Shown in pieces: positions 1 to 64,000 of a DNA stretch of 64,000 nucleotides (positions are counted from its first letter, which is position 1; each line of letters opens with the position of its first letter). Source of the stretch: Xestospongia bergquistia. Taxonomy: Eukaryota > Porifera > Demospongiae > Haplosclerida > Petrosiidae. The notes beneath the pieces were generated by a model. That model saw nothing but the letters and a program-made list of their open reading frames with translations, searched no databases and had not been told where the DNA came from. The DNA is taken from assembly GCA_963965975.1 (NCBI GenBank), contig OZ014417.1:4941821-5005820 (forward strand), given 5' to 3'. A program made the translations under genes and the position numbers.

Positions 1-59
1 ATATAAACTACTGAAAATGTGCTCACACAATATATACATGTGCTCATCTGGAATATCCC

Positions 60-416
60 TAGTTATCACATTCTACCCTCTCAAGCTTGATGCAGGGGTG
101 CAAAACAATCAACAGGTCGAGGTACATAAGTAGAATGGCGAACAGCAACAGGACGAATTTGTGCAAGTGGTGGTATATCAATTTGAACTGCAGGAGGATC
201 TGGATTTGGAGTGAACTCGTCTGATATATACCAATCTTCGACTGGTTCCTGTGGAACGTGATCAGAGTAGTTACATCTAAGATGGTCAACATAACCATAC
301 TGTATTAAAAATAATGTAGGCGAATGTGGATTAGGCGAAACCTGCATGAATCCTACAATCAGTAAACAATATTCACAAACCTGTACATGGCTGCAAGCAC
401 CACACCCACTCATCAA
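60..416 (-). pseudogene. Ty3/Gypsy-like Pol C-terminal relic
   Basis: The minus-strand frame 416..81 (111 codons, stop at 81-83) contains a stretch ending in YGYVDHLR followed by a proline-rich acidic linker and a tail VRHSTYVPRPVDCFAPLHQA. Many Ty3/Gypsy retrotransposon polyproteins end in this way: a 'GRxVxRHVDHLR' segment after the integrase, a variable linker and an 'RRSTRxRRPxDRF' tail. Only this tail is visible; the rest of pol would lie beyond the window's left edge or has been lost, and upstream sequence (420-600) is repetitive and non-coding. Family identification is by motif only. It could also be another integrase-bearing element of the same clade. Confidence 0.5.
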
Positions 417-567
417 ACTTCGATAGCCACACCCATTAAATATTTTGGATGTGGTTTATTTTGACCACACCTCATATTTTAATTAATGCTCCAGGTAGTC
501 TAGGAAATTAATGCATAGCTGCAAGCACCACACCCAATTATCAAGCCACGATAGCCACACCCATTAA
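385..567. repeat. two direct copies of a ~55-bp motif
   Basis: Positions 385-439 and 512-567 share 'gctgcaagcaccacaccca' and, 20 bases on, 'cgatagccacacccatta'. Additional 'ccacacc' words lie between them. The first copy overlaps the start of the Pol relic. Function unknown. Confidence 0.7.
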
Positions 568-839
568 TGCTCTACATAATCTCATTTCCCTCACAAAAGG
601 AGACTAACTAATCTCTTGTGGCTTCCTCGGCTTTCTCTCTGGAAGATATACTCACCTTTATAGTTGTATTCTCGATACTTACCTTTACTGACTACTACAA
701 ATTGTATAATTGGGTACAATATATAGAGTAGTATAGATACAGACACACCATTTTATCATAAATATGTAATACTACCAAATGTAACACTGCCAAATGTAAT
801 ACTACCACTCATTAGATTACTTGTCAAAATTTACTGTAT
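568..839. other. no gene seen; CA/AT-rich spacer with a short repeat
   Basis: No convincing coding frame. At 765-815 there are three degenerate copies of a 15-bp word (aatgtaatactacc). Its reverse complement recurs at 5466-5545, beyond the other end of array A. Confidence 0.5.
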
Positions 840-1936
840 GTTGTTAACTTACTGCCCAGGCTCTTTGAGATAGAGGAATGTCTGTCTTGAGTCTTGATCC
901 AGATGTCTTGAGCATTGATCCACAAGTCCAGCCAAGCTACATTAATAGATGCATTATGAATTAATGTACTCTAGTACTGTATTCTGTTAACATACTGCCC
1001 AGCGTCTTTGAGATCGTGGAAAATCTTGACTCTTGATCCCGATATCCAGCGAAGCTATAGTAATCAAACAGAAATTGAGAGTAATGTGTATTATGAGTAA
1101 TGAGTATTATGAATTATGTACACTAGTACTGTAAGCTGTTAACTTACTCCACAGACTCTTTGTGATAGAGGAATGTCTTGACCTTGATCCTGAAGTCCAG
1201 TGAAGCTACAGTAATAAAAGAGAAATTAAGAGTAACATGCAGTAATAAAAGAGAAAGTAAGAGTAATGATGTACACTACTACTGCATTCTGTGAACTTAC
1301 TCCCCAGCGTCTTTGACAGATAGCAGAATGTCTTTGATTCTTGATCCCAATATCCAGTGAAGCTATAGCAATAAAAGAGATATATTTAAGGTTATGATGC
1401 ATTATGAATTACTTTATACTAGTACTGTATGATCTTACTCCATAGACTCTTCGAGATACATAAATGCCTTGAGCCTTACTCCCTAGACTCTTCAGATGAA
1501 TTTCTTGAGCCTTGAGCTTGATGTCGAGCAAAGCTATAGTAATGAAAAAGAGATTAGGAGTATTATGAATTAATGTATTATGAATTAAGACTTATTAATT
1601 AATGCACACCAGTACTGTGTGCTGTTAACTTACTCCACAGACTCTTTGTGGTAGAGGAATGTCTTGAGTCTTCATCATGATGTCCAGTGAAACTATGGTA
1701 ATAAAAGGAAAATCAAGAGTAATGATGTCTTCTTTAAGTAATGTACACCAGTACTATATGCTGCTAACTTACTTCCCAGAATCTTCAGATAGAGGAATGT
1801 CTTGAGCCTTGATCTTGACTTCAAGCGAAGCTACAGTTATACAAGAGAAATTAAGAGCAATGAATTACTTCATACTAGTACTGACTACTGAATGCTGTTG
1901 ACTTACTGCCAAAAGTCTTTGAGATAGAGAATTGTC

Positions 1937-2495
1937 TAGCCTCGTACCCAGGCTTTCGCAAAAGAAAAGAAAGCTTGGTAACTACTGCTTGTGTATGCGC
2001 TTAATTATTGTAAATTATGTTATATGTTCATATCATAATGACAACATTTTAAATTAAATGACAAGTAAATGGGTCAGGTTTATATTGATGACGTTTCATT
2101 CACTACTGAGTTTGGGCATGTCTAGCTGAGTTTGTCGGTTCTGCAGAGATTTAATGAAAGCTAAAAGAACGACAAATTTGTTCAGTGCTGTTGGAATACA
2201 AAACCACACGAAAATATCTTTTCCATCATATATAGCTTCAATGAACAAGAGTTGCTCCTTTTAAGAAATAGATTTGGCATTGCTAGCAGCTTTAGAACAT
2301 ACAGTAGAGCAGAAGAAAACTTTATATCAGTGATACAAATAGTCTCATATTACGGGTAAAGGAATTTTGACGTCATAGTTGATGGAGGATTCATAGAGTA
2401 TACTAGTTTCAAAGAAATCTGTGGAAATTAAATGCATGCACAAACAGTAGTTACCAGGCTTTCTTTTCTATCGTGAAAGCCTGGGTATGAGGCTA
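1937..2495. mobile_element. MITE copy 1 with ~57-bp TIRs, 9-10 bp TSD
   Basis: The ends are inverted: 'tagcctcgtacccaggcttt' at 1937 and its near reverse complement ending 'gggtatgaggcta' at 2495, extending about 57 bp inwards. The flanks gagaattgtc (1927-1936) and gagaaatatc (2496-2505) match at 8 of 10 bases. The length is 559 bp with no transposase frame. Long TIRs with a 9-10 bp duplication suggest a Mutator-like non-autonomous element (inference). Confidence 0.85.
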
Positions 2496-2581
2496 GAGAA
2501 ATATCTTGATCCTTGATCCTGACATCCAGCAAAGCTATTGTAATAAAACACAAATTAAGACTATGCTATATTATGAATTAA

Positions 2582-3244
2582 CCCTTTGACGGGCGGGGCA
2601 AATTAAGTGTAATCACGCCCATGGGCGGCTACTTTTCCAAAAACGCTTTTCAACAATAGCAACGCTTTAAAAGCTTACTATAGCAACTACGTGACGCTTA
2701 CATGTAAGTAACTAGTGTGACAGGATATATAGGTTGTTGTTTTTACCATAACAACAAGAAAAGTCGTATAATGAAAGCTCAACTCTGTACTATACTACGA
2801 CAAAAAACGCTTACATTTCGAAGCCATATCTGAAACAGTAGAACTCGACTGATCATCTTTATGAGCATAGAGTTGATCTCTTCGTTGTGTGGGGAGTCTG
2901 TTGATACTTTGTTCTAAGCCAAACGATGTAAACTAAGTGCAAAACGAAGGTTTTCTTGGACACATCTCATAATGGAACAATCATATCCTGTCAATTTATT
3001 TGGGTGGAGCTTTCAATTGGAGGTCTGTTTCAGAAGGCAACTGTATGAAGTTTCTGCCTTACGAAGCCATGATGCCTTAGCTGTGTCTTTAGCTTTGCAA
3101 ACGAGTATTTACAATTGCCTTCGCGTTGTTGCTTTCAAAAAAAAGTCTAGGTGTCCTTGTAATGGCTGCTGCGCAAAATTGCGCTACCGCCCACTCAATA
3201 ATTACATTCGCCTGCGCAAAATTGCGCAACTGCCCGTGAAAGGG
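2582..3244. mobile_element. piggyBac-type non-autonomous element (TTAA TSD)
   Basis: The ends are ccctttgacgggc (2582) and gcccgtgaaaggg (3244), with TTAA at 2578-2581 and 3245-3248. The flanking array-A unit becomes continuous ('attatgaattaatgtacag') when the element and one TTAA are removed. One end carries the palindrome CGCCCATGGGCG; the other carries two near-palindromes TGCGCAAAATTGCGC (about 3174 and 3213). The 663-bp interior shares about 440 bp (2582-3020) with the right part of the piggyBac element at 38860-41703. It has no transposase. The apparent open frame 2972-3274 runs out of the element into array A and is not considered a gene. Confidence 0.88.
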
Positions 3245-4638
3245 TTAATGTACAGTAGTATCGTATTTAGTTAACTTACTCTTCAGAGTCTTCGAAGTAT
3301 AGGAATGTCTTGAGACTTGAGCCAGACATCAAATGAAGCTACAGTGATAAGATGCATTATTAATTAATTTATACCAGTACTGTATTCTGTTAACTTACTC
3401 CCCAGCGTCTTGAGATAGCAGAATGTCTTGATTCTTGATCGCAATATCCAGTTAAGCTATAGTAATAAAATAGGAATTGAGAGTAATGTGTATTATGAGT
3501 AATGGGTATTATGAATTAATGTACACTAGTACTGTATGCTGTTAACTTACTCCACAGACTCTTTGTGATAGAGGAATGTCTTGAGCCTTGACCCTGAAGT
3601 CCAGTGAAGCTACAGTAATATAAGAGAAATTAAGAGTAATATGCAGTAATAAAAGATAAAGTAAGAGTAATGATGTATTATGACTTAATGTACACTACTA
3701 CTGTATTCTGTGAACTTACTCCCCAGTGTCTTTGAGATAGCAGAATGTCTTGATTCTTGATACTGATATCCAGCGAAGCTATAGTAATAATAATGTGTAT
3801 TATGAGTAATGGGTATTATGAATTAATGTACACTAGTACTGTATGCTGTTAACTTACTCCACAGAGTGAGACTCTTTGTGATAGAGGAATGTCTCAAGCC
3901 TTGATCCTGAAGTCCAGTGAAGCTACAGTAATAAAAGAAAAATTAAGAGTAATATGCAGTAATAAAAGAGAAAGTAAGAGTAATGATGTATTATGACTTA
4001 ATGTACACTACTACTGTATTCTGTGAACTTACTCCCCAGTGTCTTTAAGATAGCAGAATGTCTTGATTCTTGATCCCAATATCCAGCGAAGCCATAGCAA
4101 TAAAAGAGATATTAAAGGTAATGTTGCATTATGAATTACTTTATACTAGTACTGTATGATCTTACTCCCTATCGAGATACATGAATGCCTTGAGCCTTAC
4201 TCCCTAGACTCTTCAGATGAATTTCTTGAGCCTTGAGCCTGACGTCGAACAAAGCTATAGTAATGAAAAAGAGATTAAGAGTATTATGAATTAATGTATT
4301 ATGAATTAAGACTTATGAATTAATGTACACTATGATTGTATTCAGTTAACTTACTCTTCAGACTCTTTGAGATATAGGAATGTCTTGAGCCTTGAGACTG
4401 ACATCAAGTCAAGCTATAGTAATAAAAGAAGTTAAGAGTAATCGTGTTTCATGAATCAATGTAACCTAGTATTGTATTCTGTTAACTTACTTGACAAACT
4501 CATCGAGATAGAGGATCTTCATCCTTGACCTCTGACAACCAGCGAATCTATTGTAATAAAAGAGATTAATAATGCATCATGAATAAATTTATACTAGCAC
4601 TGACTTACTCCCAAGAGTCCTTGAGATGGAGAAATGTC

Positions 4639-5128
4639 TAGCCTTGTACCCAGGTTTTCGCAATAGAAAAGAAAGCCTGGTAACTACTGCTTGTGCATGC
4701 GTTTATTGTAATTTACGCAATATACTGACATCATAATGGCAAGATTTAGAATTAAATGACAAGTAAATGGCTGGGTTTCTATTGATGATGTTTCATTCAC
4801 TACTGAGTTTAGGCATGGCTAGTTGAGTTTGTTGGTTCTGTAGATACTTAATGAAAGCAAAAAGAGCGACAAACATGTTCAGTGTTGTTGGAATAGAAAA
4901 CCACACGAAAACATCTTTTCCATCATTAGCATAGAGTAGAGCAGAAGAATACTTTCTATCAGTACTACAAATAGTCTCACATTGTGATTAAAGGAATTTT
5001 GACATCAATAGTTGACGGAGGATTCCTAGAGTATACTACTTTCAAAGGAATCTGTGGAAATTAAATGCATGCGCTAATAGTAGTTACCAGGCTTTCTTTC
5101 CTATCGCAAAAGCCTGGGTACGAGGCTA
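4639..5128. mobile_element. MITE copy 2, same family as 1937-2495
   Basis: It starts 'tagccttgtacccaggtttt' and ends 'gcctgggtacgaggcta', with perfect 10-bp flanks gagaaatgtc (4629-4638 and 5129-5138). It is 490 bp, about 70 bp shorter inside than copy 1. It sits at the same position of an array-A unit as copy 1, so the two copies most likely arose by duplication of an array block, not by independent insertion. Confidence 0.85.
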
Positions 5129-5465
5129 GAGAAATGTCTTGATCCTTGATCCTGATGTCCAGTGAAGCTATTGTAATAAAAAACAAATTAACAGAAATAA
5201 TTAATTATGAATTAATGTACACTAGTATTGTATTCACTTAACTTACTCTTCAGACTCTTCGAAGTATAGGAATGTCTTGAGTCTTGAGCCTGAAGTATTA
5301 TGAATCAATGTACACTAGTAGTCTAGTACTGTATGGTCTTAACTTACTCCATAGACTCTTTTGAGACAGAGGATGTCTTGAGCCTAGTCCTGATGTACAG
5401 CGAATCTAGGGTAATAAAAGAGAAACGAGAAGGAATAATATATTTTACACTGACGTTAAAATATG

Positions 5466-5545
5466 TTAATGACAATATTACATTTGCAGTATTACATTTG
5501 ACAGTATTACATTTGGTAGTATTATATTTGTAGTATTAGTTTATG
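5466..5545. repeat. 15-bp tandem repeat (agtattacatttg)
   Basis: About four degenerate copies of 'agtattacatttg(a/g)(c/t)'. The inverted counterpart is at 765-815, so array A is bracketed by short inverted copies. Confidence 0.65.
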
Positions 5546-6419
5546 TCAAAATACCAGTTAATGTTTATACATTTTTATTGTTAATATACTTACCAATTGT
5601 TATTTCCTTCATCTGCATGTATGTGTGTGTGTGTATGTTTAAAATAAGGTAATATTGTTAAGTTATACGATATGAATGTAACATTACACTGATATCCGTA
5701 TACCTAGAAGGACAACAAATCATGTTACTTGAGTCTATCATGATGTAATACATTACTTTACCATGTACCAAGGAACATCATTCGCTCAGAAATACTGCAG
5801 GGAAGACTGCCAAATGACTTGGCTAAATGGAATGCAACATACTTTAGTAACCAGCATATTTACTTAATGAATATTACTCAGACTTGCAACATAGTACTAA
5901 ATATACTTCTTACTAAAGTCAATATATCACAGAGAAAAGGACTAGTTTAAAAGTCAAGCTTGATATACTAACAGACGTGGAGTACTGCTTCTCTGACCAT
6001 ATTTGTTACTATTGTCTTTCCCTTTTGTTGTAGTCAAGAACATCATTATCTGAGATTTACTACAGAGGACACTGTCAAATGGTTTGGCTGTATGGAATCC
6101 AGTTCCTTATTCTGTCTTGCTTAACAGCCCTGCAAAGGTAAAGTACTTACAAGTACAAAAACATAACAAGCTGACACTCATACAAAAATACACGATATAC
6201 TAATACACATGGAGTACCGCTACTCTGACCGTATTTATTTGCCCTTGGGCTGTAGCAAGTAACATCATTGTCTTGGATTGACTTGGCTGAAAGGATATAA
6301 AGTCTGGTTGCTAAAATGAAGTAATGCACAAAATATACTGATTACTAAAGCCTATACCTTACAGAGAAAAGGACTAGTGAGATATTATGTTTTAAAATGA
6401 CTAGTTAATAACTTGTATA

Positions 6420-6590
6420 AACACATTCACATATGATACAGCACACAACTCAAGACTAAATAACACAATATTCATATTTTATAAAGTATGTTGCATAGAT
6501 AACTTATGGTACACATATGATAATAATATTCATAACTATATGCAACACAATAACCAAATAATAATACAGTACCCATTGGTTGCTAAAATG
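6420..6590. repeat. ~170-bp sub-block of array B (oldest of five copies)
   Basis: A block with 'acacattcacatatgatac', 'catagataacttatgg' and 'acacaataaccaa' occurs here and at about 10975-11150, 21045-21210, 25985-26160 and 27540-27712. In the latter four it splits the usual 'ccattacaagctgatac' word, so it looks like an old insertion later copied with its host units. No clear terminal repeats were found. Confidence 0.6.
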
Positions 6591-6912
6591 AAGTAATGCT
6601 GTCTAAGATTTCTAGTACAAACCTCTAGTACCAACCATTACAAGCTCATACTGAAACAAAGGTTGAGACAATGGAGGTAAATAGGCTTGTACTAAAGAGA
6701 AAAACTTGAATAATGTTATTCAGACATTGCATTAAATGATTTTGACGTGGAAGAGGAAGAAGAGATTGTTGTTATATAGCATAATATATAATAGTTATTA
6801 TTGTATATATAACATGTATAATAATGTGTATGCAGTAACAATATTATTGCATTATAATTAGAAAAACAAACTAAACACTAAGTACTTTTCATTCCATTTT
6901 CTTTTACACAGA

Positions 6913-8561
6913 ATGGACACCGACGAAAATCTGGAAAGGTAAGATCAAAAGAAAGAATTATTATAACCATGTCTACTGCTTCTGTTATTATACCAACACT
7001 CCAAATAATTCTTTGATGCTTGTCTTTTCTAATTCTATAGTTGTGATGCTATGGAGATTGATGAACCATTTGAATTTGAGTCAGGTGAATCCTTTTTGAG
7101 TCAACTAAAACTGGCCTTACTACTGACAGGCCTACTACTGTCCTTCCCTGTACTGTTCCTTGTGAACCTACAGTTCCCCTCTCTCATACCCTAATCAATA
7201 TGATTGCTGAGCAAACTAATGTATACGCTCGAGAAGTGCTATCAACTGATGCCTACGAGAGATTTGACCAAGTAACACCGCTTGAAATTCAAGCGTATTT
7301 TGGATTCATGATTCTAATGGGAATCAATCAATTACCATGCCTTTATGATTACTGGAAATTAGATCCAACTTACTATTACTCCCCAGTAGCAGACAGGATA
7401 TCTCTGAGACGATTCTTGGAAATCTCTCGGTTTCTCCATTTCACGCAGAATGAATCCTATTCAGTTCAGCGAACAGATCCTAGCTATGATCGTCTTTGGA
7501 AAATCCGACCGGTGATAACTTCCATATCAGAGAGGTTTTTGGAGATATATAATCCTCACAGTGCCAGCTCAATTGATAAGGCCATGATCCCCTTCAATTG
7601 AAGATCCTCTCTCAAGCAATATCTTCCCAAAAAACCTACAAAGAGAGGGATAAAAGTCTGGATGAGAGCATATGCTATAAATGGCTATGTTTCTCAATTT
7701 CAGGTGTACCTTGGCAAAGTGGGAGGCAGGTCGGAAACACATATACATGAACGGGTTGTGAAAGATCTAACCAGGAATCATGTTGGCAAACACTATACAG
7801 TGTACTGCGATAACTTTTTCACCAGTGTACAGCTCTTCAATGACCTTCTAAAGGACTCAATCTATGCATGCGGCACCATTCGATCAAATCGAGTGGGCTA
7901 TCCTGATGAATTTAAGCCTTTTCTTAAGAAGGGACTACCAGAGAGGGGAGATTACAAGACAATTGAAAAAGAAAATTGCATTTTCTCATTGTGGCAAGAC
8001 AACAAAACAGTAAGTGTTCTCTCTACCAACTGCAGAAATGAAGAAGGCACAGTAACCAGAAAACAAAAGGATGGCACAAGAAAAACTTTCACCTGCCCCT
8101 TGAATGTTATTGACTACAACAAGTATATGGGAGGGGTTGATTGCAATGACCGGCTACAACACTACTACTGTGTACGACTGAAAAGCCACAAATTCTACAA
8201 ATACATCTTTTGGTTTTTATTTGAACTCACTTTGGCAAATGCCTACATCCTTCACAGGTATGTACCATCAACAGGGCATGTATACCATCAATACGTTGAC
8301 TTCAAGTCAGAGTTGGCAAAACAGCTAATTGGGAATTATAACGGTCGAAAAGTTAGAGGTCGCCCTTCCTCTGCTATTCATCCCTCAGTACCAACTCTAC
8401 ACTTCCCAATGAAGGCAGCAAAGCGAAGCAAATGCTCTCATTGCTACAGGAAGGGAAAACAATTGAAGTGGACACAGTGGGAATGCCAAATGTGCAAAAA
8501 AAACCTATGCCACACAGGAAAACCAGATAGTGACTGTTTCCTAGCATTTCACAATTATTAG
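6913..8561 (+). pseudogene. piggyBac transposase, near-intact pseudogene
   Basis: Cut-and-paste DDE/D transposase. A likely first exon (ATG 6913, MDTDENLE) is followed by a 102-bp GT..AG intron (6939-7040), an acidic N-terminus, and then the DDE domain. The core frame runs from MIAEQTNVYA (7200) to CFLAFHNY (stop 8559-8561). Catalytic aspartates are visible in SIDKAMIPF (about 7578), VYCDNFFTS (about 7808) and YMGGVDCNDRL (about 8134). A C-terminal cysteine-rich zinc domain follows (CSHC, CQMC, CHTG, about 8432-8530). Two lesions are seen: an in-frame TGA at 7599-7601, where the family has glycine in 'PFKGR', and a one-base shift in the T-run near 7092 separating the N-terminus from the core. 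No TTAA-flanked TIRs were found, so the element's limits are unknown. It interrupts array B near 6730-8990. Confidence 0.92.
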
Positions 8562-8993
8562 TATTATGTAGTCTACACACACACACACTCATAGTATCAT
8601 ATCCTCATGCTATTTACGTACTAAATTATGTTATACACATTTTACTCTACAAATGCACTTCAAAGCGTTTCTTTGTTCTATACAAATACAAGTAATATAT
8701 GAAACTAACTTTCAATCATAAAGAAGCCCTAGAATAGAACACAATCAAACGCTGTCAGTAAACAAAGAAATGTAAACGTAGCCCTTGATCACGAATTTTG
8801 CTACCAACTTCCCTTTATGATGACAAGATCTTGGACAACGTTTCACTATCCTTTTGACTCTTCGTAGAACACAACATGCTAACTTTACTTCGAGCAAAGG
8901 CAAAAGCATTCACATCACTAACCTTACATTTCTTTCCCTCTACAAACCACAGAAATAATTTGGTCACAGTGTGCGTTTGCGCATGCCAAACCA
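8562..8993. other. 3' flank of piggyBac gene, no gene seen
   Basis: About 430 bp of non-coding sequence between the transposase stop and the next array-B-associated block. It includes a short CA run (8577-8590). It probably belongs to the piggyBac element's 3' end, but no terminal repeat is recognisable. Confidence 0.4.
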
Positions 8994-9078
8994 CCTAGTA
9001 ATAAAGATAAAATATTTAATGATAATTATTGCTGTGTCGCTCACAAATATCACAGTTTTAGCACCTTCATTTAGTAAA
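8994..9078 (-). repeat. intron-side copy of captured gene fragment
   Basis: The block 'cctagtaataaagataaaat' through 'cagttttagcaccttcattt' matches the sequence that lies next to the captured glycosyltransferase-like exon at 10105-10190. Only the presumed intron part is present here, joined directly to the piggyBac flank. Confidence 0.6.
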
Positions 9079-9960
9079 GCTCATTGAATTTAAAGTCAAG
9101 CTATATATACTAACACACTTCACTGTATTTACTTACCCTTGGGCTATAGCGAGTAACATTATTGTCTTGGATTTACTGCAGAGAACACTGTCAAATGATT
9201 TGGCTGAATGGAATCTGGTTCCTTTTTCTATCTTGCTAAATAGCCCTGTAGAAATAAAGTCATGAATCTTTGGCTGCTAAAACGAAGTAACGATGAACTA
9301 AACAAAGGGCTAAAGCTCATTGAATTTAAAGTCAAGCTATATATACTAATATGCTTGACTGTATTTACTTGCCCTTGGGCTATAGCAAGGAACATTATTG
9401 TCTTGGATTTACTGCAGAGAACACTGTCAAATGACCTGGCTGAATGAAATCCAGTTCCTTCTTATGTCTTGCTAAACAACCCTGCTAAAATAAAGTCATG
9501 ACTCCATGTTTGCTAAAACAAAGTAATACTGTCTAAGATTTCTAGCACAAAATATTACAACGTGATTACAAATGCACTAAACTAAGGGCTAAAGCTCATT
9601 GAATTTAAACTCAAGCTATATATACTAACACACTTCACTGTATTTACTTGCCCTTGGGCTATAGTGAGGAACATTATTGTCTTGGATTTACTGCAGAGAA
9701 CACCGTCAAATGATTTGGCTGAATGGAAACTAGTTCCTTCTTCTGTTTTGGTAAACAGACCTGTAGAAATGAAGTTGTGAATGATTGGTTGCTAAAACGA
9801 AGTAATGCTGTCTAGGATTTCTAGTACAAACCTTTACAAGCTGATACTGATACCAAAGAAGACACAATGGGGGTTAAAAGCCCTGCAGAAATAAAGTCGT
9901 ACTCATTGGTTGCGAAAACGCTAAGATTTCTAGTACACATTGTGACAAGCTTACTGATGT

Positions 9961-10190
9961 TATCTTTAGTCTTATATGAGGCTCCAACTGTATAATATCC
10001 TTCAGCAACAGCTGGTACAAGAATTACATCTGCTTTTGCTCTTCCAATAATTGAAATGCCTCCTCTACGATCTCAACTGAAATACTAGGTATATCAGAAC
10101 CCACCTAATAATAAAGATAAAATATTTAATGATAATTATTGCTGTGTCGCACACAAATATCACAATTTTAGCAGCTTCATTTAGTAAAGC
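9961..10190 (-). pseudogene. glycosyltransferase-like (DUF2064-type) exon fragment, copy 1
   Basis: On the minus strand a splice-acceptor-like tattattag (ending at 10105) is followed by VGSDIPSISVEIVEEAFQLL and, after a one-base frame change, ADVILVPAVAEGYYTVGA. The order GSDIPxI, EEAFxLL, ADVxLxPAxxGGYYxVGA matches the central part of DUF2064/TIGR04282-type nucleotide-sugar transferase-like proteins ('GSDcPgl..LeeAf..L..advvlGPaeDGGYyLiG'). The 'DGGYY' is changed to EGYY and the frame is broken. It is a fragment only; the rest of the gene is absent. It lies inside array B with a presumed piece of intron (10105-10190), so a gene segment was captured and copied with the array. Confidence 0.5.
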
Positions 10191-11966
10191 TCATTGAATT
10201 TAAAGTCAAGCTATATATACTAACACATTTCACTGTATTTACTTCCCCTTAGGCTATAGCAAGGAACATTATTGTCTTGGATTTACTGCAGAGAACACCG
10301 TCAAATGTTTTGGCTGAATGGAATCCAGTTCCTTCTTCTGTCTTGCTAAACAGCCTGTAGAAATAAAGTCGTGACTCATTGGTTGCTACTAAAGAAGTAA
10401 TGCTTCTAAGATTTCTATTACAAACCTTTACAAGCTGATACTGATACCAGAGAAGACACAATGGGGGTGAAAAGACTTTTATACTGGTTATTAAAGTGTA
10501 TATATTACAGAGACAAGGAAACGTGATATATGTTTTAAAATGGCTTATTATAGGCTTAGTTAAGATAACAAATGCACTAGAACTAAGGACTAAAGCTCAT
10601 TGAATTTAAAGTCAAGCTAGATATATTAACACAAATGAAGTATTGATACACTGACTGTATTTATTTGCCCATGGGCTGTAGCGAGGAACATTATTGTCTT
10701 GGATTTACTGCAGAGACCACTGTCAAATGATTTGGCTGAATGGAATCTGGTTCCTTCTTCTATCTTGCTAAACAGCCCTGTAGAAAGAAAGTCATGAATC
10801 TTTGGTGGCTAAAACGAAGTAAAGATGCACTAAACTAAAGGCTAAAGCTCATTGAATTGAAAGTCAAGCTATATATACTAACACACTTGACTGTATTTAC
10901 TTGCCCTTTGGCTATAGCGAAGAACATTATTGCTAAAATGAAGTAATGCAGTCTAAGATTTCTAGTATAACCATTACAAACACATTCACATATGATATCG
11001 GACAATACTCAAGACTCAATAAAATCTCTACAATATGCACATTTTATAATATAAAGTGCATAGATAACTTATGGGACAGGAAGTCTACACATGATAATCA
11101 TATTCATAAGTATACACAATACAATAACCAACCAATAATACAGCACAAGCTGATACTGACACAAACGTAGAGACAGTCAGGGTAAACAGCCCTGCAGAAA
11201 TAAAGTTGTGACAAAACATTACAAGCTAATACTGATACAAAAGTAGACACAATAGGTTTAAAAGGGCTTGTACTAAATAAAAACACTTGACTAACTACTC
11301 ATATAATGGTAGACATAATGAGGCTAAGGGGCTTGTAGTGATAAAACAATTGACTAATATTATTCAGACTTCCTACATTGTACTAAATATACTGGTTACT
11401 AAAGTTTATATATTAGAGAAAAGGAATAGTCAGATATGTTTCCAAATGACTTATCAGATGCACTAAAACTAAGGGCTAAAACTGACTCAATTTCTTTTGT
11501 TCTAGCGAGTAACATCATCGTCTAAGATTTATTGCAGACAAGACTGTCAAATCACTTGGCTGCATGTAATACAGTTCCTTCTTCTGTCTTGCTCCACAGC
11601 TCTGCAGACGTAAAGTCCTGACAGATTGGTTGCTAAAATGAAGTAATGCTGTCTAAGATTTTTAGTACAAACCTTTACAAGCTGATACTGATACCAAAGC
11701 AGACACAATCAGGGTAAAAAGCCTTTTAAAAACACTTTAATATTATTATTGAGACTTGCTACATTGACTGGCAGTACTTGTTACTACTGTTTTTTCCTTC
11801 TGTTCTAGCAAGGAATTTCATTGTCTCGGATTTACTGCAGAGAACACTGTCAAATGCTTGCCTGTTGGAATCCAGTTCCTTCTTTTGTCTTGTTAAACAG
11901 CCCTGCAGAAGTAAAGTCCTGACACATTGATTGCTAAAATGAAGTAATGCAGTCTATGAATTCTAG

Positions 11967-12218
11967 TACAAACCACTGTACTTTAGATTATTGGTGATAG
12001 CTACTTGTAGTAACTTTTCTGCTGCTCTATTATATGCTATAAATCAGCTAGGAAAGCCAAATCTATCTTTTAAGAAAGAGCAGATCTTTTCTATTGTAGC
12101 TATACATAACGGAAAAGATGTCTTCGTGTGGTTACCAACTGGTTTTGGAAAGAGTTTGTGTTTCAAAATCCTCCCTTTCATGATGGATTACAAGCTAGGT
12201 TATGAACCAACTGCTTGA
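11967..12218 (+). pseudogene. RecQ-like DNA helicase fragment
   Basis: The frame reads LSFKKEQIFSIVAIHNGKDV followed by FVWLPTGFGKSLCF and ILPFMMDYKLG, ending at a TGA (12216-12218). This is the start of a RecQ-type superfamily-2 helicase: a Q-motif-like 'F+xEQ', then motif I (Walker A) PTGFGKS, where the lysine and serine bind ATP phosphates. Only about 70 codons are present. No DEAD/DEVH motif or later motifs follow, and the sequence changes to other DNA and a MITE remnant at 12345. There is no ATG at a sensible place. It replaces part of an array-B unit, so it is a captured fragment, not a gene. Confidence 0.8.
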
Positions 12219-12344
12219 ATTCCTCTAGGTCTACAACAGATTTCTCTTGAGACACAATTCGAAGTTTGCACTTCATAAAAATATATGAAGAGAGACTATC
12301 ATATCATGTCCAGAAACAATAACATCAAGTAAAGCAGTTATTCA

Positions 12345-12599
12345 CGAACCCCAATTATTTCACATTCCAACAGCACTGAACAAATTTGTTGCTCTTTCGG
12401 CTTCCACTAAATAAATCTCTGCATTACTGACAAACTTGTGCTTAAACTCGTGTAGTGAAAAAAACGTCATCAATATAAACCCGACCCATCAATTCGTCAT
12501 TTAATTTAAAATGTGTCATTATGATGTCAATAATTATGTGCATGCGCAAGCAGTAATGACCAGGCTCTTTTCTACCGCGAAAGTCTGGGTACGAGGCTA
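12345..12599. mobile_element. MITE copy, one end truncated
   Basis: The right end 'agtctgggtacgaggcta' (12582-12599) and interior words (reverse complement of 'cagtgctgttggaat') match the MITE at 1937-2495. The left TIR is missing; it is replaced by sequence downstream of the helicase fragment. Confidence 0.7.
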
Positions 12600-14463
12600 G
12601 TACTAAATAAAATCATTCGACTAATTTTATTGAGACTTGCTACATTGTACAAAATATATTGGTTACTAAAGTCTTTATATTACAGAGAAAAGGACTAGTG
12701 AGATATTATATTTCAAAAAGACTTACAATAGGCTTAGTTAAGATAACAAATGCACTAAAACTAAGGACTAAAGCTCACTGAATTTAAAAGTCATGCTACA
12801 TATACTACAGCACATGGAGTACTGCTTCTCTGACTGTATTTGTTACTACTATCTTTCCATTTCTAGTACAAACCTTTTCAAGCTGATACTGATACCAAAG
12901 CAGACACAATGGGGGTAAAAAGCCTTTTAAAAACACTTGATTAATATTATTCAGACTTCCTATATTGTACTAAATATACTGGTTATAGGTGCAATATTAC
13001 ATTATAAAATGACATATTACAGGTTTAGTTAAGATAACAAATGCACTAAAACTAAGGGGTAAAGCTCATTGAATTTAAAGTCAAGCTAGATATACTAATG
13101 CACAATGGAACAATGACACAATGGGAGTAAAAAGCCTTTCAAATACACTTTACTAATATTATTCAGATTTCGTACATTGCACTAAATATACTGGTTACTA
13201 AAGTATATATTAGAGAGAAAAGAAACAGTCAGATATGTTTTCAAATGACAGGCTTAGTTTTTGTGTGTCTGACTGAATTTGAAATCAAGCTACATATACT
13301 AACTCACATGGAGTACTACTTACGTGAACGTATTTGTTACTACTGTCTTTCCCTTTCGTTGTAGCGTTTACTACACAGGAGACAGTCAAATGACTTGGCT
13401 GCATGGAATCCAGTTCCTTCTTCTGTCTTGCTAAACAGCCCTGCAGAAGTAATGTCCTGACCCATTTGCTACTAAAGAAGTAATGCTGTCTAAGATTTCT
13501 AGTACAAACCTTTACAAGCTGATACTGAAACCAAAGAAGACACAATGGGGGTAAAAAACCTTTTATACTGGTTATTAAAGTGTATATATTACAGAGACAA
13601 GGAAACGTGACATATGTTTTAAAATGACTTATTACAGGCTTAGTTAAGATAACAAATGCACTAAAACTAAGGACTAAAGCTCATTGAATTTAAAGTCAAG
13701 CTAGATATACTAACACAAATGAAGTATTGATACACTGACTGTATTTATTTCCTAATGGGCTGTAGCGAGGAACATTAGTGTCTCAGATTTACTGCAGAGA
13801 ACACTGTCAAATGATTTGGCTGGATGGAATCTGGTTCCTTCTTCTATCTTGCTAAACAGCCCTGTAGAAAGAAAGTCATGAATCTTTGGTTGTTAAAACG
13901 AAGTAACGATGCGCTGAACTAAGGGCTAAAGCTCATTGAATTTGAATTTAAAGTCAAGCTATATGTACTAACACACTTGACTGTATTTACTTGCCCTTGG
14001 GCTATAGCAAGGAACATTATTGTCTTGGATTTACTGCAGAGAACGCTGTCAAGTGACTTGGCTGAATGGAATCTAGTTCCTTCTTCTGTTTTGCTAAACA
14101 GCCCTGTGGAAATAAAGTTGTGAATGATTCGTTGCTAAAATAAAGTAATGCTGTTTAAGATTTCTTGTACAAACATTTACAAGCTGATACTAATACCAAA
14201 GAAGACACGATGGGGGTAAAAATCTTTTAAAAACACTTGTCTAATATTATTCAGACTTGCTACATTGTACTAAATATACTGGTTATTAAAGTGTATATAT
14301 TACAGAGACAAGGATAGGTGACATATATGTTTTAAAATGACTTATTACAGGCTTAGTTAAGATAACAAATGCACTAAACTAATGGCTAAAGCTCATTAAA
14401 TTTAAAGTCAACCTATATATACTAACACCCTTGACTGTATTTACTTGCCCTTGGGCTATAGCG

Positions 14464-14650
14464 AGGCTCCAACTGTATAATATCCTCCGGCAACAGCTGG
14501 TACAAGAATTACATCTGCTTTTGCCCTTCCAGTAATTGAAATGCCTCCTCTACGATCTCAAGTGAAATACCAGGTATCTCAGAACCCACCTAATAATAAA
14601 GATAAAATATTTAATGATAATTATTGCTGTGTCACTCAGCAATAATTATC
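14464..14650 (-). pseudogene. glycosyltransferase-like exon fragment, copy 2
   Basis: Second copy of the 9961 fragment. The minus strand reads VGSEIPGISLEIVEEAFQLL from 14589, then in another frame ADVILVPAVAGGYYTVGA. It keeps GGYY, which is closer to the family than copy 1. It joins the array unit at 'gcgagg|ctcc', apparently by microhomology at gagg, and has lost the segment after VGA that copy 1 retains. The adjacent presumed intron sequence (14590-14650) is also shared. Confidence 0.5.
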
Positions 14651-17600
14651 ACTGTATTTACTTGCCCTTGGGTTATAGCGAGTAACATTATTGTCTTGGA
14701 TTTACTGCAGAGAACACTGTCAAATGATTTGGCTGAATGGAATCTGGTTCCTTCTTCTATTTTGCTAAACAGCCCTGTAGAAATAAAGTCGTGAATGATT
14801 GGATGCTAAAATGAAGTAATGCTGTCTAACATTTCCAGTACAAACCATTACAAGCTGATACTACAAATGCACTAAACAAAGGGCTAAAGCTCATTGAATT
14901 TAAACTCAAGCTATATACACTAACACACTTGACTGTATTTACTTGCCCTTGGGCTATAGCGAGGAACATTATTGTCTTGTATTTACTGCAGAGAACACTG
15001 TCAAATGATTTGGCTGAATGGAATCTGGTTCCTTCTTGTGTCTTGCTAAACAGTCCTGTAGAAATAAAGTCGTGAATGATTGGATGCTAAAATGAAGTAA
15101 TGCTGTCTAACATTTCCAGTACAAACCATTACAAGCTGATACTACAAATGCACTAAACAAAGGGCTAAAGCTCATTGAATTTAAACTCAAGCTATATACA
15201 CTAACACACTTGACTGTATTTACTTGCCCTTGGGCTATAGCGAGGAACATTATTGTCTTGGATTTACTGCAGAGAACACTGTCAAATGATTTGGCTGAAT
15301 GGAATCTGGTTCCTACTTCTGTCTTGCTAAACAGCCCTGTAAATATAAAGTCGTGAATGATTGGTTGCTAAAACGAAGTAATGCTATCTAAGATTTCTAG
15401 TACAAAATATTACAAGTTCATACTACAAATGGACTAAACTAAGGACTAAAGCTCATTGAGTTTACAGTCAAGCACTCTATTTACTTGCCCTTTGGCTAAA
15501 ACAAAGTAACAATGCACTAAACTAAGGGCTAAAGCTCATTTATTTAAAATCAAGCTATATATACTAATACACTTCACAGTACTTACTTGCCCTTTGGCTA
15601 TAGCGAGAAACATTATTGTCTTGGATTTACTGCGGAGAACACCGTCAAATGTTTTGGCTTAATGGAATCCAGTTCCTTCTTCTGTCTTGCTAAACAACCC
15701 TGCAGAAATAAAGTTATGACTCATTGGTTGCTAAAACAAAGTAATACTGTCTAAGATTTCTAGCACAAACTATTACAACGTGACACTACAAATGCAATAA
15801 ACTAAGGGCTAAAGCTCCTTGAATTTAAAGTCGAGCTATATATACTAACACACTGTATTTACTTGCCCTTAGGCTATAGCGAGGAACATTATTGTCTTGG
15901 ATTTACTGCAGAGAACACTGTCAAATGATTTGGCTAAATGGAATCTGGTTTCTTCTTCTATCTTGCTAAACAGCCCTGTAGAAATAAAGTCATGAATCTT
16001 TGGTTGCTAAAATGAAGTAACGATGCACTAACACACTTGACTGTATTTACTTGCCCTTGGGCTATAGCGAGGAACATTATTGTCTTGGATTTACTGCAGA
16101 GAACACTGTAAAATGACCTGGCTGAATGGAATCCAGTTCCTTCTTCTGTCTTGCTAAACAACCCTGCAGAAATAAAGTCATGACTCCATGGTTTGTAAAA
16201 TGAAGTAATACTGTCTAAGATTTCTGCCACAAAATATTACAACGGAATACTACAAATGCACTAAACAAAGGGCTAAAGCTCATTGAATTTAAACTCAAGC
16301 TATATATACTAACACACTTGACTGTATTTACTTGCCCATGGGCTATAGCGAGGGACATTATTGTCTTGGATTTACTGCAGAGAACACTGTCAAATGATTT
16401 GGCTGAATGCATCTGGTTCCTTCTTCTGTCTTGCTAAACAGCCCTGTAGAAATAAAACAGTGAATGATTGGGTGCCAAAATGAAGTTATGCTGTCTAACA
16501 TTTCTAGTACAAACCATTGCAAGCTGATACTACAAATCCACTAAACTTAGGGCTAAAATTCATTGAATTTAAACTCAAGCTATATATATTAACACCCTTC
16601 ACTGTATTTACTTGCCCTTGCGTTATAGCGAGGAACATTATTGTCTTGGATTTACTGCAGAGAACACTGTCAAATGATTTGGCTGAATGGAATCTGGTTC
16701 CTTCTTCTATCTTGCTAAACAGCCCTGTAGAAATAAAGTCATGAATCTTTAGTTGCTAAAACAAAGTAACGATGCACTAAACTAAGGGCTAAAGCTCATT
16801 TATTTAAAGTCAAGCTATATATACTAATACACTTCACTGTATTTACTTCCCCTTAGGCTATAGCGAGAAACATTATTGTCTTGGATTTACTGCAGAGAAC
16901 ACAGTCAAATGTTTTGGCTGAATGGAATCCAGTTCCTTCTTCTGTCTTGCTAAACAGCCCTGTAGAAACAAAGTCGTGACTCATTGGTTGCTACTGAAGA
17001 AGTAATGCTGTATAAGATTTCTAGTACAAACCTTTACAAGCTGATACTGTTACGAAAGAAGACACAATGGGGGTAAAAGCCCTTTTATACTGGTTATTAA
17101 AGTGTATATATTACAGAGACAAGGAAACGTGACATATGTTTTAAAATGACTTATTACAGGCTTAGTTAAGATAACAAATGCACTAAACTAAGGGCTAAAG
17201 CTCATTGAATTTAAAGTCAAGCTAGATATACTAACGCAAATGAAGTATTGATACACTGACTGTATTTATTTGCCCATGGGCTGTAGCGAGGAACATTAGT
17301 GTCTTGGATTTACTGCAGAGAACTCTGTCAAATGACTTGGCTGAATGGAATCCTGTTCCTTCTTCTGTCTTGCTAAACAACCCTGCAGAAATAAAGTCAT
17401 GACTCATTGCTTGTTAAAACAAAGTAATACTGTCTAAGATTTCTAGCACAAATTATTACAACGTGATACTAGAAATGCACTAAACTAAGGGCTAAAGCTC
17501 ATTGAATTTAAACTCGAGCTATATACACTAACACACTTGACTGCATTTACTTGCCCATGGGCTATAGCGAGGAACATTATTGTCTTGGATTTACTGCAGA

Positions 17601-19650
17601 GAAGAATGTCAAATGATTTGGCTGAATGGAATCTAGTTCCTTTTAAAAACACTTGACTAGTATTATTCAGACTTGCTACATTGTACTAAATATACCGGTT
17701 ATTAAAGTGTATATATTACAGAGACAAGAAAAGGTGACATATTGTTTTAAAATGACTTATTACAGGCTTAGTTAAGATAACAACTGCACTAAAACAAAAT
17801 GCTAAAGCTCATTGAATTTAAAGTCAAGGTAGATATACTAACACAAATGAAGTATTGATACACTGACTATATTTATTTGCCCACGGGCTGTAGCAAGGAA
17901 CATTAGTGTCTCGGATTTACTGCAGAGAACACTGTCAAATGACTTGGCTGAATGGAATCCAGTTCCTTCTTCTGTCTTGCTAAACAACCCTGCAGAAATA
18001 AAGTTATGACTCATTGGTTGCTAAAACGAAGTAATACTGTCTAAGATTTTTAGCACAAACTATTGCAACGTGATACTACAAATGCAATAAACTAAGGGCT
18101 AAAGCTCATTGAATTTAAAGTCAATCTACATATACTAACACACTTGACTGTATTTACTTGCCCTTGGGCTAGAGCAAGGAACATTGTCTTGGATTTATTG
18201 CAGAGAACACTGTCAAATGATTTGGCTGAATGGAATCTGGTTTCTTCTTCTATCTTGCTAAACAGCCCTGTAGAAATAAAGTTATGAATCTTTGGTTGCT
18301 AAAACGAAGTAACGATGCACTAAACTAAGGGCTAAAGCTCATTTATTTAAAGTCAAGCTATATATACTAATACACTTTACAGTATTTACTTGCCCTTAGG
18401 CTATAGTGAAAAACATTATTGTCTTGGATTTACTGCAGAGAACACCGTAAAATGTTTTGGCTGAATGGAATCCAGTTTCTTCTTCTGTCTTGCTAAACAA
18501 CCCTGCAGAAATAAAGTCATGACTCATTGGTTGCTAAAACAAAGTAATACTGTCTAAGATTTCTAGCAAAAACTATTACAACGTGATACTACAAATGCAA
18601 TAAACTAAAGGCTAAAGCTCATTAAATTTAAACTCAAGCTATATATACTAACACACTTGACTGTATTTACTTGCCCTTGGGCTATAGCGAGGAACATTAT
18701 TGTCTTGGATTTACTACAGAGAACACTGTCAAATGATTTGGCTGAATGGAATCTGGTTCCTTCTTCAATCTTGCTAAAAGCCCTGTAGAAATAAAGTCAT
18801 TAATCTTTGGTTGCTAAAAACAAAGTAATGCTGTCTAAGATTTCTAGTACAAACCTTTACAAGCTGATACTGATACAAAAGCAGACACAATGGGGGTAAA
18901 AAGCCTTTTAAAACACTTGACTAATATTATTCAGACTTGCTACATTGTACTAAATATACTGGTTATCAAAGTGTATATATTACACAGACAAGGAAAGGTG
19001 AGATATATATTTTAAAGTGACTTATTACAGGCTTAGTTAGAGGTAACAAATGCACTAAAACTAAGGGCTAAAGCTCATTGAATTTAAAGTCAAGCTAGAT
19101 ATACTAACACAAATGAAGTATTGATACTCTGACTGTATTTATTGGCCCATGGGCTGTAGCAAGAAAAATTAGTGTCTTGGATTTACTGCAGAGAACACTG
19201 TCAAATGACTTCCCTGCATGGAATACAGTTCCTTCTTCAGTCTTGCTCCACAGCCCTGCAGAAGTAAAGTCCTGACACATTGATTGCTAAAATGAAATAA
19301 ACCAATGCAGTCTAAGATTTCTAGTAGAAACCATTACAAGCTGATACTGATACAAAAGTAGACACAATAAGTTTAAAGTCAAGCTAGATATACTAACGCA
19401 CATGAAGTATTGACACTTGACTGTATTTATTTATTTACCCTTGGGCTGTACCGAGGAACATCATTGTCTCGGATTTACTGTCAAATTACTTCCCTGCATG
19501 GAATACAGTTCCTTCTTCTAAAAAGCCCTGCAGAATAATCGTTGCTTGCTAAAAGGAAGTAATGCTGTCTAAGATTTCTAGTACAAACTATTACAAGTTC
19601 ATACTGATACAAAAATAAAGACAATGGGGGTAAAAAGGCTTGTACAAAAT

Positions 19651-19793
19651 TAGCCTTGTAGCCAAGCTTTCGCAATAGAAAAGAGCCTGGTAACTACTGT
19701 TTGCGTGTCAATGTGATGTCAATAATTACGCGAAAGCACAAGCAGTAATGACCAGGGTTTCTTTTCTATCGCAAAAGTCTGGGTACGAGGCTA
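19651..19793. mobile_element. 143-bp MITE, internally deleted
   Basis: It begins 'tagccttgtagccaagcttt' and ends 'aagtctgggtacgaggcta'. This is the same TIR family as 1937-2495, with most of the interior removed. No clear target duplication remains. Confidence 0.8.
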
Positions 19794-20027
19794 AATAAAT
19801 AAAAACACTCGTCCAATTTTATTTACCCTTAGGCTGTAGTGAGGAACATCATTGTCTCGGATTTACTGCAGAGAACACTGTCGAATGATTTGGTTGAATG
19901 AAATCCAGTTCCTTCTTCTGTCTTGCTAAATAAAGTCATGATTCATTGCTTGCTAAAAGGAAGTAATGCTGTCTAGCGCAAACTAATACAAGTTGATACT
20001 ACAAAAGCACTAAACTAAGGGCTAAAG

Positions 20028-20110
20028 CTCATTGAATTTTTAAGTCAAGGTAGATAAGGCTAAAGCTCATTGAATTTAAAGTCAAGGTAGATAGGGCTAA
20101 AGCTCATTGC
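20028..20110. repeat. 37-bp expansion inside array B (3 copies)
   Basis: The word 'ggctaaagctcattgaattt' plus 'aaagtcaaggtagata' is repeated in tandem. Further expansions of the same 37-bp word lie at 20395-20545 (about 4 copies), 24820-24905 (about 3), 25190-25380 (about 5) and 26815-26935 (about 3). The word is a normal single-copy part of other array-B units. Confidence 0.8.
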
Positions 20111-23100
20111 TGATACTGATACAAAAGCAGACACAATACTTTAAACTCAAGCTAGGTATACTAACGCACATGAAGTATTGACACTTGACTGTATTTATTT
20201 ACCCTTGGGCTGTACCGAGGAACATTATTGTCTCGGATTTATTGCAGAGAACACTGTCAAATGATTTGGCTGAATGAAATCCACTTCCTTCTTCTGTCTT
20301 GCTAAATAAAGTCATGATTCATTGCTTGCTAAAAGGAAGTAATGCTGTCTAACACAAACTATTACAAGCTGATACTACAAAAGCACTAAACTAAGGGCTA
20401 AAGCTCATTGAATTTAAAGTCAAGGTAGATAAGACTAAAGCTTATTGAATTTAAAGTCAAGGTAGATAGGGCTAAAGCTCATTGAATTTAAAGTCAAGGT
20501 AGATAGGGCTAAAGCTCATTGAATTTAAAGTGAAGGTAAATATACTAATGCACATGAAGTATTGACACTATTTATTTGCCTTTGGGTTGTAGCGAGGAAC
20601 ATTATTGTCTCGGATTTACTGCAGAGAACACTGTCAAATGATTTTGCTGAATGGAATCCAGTTCCTTCTTCTGTCTTGTTAAACAGCCCTGCAGAAATAA
20701 AGTCGTGATTCATTGGTTGCTAAAATGAAGTAATGCTGTGTAAGATTTCTAGTACAGACCATTACAAGCTGATACTACAAATGCACTAAAACTAAGGGCT
20801 AAAGCTCATTCAATTTAAAGTCAAGGTGGATATACTAACGCACATGAAGTAATGACATTCTGATTGTATTTATTTGCCGTAGGGCTGTAGAGAGGAACGT
20901 TATTTACTGCAGAACACTGTTAAATGACTTGGCCAAATGGAATCCAGTTCCTTCTTCTGTCTTGCTCCACAGCCCTGTAGAAGTGAAGTCCTAACACATT
21001 AGTTGCTAAAATGAAGTAATGCATTTCTAATGATTTGTAGTACAACCATTACAAACACATGATATAGGACAATACTCAAGACTCAAAAAAATCTCCACAA
21101 TATGCACATTTTATAATACATAGTGCATAGATAACTTACGGGACAGGAAGTCTACACATCATAATCATATTCATAAGTATACACAATACAACAACCAACA
21201 AATAATACAGCACAAGCTGATACTGACACAAATGTAGAGACAGTGAGGGTAAATAGCCCTGCAGAAATAAAGTTGTGACAAACCATTACAAGCTGATACT
21301 GATACAAAAGTAGAAACAATAGGTTTAAATGGGCTTGTACTAAATAAAGGTAGACATAATGGGGCTAAATAGGCTTGTAGTGATAAAACATTTGACAAAT
21401 ATTATTCAGACTTCCTACATTGTACTAAATATATTGGTTACTGAAGTTTATATATTAGAGAAAAGGAAGTCAGATATGTTTCCATATGACTTATTACAGG
21501 CTTAGTTTGCATAAAAGATGCACTAAAACTAAGGGCTAAATCTGACTCAATTTCTTTTGTTCTAGCTAATAACATCATCGTCTAAGATTTATTGCAGACA
21601 AGACTGTCAAATCACTTGGCTGCATGGAATACAGTTCTTTCTTTTGTCTTGTTAAACAGCCCTGCAGAAATAAAGTCCTGACACATTCATTGCTAAAATG
21701 AAGTAATGCAGTCCATGATTTCTAGTACAAACCATTACAAGCTGATACTGATGCAAAAGTAGACACAATAGGTTTAAATGGGCTACATTGTACTAAATAT
21801 ACTGGAAAAGGACTAGTCAGATATGTTTCCAAATGACTTATGACAGGCTTAGTTCAGATAACAGATGCGCTAAACCTAGGGGCTAAAGATCACTGAATAT
21901 ACTAACACACATGGAGTACTGCTACTCTGACCATATTTATTTGCCCTTGGGCAGTAGCAAGGAACTGCAAGAACGCTGTCAAATGACTTGGTTGAATGGA
22001 ATCCAGTTCCTTCTTCCGTCTTGCTAAACAGCCCTGCAGAAGTAAAGTCCTGAAACGTTGGCTGCTAAAGTAGTAATGTTGCCTAAGATTTCTAGTACAA
22101 ACCTTTTCAAGCTGATACTGATACCAAAGCAGACACAATGGTGGTAAAAAGCCTTTTAAAAACACTTGACTAATATTATTCAGACTTACTATATTGTACT
22201 AAACATACTGGTTATTAAAGTGTATATATTATAGAGACAAGGAAAGGTGAGATATTATGTTTTATAATGACTTAATACAGGCTTTAACAAATGCACTAAC
22301 TAAGGGCTAAAGCTCATTAAAGTCAAGCTAGTCATACCAACACACATGAAGTATTGATACTCTGACTGTATTTACTTGCCCATGAGCTGTAGCAAGGAAC
22401 ATTATTTACTGCAGAACACTGTCAACTGACTTGGCAGAATGGAATCCAATTCCTTCTTCTGTCTTGCTAAACAGCCCTGCAGAAATAAAGTCGTCACTCA
22501 TTGGTTGCTAACGAAGTAATGCTGTCTAAGATTTCTACTACAAACCATTACAAGCTGATACTACAAATGCACTAAACTAAGGGCTAAAGCTCATTCAATT
22601 TGAAGTCAAGCTAGATATACTAACGCACATGAAGTATTGACACTTGACTGAATTTATTTGCCCATGGGCTGTAGCAAGGAACATTAGTGTCTCGGATTTA
22701 CTGCAGAGAACACTGACAAATGATTTGGCTGAATGGAATCCAGTTCATTCTTCTGTCTTGCTAAACAGCCCTGCAGAAATAAAGTCGTGACTCATTGTAC
22801 TAAATATACTGGTTAATAAAGTCTATATATTAGAGAGGAAAGGAATAGTCAGATATGTTTCCGAATGACTTATGACAGGCTTAGTTTTAGTGCATCTGAC
22901 TGAATTTCAAAGTCAAGCTACATAAACTAACACACATGGACTACTGTTTACGTGAACGTATTTGTTACTACTGTCTTTCCCTTTTTTGTAGCGTTTACTT
23001 CAGAGAAGATTGCAAATGACTTGGGTGCATGGAATCCAGTTCCTTCTTCAGTCTTGACATTTGCTACTAAAGAAGTAATGCTGTCTAAGATTTCTAGTAC

Positions 23101-23427
23101 AAACCTTTACAAGCTCATTGAATTTAATGTCAAGCTAGATATACTAACACAAATGAAGTATTGATACTCTGACTCTATTTATTTGCCCATGGGCTGTAGT
23201 GAGGAACATTAGTGTCTCGGATTTACTGCAGGAAACACTGTCAAATGACTTAGGTGAATGGAATCCAGTTCATTCTTCTGTCTTGCTAAAAAGCCCTGCA
23301 GAATTAAAGTCGTGACTCATTGCTTGCTAAAAGGAAGTAATGCTGTCAAAGATTTCTAGTACAAACTATTACATGCTCATACTGATACAAAAGTAAAGAC
23401 AATGGGGTAAAATGGCTTGTACTAAAT

Positions 23428-23570
23428 TAGCCTTGTAGCCAAGCTTTCGCAATAGAAAAGAGCCTGGTAACTACTGTTTGCGTGTCATTGCGATGTCAAT
23501 AATTACGCGAATGCGCACGCAGTAATGACCAGGGTTTCTTTTCCATCGCAAAAGTCTGGGTACGAGGCTA
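23428..23570. mobile_element. 143-bp MITE with perfect 9-bp TSD
   Basis: It is nearly identical to the copy at 19651. It is flanked by gtactaaat at 23419-23427 and 23571-23579. Because other array-B units read 'ggcttgtactaaataaaa' without interruption, the empty site is visible in the array and fixes the duplication at 9 bp. Confidence 0.9.
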
Positions 23571-25378
23571 GTACTAAATAAAAACAATCATCCAATTTAT
23601 TGAGACTTGCTACAAAATATACCGGTTACTAAATTTCAAGAAGACTTACGATAGGTTAGTTAAGATACAAATGCACTAAAATTAAGGGCTAAAGCTCACT
23701 GAATTTAAAAGTCATGTTAGATATACTACAGCACATGGAGTACTGCTTCTCTGACTGTATTTGTTACTACTGTCTTTCCTTTTTGTTGTAACGAGGAATT
23801 TCATTGTCTTGGAATTACTGCAGAGAACACTGTCAAATGACTTCCCTCATGGAATACAGTTCCTTCTTCAGTTTTGATCCACAGCCCTGCAGAAGTAAAG
23901 TCCTTACACATTGATTGCTAAAAGCAATGCAGTCTAAGGTTTCTAGTACAAACCATTACAAGCTGATACTGGTACAAAAGTAGACAGAATAAGTTTAAAG
24001 TCAAGCTAGATATAATAACGCAAATGAAGTATTGAGACTTGACTGTATTTATTTACCCTTGTGCTGTAGCGAGGAACATTATTGTCTTGGATTTACTGCA
24101 GAGAACACTGTCAAATGACTTTCCTGCATGGAATACAGTTCCTTCTTCTGTCTTGCTCCACAGCCCTGCAGAAGTAAAGTCCTGACACATTGATTGCTAA
24201 AATGAAATGAAGCAATGCAGTCTAAGATTTCTAGTACAAACCATTACAAGCTGATACTGGTACAAAAGTAGAGTTTAAAGTCAAGCTAGATATACTAACG
24301 CACATGAAGTATTGACACTTGACTGTATTTATTTACCCTTGGGCTGTAGCGAGGAATATTATTGTCTTGGATTTACTGCAGAGAACACTGTCAAATGACT
24401 TCCCTGTATGGAATACAGTTCCCTCTTCTGTCTTGCTCCACAGCCCTGCAGAAGTAAAGTCCTGACACATTGATTGCTAAAATGAAATGAAGCAATGCAG
24501 TCTAAGGTTTCTAGTACAAACCATTACAAGCTGATACTGGTACAAAAGTACACACAATAGTTTAAAGTCAAGCTAGATATACTAACAAACATGAAGTATT
24601 GACACTTGACTGTATTTATTTACCCTTGGGCTGTACCGAGGAACATTATTGTCTCGGATTTATTGCAGAGAACACTGTCAAATGATTTGGCTGAATGAAA
24701 TCCAGTTCCTTCTTCTGTCTTGCTAAATAAAGTCATGATTCATTGCTTGCTAAAACGAAGTAATGCTGTCTAGCACAAACTATTACAAGCTGATACTACA
24801 AAAGCACTAAACTAAGGGCTAAAGCTCATTGAATTTTTAAGTCAAGGTAGATAAGGCTAAATCTCATTGAATTGAAAGTCAAGGTAGATAGGGCTAAAGC
24901 TCATTATTGATACTGATACAAAAGTAGACACAATAGTTTAAACTCAAGCTAGAGATACTAACGCACATGAAGTATTGACACTTGACTGTATTTATTTACC
25001 CTTGGTCTGTACCAAGGAACATTATTGTCTCGGATTTACTGCAGAGAACACTGTCGAATGATTTGGCTGAATGAAATCCAGTTTCTTCTTCTGTCTTGCT
25101 AAATAAAGTCATGATTCATTGCTTGCTAAAACGAAGTAATGCTGTCTAGCACAAACTATTACAAGCTGATACTACAAAAGCACTAAACTAAGGGCTAAAG
25201 CTCATTGAATTTAAAGTCAAGGTAGACAAGACTAAAGCTCATTGATTTTTAAGTCAAGGTAGATAGGGATAAAGCTCATTGAATTTAAAGTCAAGGTAGA
25301 GAGGGATAAAGCGCATTGAATTTAAAGTCAAGGTAGATAGGGCTAAAGCTCATTGAATTTAAAGTGAAGGTAGATATA

Positions 25379-28075
25379 CTAATGCACATGAAGTATTGAC
25401 ACTATTTATTTGCCTTAGGGCTGTAGCGAGGAACGTTATTTACTGCAGAACACTGTTAAATGACTTGGCAAAACGGAATTCAGTTCCTTCTCCTTTCTTG
25501 CTAAATGGCCCTGCAGAAGTAATGTCCTAAGTTTTCTAGTATAAACCATTACAAAGTCATACTCATACAAAAGTAAACACTATGGGGGTAAAAAGGCTTG
25601 TACTAAATAAAAACGCTCGACTAATTTTATTGAGACTCGCTATATATATTTTACAAAATATACCAGTTACTGAAGTCTTTATATTACGGACTAGTGAGAT
25701 ATTATATTTCAAAAAGACTTACGATAAGCTTAGTTAAGACAACAAAACACTAAAACTAAGGGTTAAAGCTCACTGAATTTAAAAGTCATATACTACAGCA
25801 CATGGAGTACTGCTTCTCTGACCGTGTTTGTTACTACTGTCTTTCCCTTTCTTGTAGCGAGGAATTGCCTTCATGGAATACAGTTCCTTCTTCTGTCTTG
25901 CTCCACAGCCCTGTAGAAGTGAAGTCCTAACACATTAGTTGCTAAAATGAAGTAATGCATTTCTAATGATTTGTAGTACAACCATTACAAACACATTCAC
26001 GTATGATATAGGACAATACTCAAGACTCAAAAAAATCTCCACAATATGCACATTTTATAATACATAGTGCATAGATAACTTACGGGACAGGAAGTCTACA
26101 CATGATAATCATATTCATAAGTATACACAATACAACAACCAACCAATAATAATGCAGCACAAGCTGATACTGACACAAATGTAGAGACAGTGAGGGTAAA
26201 TAGCGCTGCAAAAAAAATTGTGACAAACCATTACAACCTGATACTGATACAAAAGTAGACACAATAGATTTAAATGGGCTACATTGTACTAAATATACTG
26301 GAAAAGGACTAGTCAGATATGTTTCCAAAAGACTTACGACAGGCTTAGTTCAGATAACAGATGCGCTAAACCTAGGGGCTAAAGATCACTGAATATACTA
26401 ACACACATGGAACTGCATGGAATACAGTTCCTTCTTATGTCTTGTTAAACAGCCCTGCAGAAATAAAGTCCTGACACATTCATTGCTAAAATGAAGTAAT
26501 GCAGTCCATGACTTCTAGTACAAACCATTACAAGCTGATACTGGTACAAAAGTAGACACAATAGTTTAAAGTCAAGCTAGATATACTAACAAACATGAAG
26601 TATTGACACTTGACAGTATTTATTTACCCTTGGGCTGTACCGAGGAACATTATTGTCTCGGATTTACTGCAGAGAACACTGTCAAATGATTTGGCTGAAT
26701 GAAATCCAGTTCCTTCTTCTGTCTTGCTAAATAAAGTCATGATTCATTGCTTGCTAAAACGAAGTAATGCTGTCTAGCACAAACTATTACAAACTGATAC
26801 TACAAAAGCACTAAACTAAGGGCTAAAGCTCATTGAATTTAAAGTCAAGGTAGACAAGACTAAAGCTCATTGAATTTTAAGTCAAGGTAGATAGGGCTAA
26901 AGCTCATTGAATTTTAAGTCAAGGTAGATATACTAATGCACATGAAGTATTGACACTATTTATTTGCCTTAGGGCTGTAGCGAGGAACGTTATTTACTGC
27001 AGAACACTGTTAAATGACTTGGCAAAACGGAATTCAGTTCCTTCTTTCTTGCTAAATGGCCCTGCAGAAGTAATGTCCTAAGTTTTCTAGTATAAACCAT
27101 TACAAAGTCATACTCATACAAAAGTAAACACTATGGGGGTAAAAAGGCTTGTACTAAATAAAAACGCTCGACTAATTTTATTGAGACTCGCTATATATAT
27201 TGTACAAAATATACCAGTTACTGAAGTCTTTATATTACGGACTAGTGAGATATTATATTTCAAAAAGACTTACGATAAGCTTAGTTAAGATAACAAAACA
27301 CTAAAACTAAGGGCTAAAGCTCACTGAATTTAAAAGTCATATATTACAGCACATGGAGTACTGCTTCTCTGACCGTATTTGTTACTACTGTCTTTCCCTT
27401 TCTTGTAGCGAGGAATTGCCTTCATGGAATACAGTTCCTTCTTCTGTCTTGCTCCACAGCCCTGTAGAAGTGAAGTCCTAACACATTAGTTGCTAAAATG
27501 AAGTAATGCATTTCTAATGATTTGTAGTACAACCATTACAAACACATTCACGTATGATATAGGACAATACTCAAGACTCAAAAAAATCTCCACAATATGC
27601 ACATTTTATAATACATAGTGCATAGATAACTTACGGGACAGGAAGTCTACACATGATAATCATATTCATAAGTATACACAATACAACAACCAACCAATAA
27701 TAATGCAGCACAAGCTGATACTGACACAAACGTAGAGACAGTGAGGGTAAATAGCGCTGCAAAAAAATTGTGACAAACCATTACAAGCTGATACTGATAC
27801 AAAAGTAGACACAATAGATTTAAATGGGCTACATTGTACTAAATATACTGGAAAAGGACTAGTCAGATATGTTTCCAAATGACTTACGACAGGCTTAGTT
27901 CAGATAACAGATGTGCTAAACCTAGGGGCTAAAGATCACTGAATATACTAACACACATGGAACTGCATGGAATACAGTTCCTTCTTATGTCTTGTTAAAC
28001 AGCCCTGCAGAAATAAAGTCCTGACACATTGATTGCTAAAATGAAGTAATGCAGTCCATGATTTCTAGTACAAAC
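25379..28075. repeat. recent ~1.55-kb tandem duplication in array B
   Basis: 25379-26530 and 26933-28075 are nearly identical. Both read 'ggcaaaacggaattcagttc', 'ctcgctatatatatt', the 170-bp sub-block, 'cgctgcaaaaaaa(a)ttgtgac' and 'atggaactgcatggaatac'. The few differences are single bases and a four-base deletion near 27040. Confidence 0.85.
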
Positions 28076-29059
28076 CATTACAAGCTGATACTGATACCAC
28101 AGCAGACACAATGGTGGTAAAAAGCCTGTAAAAACACGTGACTGGCTACATTATACTAAATATACTGGTTACCAAAGTGTATATGTTATATAGACAAGGA
28201 CAGGTAAGATATTATGTTTTAAAATGACTTATTACAGGCTTAGTTAAGGTAATAAATGCACTAAAACTAAGAGCTAAATCTCACTGAATTTAAACGTCAA
28301 GCTAGATATACTAACATACATGAGTACTGCTACTCTGACCATATTTGTTACTACTGTCTTACCCTTTTGTTGCAGTGAGGAACATCATTATCAAACAAGC
28401 TGATACTGATACAAAAGTAGACGCAATGGGGGTAAATAGGCTTGTAGTAAATAAAACACGTGACTAATATTATTCAGACTTGCTACATTGTGCTAAATAT
28501 ACTGATTACTAAAGTCTATATATTACAGAGAAAAGACTAGTGAGATATTTTTGACTTATCACAGGGTTAGTTCAGATAACAGATGCACTAAAAGTACTGA
28601 ATTTAAAACTTAAGTTGGGCAAGCTAGATATACACACACACGTGGAGTACTGCTACTCTGACCGTATTTGACTACTGTCTTTCCCTTTTGTTGTAGCGAG
28701 GAACATCACTGTCAAATGACTCGTCTGTATGGAATCCAGTTCCTTCTTCTGTCTTGCTAAACAGCCCTGCAGAAGTAAAGTCGAGACACACGGTTGCTAA
28801 AATGAAGGAATGGCATCTAAATTTATTAATTTCTAGTACAAATTTGGTGCCAGTAGTCTTGCTAAACAGCCCTGCAGAAGTAAAATGCTGACACACTGTA
28901 GAAATGTGGCACCACTATTGTGAACTGAGAATGTTCAGTTGATGATGGATATTGCGCCATGATAATAACAACTATATAACTCCGTATATCTTATCTATAG
29001 TACACAATGAACATTGTCTGTCTGAATATACGTTTATTAATCAGTTGTAGAGAACTAGG

Positions 29060-29115
29060 GGGCAGGGGAATGGAGCCCCCCCACTTTTGAAATTGGGGGG
29101 GGGGGGCTCTGCCCC
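29060..29115. repeat. G/C-run inverted repeat
   Basis: 'gggggcaggggaatggagcc' and, after an AT-rich loop, a run of about 12 G followed by 'ctctgccccc' form an imperfect hairpin. It resembles the end of some repeat but has no partner in the window. G runs of this length may also form quadruplexes. Confidence 0.5.
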
Positions 29116-29265
29116 CTTACTGTTTGCTTTTTGACTGTGTGATATACAAGTATGCATGATGAATTCCACTCCTCACTAACAAACTGGGTGAAAAATAATT
29201 TGATTATTCAAACAATCAACCACCTGTATATGAATCAATGACATTCACGAATTGGTATGCTAAAG

Positions 29266-29394
29266 TTAATTGCTCAAAGAAGCTAAGTGTGAAAATAATC
29301 GTTTCACCAAAGTGTCTGGAGTGATCAAAGCTTTTGGTACAAATATGAGTACTTATAGAGGAGAGGTCAACTGTGTTGTCACTACTGCTAAGGT
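29266..29394 (+). other. unassigned exon-like open frame
   Basis: A frame of about 40 codons (LLKEAKCENNRFTKVSGV, then IKAFGTNMSTYRGEVNC, ending TTAK) runs into a donor-like AAG|gtataa at 29394. The composition is protein-like, but no family is recognised and no partner exon was found. Confidence that it is coding is low. Confidence 0.25.
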
Positions 29395-30834
29395 ATAATA
29401 ATATTATTAAAGGTGCATATTGTCACATTTGAATGCAGCTTAACAACAAATTATACTATTATGAAATCGCGAATGCCAAGGTTTAGTTGGAGTCCATATA
29501 AATGGAGACAATGATTTAACGGACATATTAGACAAGATGAGAAAAAGAGTGAGTGAGCTAGAGTGAGTGCATGAGAGAGGAGGAAAGAGCTTTAGTATGT
29601 AAGATACTGTCTTATAAAGTCTCAGTATATTGAATTAAAGAATACTTAATAGAGCAGTTTACAACAAATACTATCGAATCAGCCACAGTCCCATTCTAGT
29701 AAACAACAACAGCACAACGTCTTGTAATGGTGGCTTTCAAAAAGCCATTTAGTAGAGCAGAGCAGGAGTAATTTTGCTGCAATCGCAGTTAACATTAAGG
29801 GTGTCTGTTGTTTCCTTTACAGGAAACACATTAAAAGAGGTAAAACAAATTTTAATTTCTCTGATATAAAGTACATTATATGCGTTATCTAATATAAAGT
29901 GCTGATGATGAGTGATTTGGTATGGTAGTCCACCTCCCAGTAGGTCAAGGCACTGCAATTCTTTGGGTACTTGTTCTTCCTAGCATAGTTGAGTACAATC
30001 AAACTTGATAAAATTCATGAGAGGAGTAGTTTCGAAAACCAGCTACAGTACAAAGATATGCAAGTGCATATATTACAAAAAATAATGGATTATTAGGGCA
30101 ATAAGCTGATAATAAAACACACACCAGAAGTGTCCAAGAAAAAAAGCACAAGAAGATGCCAGTAACAAAGATCTTATAATATCCTGTCCACACATTAACT
30201 ATCTGTCTAGATAATGAGAACAAAGAAAACTCATAAAATATTCATTATTTAAAAGTAGTATTACTGGCACTATTTGATGTCTGAGTTTGCTGTACATAGT
30301 ATATCCAAAATATCTTTATAATATAATGTAGTGATACATTAGAACATCCCAGACAATTACAAAAATAGATGACTGTGAAGACAAATGACAGAAATGACTA
30401 AAGAATCTTGACTTATGACTTGTTATTTCTCAAATGTTATACTTGAAAACAGAGAAACCTAAAAATATAAAATTCTATTTATCAACTCTTATAATTCCCA
30501 ATTGTAACAATGACCTGATATGAACATAACAGACTATACACTTTAGATATATGAAGTACTTCACAGCAATACTTGGGATAAATCTGATATTCAACAGTAT
30601 AATTACCACTAGTTATATGTACAGATTGCAATTGCAAATTTATTTTTACTGAAAATAAGCTTAACCTATTGCTTTTACTAATTCTAGCTATATCACCTTC
30701 ACTTTCGTAATACATTAGTAATTAATAGTATTATATGTAGATATTTTTCATAACTATGCAACCTGTATACACTGTATTTAAAATTAAATCAATTTGCAAT
30801 GAATTATCTTTTACAGTTTTGTTACATAATTTAT
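29395..30834. other. AT-rich region without recognised gene
   Basis: Only short frames lacking family motifs (for example 29749-29958 and 30482-30715 on the minus strand). A GAGA/GTGAGT-rich stretch lies near 29535-29590. No transposon ends recognised. Confidence 0.5.
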
Positions 30835-30842
30835 ATGTATAG

Positions 30843-31324
30843 CAGGCATGGGGTCAAATACATTGAATAGTATTTAAATACAAATACAAATACTCTCAAA
30901 ACATGAAATACAATATACAAATACAAATACTTCTAGCAGGAATGTATTTCAAATACAAATACAAATACTTTGAAAAGTATTTAAATGCTTTCCAAATACT
31001 TCTTTATACTATCCCAGCAGGAAAATCCCCATTATTTGCTTTACATATAATGAACTAATCATTACAAATTATTGATAATCTCTTCAAATGTTTTGTCAGT
31101 TAGGCAACATTGATCAGGGCAGGAAAAACTTTTCCTACTATGCTGAATAGTCTTTCCACAGAAACAAACAATTTAAAAAGGAGTATTTAAAGATTTCATG
31201 AAGTATTTCAAATACAAATACAAATACTTCCTGTTTCAAAATTTCAAAATACAAATACAAATACTCAAAAAAAGTATTTAAATACAGCTAAATACAAATA
31301 CTCATATATTTGACCCCAAGCCTG
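30843..31324. mobile_element. hAT-type MITE with perfect 8-bp TSD
   Basis: It begins caggcatggggtcaaata and ends tatttgaccccaagcctg (16 of 18 inverted). The flank atgtatag occurs at 30835-30842 and 31325-31332. An 8-bp duplication and CAGG..TGGGG termini are typical of the hAT superfamily. The 482-bp interior is filled with repeats of 'aaatacaaatac' and 'gtatttaaata' in both orientations, the usual sub-terminal repeat pattern. It has no transposase frame. Confidence 0.93.
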
Positions 31325-31332
31325 ATGTATAG

Positions 31333-32369
31333 TATATAATAATGGATCACATATGATCTGTTTTGTAATATTGAACCACTTCTGTCAACCTGTTTCTATA
31401 TGTGATACAACTATTTGAGACTCATGCAAGATATTTGTGTGTAATTTAGTCTATCTTTAAATCTATAACCACATTTTCTTTGAATCATTTAAGTGTTAAT
31501 TAAGTGTGTGTAAGCCTGCCTCATTCCTGATTTCTGTAATAGTTCTTATCTTTGTTCATTGTCCTTCCATTTAGTTTGATCTTTGTTCTTTATTCAATTT
31601 CAGATAAATACCTGATTTTGTTTGTTCCTGACTGTATCAATTTCGTTTAAATACAACTTCTACTTAAACTTAGTTGTGACGAGAACAGAGCTGCATATTC
31701 AACTGCAGTCTTGCCATAGAACTATACAAAAACTTTCAACAGTTACTAGTGACACTGATAGTCTAAAAGGCTATATAGAAAAGATTCTCCATATTTTCAA
31801 ATGTAATGTCAAAGTTTATGTCACAAAGAGTGTGACATAATTCTTTTACAACTTACTAAAGTGTATTGTATAGGCTTATTTAACTAAACTCACCATTGCC
31901 ACTTTCTTATTTGTAGAATTTATTTTTTCAAGAGATTAGAAGTATTTGATAAGGTGCTATTTTTGCACATTACGAACGTTTTAGCGCTATATTCAATATT
32001 GTCCAGTAAAAATGGTACTTTTATTTGGCTAATGGTTGATTAAGGCATTACAAACATTTGTTGATCATTTGTCTTTTGTGCATATTGCTAAAAATAGAGA
32101 AAAGGGAGCTTCATTACTGTATTGTCAAAATAACTTAAATCCCAACTTATGTATTGTTAGTACTCATCAATAGACCTGATTTAATAACATTATTTAATAT
32201 ATTTGGGTTGATGTAGCCAGCACTTTACCATGACTGTTTGATTTTATAGAGATAAGGTGAGCTTGTATTCACTTCTTAACTTTTTTCTGGAGCAGAAGAA
32301 ATTCCTCCCATGGGATTTCCATGTGATCCTGTAATGTGTTTTAATGCTTAGTGATTTTTTTGTTAGTAG
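31333..32369. other. no recognised gene
   Basis: AT-rich. One plus-strand frame of about 72 codons at 31622-31840 (ending VYVTKSVT) is open but has no recognisable motif or splice context. Confidence 0.45.
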
Positions 32370-32373
32370 GTAT

Positions 32374-32690
32374 ATTGTGTAGTGGTTGCTAGTCGATAAA
32401 CTGTAGACATTGTTAGTAGATAGACTATAGAGGTTGCTAGTAAGTAGGCTACATTGTAGAGGTTGCTAGTAGATAGACTGTATAGGCTGCTAGTGGTTAT
32501 GTATACATTGCCTGCAGAAGTCTCTTGTAAGTAGACTGTAGTGGTTGCTAGTAGAAAATTTGTTGAGGCTTTTAGTAGAAAGACTGTAGAAGTTGCTAGT
32601 AGGTAGGTTTATAAAGGCAAGTAGTAGATAGACTTTAGAAACTGCTATAGTAGATGGACTGTAGAGGTTGCCAGTAGATAGATTGTAAAT
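32374..32690. repeat. ~27-bp diverged minisatellite
   Basis: About twelve degenerate copies of a unit like 'gtagaggttgctagtagata' plus 'gactgta'. The long minus-strand frames here (32490-32843) are a by-product of the repeat. Confidence 0.8.
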
Positions 32691-32699
32691 GTAGAGGAA

Positions 32700-33905
32700 C
32701 CATAAGCTTAGACGTTGATTCAGGAAAGTTAGAAAGAAATGTGGTTGTAAAATCCACAGTGACCATAATATTTGTGCCAATAGCGGCAATACTGTGTTCA
32801 TGATATTTGATATACACATACAATACAGGTAGAAGGTACACATATCTTATTGTCTTGTAATTTTTATGTTTTACTGAAGAATGATATGTTCTGATATAAT
32901 TACATTTTCTTAACTACAGTAATTGATCAATAAATGTATAGGGTTGATTTTGCTAAAGATAAATGTCTTCATGATTTTGGTATAAAATTAAATCAGGAGA
33001 TAACATAAATTGTCGGAGTCCTGGTTGCAGTAAAACTAGAGTATAGAGACAAAAAATGTTACTCCAGAAAAAAAATTTGAGAGAGAATCAATTCTTTGAA
33101 GGAATTAAGAATGTTGAGTGTTGGGGAATTATCAAATAGATATTTTTTGAAAGTGTAGTCTAGTAAGAATAATACTATAATATATATCATTCCCCCTGGC
33201 ATGTTTGCATCTTATAACTAGGTAGTACTAAATTTGCTTTGAATTATTTTTATGTACATACACATGTATTGCATATGTTAGCTTTGCATCATATTCTGCA
33301 ACAATTTGTAATCTTGTGAAGACTTTGACAAGTACTATCTAGAAAGGCCATCTTCAATTGTAAAGATTATTTGGGATGGTGCTATTGGAATTGGGTAATT
33401 GACTTTGAACACACAAAGACCATAGCTGATCAAATATACATGAAAAGCACATACTTCTGCTATGAAAAACTTTCAAAATTAACTTAAATTAGGTGGCACA
33501 AATTCATTCATTTTAAAGGACTTTAAGATAAATTTTAAAATAATATATTTATGTACATAAAGATTCCAGGAGCTACACGAGTGACATCTCAACTTCAATT
33601 ATATGTATAGCTTTCTTAGAAATAGGCACATTAAAGAGATGTTTACATGGAGATAAAATAAATTTGTCTATACCAGCTGTAAGACAAATGCTCTTATATT
33701 AAGGGTACTACCCTCTCCTCTTGCTAGATTTGTTAAGATGAAAATAAAATATAAAGAACGGGTCAAATCATGAAAAAGAAATAAATAAAATTCAAATTTA
33801 ACTTTTCTAAATTCCTTTTAAATTTTAACAAAATCCCAAACAACGTTGTTGCCTTAAACACAGATTTGACAAGAAAACGATATTTATTAATTGCTATCCT
33901 TGGGC
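32700..33905. other. AT-rich region without recognised gene
   Basis: No open frame with family motifs and no terminal repeats seen. Confidence 0.45.
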
Positions 33906-33913
33906 CTTGGCTG

Positions 33914-34774
33914 CATAGGCGTATTTAGACCCGGGCCAGCACGGGCTTTGCCCGGGTAAACTTGGCCAGACCAAAATTAATTACATTTTTTCAAAGATAA
34001 AGTTATTGCTTTTATTTACACAAAAAGATTAACCACTAACACATGCCATGTATGACTTCACAGTTAGCAATTAGCACCTCTTTTATGAACTGTGATCTGA
34101 GTCAGACTGAGTGCCAATATGAAAAGACTCTTGTAGACTTGGGCCTCTAGTAATAGTAGCAGTAGTGGTGTAGGCTGGTCCATCAAAAAAATCATACAAT
34201 GTTCCAGAGAGTGAGGAATATGACAGTGGAAATGACAGCAATGAAGAAATTGACAGAGAAATTAGAGGATTAAATGATCAAGATGGTTAGCTGTAAATTT
34301 AATAACGAAGTAGTTTGAAATTATTCTTTCTACTTTTCTTGTACTCTGCAGACACAGATGGTGATGGTATTGATCTACAGATTCATAGGGTATAGGTAAT
34401 GATATATCCACAATACCAGGAGTTAACGTAAATGTACATGTTGGTGATGTAGCATCAACCTCAAGCCGAGAGTAGATGGTCCTGCAGACATAGCTAAAGA
34501 TAAATCCGAAAAGCCTATTCAACCAGTCGGCATTGATTTTCCACTTTCTGTTTTAGTCGATTGTTTAAACCTAGATGGTACCAAGCAACAGTAGGTTTTC
34601 TAGTATAGCAATCCAAATGATGCATTCATTCAGAACGGGTTCAGGGACAGGAAACATACCTTGTTTTTGGTTGAGTAAAAGTTTAAAATTGTTAATAACT
34701 ATTAATAACTACTAATTCATAATGATGAATAATTAATAAGCCCTAGTACTTTTAGAGACCTAGATACGCCTATG
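33914..34774 (+). mobile_element. internally deleted hAT element, perfect 8-bp TSD
   Basis: It starts cataggcgtatttag and ends ctagatacgcctatg, so the TIR is CATAGGCGTAT(T/C)TAG. The target duplication cttggctg is at 33906-33913 and 34775-34782. A GC-rich inverted word follows the left TIR (cccgggccagcacgggctttgcccggg region, 33930-33957). At 861 bp it is far shorter than an autonomous hAT element and keeps only the start of the transposase. Confidence 0.92.
34190..34675 (+). pseudogene. hAT transposase N-terminal remnant (zf-TTF type)
   Basis: Pieces on the plus strand match the beginning of TTF-zinc-finger hAT transposases: an acidic VPESEEYDSGNDSNEEI (34201-34260), GPADIAKDKSEKPIQPVG (34480-34533, compare 'PaDIA...kPxQP'), then RWYQ (34577) and DAFIQNGFRDRKHT (34619-34660, compare 'F..GFxxWKHA'). 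Stops and frame changes separate them, and the cysteines of the finger and the whole DDE/dimerisation region are gone. It lies wholly inside the 33914-34774 element. Confidence 0.6.
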
Positions 34775-34782
34775 CTTGGCTG

Positions 34783-35408
34783 ATTTTGTACTGTCCAGGA
34801 GTTTGTCCCTGCTCACCCACTCTATTGACATTCCTCAGGTACTAGAAAACCATGCCTTATTAAATATTTGTGGTTTCAAGTGTTTTGATAGGGTGGAGCT
34901 GCAGTTGCTGTATACGGAAAACTTACAACAACATTGTATATAGGGTGGAGCTGCAGATACGGAAAACTTACAACATTGTGTGTAGACAGAACATTCTTTC
35001 GATTTAGCTAATATATTATAAATGATAGCTAATTAAATCCTTTCTAAACAGTTTGTTTACTAATTTTTTTAAAAATCACTTTTCATATTTTCTTTAAAAA
35101 AAATTTTTTAGCATAACCTTGTTAGTATAAACAATAATCAAGAAACTAGCACTGCAGTTACTGGTCTCCAGGAACGTTTCTCCTTAATTTCTTACACTAG
35201 ATTGTTTTGCATACAAATTTAAAAAACATTAGGTTATTATAAACATTTACATGAATTTTATTACCGAGTTAAAAATAGTGACAAGCTTCACATTCTTATT
35301 TGCAAATATAAAATCATAATGACTTGTAATATACAAGGTGACAACATCATTCAATGTGACTTCTTAATATACATCATTACAATGGTTCACAAAAAATGGA
35401 CTCAATAG
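34783..35408. other. no recognised gene; short duplication
   Basis: A word of about 36 bp ('agggtggagctgcag' ... 'atacggaaaacttacaac') is present twice (34896-34932 and 34941-34976). The rest is AT-rich. Confidence 0.5.
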
Positions 35409-35700
35409 CCAGCAATAAGGGGAAATGTACTAAAATGAACAAATGGCCTTGTTGCTGGGTGGGAAAGACACACCCATATCAAAACAACTGACGATAGTAT
35501 TTGTACTAACCTGACACACTTGAATATCATATCGTCGTTCACATTCAAAGTCTCAAAAGCCAGCAATAAGAGGAAATGCACTAAAAAATGAACAAATGGC
35601 CTTATTGCTGGGTGGGAAAGACACACCCATATCAAAACAACTGACGATAGTATTTGTACTAACCTGACACACTTGAATATCATATCGTCGTTCACATTCA
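35409..35700. repeat. ~150-bp tandem duplication
   Basis: Two adjacent near-identical copies (35409-35559 and 35560-35700), each with 'tgctgggtgggaaagacaca' and 'cttgaatatcatatcgtcgt'. On the minus strand each copy has a short frame ending in a donor-like CAG|gttagtac (one copy reads CYECERRYDIQVCQ), so an exon may have been duplicated. No family recognised. Confidence 0.8.
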
Positions 35701-37334
35701 TAGCACTGGAGTTGTGCTTTAGACCTAACAAGGCTTTTGAAAATCAAACCAGCAACCTATGTAGGATAAACTGTGTCCTCCAGTTATTGCATGTAACACC
35801 CCTGGCAAAACATCTGTGTGGAAATTAGAAACCCCAAACTTTGTTGAAGCATTGATGAATTATTTTAATAGGTATACCACAAGCAGAATTAACACCAGTA
35901 CAGAAAGAATACTTAAACATTGAGTGTGCAGTAGAAGATAACGTTGTTAATTCACAGATGATAACAGTACTCATTTATTTCTAGGCAATATGATATAATA
36001 TATGTAATTTAATAGACATTGATGACATCAACACACATAGATTTTGGTGGCCAGAATGATGTAATAGAAGGAATAGAATTACTTGATGATCCCTTACTGT
36101 TCAATCAATGGAGGTAATAGAGATTTAAGAAATATACAACTGTAATCAAGTAAGATGTTTGTCTAATTAACAGAAACTGTTTAATATGTATACAATCACT
36201 GAGAAACAATGTCCTATCTGCAAGGAGGTCTGTTATAGTGTGTGTCGTTTATATTAACAATTAGATAGATGTTGGAGAAGAGTACACAAAAATACTACTA
36301 ATTTCAGTAGTGGACATAAAGAAGACCGCATATCAGAATTGTGGTGGAAGAAAATATCTTGTTAATCAGATGAATCATCCCATCATTTGTAAGCTGTTTA
36401 TTGTGGACAATAATGTCATAATAAAGCCTACAATGCATACCTTGCAATGAACGTCTAATGACTGTTAGCACAAAAGTTGCTTCATTACCTGATGTACAGA
36501 TAGTAGGCATTTCTCGAAACACACATTCAAGTAAAAAATCAAACAAGCCATTGTTGCTACAAGAGTAAGATGCAGGCAATGTAATCCATCTGATATTATA
36601 TCTGATAGGTCAATTACAATTGAAAGTACTACCAGACATGATTACACCTCAAGAACGTACAGATTACTTGGAATAGCTGTTAGTACTGATGACAATGAAA
36701 GTATCCTTTTAATCTTGCTTCCATTTAGGTTCATCATGGACATCCATCCAACATCTGTAGATACAGGTCACTGTAAGTTATTATACAGCTATAAGATACC
36801 TACATTAAAACAAACACAATAGACACTGCATTAGTGAAAACACCAGGTGGAGAATGGATTGAATATGATGACAATAATGTAAATACTAACTACGATTACA
36901 ACAGAAATATAGATTACATTTCAGTGAGTAAAGATAATGAAAACAATGCATCATTATGATTACCTCTTAGAGAAATGTATGTCTAGCTATATACAAGTCT
37001 GATGAGTCTGAGGTTAGCATGCAATTATTGTATATCACATAATACATATTGTAATTCATTTTGCTAACTATAGACTGTATTAAAAGTGATTGATTGTCCA
37101 CCAATTTTAACATGGAGCGAAGTCAGTCTGTTGTTAAAATGTGCATACTTTACTGTTATAATATTTCTATCAGAGTCCACTTGTTGTTGTTAATGAAGAC
37201 AAGGAAATAGTAAGTGCATTGCTAGCAAAGAATTTATTCTATATATTTGAATAAAGGACTGGAAAGAGATTAAGGCACCATACAATACTTTACAGCCAGG
37301 AGTGTGGCTAACTGCAAAAGCAAACAGTGTATAT

Positions 37335-37358
37335 ATTATGTATAAATATATATATATC

Positions 37359-37415
<57 letters not shown>
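37335..37415. repeat. (TA)n microsatellite in an intron
   Basis: A nearly pure TA run of about 50 bp or more within the 37329-37446 intron of the USP/ULP-like gene. This makes it the longest intron in that part of the gene. Confidence 0.9.
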
Positions 37416-37416
<1 letters not shown>

Positions 37417-39089
37417 CAGTATATATAATAGTATATACTTGTGTAGGTGATAATGAATTACTTAATATTGTTAGCAAAAGATGTAAGTCAAATCATTTTA
37501 CATGCACGTCACAGAAATTGTTAAAACAAGAGAAACATAGCCATTGTCAACTCCACATTCCTTCCATTATTAAGAGCAAGAGGCTTTAGTGGTGTTATAA
37601 AATATGTAAGGCTTTTACAATTTTAACAAAGTATGAAAAGTAATAAATCATAGGGCAAAAATCTGTTAGAGAAAGACATGATCATATTTCCTATTCATTG
37701 TCCACAACATTGGATTCTCATCGTCAGTGCCTTAATCAACACAATATATGTTTGGGATACATTACATAGGTTGTTGATGTAAATGATAAGGTCATATATG
37801 AAGTTGATTCATATCATAATAGTCGGCCTCATTTAATAAATAGCATATGGTAAGAAATTATTACATAAGATAACATTTAAAAAAAACATAGCCTATATTT
37901 GTGTACATTGTCAAAGTTTAAACTATCCGTTAGTAAGTGGAGATACTATCATTCCAAAGTACATTACACATCCGCAAATGTACTTTTATGGTACTTATAT
38001 ACACACAGATGTGCAACAGTGGACACATGCCATGACATCTACAGAAATGTATATATATGTAAGGTATGTGAAAAGCATAGCTAAGATTTTAAAATTTACA
38101 TTAGTCAATTAAACTTAACAGTATGTGGCAAGTTATCTCAGATTATCATATGATGAGGATGATTTTGAGGTAGAGACTGTTTATTACATGTTGACATTAT
38201 TTTTAAAAAATAGCTGACAACTTACAAGAAATGGATCCTTAAAATTAGGTATGCTGTTCATGAAATGAGTACACTCATTATACATTAATACATTGCCTGT
38301 TAATATCTAGCTGTTCAGTAGCAGAAGTGCATATGGAAAATGTTCCACCAGATTATATAGAAACCATCAAAACTTATGTCAACTCAGGTACATAATAAAT
38401 TACATAAATACTGAGTGATTATAATTTCAATCTTTGGTAACTTTAGGCTGGGATGGAGACAATGAAGTTAATTATATAATGGATCGTAAGCATACTGTTC
38501 TATAAATTCTATGTTGTGATTGATATTTAGTAGAAGATTTAGAGGACAATGACATACTACTTCCATCATTTACATCTGAACCAGTAATAGATAAGGATGA
38601 TATATTTTGTACTGAACAAAAATGGGGCAAGGAATTTTACCTTAAAAGTTATCCAAACTTCAGACGTGACAAATCAGATCAGTATGTTTTTCATATTATG
38701 TGAATACTATAGATAATATCCTATCATTGTATCAGTGACTGCATATTTACAAGAGGGTTCATTAGAACAACAATCAAAGCAAATGAAGTGTGTTTACAAA
38801 TATCATATAAAATTCATGTTTTTATGATACAAAATAGCACACAATCAGACAACTATTAACCCTTTGACGCACGCGGATGCAAAATTGCATCCACCCGGGC
38901 GGTTCGAACTCGGGCGCGGATGCAAATTTGCATCCACCACTATGAACACGTCTCAAGCAACTTATTCTTTTGTAAAACGCGAACTAAACTTGTCAAAGCA
39001 TCATTACTGTATTCTATCTAACTGGCCATTGCTCAATCTAACAGAAGAAACGAGCGCTTACCCCCTCATCCTAAGTTTTTTAACGAGTA

Positions 39090-40412
39090 CATGGATGGTA
39101 TTCCTAGCGAGGATTAGGATGATGATTTGATGGCTACGTGGACAATCCTTTAATCCTCAATGATGGAGAGGCAGCAGAACTATTCCATTAGACATAATCC
39201 TGTACCAGATGATACTATTTTGTAAGCATTAGCCCCACCTAATTAAGATAATGAGCATTCCATCAGCCACAATATTGCTGATACTGATGCAGGCAACACC
39301 AGCTCCCTCCATTCCATTCCATTCGTCTATCCCATGCACTCACTTCCTACTAAGCCTACACCTACTTTAGTTCAAAAGTTATCAGAAACTACACCTATCA
39401 GTGCTGTTACTCCTGAGCAACTACTTATAGGTCCTATCAATCCTTGTCATCAACAACGAGACCAAACACCTCCTACTTGTAAACCTGATAGGTACTTATA
39501 TAATACATGGTTTTTACACAGAAATTGTAAATAATAATAATCTTTTATAGTACAAGCATTTACTGCTGTACCAGGCATCACTGATAACATCATGTGCACA
39601 CTATTGGCGTTTTTTCAATCAGTTCTTTACTTCTGAAGTGAAAGATCTCATTTATACTGCGACAGTCTGATTTGATGAACAAGAGCTTGCATCATCTGAG
39701 GAATACCTGGATATGGATCGTCATGCATGTGGTAATGAGTGGAGAAGAAACCCTATGGACAGAAGTGAAGTCAATCCTTTCTTGGCAATCATTATAACAA
39801 TGGGTGTTATTGGTTATCCAACTTTGAGGTAATTATATAAAAAGGCTAATTTAATTGTATTCATCTCTGGTAATTAATTCATTGTCTGGTAATAATGTTC
39901 ATTGTATTTTAATAATATTATAAATCATCACCAATGAATACTGTTATCAAAGAATATAAATATGAAAGCTTTATTATAAAGTACAGCTTTATTAGCTAAT
40001 TAAGCGACTATGAATTTTATTAGCTCTTTTCTAAAAAAAACTTTAGGCATTTGTAATTAGAAATACATATAGTACAAATAATTAGATCTTACTGGAGTAC
40101 GAAGTGGCCATTTTACAATGAGTCACTCACAGCAATTATGTCTGTTAGAAGATTCGAGTTATTAATGAAGTACTTTCATTTAAATGATTCAACCAAAATG
40201 CGAGAACGAGGTAGCACCAACTACGATAAGTTGTACAAGATTCATCCTCTACCTGACCTTATCATTACAGCGTTTAAATGAGCCTACACACCAGAAAAAA
40301 TATATCAGTGGACGAGAGTATTATAGGATTCATAGGGACACTTAGTTGGATTTAATATATGGCAAAAAGGCCTACTAAGGGGGGGATCAAAGTCTGGGTA
40401 GCTGCACGATGT
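39090..40412 (+). pseudogene. piggyBac transposase, broken
   Basis: This transposase belongs to the 38860-41703 element and to a different subfamily from the one at 6913. A low-complexity Ser/Thr/Pro N-terminus (39270-39490) is followed by FFNQFFTSEVKDLIYTA (39611), VNPFLAIIITMGVIGYP (39772), SYWSTKWPFYNES (about 40092), VRRFELLMKYFHLNDST, YDKLYKIHPLPDL and the first catalytic aspartate in SVDESIIGF (about 40307), then KRPTKGGIKVWVAARC (to 40412). It carries several stops (for example TGA at 39669-39671 and in 40279-40285) and one intron-like gap (39830-40085). The second and third catalytic aspartates are absent; repeats replace the remainder. Confidence 0.85.
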
Positions 40413-40619
40413 AAGATATGCAAAACATCTTTACATGTACATTAATGTTTTAAGATTTAAATACTTAAATTATCTACAATCAACCCTTACTCAATATTCA
40501 GACTTCATTTATTTCTTCATGTACTATATACTTATATATATATTACCTACTGATAATAAGAAACCACAAACACAGACACACACACAAAATTATCTACTGA
40601 TAACAAGAAACCACAAACA

Positions 40620-41105
40620 CACACCTTACATTATACATACACTAGCAAACAATTGCCACTCTTTGCCTGACTATATGTTGTATCTATATGTACATGCTTC
40701 TCTTCCTGGCTGTGTGTGCATGTTGTGTATGTACACACGCACACACACATATACTTACATTATACATACACTAGCAAACAGTTAGCCACACATTGCCTGA
40801 CTGAATGTTGTGTGTATATGTAGATGCTTCTCTCTTGGCTGTGTGTATGTGCACACACACATACACTTACATTATACATATACTAGCAAACAGTTATAAT
40901 ATATTGCCACACATTGCTTGACGGTATGTTATGTCTATATGTAGATGCTTCTCTTTTAGCTGTGTGTATATGCACACACACATACACTTACATTATACAT
41001 ACACTAGCAAACAGTTATAATATATTGCCACACTTTGCCTGACTGTATGTTGTGTCTATACATACATGCTTCTCTTCCTGCCTGTGTCTTTGTGTGTGTA
41101 CGTTA
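40620..41105. repeat. ~120-bp tandem repeat, four copies
   Basis: Each copy carries 'cttacattatacatacacta', 'gcaaacagtta', 'gcctgactgtatgttgtgtc' and 'atgcttctct', and ends in CA/TG runs. It lies inside the piggyBac element where the transposase 3' half should be. The open frame at 40435-40785 is a product of this low-complexity block. Confidence 0.85.
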
Positions 41106-41898
41106 GTGGTGTGTCTTTATAGAAGATACTATACTCACCTAGTTATAAATCATCCAAAAGGAAGATTAGAAGACTCATTTTAAGGTTATAATACTATAAG
41201 TGAAGAAACAGCAGGTAGAATACTACAAGAAACAAATACTTACTTCAGTCAATTGCTTTCTTCCCCAATTGAAAGCTCCACCCAAATAAATTGACAGGAT
41301 GTGATTGTGTCATTATGAGATGTGTCCAAGAAAACCTTCGTTGTGCACTTAGTTTACATCGTTTGGCTAAGAACAAAGTGTCAACAGACTCACCACACAA
41401 CAAATAAATCAACTGTATGTTCATAAAAATGATCACTCGAGCTCTACTGCTTCAGAACTGGCTTCGAAATGTAAGCGTTTTTTGTCGTAGTATACTACAG
41501 AGTTTAGCTTTCATTTTATGGCTTTTCTTGTTGTTAAGGTAACAACAACAGCCTACCTACACCCTCACACTAGCTACTAACCTGAAAGCGTCGTCTTGTT
41601 GCTACAGTAAGCTTTTAAAGCGTTGCTATTGTTGAAAAACATTATTCAAAAAGTAGCCGCCCATGGGCGTGATTACAATTAATTTGCCCCGCCCGTCAAA
41701 GGGTTAAATGGAGAATGTTATAGTGACTTTGTTAAAGTAAAGTATGTGGATGATGATTGGCCAATTGACCTTGATGATATGGTGAGAATATCAGTCTAAC
41801 AAACAATTACTTCATACAGTTTCATGTAGGTAATGGAAATTAATTACTATTTACTTGCTTTGGCGAGTGATTGTCTAAAAAACCTGTTTTCTATTTAA

Positions 41899-42769
41899 AT
41901 GATTTTATGAAATCAATTGTCTGGCCACAGGTAATTCCAGATAATAAGTCGTAACCTATAACCTCATTGAATTATACTTACAGATTCTCACTTTGTCAAT
42001 AACGGAGAAATTTCACTTTTCACATGAAAAGGCAGTTAAGTGCCTCGTACAAAGACAGCTTCCCTTATCCAAACACAAAGTTCTTGATTTTAAGTTATTA
42101 ACTTGAACTCTATTGTAGTGATAGAAATGACATATTGCTGTATTTTAATATGAATCTGATAGTCATATTGATCAAATTTGTACTGAAATGCTTTGAAAGA
42201 AAGTCAGAAATTTGAATATTAATTGGAAACCCTGAAGTTATATTGGACTTACAAACCAATCTTAAGCCAATAAGAGTCTCATCCTACAACATAAGCACTT
42301 GATGCACAATCAATAATGCTTTGAGCAGAGTATACTACACTAATGTTTGCTATTGCTGCCTAGGCATCAATACAAAAACACTGACCTTCAGAGATCTTTC
42401 AGTGCAGTCTCATATCCAAAATAATACAAATTTCCTTGTAGCATTGTCATGTGGTGATGAGACATTAATTAGGCATTAATTAGGCTTCTGCAGCAGCACA
42501 TACCGCGGTTTTAAGATCCACCTACAGGAATGTGCTGCTAACTTCAACAGAGTTGCTCACCCTCTCCCAAGTATTATACGAGACTATCTTCAATTTCCTT
42601 TAATAAGAACAATACAGTCAAGAATATTAAAACGACCACATGAGCTGAGTTCAACTATAATAATTATTATAGTCTCGCGTTGCCAGCCCCTCCCTCTCAG
42701 AATTTTAATTTGTGGTTGGATCAGCCAAATACACTAGGCCAACAGTATGGTTACTTCGGAAGACTCAAT
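41899..42769. other. no intact gene; possible retroelement remnants
   Basis: No clear frame. 'attaattaggc' is duplicated at 42464-42484. A fragment near 42490-42600 is compatible with degraded retroelement coding sequence. 'agtctcgcgttgccagcccc' at 42671 looks like the start of another dispersed repeat. Confidence 0.35.
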
Positions 42770-43925
42770 TACTTGTAAAACCTGACTTCAACTCTGAGGC
42801 AAAGAGGGTCTCTGCTGGTTCTTGGATACAGGTCAGTTCAGATAGATTTGAATATCTTGGAGGTACTTAGCCTATTGGATCTCACAATTCCATAAGACAA
42901 ATTGCTAAAAATAAGATTAGTCTTTGGTGTGAAGAGTTTAATTCCCTAAACTTCATCACTACGTCCCATCCTCATGGGATACAGAAACCGGCTATGTTTG
43001 CATTAGGACAATTTTCTTTCTCAAATTCGATTTGTGGTCCCTTCATTGAACTTATTAACAACCAATCAACATCTGCAAACCCAGTGAACTGTAGCTGGAA
43101 ACAACTCTGGATCAAAACCTTCATTAAAGAAAAGAGAGGAAGTATAGAAAGGATAATGCAGCTTTTTCTTTATAACAAACTAGGCCTATGGATCTTTTCT
43201 AATGAAAACGGTGGGTCCATCTGGCTCTCAGTTTTACCAATCAAATCTCATGGATTCACACTACGTAAGACAGCTTTTCTGGATGCATGATATCTCCACT
43301 ATGGTTGGTCCTTTAAGAATTCTCCTTCACATTATAATTGTGGCCAACCCTTTACAACTGAGCATGTGCTGTCTTGTTCAATGGGGGGTTCCCTCTATAA
43401 GACAGAACGAAATATGCAACATTACTGCCTCCTTCCTTTCTGAAGTGTGTTACAATGTGTCGATAGAGCCAAGTCTGCAACAACTATCGGGAGAACAGAT
43501 AGATTACAACATAGCAAATACCAGCCCTTATGCTACCTTGACATTGCAGGAAATGTGGTATGGGTGGCCGGTTTGAGAGATATTTTTTTGATGTACAGAT
43601 GTTAATCGTTTTGTCCCTTTAGACTGTCTCGCTCCACTCGTAGCTGTGTATTGTTGACATGAGGATGATAAAATGCAACAATGTGACCAACGGGTACTTG
43701 AGATAGAACATTCTACCTTCATCCTACTGATTCTCTCAACTTGTGGACGGATAGGCAAATGTGCAACATCATTCTATAGCATCTCTTCTAAGTGACAAAA
43801 GTGAGACATCCTATAATAAGACCATCAAACAGATTAGATGAAAACTGAATTTTGCTCTATTGCATTCCTCTATTCTCTACATAAGGGGCAGCAGTTTCTC
43901 CAAATCGAAACCAATTAAAGAGTCT
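42770..43925 (+). pseudogene. retroelement C-terminal domain relic (RT-associated)
   Basis: Frame-shifted pieces follow the order seen in the C-terminal part of a very common invertebrate reverse-transcriptase-containing element. These are GGSIWLSVLPIKSHGFTLRK (43211-43270), a cysteine/histidine knuckle NCGQPFTTEHVLSC (about 43338-43380), GGxPSIR.NEI.NITASFLSEV (43384-43446), a segment ending GEQIDYNIANTSPYA (about 43490-43535), GGRFERYFFDV (43563-43596) and a closing KLNFALLHSSILYIRGSS (43850-43905). The knuckle plus the following D..G..(R)FDV resembles the zinc and endonuclease-like part of such proteins. At least four frame changes or stops are present. Element boundaries and the RT core were not found. 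Confidence 0.7.
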
Positions 43926-43979
43926 TCAATAGACCTTTAAGTCAGTTAAGGCATATTTTAATAGCTAACTGAGATATAA

Positions 43980-44225
43980 TGATCATTATTATTATTGTTA
44001 ATTGTTGTTATTATTATAATTTCAGGATGCATTATGTCTCTGCCTATGGCTGGTCCAATTTTTAAAAAATAACATTATTATTGTCATTGTTACCGTTGTT
44101 GTTCTTTTTATTATTACTATTATCATTATTATTATCATAGCTATTACTATTATTATTATTTTTATCATCATTATTATTGTTATTATCATTATTAAGTATT
44201 ACTATTATCAGCAATATAATACGAT
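43980..44225. repeat. ATT-rich imperfect trinucleotide tract
   Basis: Mostly att/gtt/atc triplets interrupted by 'ttcaggatgcattatgtctc' and a short unique piece. Confidence 0.85.
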
Positions 44226-44640
44226 ATGATTACAATAGCCTTAAACCCTAATTTGCCAGCATGAAGCCTTAAGATTTCTATTGCAAACCGTAATTGATTC
44301 GTCATCTATATGAGTAAAAATTGCGAATGGAGTATGTACTGAAGTTTTGGCACAATAGATCTATGAGAAAAATGACATGATCCTAATTGGTACGATTACT
44401 ACAGACTTAAATCCTAATTGCCAAGGATAAAGTCAGAGATGGCTATGGCATTCCTTATACCTTATTTATTTTGCGTGAAAATTTCCAATGAAGTAGATAT
44501 TGAAGTTCAGGCACAAGGTATCTTTGGAAAGTGATGTTAGTAACCAATTAACTTGAGAAAAATGACATCATCCTAACTGGCATGATTACAACGGACTTAC
44601 AGCCTAATCATCAAGCATAAAGCCTTTAACAAGTCTATGG
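44222..44640. repeat. ~180-bp tandem repeat, about 2.5 copies
   Basis: '(a/c)(t/c)gattac(a/t)ac..acttaaa.cctaat' starts near 44222, 44391 and 44580. Each is preceded by 'gagaaaaatgacat(g/c)atccta' in the later copies. Non-coding. Confidence 0.7.
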
Positions 44641-44679
44641 CAGTCCTTAACTCAAAGTATACAATACTTTGATAAAAAA

Positions 44680-45105
44680 GGTAAGCTTGATCAACTATTG
44701 AACAGACTTCAAACTCTTGGTATGACAGATGCCATGAAGTCTCATCAGAATAGTATGAAAACCTTTTCACTGCTCCTTCACACCCCCTACTGAATTGACT
44801 CCAGGTATTGATTGAATAGAAAAGTCAATAGTACATGTACTTTGTGGTAATGTGTTTGCTCTTTTATTTCTAATAGTGAGTATCAAGTCACTGTTTCAAA
44901 ACCGAGTTCGCTACCCTGAGAAATCAAGTCATAGAAAGGAGAAAGACATGTCAACGTACACACTTTTTGGTGACTATTTAGAGGATTGCAAAAGTAAGTA
45001 ATCCAGCAACCTTGTATCCAACAGCCACTACATGTACTTTTCACTTTCTCACTTACTCTACCAATACAATACTACAATGACTATAATCAATTTAAACTCA
45101 AGCTG
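44680..45105 (+). pseudogene. HECT ubiquitin-ligase C-terminal fragment (left inverted copy)
   Basis: Plus-strand pieces match late HECT-domain exons: LDQLLNRLQTLGMTDAMKSH (44689-44748), SIKSLFQNRVRYPEKSSHRK (44881-44940), STYTLFGDYLEDC (44950-44990) ending at a donor AAAG|taag/gtaag near 44995, and then YPTATTCTF (about 45017-45043). In the last, TTC holds the position of the catalytic, thioester-forming cysteine (family 'P.AsTC'). The exon with the 'TGS..PPxGF' strand is missing and the end is frame-shifted. It is the inverted counterpart of 46478-47110; the bases 44920-45000 and 47029-47110 are almost identical in opposite orientation. Confidence 0.6.
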
Positions 45106-45361
45106 TGTTATCTGTGTATGCAGCAGCTTGATAAGGATGGATGGATGGATTGAAAGCATAGACAAATTTGAGAAGGAATAGAGAGGATTTAAGAGAATCT
45201 ATTCCTCGAGATATGTATGCACTAAGAAGGCTCTTATAAGGGAGCTGACCATTTATATGTATGCACCTAGAATTGCTGGTTTCTAATCGCTGGGACTTCA
45301 CTCCTATAACTGGAGTAGTCCACCAACTTATTGTTCAATTAACTATTGACTAGCAATGAAG

Positions 45362-46336
45362 GTGATTACTTTGGGTGTGAGAGGCCATGGTCGACCACCT
45401 TTAGACATATGTGAGGATTAAGTTAGATTCTTGGATTTAAATAAACTTAGATTGCAGCACTGATAGGTTACTCTACACATATGATTCAAAGAAGACTAAC
45501 AGAATTTGGAATTGAATGTAATTGATTCAGTGAAATAACTAATCAACATTTGCATGACCTGGTTAACGAGATTGTAACACTCTTACCTGCTTGTGGTATA
45601 CGATCAATACAGACCCTGCTTAAAGTTAATGGTGAGATATTGCAAAGAGAAAGAGTAAAAGAGTCTATTCATTGTGTTGACCCCTTGGGATTTGAAACTA
45701 GGCTACATAGAACTTTTCATTGTCAGCAATATAATGTTGGCAGATTGATGGATATCACAAAGTTATGAGGCGGCTATTAGTAATACATGAAGGAATAGAT
45801 GTATATAGCCGAGTTCCAGTTTACTTAAAAGTAGCCTCTACTAACAAAGCTGTGACTGTTTTTAATGCATTTCTGCAAGGTGTCAAGTGTTATGGATTAC
45901 CATCTCATGTACATTCGGAGTGTGGAGGAGAAAATGTTCTAGTTGGACACTTCATGCTTGAGCATTTCAAGAAAGGTCTGGAGAGAGGAAGTTTCATCTG
46001 TGGTTGAAGTGTCCACAACCAAAGAATAGAACGTTTATGGAGAGAAGGTTGCATTAGATTCTATTACTTCCTGTTCTATTCACTGGAAGAAGTAGGTCTA
46101 TTAGATTCAGTTAGTGAAGTTGATATATGTGCCCTCAACTTTTTGTTTATCTACCAATTATACAATCTCAAGTAGACATGTTTCATGAGGCATGGTGTAA
46201 TCATCCTCTACGTACAGCACACAACCAAACACCACATCAGCTATGGGTTCTGAGAATGGCTGAAGCTAGGATGGAAACACCACAAACAGTTACAGAAACA
46301 TTTCCCCCTTTTTTTGAAAATATGAATCCCTTCTAA
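45362..46336 (+). pseudogene. integrase-type (rve/DDE) transposase, broken
   Basis: The order follows a large family of eukaryotic integrase-core transposases. GVRGHGRPPLDI (45375) begins an N-terminal helix-turn-helix-like region (MIQRRLTEFGIE, about 45482-45517), followed by LLPACGIRSIQTLLKVNG (45580), VKESIHCVDPLGFETRL (45655), QIDGYHKV (45741; first catalytic D), IHEGIDVYSRVPVYLK (45783), GLPSHVHSECGGEN (45893) and SVHNQRIERLWRE (46008; catalytic E). The second acidic position is E instead of the family's D in 'RSDxGGEN'. Lesions include a one-base shift at about 45740, a TGA at 46006-46008 where the family has R/S, and a shift before HEAWCNHPLRTAHNQTPHQL (46186-46245). It lies between two inverted HECT fragments. 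Confidence 0.85.
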
Positions 46337-46477
46337 AATATAAACAGATTGAATGTAAAATAAAAAAAAAATTACCAAAAATTTATCAGAAGTATACAAG
46401 CATTAGATAGACAATACTATCAAAAAACATAAAATAAAATCAACATAAAATGAATACAATGAGCATAAGATAAACTA

Positions 46478-47110
46478 TCAAGAACATAAATATATATTGA
46501 ATGTAACATTAATCAAACTACACCAAACCCACCATGACAAGTAAAGAAAGGCCTGATCAATTTTGAGCTTAAATTGATTATAGTCATTGTAGTATCGTGT
46601 ATGTAGAGTGAGTGAGAAAGTACATGTAGAGGTCGTTGGATAAACTGCATTGTGACTGAATGACAGGGTTGGATCTATATCAAACCCGAATGGAGGTACA
46701 GCTGATGAACCAGTAAAGAAACACAGAATGTCCTTTAAGGAAACTTCATTACTCCCACCTGTAAGGAATGTAAAAGTATATTGAAAGTATCTAAACGGTG
46801 TATGCAAATTTTATAACTAATTTTAGTGAATGTATACATTAAGTGACTAATGAAATGATGTCAAAGAAATCACTAAAACAATAGAGGCTGAAAGCTACCT
46901 CAATTATGTAATTACTTAGTGAGCTATAAACCACAAGGCCAACCCCATCACCAGAAAGTATTGACATTGGCAAATGAATACAATACAAGGTTGTTGTTTT
47001 ATTTTTAATAAATAGGATGACTAAACTACTTACTTTTGCAATCCTCTAAATAGTCACCAAAAAGTATGTACGTTGACACGTCTTTCTCCTTTCTATGACT
47101 TGAATTCTCA
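46478..47110 (-). CDS. HECT-type E3 ubiquitin ligase, last two exons (5' part missing)
   Basis: HECT ligases pass ubiquitin from E2 through a cysteine in the C-lobe to substrates. On the minus strand the exon 47110-47037 (SSHRKEKDVSTYILFGDYLE, then DCK) ends at a gtaagt donor. The next exon starts after ttccttacag (46760) with GGSNEVSLKDILCFFTGSSA, then PPFGFDI, FSHNAVYPTTSTCTFSL (catalytic Cys in STC) and YYNDYNQFKLKIDQAF. The frame stops at 46478-46480, close to the usual end of a HECT domain. The C-lobe frame is unbroken. Upstream the gene is cut off at 47111, where satellite C begins, so the protein cannot be complete at this locus. The inverted partner is 44680-45105. Confidence 0.7.
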
Positions 47111-50100
47111 GCCTTTAGAATGTTTAGCCTATTGAGTGAAGCTTATAAAGTAAACTGCTCAGTCTAAAGGACTTAATAGGACTAACTAAGCAAACTGCTA
47201 TTAACAGTTTAGTAAGTTTGTTTGCATTACGCTCTAAAGTCTTTAAGATAAAGACTTTAGAAAGTTTAGACTATTGAGTGAATTTTATAAAGTAAACTCC
47301 TTAGTGTAAAGGACTTTATGGCACTAACTAAATAAACAGCTATTAACAGTTTAGTAAGTTAGTTTGCATTAACGCTCTAAAGTCTTTAAGTTAAAGACTT
47401 TAGAAGGTTTAGACTATTGAGAGAAGTTTATAAAGTAAACTGCTCAGTCTAAAGGACTTTATGGGACCAAACAAATAAACAGCTATTAACAGTTTAGTAA
47501 GTTAGTTTGCATTAACGCTCTAAAGTCTTTAAGGTAAAGACTTTAGAAGGTTTAGACTATTGAGAGAAGTTTATAAAGTAAACTGCTCAATCTAAAGGAC
47601 TTTATGACACTAACTAAATAAAAAGCTATTAACAGTTTATTAAGTTAGTTTGCATTAACGCTCTAAAGTCCTTAAGTTAAAGACTTTAGAAGGTTTAGAC
47701 TATTGAGAGTAGATCATAAAGTAAACTGCTCAGTCTAAAGGACTTTATGGCACTAACTAAATAAACAGCTATTAACAGTTTAGTAAGTTAGTTTGCATTA
47801 ACGCTCTAAAGTCTTTAAGTCAAAGACTTTAGAAGGTTTAGACTAATGAGAGAATTTTAAAAAGTAAACTTCTCAGTCTAAAGGACTTTATGGCACTAAC
47901 TAAATAAACAGCTATTAGCAGTTTAGTAAGTTAGTTTGCATTAACGCTCTAATGTCTTTAAGTTAAAGACTTTAGAAGGTTTAGAGTAATGAGAGAAGAT
48001 TATGAAGTAAACTGCTGAGTCTAAAGGACTTTATGGCACTAACTAAATCAACAGCTATTAACAGTTTAGTAAGTCAGTTTGCATTAACGCTCTAAAGTCT
48101 TTAAGTTAAAGAATTTATAATGTTTAGACTATTGAGAGAAGTTTATAAAGTAAACTGCTCAGTCTAAAGGACTTTATGGCACTAACTAAATAAACAGATA
48201 TTAACAGTTTAGTAAGTTAGTTTGCATTAACGCTCTAAAGTCTTTAAATTAAAGACTTTAGAAGGTTTCGACTATTGAGAGAAGTTTATAAAGTAAACTG
48301 CTCAGCCTAAAGGACTTTATGGCACTAACTAAATAAACAGCTATTAACAGTTTATTAAGTTAGTTTGCATTAACGCTCTAAAGTCTTTAAGTTAAAGACT
48401 TTAGAAGGTTAGACTAATGAGAGAAGTTTATAATGTAAACTGTGCAGTCTAAAGGACTTTATGGCACTAACTAAATCAACAGCTATTAACAGTTTAGTAA
48501 GTTAGTTTGCATTAACGTTCTAAAGTCTTTAAGTTAAAGACTTTAGAAGGTTTAGACTATTGAGAGAAGTTTATAAACTAAACTGCTCAGTCTAAAGGAC
48601 TTTGTGGCACTAACGAAATAAACAGCTATTAACAGTTTAGTAAGTTAGTTTGCATTAATGCTCTAAAGTCTTTAAGTTAAAGACTTTAGAAGGTTTAGAC
48701 TAATGAGAGAAGTTTATAAAGTAAACTGCTCAGTCTAAAGGACTTTGTTGCAGTAACTAAATAAACAGCTATTAACAGTTTAGTAAGTTAGTTTGCATTA
48801 ACGCTCTAAAGTCTTTAAGTTAAAGACTTTAGAAGGTTTAGACTATTCAGAGAAGTTTATAAGGTAAACTGCTCAGTCTAAAGGACTTTATGGCACGAAC
48901 TAAATAAAGAGATATTAACAGTTTAGTAAGTTAGTCTGCATTAATGCTCTAAAGTCTTTAAGTTAAAGACTGTAGAAGGTTTAGACTAATGAGAGAAGTT
49001 TATAAAGTAAACTGCTCAGTCTAAAGGACTTTATTTCACTAACTAAATAAACAGCTATTAACAGTTTAGTAAGTTTGTTTGCATTAACGCTCTAAAGTCT
49101 TTAAGTCAAAAACTTTAGAAGGGTTAGAGTAATGAGAGAAGTTTATAAAGTAAACTGCTCAGTCTAAAGGACTTTAGGGCACGAATTAAATAAACAGCTA
49201 TTAACAGTTTAGTAAGTTAGTTTGCATTAATGCTCTAAAGTCTTTAAGTCAAAGACTTTAGAAGAGGTAGACTAATGAGAGAAGTTTATAAAGTAAACTG
49301 CTAAGTCTAAAGGACTTTATGGCACTAACTAAACAAACAGCTATTAACAGTTTAGTAAGTTAGTTTGCATTAACGCTCTAAAGGCTTTAAGTTAAAGACT
49401 TTAGAAGGTTTAGACTAATGAAAGAAGTTTATACAGTAAACTGCTCACTCTAAAGGAATTTATGGCACTAACTAAATAAACAGCTATTAACACTTTAGTA
49501 AGTTAGTTTGCATTAACGCTCTAAAGTCTTTAAGTTAAAGACTTTAGAAGGTTTAGACTAATGAGAGAAGTTTATAAAGTAAACTGCTCAGTGTAAAGGA
49601 CTTTATGGCACTAACTAAATAAACAGCTTAGTAAGTTAGTTTGCATTAACGTTTTAAAGTCTTTAAGTTAAACACTTTAGAAGGTTTAGACTATTTAGAG
49701 AAGTATATAAAATAAACTGCTCAGTCTAAAGGACTTTATGGCACAAACTAAATAAACAGCTATTAACAGTTCAGTAAGTTTGTTTGCATGAACGCTCTAA
49801 AGTCTTTAAGTTAAAGACTTTAGAATGTTTAGGCCATTGAGAGAAGTTTATAAAGTAAACTGCTCAGTCTAAAGGACTTTATGGCTCTAACTAAATAAAC
49901 AGCTATTAACAGTTGATTAAGTTAGTTTGCATTAACGCTCTAAAGTCTTTAAGTTAAAGACTTTAGAAGGTTTAGACTATTGTCAGAAGTTTAGAAAGTA
50001 AACTGCTCAGTCTAAAGGACATTATGGCACTAACTAAATAAGCAGCTATTAACAGTTTAGTAAGTTAGTTTGCATTAACGCTCTGAAGTCTTTAAGTTAA

Positions 50101-53100
50101 AGATTTTAGAAGGTTTAGACTATTGAGAGAAGTATATAAAATATGCTGCTCAGTCTAAAGGACTTTATGGCACTAACTAAATAAGCAGCTATTAACAGTT
50201 TAGTAAGTTAGTTTGCATTAACGCTCTAAAGTCTTTAAGTTGAAGACTTTAGAAGATTTAGACTATTGAGAGAAGTATATAAAATAAACTGCTCAGTCTA
50301 AAGGACTTTATGGCACTAACTAAATAAACAGCTATTAACAGTTTAGTAAGTTAGTTTGCATTAACGCTCTAAAGTCTTTAACTTAAAGACTTTAGAAGGT
50401 TTAGACCTTTGAGAGATTTTTTAAAAGTAAACTGCTCAGTCTAAAGGACTTTATGACACTACGTAAATAAACAGCTTTTCACGGTTTAGTAAGTAAGTTT
50501 GCATTAACGCTCTAAAGTCTTAAAAATAAAGACTTTAGAAGGTTTAGACTATTGAGAGATGTTTATAATGTAAACTGCTCAGTCTAAAGGACTTTATTGC
50601 ACTAACTAAATAAAGAGCTATTCACACTTTAGTAAGTTAGTTTGCATTAACGCTCTAAAGTCTTTAAGAGAAAGACTTTAGAAGTTTTATGCTATTGAGG
50701 TAATGTAAACTGCTCAGTCTAAAGGACTTTATGGCACTAACTAAATAAACAGCTATTAACAGTTTAGTAAGTTAGTTTACATTAACGCTCTAAAGTCTTT
50801 AAGTTAAAGACTTTAGAAGATTTAGACTATTGAGAGAAGTTTATAAAATAAACTGCTCAGTCTAAAGGACTTTATGGCACTAACTAAATAAACAGCTATT
50901 AACAGTTTTGTAAGTTAGTTTGCATTAACGCTCTAAAGTCTGTAAGTTAAAGACTCTAGAAGGTTTAGACTATTGACAGAAGTGTATGAAATAAACTGCT
51001 CAGTCCAAAGGACTTTATGGCACTAACTAAATAAACAGCTATTAACAGTTTAGTAAGTTTGTTTGCATTAACGCTCTAAAGTCTTTAAGTTAAAGACTTT
51101 AGAAGGTTTAGACTATTGAGAGAAGTTTATAAAGTAAACTGCTAATTCTAAAGGACTTTATGGCACTAACTAAATAGACAGCTATTAACACTTTAGTAAG
51201 TTAGTTTGCATTAACGCTCTAAAGTCTTTAGGTTAAAGACTTTAGACGGTTTAGACGATTGAGAGAAGTTTATAAAGTAAACTGCTCAGTGTAAAGGACT
51301 TTATGGCACTAACTAAATAAACAGCTTAGTAAGTTAGTTTGCATTAACGTTCTAAAGTCTTTAAGTTAAAGACTTTAGAAGGTTTAGACTATTTAGAGAA
51401 GTATATAAAATAAACTGCTCAGTCTAAAGGACTATATGGCACAAACTAAATAAACAGCTATTAACAGTTCAGTAAGTTTGTTTGCATTAACGCTCTAAAG
51501 TCTTTAAGTTAAAGACTTTAGAATGTTTAGGCCATTGAGAGAAGTTTATAAAGTAAACTGCTCAGTCTAAAGGACTTTATGGCACTAACTAAATAAACAG
51601 CTATTAACAGTTGAGTAAGTTAGTTTGCATTAACGCTCTAAAGTCTTTAAGTTAAAGACTTTAGAAGGTTTAGACTATTGTGAGAAGTTTAGAAAGTAAA
51701 CTGCTCAGTCTAAAGGACATTATGGCACTAACTAAATAAGCAGCTATTAACAGTTTAGTAAGTTAGTTTGCATTAACGCTCTGAAGTCTTTAAGTTAAAG
51801 ATTTTAGAAGGTTTAGACTATTGAGAGAAGTATATAAAATACACTGCTCAGTCTAAAGGACTTTATGGCACTAACTAAATAAGCAGCTATTAACAGTTTA
51901 GTAAGTTAGTTTGCATTAACGTTCTAAAGTCTTTAAGTTAAAGACTTTAGAAGATTTAGACTATTGAGAGAAGTATATAAAATAAACTGCTCAGTCTAAA
52001 GGACTTTATAGCATTAACTAAATAAACAGCTATTAACAGTTTAGTAAGTTAGTTTGCATTAACGCTCTAAAGTCTTTAAGTTAAAGACTTTAGAAGGTTT
52101 AGACCATTGAGAGAAGTCTATAAAGTAAACTGCTCAGTCTAAAGGACTTTATGGCACTAACTAAATAAACAGCTATTAACAGTTTAGTAAGTTAGTTTGC
52201 ATTAACGCTCTAAAGTCTTTAAGTTAAAGACTTTAGAAGGTTTAGACTATTGAGAGAAGTTTATAAAGTAAACTGCTCAGTCTAAAGAACTTTATCGCAC
52301 TAACTAAATAAACAGTTATTAACAGTTTAGTAAGTTAGTTTGCATTAACGCTCTAAAGTCTTTAAGTTAAAGACTTTAGAAGGTTTAGACTATTGAGAGC
52401 AGGATATAAAATAAACTGCTCAGTCTAAAGGATTTTATGGCGCTAACTAAATAAACAGCAATTAACAGTTCAGTAAGTTAGTTTGCTTTAACGCTCTAAA
52501 GTCTTTAAGTTAAAGACTTTAGAAGGTTTAGACCATTGAGAGAAGTTTATAAAGTAAACTGCTCAGTCTAAAGGACTTTATGGCACTAACTAAATAAACA
52601 GCTATTAACAGTTTAGTAAGTTAGTTTGCATTAAAGCTCTAAAGTCTTTAAGTTAAAGACTTTAGAAGGTTAGACTATTGAGAGAAGTTTATAAAGTAAA
52701 CTGCTCAGTCTAAAGGACTTTATGGCACTAACTAAATAAACAGCTATTAACAGTTTAGTAAGTTAGTTTGCATTAACGCTCTAAAGTCTTTAAGTTAAAG
52801 ACCTTTCAAGGTTTAGACTATTGAGAGAAGTTTATAAAGTAAACTGCTCAGTCTAAAGGACTTTATGGCACTAACTAAATAAGCAGCTATTAACAGTTAA
52901 GTAAGTTATTTTGCATTAACGCTCTAAAGTCTTTAAGTTAAAGACTTTAGAAGGTTTAGACTATTGAGAGAAGTTTATAAAGTAAACTGCTTATTCTAAA
53001 GGACTTTATGGCACTAACTAAATAAACAGCTATTAACAGTTTAGTAAGTTAGTTTACATTAATGCTCTAAAGTCTTTAAGTTAAAGACTTCAGAAGATTT

Positions 53101-54807
53101 AGACTATTGAGGGAGTTTATAAAATAAACTGCTCAGTCTAAAGGACTTTATGGCACTAACTAAATGAGTAGCTATTAGCAGTTTTGTAAGTTAGTTTGCA
53201 TTAACGCTCTAAAGTCTCTAAGTTAAAGACTTTAGAATGTTTAGACTATTGACAGAAGTGTATGAAATAAACTGCTCAGTCTAAAGGACTTTATGGCACT
53301 AATTAAATAAACAGCTATTAACAGTTTAGTAAGTTAGTTTGCAATAACGCTCTAAAGTCTTCAAGTTAAAGACTTTAGAAGGTTTAGACCATTGAGAGAA
53401 GTTTATAAAGTAAACTGCTCAGTCTAAAGGACTTTATGGCACTAACTAAATAAACAGCTATTACCAGTTTAGTAAGTTAGTTTGCATTAACGCTCTAAAG
53501 TCTTTAAGTTAAAGACTTTAGAAGGTTTAGACTATTGAGAGAAGTTTATAAAGTAAACTGCTCAGTCTAAAGGACTTTATGGCACTAACTAAATAAACAG
53601 CTATTAACAGTTTAGTAAGTTTGTTTGCATTAATGCTCTAAAGTCTTTAAGTTAAAGACATTAGAAGGTTTAGACTATTGAGAGAACTTTATAAAGTAAA
53701 CTGCTCAGTCTAAAGGACTTTATGGCACTAACTAAATAAACAGCTATTAACAGTTTAGTAAGTTAGTTTGCATTAACGCTCTAAAGTCTTTAAGTTAAAG
53801 ACCTTTGAAGGTTTAGACTATTGAGAGAAGTTTATAAAGTAAACTGCTCAGTCTAAAGGACTTTATGGCACTAACTAAATAAGCAGCTATTAACAGTTAA
53901 GTAAGTTATTTTGCATTAACGCTCTAAAGTCTTTAAGTTAAAGACTTTAGAAGGTTTAGGCTATTGAGAAAAGTTTATAGAGTAAACTGCTAAATCTGAA
54001 GGACTTTATGGCACAAACTAAATAAACAGCTTAGTAAGTTAGTTTGCATTAACGTTCTAAAGTCTTTAAGTTAAAGACTTTAGAAGGTTTAGACTATTGA
54101 GAGAAGTATATAAAATAAACTGCTCAGTCTAAAGGACTTTATGGTACTAACTAAATAAACAACTATTAACAGTTCAGTAAGTTTGTTTGCATTAATGCTC
54201 TAAAGTCTTTAAGTTAAAGGCTTTAGAATGTTTAGGCCATTGAGAGAAGTTTATACAGGAAACTGCTCAGTCTAAAGGACTTTATGGCACTTACTAAATA
54301 AACAGCTATTAACAGCTTAGTAAGTTAGTTTGCATTAAGGCTGTTAAGTCTTTAAGTTAAAGACTTTAGAAAGTTTAGACTATTGAGTTAAGTTAGTTTG
54401 CATTAACGCTCTAAAGTCTTTAAGTTAAAGACTTTAGAAGGTTTAGACTATTGAGAGAAGTTTTTAAAGTAAACTGCTCAGTCTAAAGGACTTTATGGCA
54501 CTAACTAAATTAGCCGCTATTAACAGTTAATTAAGTTATTTTGCATTAACTCTCTAAAGTCTTTAGGTTAAAGACTTTAGAAGGTTTAGACTGTTGAGAG
54601 AAGTATATAAAATAAACTGCTCAGTCTAAAGGACTTTATGGCACTAATTAAATAAGCAGCTATTAACAGTTTAGTAAGTTAGTTTGCATTAACGCTCTAA
54701 AGTCTTTAAGTTAAAGACTTTAGAAGGTTTAGAATATTGAGAGAAGCATTTAAAATAAACTGCTCAGTCTAAAGGACTTTACGGCCCTAACTAAATAAAC
54801 AGCTATT

Positions 54808-55138
54808 AACAGTTCAGTAAGTTAGTTTTCATTAACGCTCGAAAGTCTTTAAGTTAAAGACTTTAGAAGGTTTAGACTATTGAGACAAGGATATAAAATG
54901 AACTGCTCAGTCTAAAGGACTTTATGGCACTAACTAAATAAACAGCTATTAACAGTTTAGTAAGTTAGTTTGCATTAACGCTCTAAAGTCTTTAAGTTAA
55001 AGACTTTAGAAGGTTTAGACTATTGAGAGAAGTGTATAAAGTAAACTGCTCGGTCTAAAGGAATTTATGGCACTAACTAAATAAGCAACTATTAACAGTT
55101 AAGTAAGTTAGTTTGCATTAACGCTCTAAAGTCTTTAA
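54808..55138. repeat. satellite block duplicated at 58347-58678 (empty site)
   Basis: 54808-55138 and 58347-58678 are nearly identical ('gttttcattaacgctcgaaa', 'acaaggatataaaatgaact', 'gctcggtctaaaggaattta'). The sequence after the fold-back (57107 on) continues the match at 58679 on. After removing the element and one TTAA the offset is 1,572 bp, i.e. eleven 143-bp monomers. Confidence 0.9.
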
Positions 55139-55328
55139 AGGGGGGGGGACATGCCAAAATTCAAAAATACTTTTTTTGCATAAATGAAATCTTTGACATG
55201 TCCAATTCACCCTAAAAATATTTCAATAATTTTTAAAAATTGTTATCACTGTTAAAAGCAAGCTTCTTTTCAAAGCGCTTTCAAGGCTTCTTCTGCAATT
55301 GCAACTTTTTTCCTGTTAGAGTGGGTCT

Positions 55329-55348
55329 CCCTTGTGACGTCACAAGGG
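55329..55348. promoter_or_regulatory. 20-bp palindrome with CRE core TGACGTCA
   Basis: CCCTTGTGACGTCACAAGGG is a perfect palindrome containing the full cAMP-response-element core. It lies 22 bp upstream of the ATG at 55371. The same 20 bp sit at 56893-56912 in the other arm, 22 bp upstream of the opposite ATG. Promoter function is inference from position and motif. Confidence 0.5.
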
Positions 55349-55370
55349 GAGCAATGCTAGGTGCAAAGTA

Positions 55371-56087
55371 ATGGTTGAAGACTTTGAAAGCGATCTATCT
55401 AGTCAATATTCCAGCACATTAAGCCTCTCCTACTCTTCTTCTTCCTTCAATATGACAGAAGGCAGTGACCCTTGCATCATGTGTGGAATCTAACCTCGAG
55501 AAAGGCTCTGAGAACATAGTTGTTCCATATCAGAGGAAAGTGGCTCTAAGTCAGAGTCTTCATATGACGAGTCTCAGAATGACGAGAGGTTACTAAATAC
55601 TGAATGGTTAGTCTCTTGTGTCTGTTAGTCGGCTATAATAATGAATAAGAATTAAGAAGGCTACATTGAGCTATCTGAGCTAACTTCAAAATATTGTGTT
55701 GTGTTATAGATACTATTATATTTACCTGTAAGTGTAAGTGTGGACATTGTATAGTCATGCCTACTGGAGCTTAGTGCTGAACATGAAAGATTTGAACCTG
55801 TTTGCCTAAATGTTTGGGTACTACAAGCAGGATATTTCAGTTATAGGCAACATTATGGTACACATGATATTCAGGAGCAGCCATGATATAAGTACGTACA
55901 AGGTTTTATTGAACTCACTTACAGTAAGCCATTACATACACCCAATACAGATTTATCTCCTATCAACAGTTTACTAGTTGGTGTTGGGTTGGAAGAAAAA
56001 TATGTGTTGTATTGCCTAGCTGTGTTCTCAACAAAATTCGGACAAAGTTTCCATCTGCTCATTATGTTGGGTTCAAATATCACTAAC
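55371..56087 (+). pseudogene. P2X7 ballast-like domain gene, broken (left arm + centre)
   Basis: Exon 1 starts at ATG 55371 with a serine-rich acidic N-terminus (DFESDLSSQYSSTLSLSYSS). A frame change near 55465 disrupts it, and the exon ends about 55606 (DERLLNTEW). After an intron-like stretch, CKCGHCIVMPTGA (55733) is followed by TAG at the expected glutamate of 'MPTxxEC'. Then come EHERFEPVCLNVWVLQAGYF (55779) and YRQHYG, and, after a gap, QQFTSWCWVGRK (about 55965) and VVLPSCVLNKIRTKFPSAHY with VGFK (56007-56077). This order (CxCGxCxxM, vCLNxWVL, YRxxYG, VLPSCVxxIRxxFP, YxGF) is that of the cysteine-rich C-terminal 'ballast' domain of vertebrate P2X7 receptors, which also occurs alone in invertebrate proteins. 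About 90 bp with the CxCC part is deleted at 55777. Confidence 0.8.
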
Positions 56088-56299
56088 TCAATGACATTAA
56101 TATATAGTTAATGACTCAAGAGTAATGATATTTATTATTTCCATAACAAAATAAATAATAACATTATTGAACTAATGTTGGAGAAGGCTGAAATGACTTC
56201 TGTGGCTCTTGATAGCAGAAGCTTTGTCAGGTTTATCATAAGTACTGCTTAAAGGCCCAGGAACATTTGAGTTTGAAGAGTGAGTGCCTCCATCCATGT

Positions 56300-56870
56300 A
56301 GAATTGCATGGTTGCTTGAAGAAGGTCATCAATATAGTCTGGATATAACAAGAATGCAATTTTGGTTAAGTCCTTCATGTTCAGTGATACAGGATATCTG
56401 TGCTTGAATCTGCTCCATTTTCTGGACTGTAGCATCTATCTCACAACAACATATATGCACTAAGCTCCAGTAGGCATGACTATAAAATGTCCACACTTAC
56501 ACTTACAGGTAAATATAATAGTGTTTATAACAAAACACAATATTTTGAAGTTAGCTCAGATAGCTCATGTAGCCTTCTTAATTCTTATTCATTATTATAG
56601 CTGACTAACAGACACAAGAGACTAACCATTCAGTATTTAGTAACCTCTCGTCATTCTGAGACTCGTCACATGAAGATTCTGACTCAGAGCCACTTTCCTT
56701 GGTTTATACTGATATGGAACAACTATGTTCTCAGAGCCTTTCTCGAGGTCAGATTCCACACATGACGCAGGGTCACTGCTTTCTGTCATATTGAAGGAAG
56801 AAGAAGAGTAGGAGAGGCTTAATGTGCTGGAATACTGACTAGATAGATCGCTTTGAAAGTCTTCAGCCAT
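56300..56870 (-). pseudogene. P2X7 ballast-like gene, 5' half (right arm copy)
   Basis: The mirror copy of the gene start has ATG at 56868-56870, AEDFQSDLSSQYSSTL, ESSDPASCVESDLEKGSENI, VVPYQY, then a one-base frame change and ESQNDERLLNTEW ending near 56638. The next exon (about 56502) reads CKCGHFIVMPTGA, the same TAG as in the left copy, then CICCCEIDATVQKMEQ and CITEHEG (to about 56375). This supplies the CxCC and CITxH parts missing from the left copy. Beyond that it diverges and stops resembling the domain. The minus-strand open frame 56435-56172 has no recognised domain. Confidence 0.65.
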
Positions 56871-59800
56871 TACTTTGCACCTAGCATTGCTCCCCTTGTG
56901 ACGTCACAAGGGAGCCCCACCCTAACAGGAAGAAAGTTGCAATTGCAGAAGAAGCCTTGAAAGCGTTTCGAAAAGAAGCTTGCTTTTAGCAGTGATAATA
57001 ATTTTTAAAAATTATTAAAATATTTTTAGGGTGAATTGGACATGTCAAAGATTTCATTTATGCAAAAAAAGTATTTTTGAATTTTGGCATGTCCCCCCCC
57101 CTTTAAGTTAAAGACTTTAGAAGATTTAGACTATTGAGAGAGGTTTATAGAGTAAACTGCTAAGTCTAAAGGACTTTATGGCACTAACTAAATAAACAGC
57201 TATTAACAGTTTAGTAAGTTAGTTTGCATTAACGCTTTAAAGTCTTTATGTTAAAGACTTTAGAAGGTTTAGACTATTGAGAGAAGTTTATAGAGTAAAC
57301 TGCTAAGTCTAAAGGACTTTATGGCACTAACTAAATAAACAGCTATTAACAGTTTAGTAAGTTAGTTTGCATTAACGCTCCAAAGTCTTTAAGTTAAAGA
57401 CTTTACAAGGTTTAGACTATTTGAGAGAAGTGTATAAAGTAAACTGCTCAGTCTAAAGGAATTTATGGCACTAACTAAATAAGCAGCTATTAACAGTTAA
57501 GTAAGTTAGTTTGCATTAACGCTTTAAAGTCTTTATGTTAAAGACTTTAGAAGGTTTAGACTATTGAGAGAAGTTTATAGAGTAAACTGCTAAGTCTAAA
57601 GGACTTTATGGCACTAACTAAATAAACAGCTATTAACAGTTTAGTAAGTTAGTTTGCATTAACGCTCTAAAGTCTTTAAGTTAAAGACTTTAGAAGGTTT
57701 AAACTAATGATAGAAGTTTATAAAGTAAACTCCTCAGTCTAAAGGACTTTATGGCACTAACTAAATAAACAGCTATCAACAGTTTAGTAAGTTAGTTTGC
57801 ATTAACGCTCTAAAGTCTTTAACTAAAAGACTTTAGTAGGTTTAGACTATTGAGAGAAGTTTATAAAGTAAACTGCTCATTCTAAAGGACTTTATGGCAC
57901 TAACTAAATAAACATCTATTAACAGTTTAGTAAGTTATTTTGCATTAACGCTCTAAAGTCTTTAAGTTAAAGACTCTAGAAGGTTTAGACTATTGAGAGA
58001 AGTTTATAAAGTAAGCTGCTCATTCTAAAGGACTTTATCGCATTAACTAAATAAACAGCTATTAACAGTTAGTAAGTTAGTTTGCATTAACGCTCTAAAG
58101 TCTTTAAGTTAATGACTTTAGAAGGTTTAGACTATTGAGAGAAGTTTATAAAGTAAACTGCTCAGTCTAAAGGACTTTATGGCACTAACTAAATAAAGAG
58201 CTATTAACAGTTTAGTAAGTTAGTTTGCATTAACGGTCTAAAGTCTTTAAGTTAAAGACTTTAGAAGGTTTAGACTATTGAGAGCTTTTTTAAAGTAAAC
58301 TGCTCAGTCTAAAGGACTTTATGGCACTAACTAAATAAACAGCTATTAACAGTTCAGTAAGTTAGTTTTCATTAACGCTCGAAAGTCTTTAAGTTAAAGA
58401 CTTTAGAAGGTTTAGACTATTGAGACAAGGATATAAAATGAACTGCTCAGTCTAAAGGACTTTATGGCACTAACTAAATAAACAGCTATTAACAGTTTAG
58501 TAAGTTAGTTTGCATTAACGCTCTAAAGTCTTTAAGTTAAAGACTTTAGAAGGTTTAGACTATTGAGAGAAGTGTATAAAGTAAACTGCTCGGTCTAAAG
58601 GAATTTATGGCACTAACTAAATAAGCAACTATTAACAGTTAAGTAAGTTAGTTTGCATTAACGCTCTAAAGTCTTTAAGTTAAAGACTTTATAAGATTTA
58701 GACTATTGAGAGAGGTTTATAGAGTAAACTGCTAAGTCTAAAGGACTTTATGGCACTAACTAAATAAACAGCTATTAACAGTTTAGTAAGTTAGTTTGCA
58801 TTAACGCTTTAAAGTCTTTATGTTAAAGACTTTAGAAGGTTTAGACTATTGAGAGAAGTTTATAGAGTAAACTGCTAAGTCTAAAGGACTTTATTGCACT
58901 AACTAAATAAACAGCTATTAACAGTTTAGTAAGTTAGTTTGCATTAACGCTCTAAAGTCTTTAAGTTAAAGACTTTACAAGGTTTAGACTATTGAGAGAA
59001 GTGTATAAAGTAAACTGCTCAGTCTAAAGGAATTTATGGCACTAACTAAATAAGCAGCTATTAACAGTTAAGTAAGTTAGTTTGCATTAACGCTTTAAAG
59101 ACTTTATGTTAAAGACTTTAGAAGGTTTAGACTATTGAGAGAAGTTTATAGAGTAAACTACTAAGTCTAAAGGACTTTATGGCACTAACTAAATAAACAG
59201 CTATTAACAGTTTAGTAAGTTAGTTTGCATTAACGCTCTAAAGTCTTTAAGTTAAAGACTTTAGAAGGTTTAAACTAATGATAGAAGTTTATAAAGTAAA
59301 CTCCTCAGTCTAAAGGACTTTATGGCACTAACTAAATAAACAGCTATCAACAGTTTAGTAAGTTAGTTTGCATTAACGCTCTAAAGTCTTTAACTAAAAG
59401 ACTTTAGTAGGTTTAGACTATTGAGAGAAGTTTATAAAGTAAACTGCTCATTCTAAAGGACTTTATGGCACTAACTAAATAAACAGCTATTAACAGTTTA
59501 GTAAGTTAGTTTGCATTAACGCTCTAAAGTCTTTAAGTTAAAGACTCTAGAATGTTTAGACTATTGAGAGAAGTTTATAAAGTGAGCTGCTCATTCTAAA
59601 GGACTTTATCGCATTAACTAAATAAACAGCTATTAACAGTTAGTAAGTTAGTTTGCATTAACGCTCTAAAGTCTTTAAGTTAATGACTTTAGAAGGTTTA
59701 GACTATTGAGAGAAGTTTATAAAGTAAACTGCTCAGTCTAAAGGACTTTATGGCACTAACTAAATAAACAGCTATTAACAGTTTAGTAAGTTAGTTTGCA

Positions 59801-62800
59801 TTAACGGTCTAAAGTCTTTAAGTTAAAGACTTTAGAAGGTTTAGCCTATTGAGAGCTTTTTTAAAGTAAACTGCTCAGTCTAAAGGACTTTATGGCACTA
59901 ACTAAATAAACAGCTATTAACAGTTTAGTAAGGTAGTTTGCATTTACGCTCTAAAGTCTTTAAGTTAAAGACGTTAAAAGGTTTAGACTATTTGAGAGAA
60001 GTTTATAAAGTAAACTGCTCAGTCTAAAGGACTTCATGGCACTAACTGAATAAACAGCTATTAACAGTTTAGTAAGTTGGTTTGCATTAACGCTCTAAAG
60101 TCTTTAAGTTAAAGACTTTAGAAGGTTTAGACTATTGAGAGAAGTTTATAAAGTAAACTGCTCAGTCTAAAGGACTTTATGGCACTAACTAAATAAACAG
60201 CTATTAGCAGTTTAGTAAGTTAATTTGCATTAATACTCTAAAGTCTTTAAGTTAAAGACTTTAGAAGGTTTAGACTATTGAGAGAAGTTTATAAAGTAAA
60301 CTGCTCAGTCTAAAGGACTTTATGGCACTAACGAAAGAAGTGGCTATTAACAGTTTAGTAAGTTAGTTTGCATTAACGCTCTAAAGTCTTTAAGTTAAAG
60401 ACTTTAGAGGTTTGGACTATTGAGAGAAGTTTATAAAGTAAACTGCTCAGTCTAAAGGACTTTATGGCACTAACTAAATAAACAGCTATTAACAGTTTAG
60501 TAAGTTAGTTTGCATTAACGCTCTAAAGTCTTTAAGTCAAAGACTTTAGAGGTTTAGACTAATGAGAGTAGTTTATAAAGTAAACTGCTTAGTCTAAAGG
60601 ACTTTATGGCACTAAGTAAATAAACTAATGAGAGAAGTTTATAAAGTAAACTGCTCAGTCTAAAGGACTTTATGGCACTAACTAAATAAACAGCTATTAA
60701 CAGTTTAGTAAGATAGTTTGCATTAACGCTCTAAAGTCTTTAAGTTAAAGACTTTAGAATGTTTAGACTATTGAGAGAAGTTTATAAAGTAAACTGCTCA
60801 GTCTAAAGGACTTTATGGCACTAACTAAATAAACAGCTATTAACAGTTTAGTAAGTTAGTTTGTATTAACGCTCTAAAGTCTTTAAGTTAAAGACTTTAG
60901 AAGGTTTAGACTGTTGAGAGATTTTTTTAAAGTAACTGCTCAGTGTAAAGGACTTTATGGCACTAAATAAATAAACAGCTATTAGCAGTTTAGTAAGTTA
61001 GTTTGCATTAACGCTGTAAAGTCTTAAAAATAAAGACTTTAGTAGGTTTAGACTATTGAGAGAAGTTTATAATGTAAACTGCTCAGTCTAAAGGACTTTA
61101 TGGCACTAACTAAATAAAGAGCTATTAACACTTTAGTAAGTTAGTTTGCATTAACGCTCTAAAGTCTTTAAGATAAGAACTTTAGAAGTTTTAGACTATT
61201 GAGGTAAAGTAAACTGCTCAGTCTAAAGGACTTTATGGCACTAACTAAATAAACAGCTATTAACAGTTTAGTAAGTTAGTTTGCATTAACGCTCTAAAGT
61301 CTTTAAGTTAAACACTTTAGAAGGTTTAGACTATTGAGAGAAGTTTATAAAGTAAACTGCTCAGTCTAAAGGACTTTATGGCACTAACTAAACAAACAGC
61401 TATTAACAGTTTAGTAAGTTTGTTTGCATTAACGCTCTAAAGTCTTTAAGTTAAAGACTTGAGAAGGTTTAGACTATTGAGAGAAGTTTATAAAGTAAAC
61501 TGCTCAGTCGAAAGGACTTTATGGCACTAACTAAAGAAGTGGCTATTAACAGCTTAGTAAGTTAGTTTGCATTAACGCTCTAAAGTCCTTAAGTTAAAGA
61601 CTTTAGAGGTTTGGACTATTGAGAGAAGTTTATAAAGTAAACTGTTCAGTCTAAAGGACTTTATGGGACTAACTAAATAAACCGCTATTAACAGTTTAGT
61701 AAGTTAGTTTGCATTAACGCTCTAAAGTCTTTAAGTTAAAGACTTTAGAAGGTTTAGACTATTGAGAGAAGTTTATAAAGTAAACTGCTCTGTCTAAAGG
61801 ACTTTATGGCACTGACTAAATAAACAGCTATTAACAGTTTAGTAAGTTAGTTTGCATTAACGCTCTAAAGTCTTTAAGTTAAGGACTTTAGAAGGTTTAG
61901 ACTATTGAGAGATTTTTTTAAAGTAAACTGCTCAGTCTAAAGGACTTTATGGCACTAACTAAATAAAGAGCTATTAACAGTTTAGTAAGTTAATTTGCAT
62001 TAATACTCTAAAGTCTTTAAGTTAAAGACTTTAGAAGGTTTAGACTATTGAGAGAAGTTTATAAAGTAAACTGCTCAGTCTAAAGGACTTTATGGCACTA
62101 ACTAAAGAAGTGGCTATTAACAGTTTAGTAAGTTAGTTTGCATTAACGCTCTAAAGTCTTTAAGTTAAAGACTTTAGAGGTTTGGACTATTGGGAGAAGT
62201 TTATAAAGTAAACTGTTCAGTCTAAAGGACTTTATGGCACTAACTAAATAAACAGCTATTAACAGTTTAGTAAGTTAGTTTGCATTAATGCTCTAAAGTC
62301 TTTAAGTTAAAGACTTTAGAGGTTTAGACTATTGAGACATTTTTTTAAAGTAAACTGCTCAGTCTAAAGGACTTTATGGCACTAAGTAAATAAACAGCTA
62401 TTAGCAGTTTAGTAAGTTAATTTATATTAATACTCTAAAGTCTTTAAGTTAAAGACTTTAGAAGGTTTAGACTATTGAGAGAAGTTTATAAAGTAAACTG
62501 CTCAGTCTAAAGGACTTTATGTCACTAACAAAAGAAGTGGCTATTAACAGTTTAGTAAGTTAGTTTGCATTAACGCTCTAAAGTCTTTAAGTTAAAGACT
62601 TTAGAGGTTTGGACTATTGAGAGAAATTTATAAAGTAAACTGTTCAGTCTAAAGGACTTTATGGCACTAACTAAATAAACAGCTATTAACAGTTTAGTAA
62701 GTTAGTTTGCATTAACGCTCTAAAGTCTTTAAGTTAAAGACTTTAGAGGTTTAGACTATTGAGACATTCTTTCAAAGTAAACTGCTCAGTCTAAAGGACT

Positions 62801-64000
62801 TTATGCCAGAAACTAAATAAAGAGCTATTAGCAGTTTAGTAAGGTAGTTTGCATTAAAGCTGTAAAGTCTTAAAAATAAAGACTTAAGTGGGTTTAGACT
62901 ATTGAGAGAAGTTTATAATGTAAACTGCTCAGTCTAAAGGACTTTATGGCACTAACTAAATAAAGAGCTATTAACAATTTAGTAAGTTAGTTTGCATTAA
63001 CGCTCTAATGTCTTTAAGATAAAGACTTTAGAAGTTTTAGACTATTGAGGTAAAGTAAACTGCTCAGTATAAAGGACTTTATGGCACTAACAAAATAAAC
63101 AGCTTTTCACGGTTTTGTAAGTTAGTTTGCGTTAACGCTCTAAAGTCTTTAAGTTAAAGACTTTAGAAGTTTTTGACTATTGAGAGAAGTTAGCAAAATA
63201 AACTGCTCAGTCTAAAGGACTTTATGGCACTAACTAAATAAACAGCTATTAACAGTTTAGTAAGTTAGTTTGCATTAACGCTCTAAAGTCTTTAAGTTAA
63301 AGACTTTAGAAGGTTTAGACTATTGAGAGAAGTTTATAAAGTAAACTGCTCAGTCTAAAGGACTTTATCGCACTAACTAAAGATTTGCTATTAACAGTTT
63401 AGTAAGTTTGTTTCCATTAATGCTCTAAAGTCTTTAAGTTAAAGACTTTAGAAGGCTTAGACTATTGAGAGAAGTTGATGAAGTAAACTGCTCAGTCTAA
63501 AGGACTTTATGGCATTAACTAAATAAACAGCTATTAACAGTTTAGTAAGATAGTTTACATTAACGCTTTAAAGTCTTTAAGTTAACGACTTTAGAAGGTT
63601 TAGACTATTTGAGAGAAGTTTATAAAGTAAACTGCTCAGTCTAAAGGACTTTATGGCACTAACTAAATAAACAGCTATTAACAGTTTAGGAAGTTAGTTT
63701 GCATTAACGCTCTAAAGTCTTTAAGTTAACGACTTTAGAATGTTTAGACTAATGAGAGAAGTTTATAAAGTAAACTGCTCAGTCTAAAGGACTTTATGGC
63801 ACTAACTAAATAAACAACTATTAACAGTTTAGTAAGTTAGTTTGCATTAACGCTCTAAAGTCTTTAAGTTAAAGACTTTAGAAGGTTTAGACTATTGAGA
63901 GAAGTTTGTAAAGTAAACTGCTCAGTCTAAAGTACTTTATGGCACTAACTAAATAAACAGCTATTAACAGTTTAGTAAGTTAGTTTGCATTAACGCTCTA

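Follow-up and report, generated by a model that had tools for sequence, protein, structure and literature searches.

A dead, probably Mutator-superfamily transposon of Xestospongia bergquistia with USP- and ULP1/SENP-type protease sequence

The window, the whole 64,000-nucleotide stretch of Xestospongia bergquistia DNA analyzed here, contains USP and ULP1/SENP sequence that is real protein-coding sequence and not an ordinary host gene. It very probably belongs to a dead, internally deleted DNA transposon of the Mutator superfamily (MULE, Rehavkus-like). In its fuller copies, short TIRs enclose coding sequence, all on the same strand and in this order: PHD finger (in the C2 copy), transposase (WRKY-like and DDE parts), USP and ULP1/SENP protease. 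The window element lies on the + strand at 34819-42553, its TIRs flanked by a perfect 9-bp TSD, TGCTCACCC (9/9 positions agreeing), with the following layout.

34810-34818: left TSD copy, TGCTCACCC, identical to 42554-42562; each abuts a TIR end
34819-42553, + strand: TIR-bounded element, a deleted, probably Mutator-like element, nested piggyBac-like insert included; TIR ACTCTRTTGAAGTTAGCAGCACATTCCT
34819-34835, + strand: left TIR, internally shortened, the arm 9 nt shorter
35401-35703: 153-bp subterminal minisatellite, 2 units
35703/35704: deletion junction, PHD finger and transposase gone (~4.3 kb relative to C2)
35704-36910, + strand: USP (C19) domain exons, several frame-broken
37180-38020, + strand: ULP1/SENP (C48) domain exons as far as DVQQ, without the DCG box
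38020/38021: deletion junction, ~985 bp gone relative to the C10 copy; site of the DCG box in C2 and C12
38021-38855, + strand: 3' part of the element, exon-like, without a Pfam match
38856-41707: piggyBac-like insert, TTAA on both flanks
41708-42525, + strand: remainder of the 3' part
42526-42553, - strand: right TIR, 28 bp
42554-42562: right TSD copy

The longer left TIR arm is present in L043, L044, L059 and the C2 stretch, and the minisatellite has ~8 units in C12, ~6-7 in C4/L044 and 2 in the window. Five sister copies (L019, L021, L043, L044 and L059) lack the piggyBac-like insert; an earlier, sequence-only reading had proposed to look for such insertion-free paralogues. The window element measures ~7.7 kb with its 2.85-kb piggyBac-like insert included, and the C12 copy ~8.3 kb. 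One alternative which that reading had offered was that a large transposon carries the sequence as an accessory gene. This was right in kind, as the sequence is bounded by TIRs and a TSD and fuller copies encode a transposase, but not in scale, since an element of such length is not especially large; great size belongs instead to the satellite macro-repeat by which it was multiplied.

Both protease signatures recognized by the sequence-only reading are found where it placed them, and the joined exons of each half exceed the curated Pfam cut-offs. In the USP (C19) half, the window shows a Cys box at 35760, QNDV at 36052, CPIC at 36207, CIPCN at 36434, RCRQCN at 36568, GHY at 36763 and TALVKTPGGEW at 36823. 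Hand-joined exons score 30.7 bits (window) and 49.4 bits (C2) against UCH (PF00443; cut-off, 23.9). Since none of the 117 matches listed by an unguided six-frame UCH scan falls in a copy of this USP-ULP1 element family, the assignment rests on exons joined by eye. The Cys box, said not to have been seen, is SNLCRINCVLQLLHVTPLAKHL, just upstream of the range then considered. The window copy retains the USP motifs in a broken reading frame; in C2, the Cys box, also to be sought upstream in other copies, reads NLCWINCVLQ, with a His box (TGHYTAL) and an acidic residue (EWIEYDDN).

The ULP1/SENP (C48) half has QPGVW at 37290, CPQHW at 37699, EVDSY at 37800 and DVQQ at 38008. Against PF02902 (cut-off, 20.7), the hand-joined window exons score 33.0 bits and C12 57.2 bits, and an unguided six-frame scan passes the cut-off with 25.9 bits in sister copy C10:3461879, one of six places listed. 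The DCG box reads CDCGVFVCM in C2 and C12, is mutated in C10 and is deleted from the window copy. What had been taken for a replaced DCG is a deletion junction at 38020/38021. A pseudoenzyme arising by substitution was accordingly rejected, as was the inclusion in ULP1 of exons past 38020; those exons come from the element's separate 3' region and have no Pfam match at E <= 0.1.

The window copy is dead and internally deleted. It has lost the transposase and ~1 kb including the ULP1 DCG box, carries frame-breaking indels in its USP exons, has a shortened left TIR and is interrupted by the piggyBac-like insert. Compared with at least four of five aligned sister copies, its lineage differs in exon length at 36091, 36311 and 36433 (this one at a splice acceptor) and carries four inserted bases at 36741. 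The insertion falls within the very range that was said to join without a phase conflict, a claim these changes contradict. Nor is a dual-protease gene or possible pseudoenzyme supported for this copy, with its DCG box deleted and its frames broken, both catalytic motifs being present in sisters. The window version occurs as 28 near-full copies of 96-100% identity among 40 scored of 141 candidates, the scored copies lying 110-223 kb apart on nine contigs. This high copy number comes from giant satellite-containing repeat units that carry one insertion along; repeats of this kind can distribute a single dead insertion across many chromosomes.

The fuller design is seen in sister copies. The C12 copy holds transposase, USP and ULP1 with its DCG box, all between TIRs and with a TSD agreeing at 7/9 positions, while the C2 copy has the USP Cys box and a PHD finger (PF00628, 33.1 bits) upstream of the transposase core. 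No TSD was seen in L044, and none of the copies read is intact throughout. Because the USP, ULP1 and transposase are closely spaced, the two proteases (and the transposase) likely form one predicted polypeptide.

Three features point to the Mutator/Rehavkus group: the TSD, whose 9 bp lie within the 8 to 11 bp of the Mutator superfamily; the PHD finger, a Rehavkus trait found here in C2; and the minisatellite, which precedes the 3' TIR in Rehavkus and lies near the left, upstream TIR here. KDZ/Zisupton elements are marked by an 8-bp TSD, as against 9 bp here, and by a KDZ transposase. Pfam transposase models gave no match to the transposase, and its alignment against viral contigs revealed no relative. 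The transposase has 23 homologues. Among the matches listed, ISCth4 is the nearest to the transposase model; no MULE structure is among the best 50 matches listed in the structure comparison, and plain Foldseek returned no significant match.

A possible, though doubtful, alternative is that the transposon is real and USP-ULP1 a recent passenger, captured by one family in Pack-MULE style and without a role in transposition. Such capture would fit the weak constraint, the diverged C1 transposase relative, in which USP and ULP1 were not found in the stretch examined, and the protein-database searches with USP-ULP1, which gave no match at the thresholds set. However, diverged copies still have the catalytic motifs of both proteases, and the excerpted text of PMC2836005 reports Ulp1 in Mutator elements (hydra, lancelet and plants) and in Ginger1 elements, a recurrence that favors function. 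We consider it improbable that a host dual-protease gene, or adjacent host USP and SENP genes, was picked up by or came to sit beside a transposon, with the copies being segmental duplicates. TIR ends are common to dispersed copies on C2, C4, C10 and C12, the transposase lies upstream in unchanged order in C2, C10 and C12, and C10:3461879 is the one listed C48 place of six that falls in the family, with no USP match below E 1.7 at the other five loci within ~1.5 kb on each side of the C48 match; these observations outweigh the multi-exon structure, the short introns and the segmental macro-repeats as the source of most window-version copies, which a host gene would explain. A domesticated dual protease or pseudoenzyme, in use and kept in many copies, is very improbable despite the 28 near-full copies, as frame-breaking changes are common to the window copy and L019 (C4) and the near-identity fits homogenized macro-repeats, not selection on a gene.

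For a Mutator-superfamily transposon of this design, the transposase of active elements would bind the TIRs and act by cut-and-paste with 9-bp staggered insertion. The two proteases may remove both modifiers, ubiquitin and SUMO, either from the transposase itself or from chromatin and repair proteins where the element leaves its donor site or enters its target, whereby the transposase would be spared degradation, or silencing and repair would be eased. A role for the ubiquitin/SUMO pathway in transposition has already been proposed (PMC2836005, in excerpt), and two different deconjugating enzymes in one element strengthen that idea and make the element a system for testing it. Speculatively, and on balance we think it unlikely, this is a Mutator lineage of animals in which one gene, possibly encoding a single long polyprotein, unites a PHD chromatin reader and a DDE transposase with two proteases, one a deubiquitinase, possibly of the histone type, and the other acting on SUMO, in a self-contained kit erasing ubiquitin and SUMO marks at the transposition site. 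Were this true, the old guess that ubiquitin/SUMO editing aids eukaryotic transposition would become directly testable. The case also illustrates that a transposon-borne gene can pass for a puzzling host fusion gene.

The cellular USP2 / 6tbm_Q hydrolase and SENP1/2 share catalytic motifs and Pfam families with the element and are distant in sequence; to our knowledge, USP2 and SENP1/2 do not stand in tandem within one gene. In the literature on USP and/or Ulp1 in transposons, no element with both appears among the matches listed, and we found no report there of the pairing. The excerpted PMC2836005 describes several partial parallels. Ulp1-bearing Mutator elements of hydra, lancelet and plants share the Mutator-type transposon and C48 Ulp1, and PHD is also aligned there from Mutator transposases; a C19 USP goes unmentioned in that excerpt, whereas C19 and C48 are in tandem here. 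A Trichomonas vaginalis Transposase_11 protein with Peptidase C19 likewise links a transposase to a USP-type deubiquitinase, but differs in its transposase domain, with Ulp1 unmentioned in the excerpt. Ginger1 elements combine a transposase with Ulp1 or an OTU protease (PHD in one case), but, as excerpted, never with both, and have a Gypsy-like integrase; Ginger1 was rejected here on its 4-bp CCGG/CCGT TSD. In the excerpted description of Mutator-related Rehavkus (PMC6446971), USP and ULP1 are unmentioned and the minisatellite is at the opposite end, and the likeness, one of described features and not of sequence kinship, comprises a 9-bp TSD, a short TIR, a PHD finger, a minisatellite and a DDE transposase.

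The Mutator-like element in the window, a dead copy carrying a piggyBac-like insert at 38856-41707, is bounded as follows and lies upstream of a satellite array.

34819-42553: element with terminal inverted repeats (TIRs) ACTCTRTTGAAGTTAGCAGCACATTCCT, left arm shortened
Flanks of 34819-42553: target-site duplication (TSD), identical 9-bp direct repeats TGCTCACCC
47113-64000: 143-bp satellite array, ~118 copies

The USP (C19/UCH) and ULP1 (C48/SENP) motifs named in the sequence-only reading are present where it placed them, and the profile check that it proposed detects both protease domains in hand-joined window exons above the Pfam cut-offs (UCH, 30.7 bits against 23.9; Peptidase_C48, 33.0 bits against 20.7), with joins picked by eye that bias both scores upward. 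Support independent of these joins comes from an unguided six-frame scan, in which a sister copy at C10:3461879 exceeds the C48 cut-off (25.9 bits; 1 of 6 places); no copy of the element family is among the 117 UCH matches listed from the same scan. The nearest solved sequence to ULP1 is SENP2 (3.1e-11; query mixing window and C2 contig letters), and those nearest to USP are the ubiquitin carboxyl-terminal hydrolase 6tbm_Q (1.1e-4), presumably SAGA Ubp8, and USP2 (6.7e-4; hand-joined, mostly C2 query).

The window gene is broken. A USP Cys box, reported as missing, lies at 35760, just upstream of the range first considered, and reads NLCWINCVLQLLH in the C2 copy. The ULP1 catalytic box (DCG) is not replaced, as had been thought, but deleted, the window having lost ~985 bp at the 38020/38021 junction as judged against the C10 copy; CDCGVFVCM stands at this point in the C2 and C12 copies, and the DCG box of the C10 copy is mutated. 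USP exons of the window lineage have also changed length at 36091, 36311, 36433, and 36741 in comparison with four or more of the five sister copies aligned, so that the proposed phase-consistent exon chain fails.

Fuller sister copies display the architecture directly, together with lesions of their own. In C12 (locus L059), two TIRs ~8.3 kb apart enclose the transposase core, USP, and ULP1, with a flanking repeat matching at 7/9 positions as judged by eye. The C12 ULP1 reading frame stays open in phase 0 across six exons, SPLVVV through VDSY, and the joined C12 ULP1 scores 57.2 bits with one apparent frame step before the DCG exon. In C2, where the left end alone was found and the right end was not, a PHD finger lies upstream (33.1 bits), nine USP exons can be spliced exactly, base for base, into a stop-free run of 255 codons (UCH, 49.4 bits), and one ULP1 exon is frame-shifted. 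The transposase regions of C2 and C12 have stops or frame changes too, and none of the element copies read is fully intact. No recognisable TSD flanks the copy at locus L044. The L043 copy belongs to a tandem pair, element copies lying ~7.4 kb apart in C10:3464421-3473420.

Divergence was compared among five copies (ten non-independent pairs) over USP exons A-I and three ULP1 exons, including exon M, frame-shifted in C2; K, N, and O were not found by anchors and were dropped. Divergence is 2.8-3.6% in exons and 1.7-3.5% in introns, dN/dS is 0.23-0.90 with 1-3 stop codons per pair left out, and exons have fewer gap columns than introns in every pair. This pattern would fit, if weakly, dead copies of a once-coding source.

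Copies are numerous: among 40 candidates scored out of 141, at least 28 align over nearly the whole of a 3.2-kb query at 96-100%. The 15 fetched loci (L007-L021) all have the same left flank as the window insertion, which implies that these stem from one insertion. The piggyBac-like insert is found in 12 of the 15, as far as each locus reaches; L019 and L021 have an empty site. At L020 (C5:5217139) the gene ends exactly at the piggyBac site, position 4676, followed by 143-bp satellite. A second piggyBac-like stretch in the window, 2578-8561, has ORFs at 7089-8561 matching DDE_Tnp_1_7 (93.8 and 142.9 bits), and 2578-3020 within it matches one end of the 38856-41707 insert in inverted orientation at 89% identity.

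For a marker taken from 30500-30900 of the window (222 candidates), the 40 scored copies form one cluster on each of nine contigs (C4, C5, C6, C7, C10, C11, C13, C14, and C15), being 99-100% identical and spaced 110-223 kb apart (median, 142 kb; 31 spacings, within which further, unscored copies may fall). Together with the satellite at 47113-64000, this places the window in a giant satellite-containing repeat unit, which homogenises between chromosomes and is possibly centromeric. The element-to-marker distance is near-constant in C7 and C5 (5.1-5.2 kb); C4, C10, C13, and C14 each have four or five scored markers, and among the matches listed the element stands beside just one of these, being partial in C10 and 15.7 kb off in C14. 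The satellite array is interrupted at ~55.1-57.1 kb by a stretch with 18 matches elsewhere in the genome. A second complex tandem/dispersed repeat (~280-bp and 37-bp units) occupies 9000-28800, and a small TIR element (CATAGGCGTA ends, 8-bp flanking repeat CTTGGCTG) lies at 33906-34782, near the left end of the Mutator-like element.

We propose that the element would move by cut-and-paste transposition with a 9-bp stagger, its proteases stripping ubiquitin and SUMO from the transposase or from chromatin and repair factors. Capture of USP and ULP1 as passengers without function is a serious alternative, given that a relative on C1 with 56% identity has no detectable USP or ULP1 in the 3.2 kb examined and protein-database searches returned no homologue of the pair at the set thresholds.

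Protease domains in transposons have precedent: Bao et al. (2010, PMC2836005) place Ulp1 in Mutator elements from hydra, lancelet, and plants, describe a Trichomonas Transposase_11 protein with a C19 domain, and find Ulp1 or OTU, but not both, in a given Ginger1 transposase. The same authors propose that the ubiquitin pathway acts in transposition. USP and Ulp1 in one element are absent from the literature matches listed, a coverage that excludes most subscription journals and Repbase. According to Dupeyron et al. (2019, PMC6446971), MULE TSDs are 8-11 bp, and Rehavkus combines a 9-bp TSD and a TIR of 26-400 bp with a PHD finger, its minisatellite preceding the 3' TIR. Our element shares the 9-bp TSD, a TIR within that range, and the PHD finger, whereas its 153-bp minisatellite (two units in the window, ~8 in C12) is at the left, upstream end. 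We therefore assign it to the Mutator superfamily as Rehavkus-like, rather than as a proven Rehavkus member.
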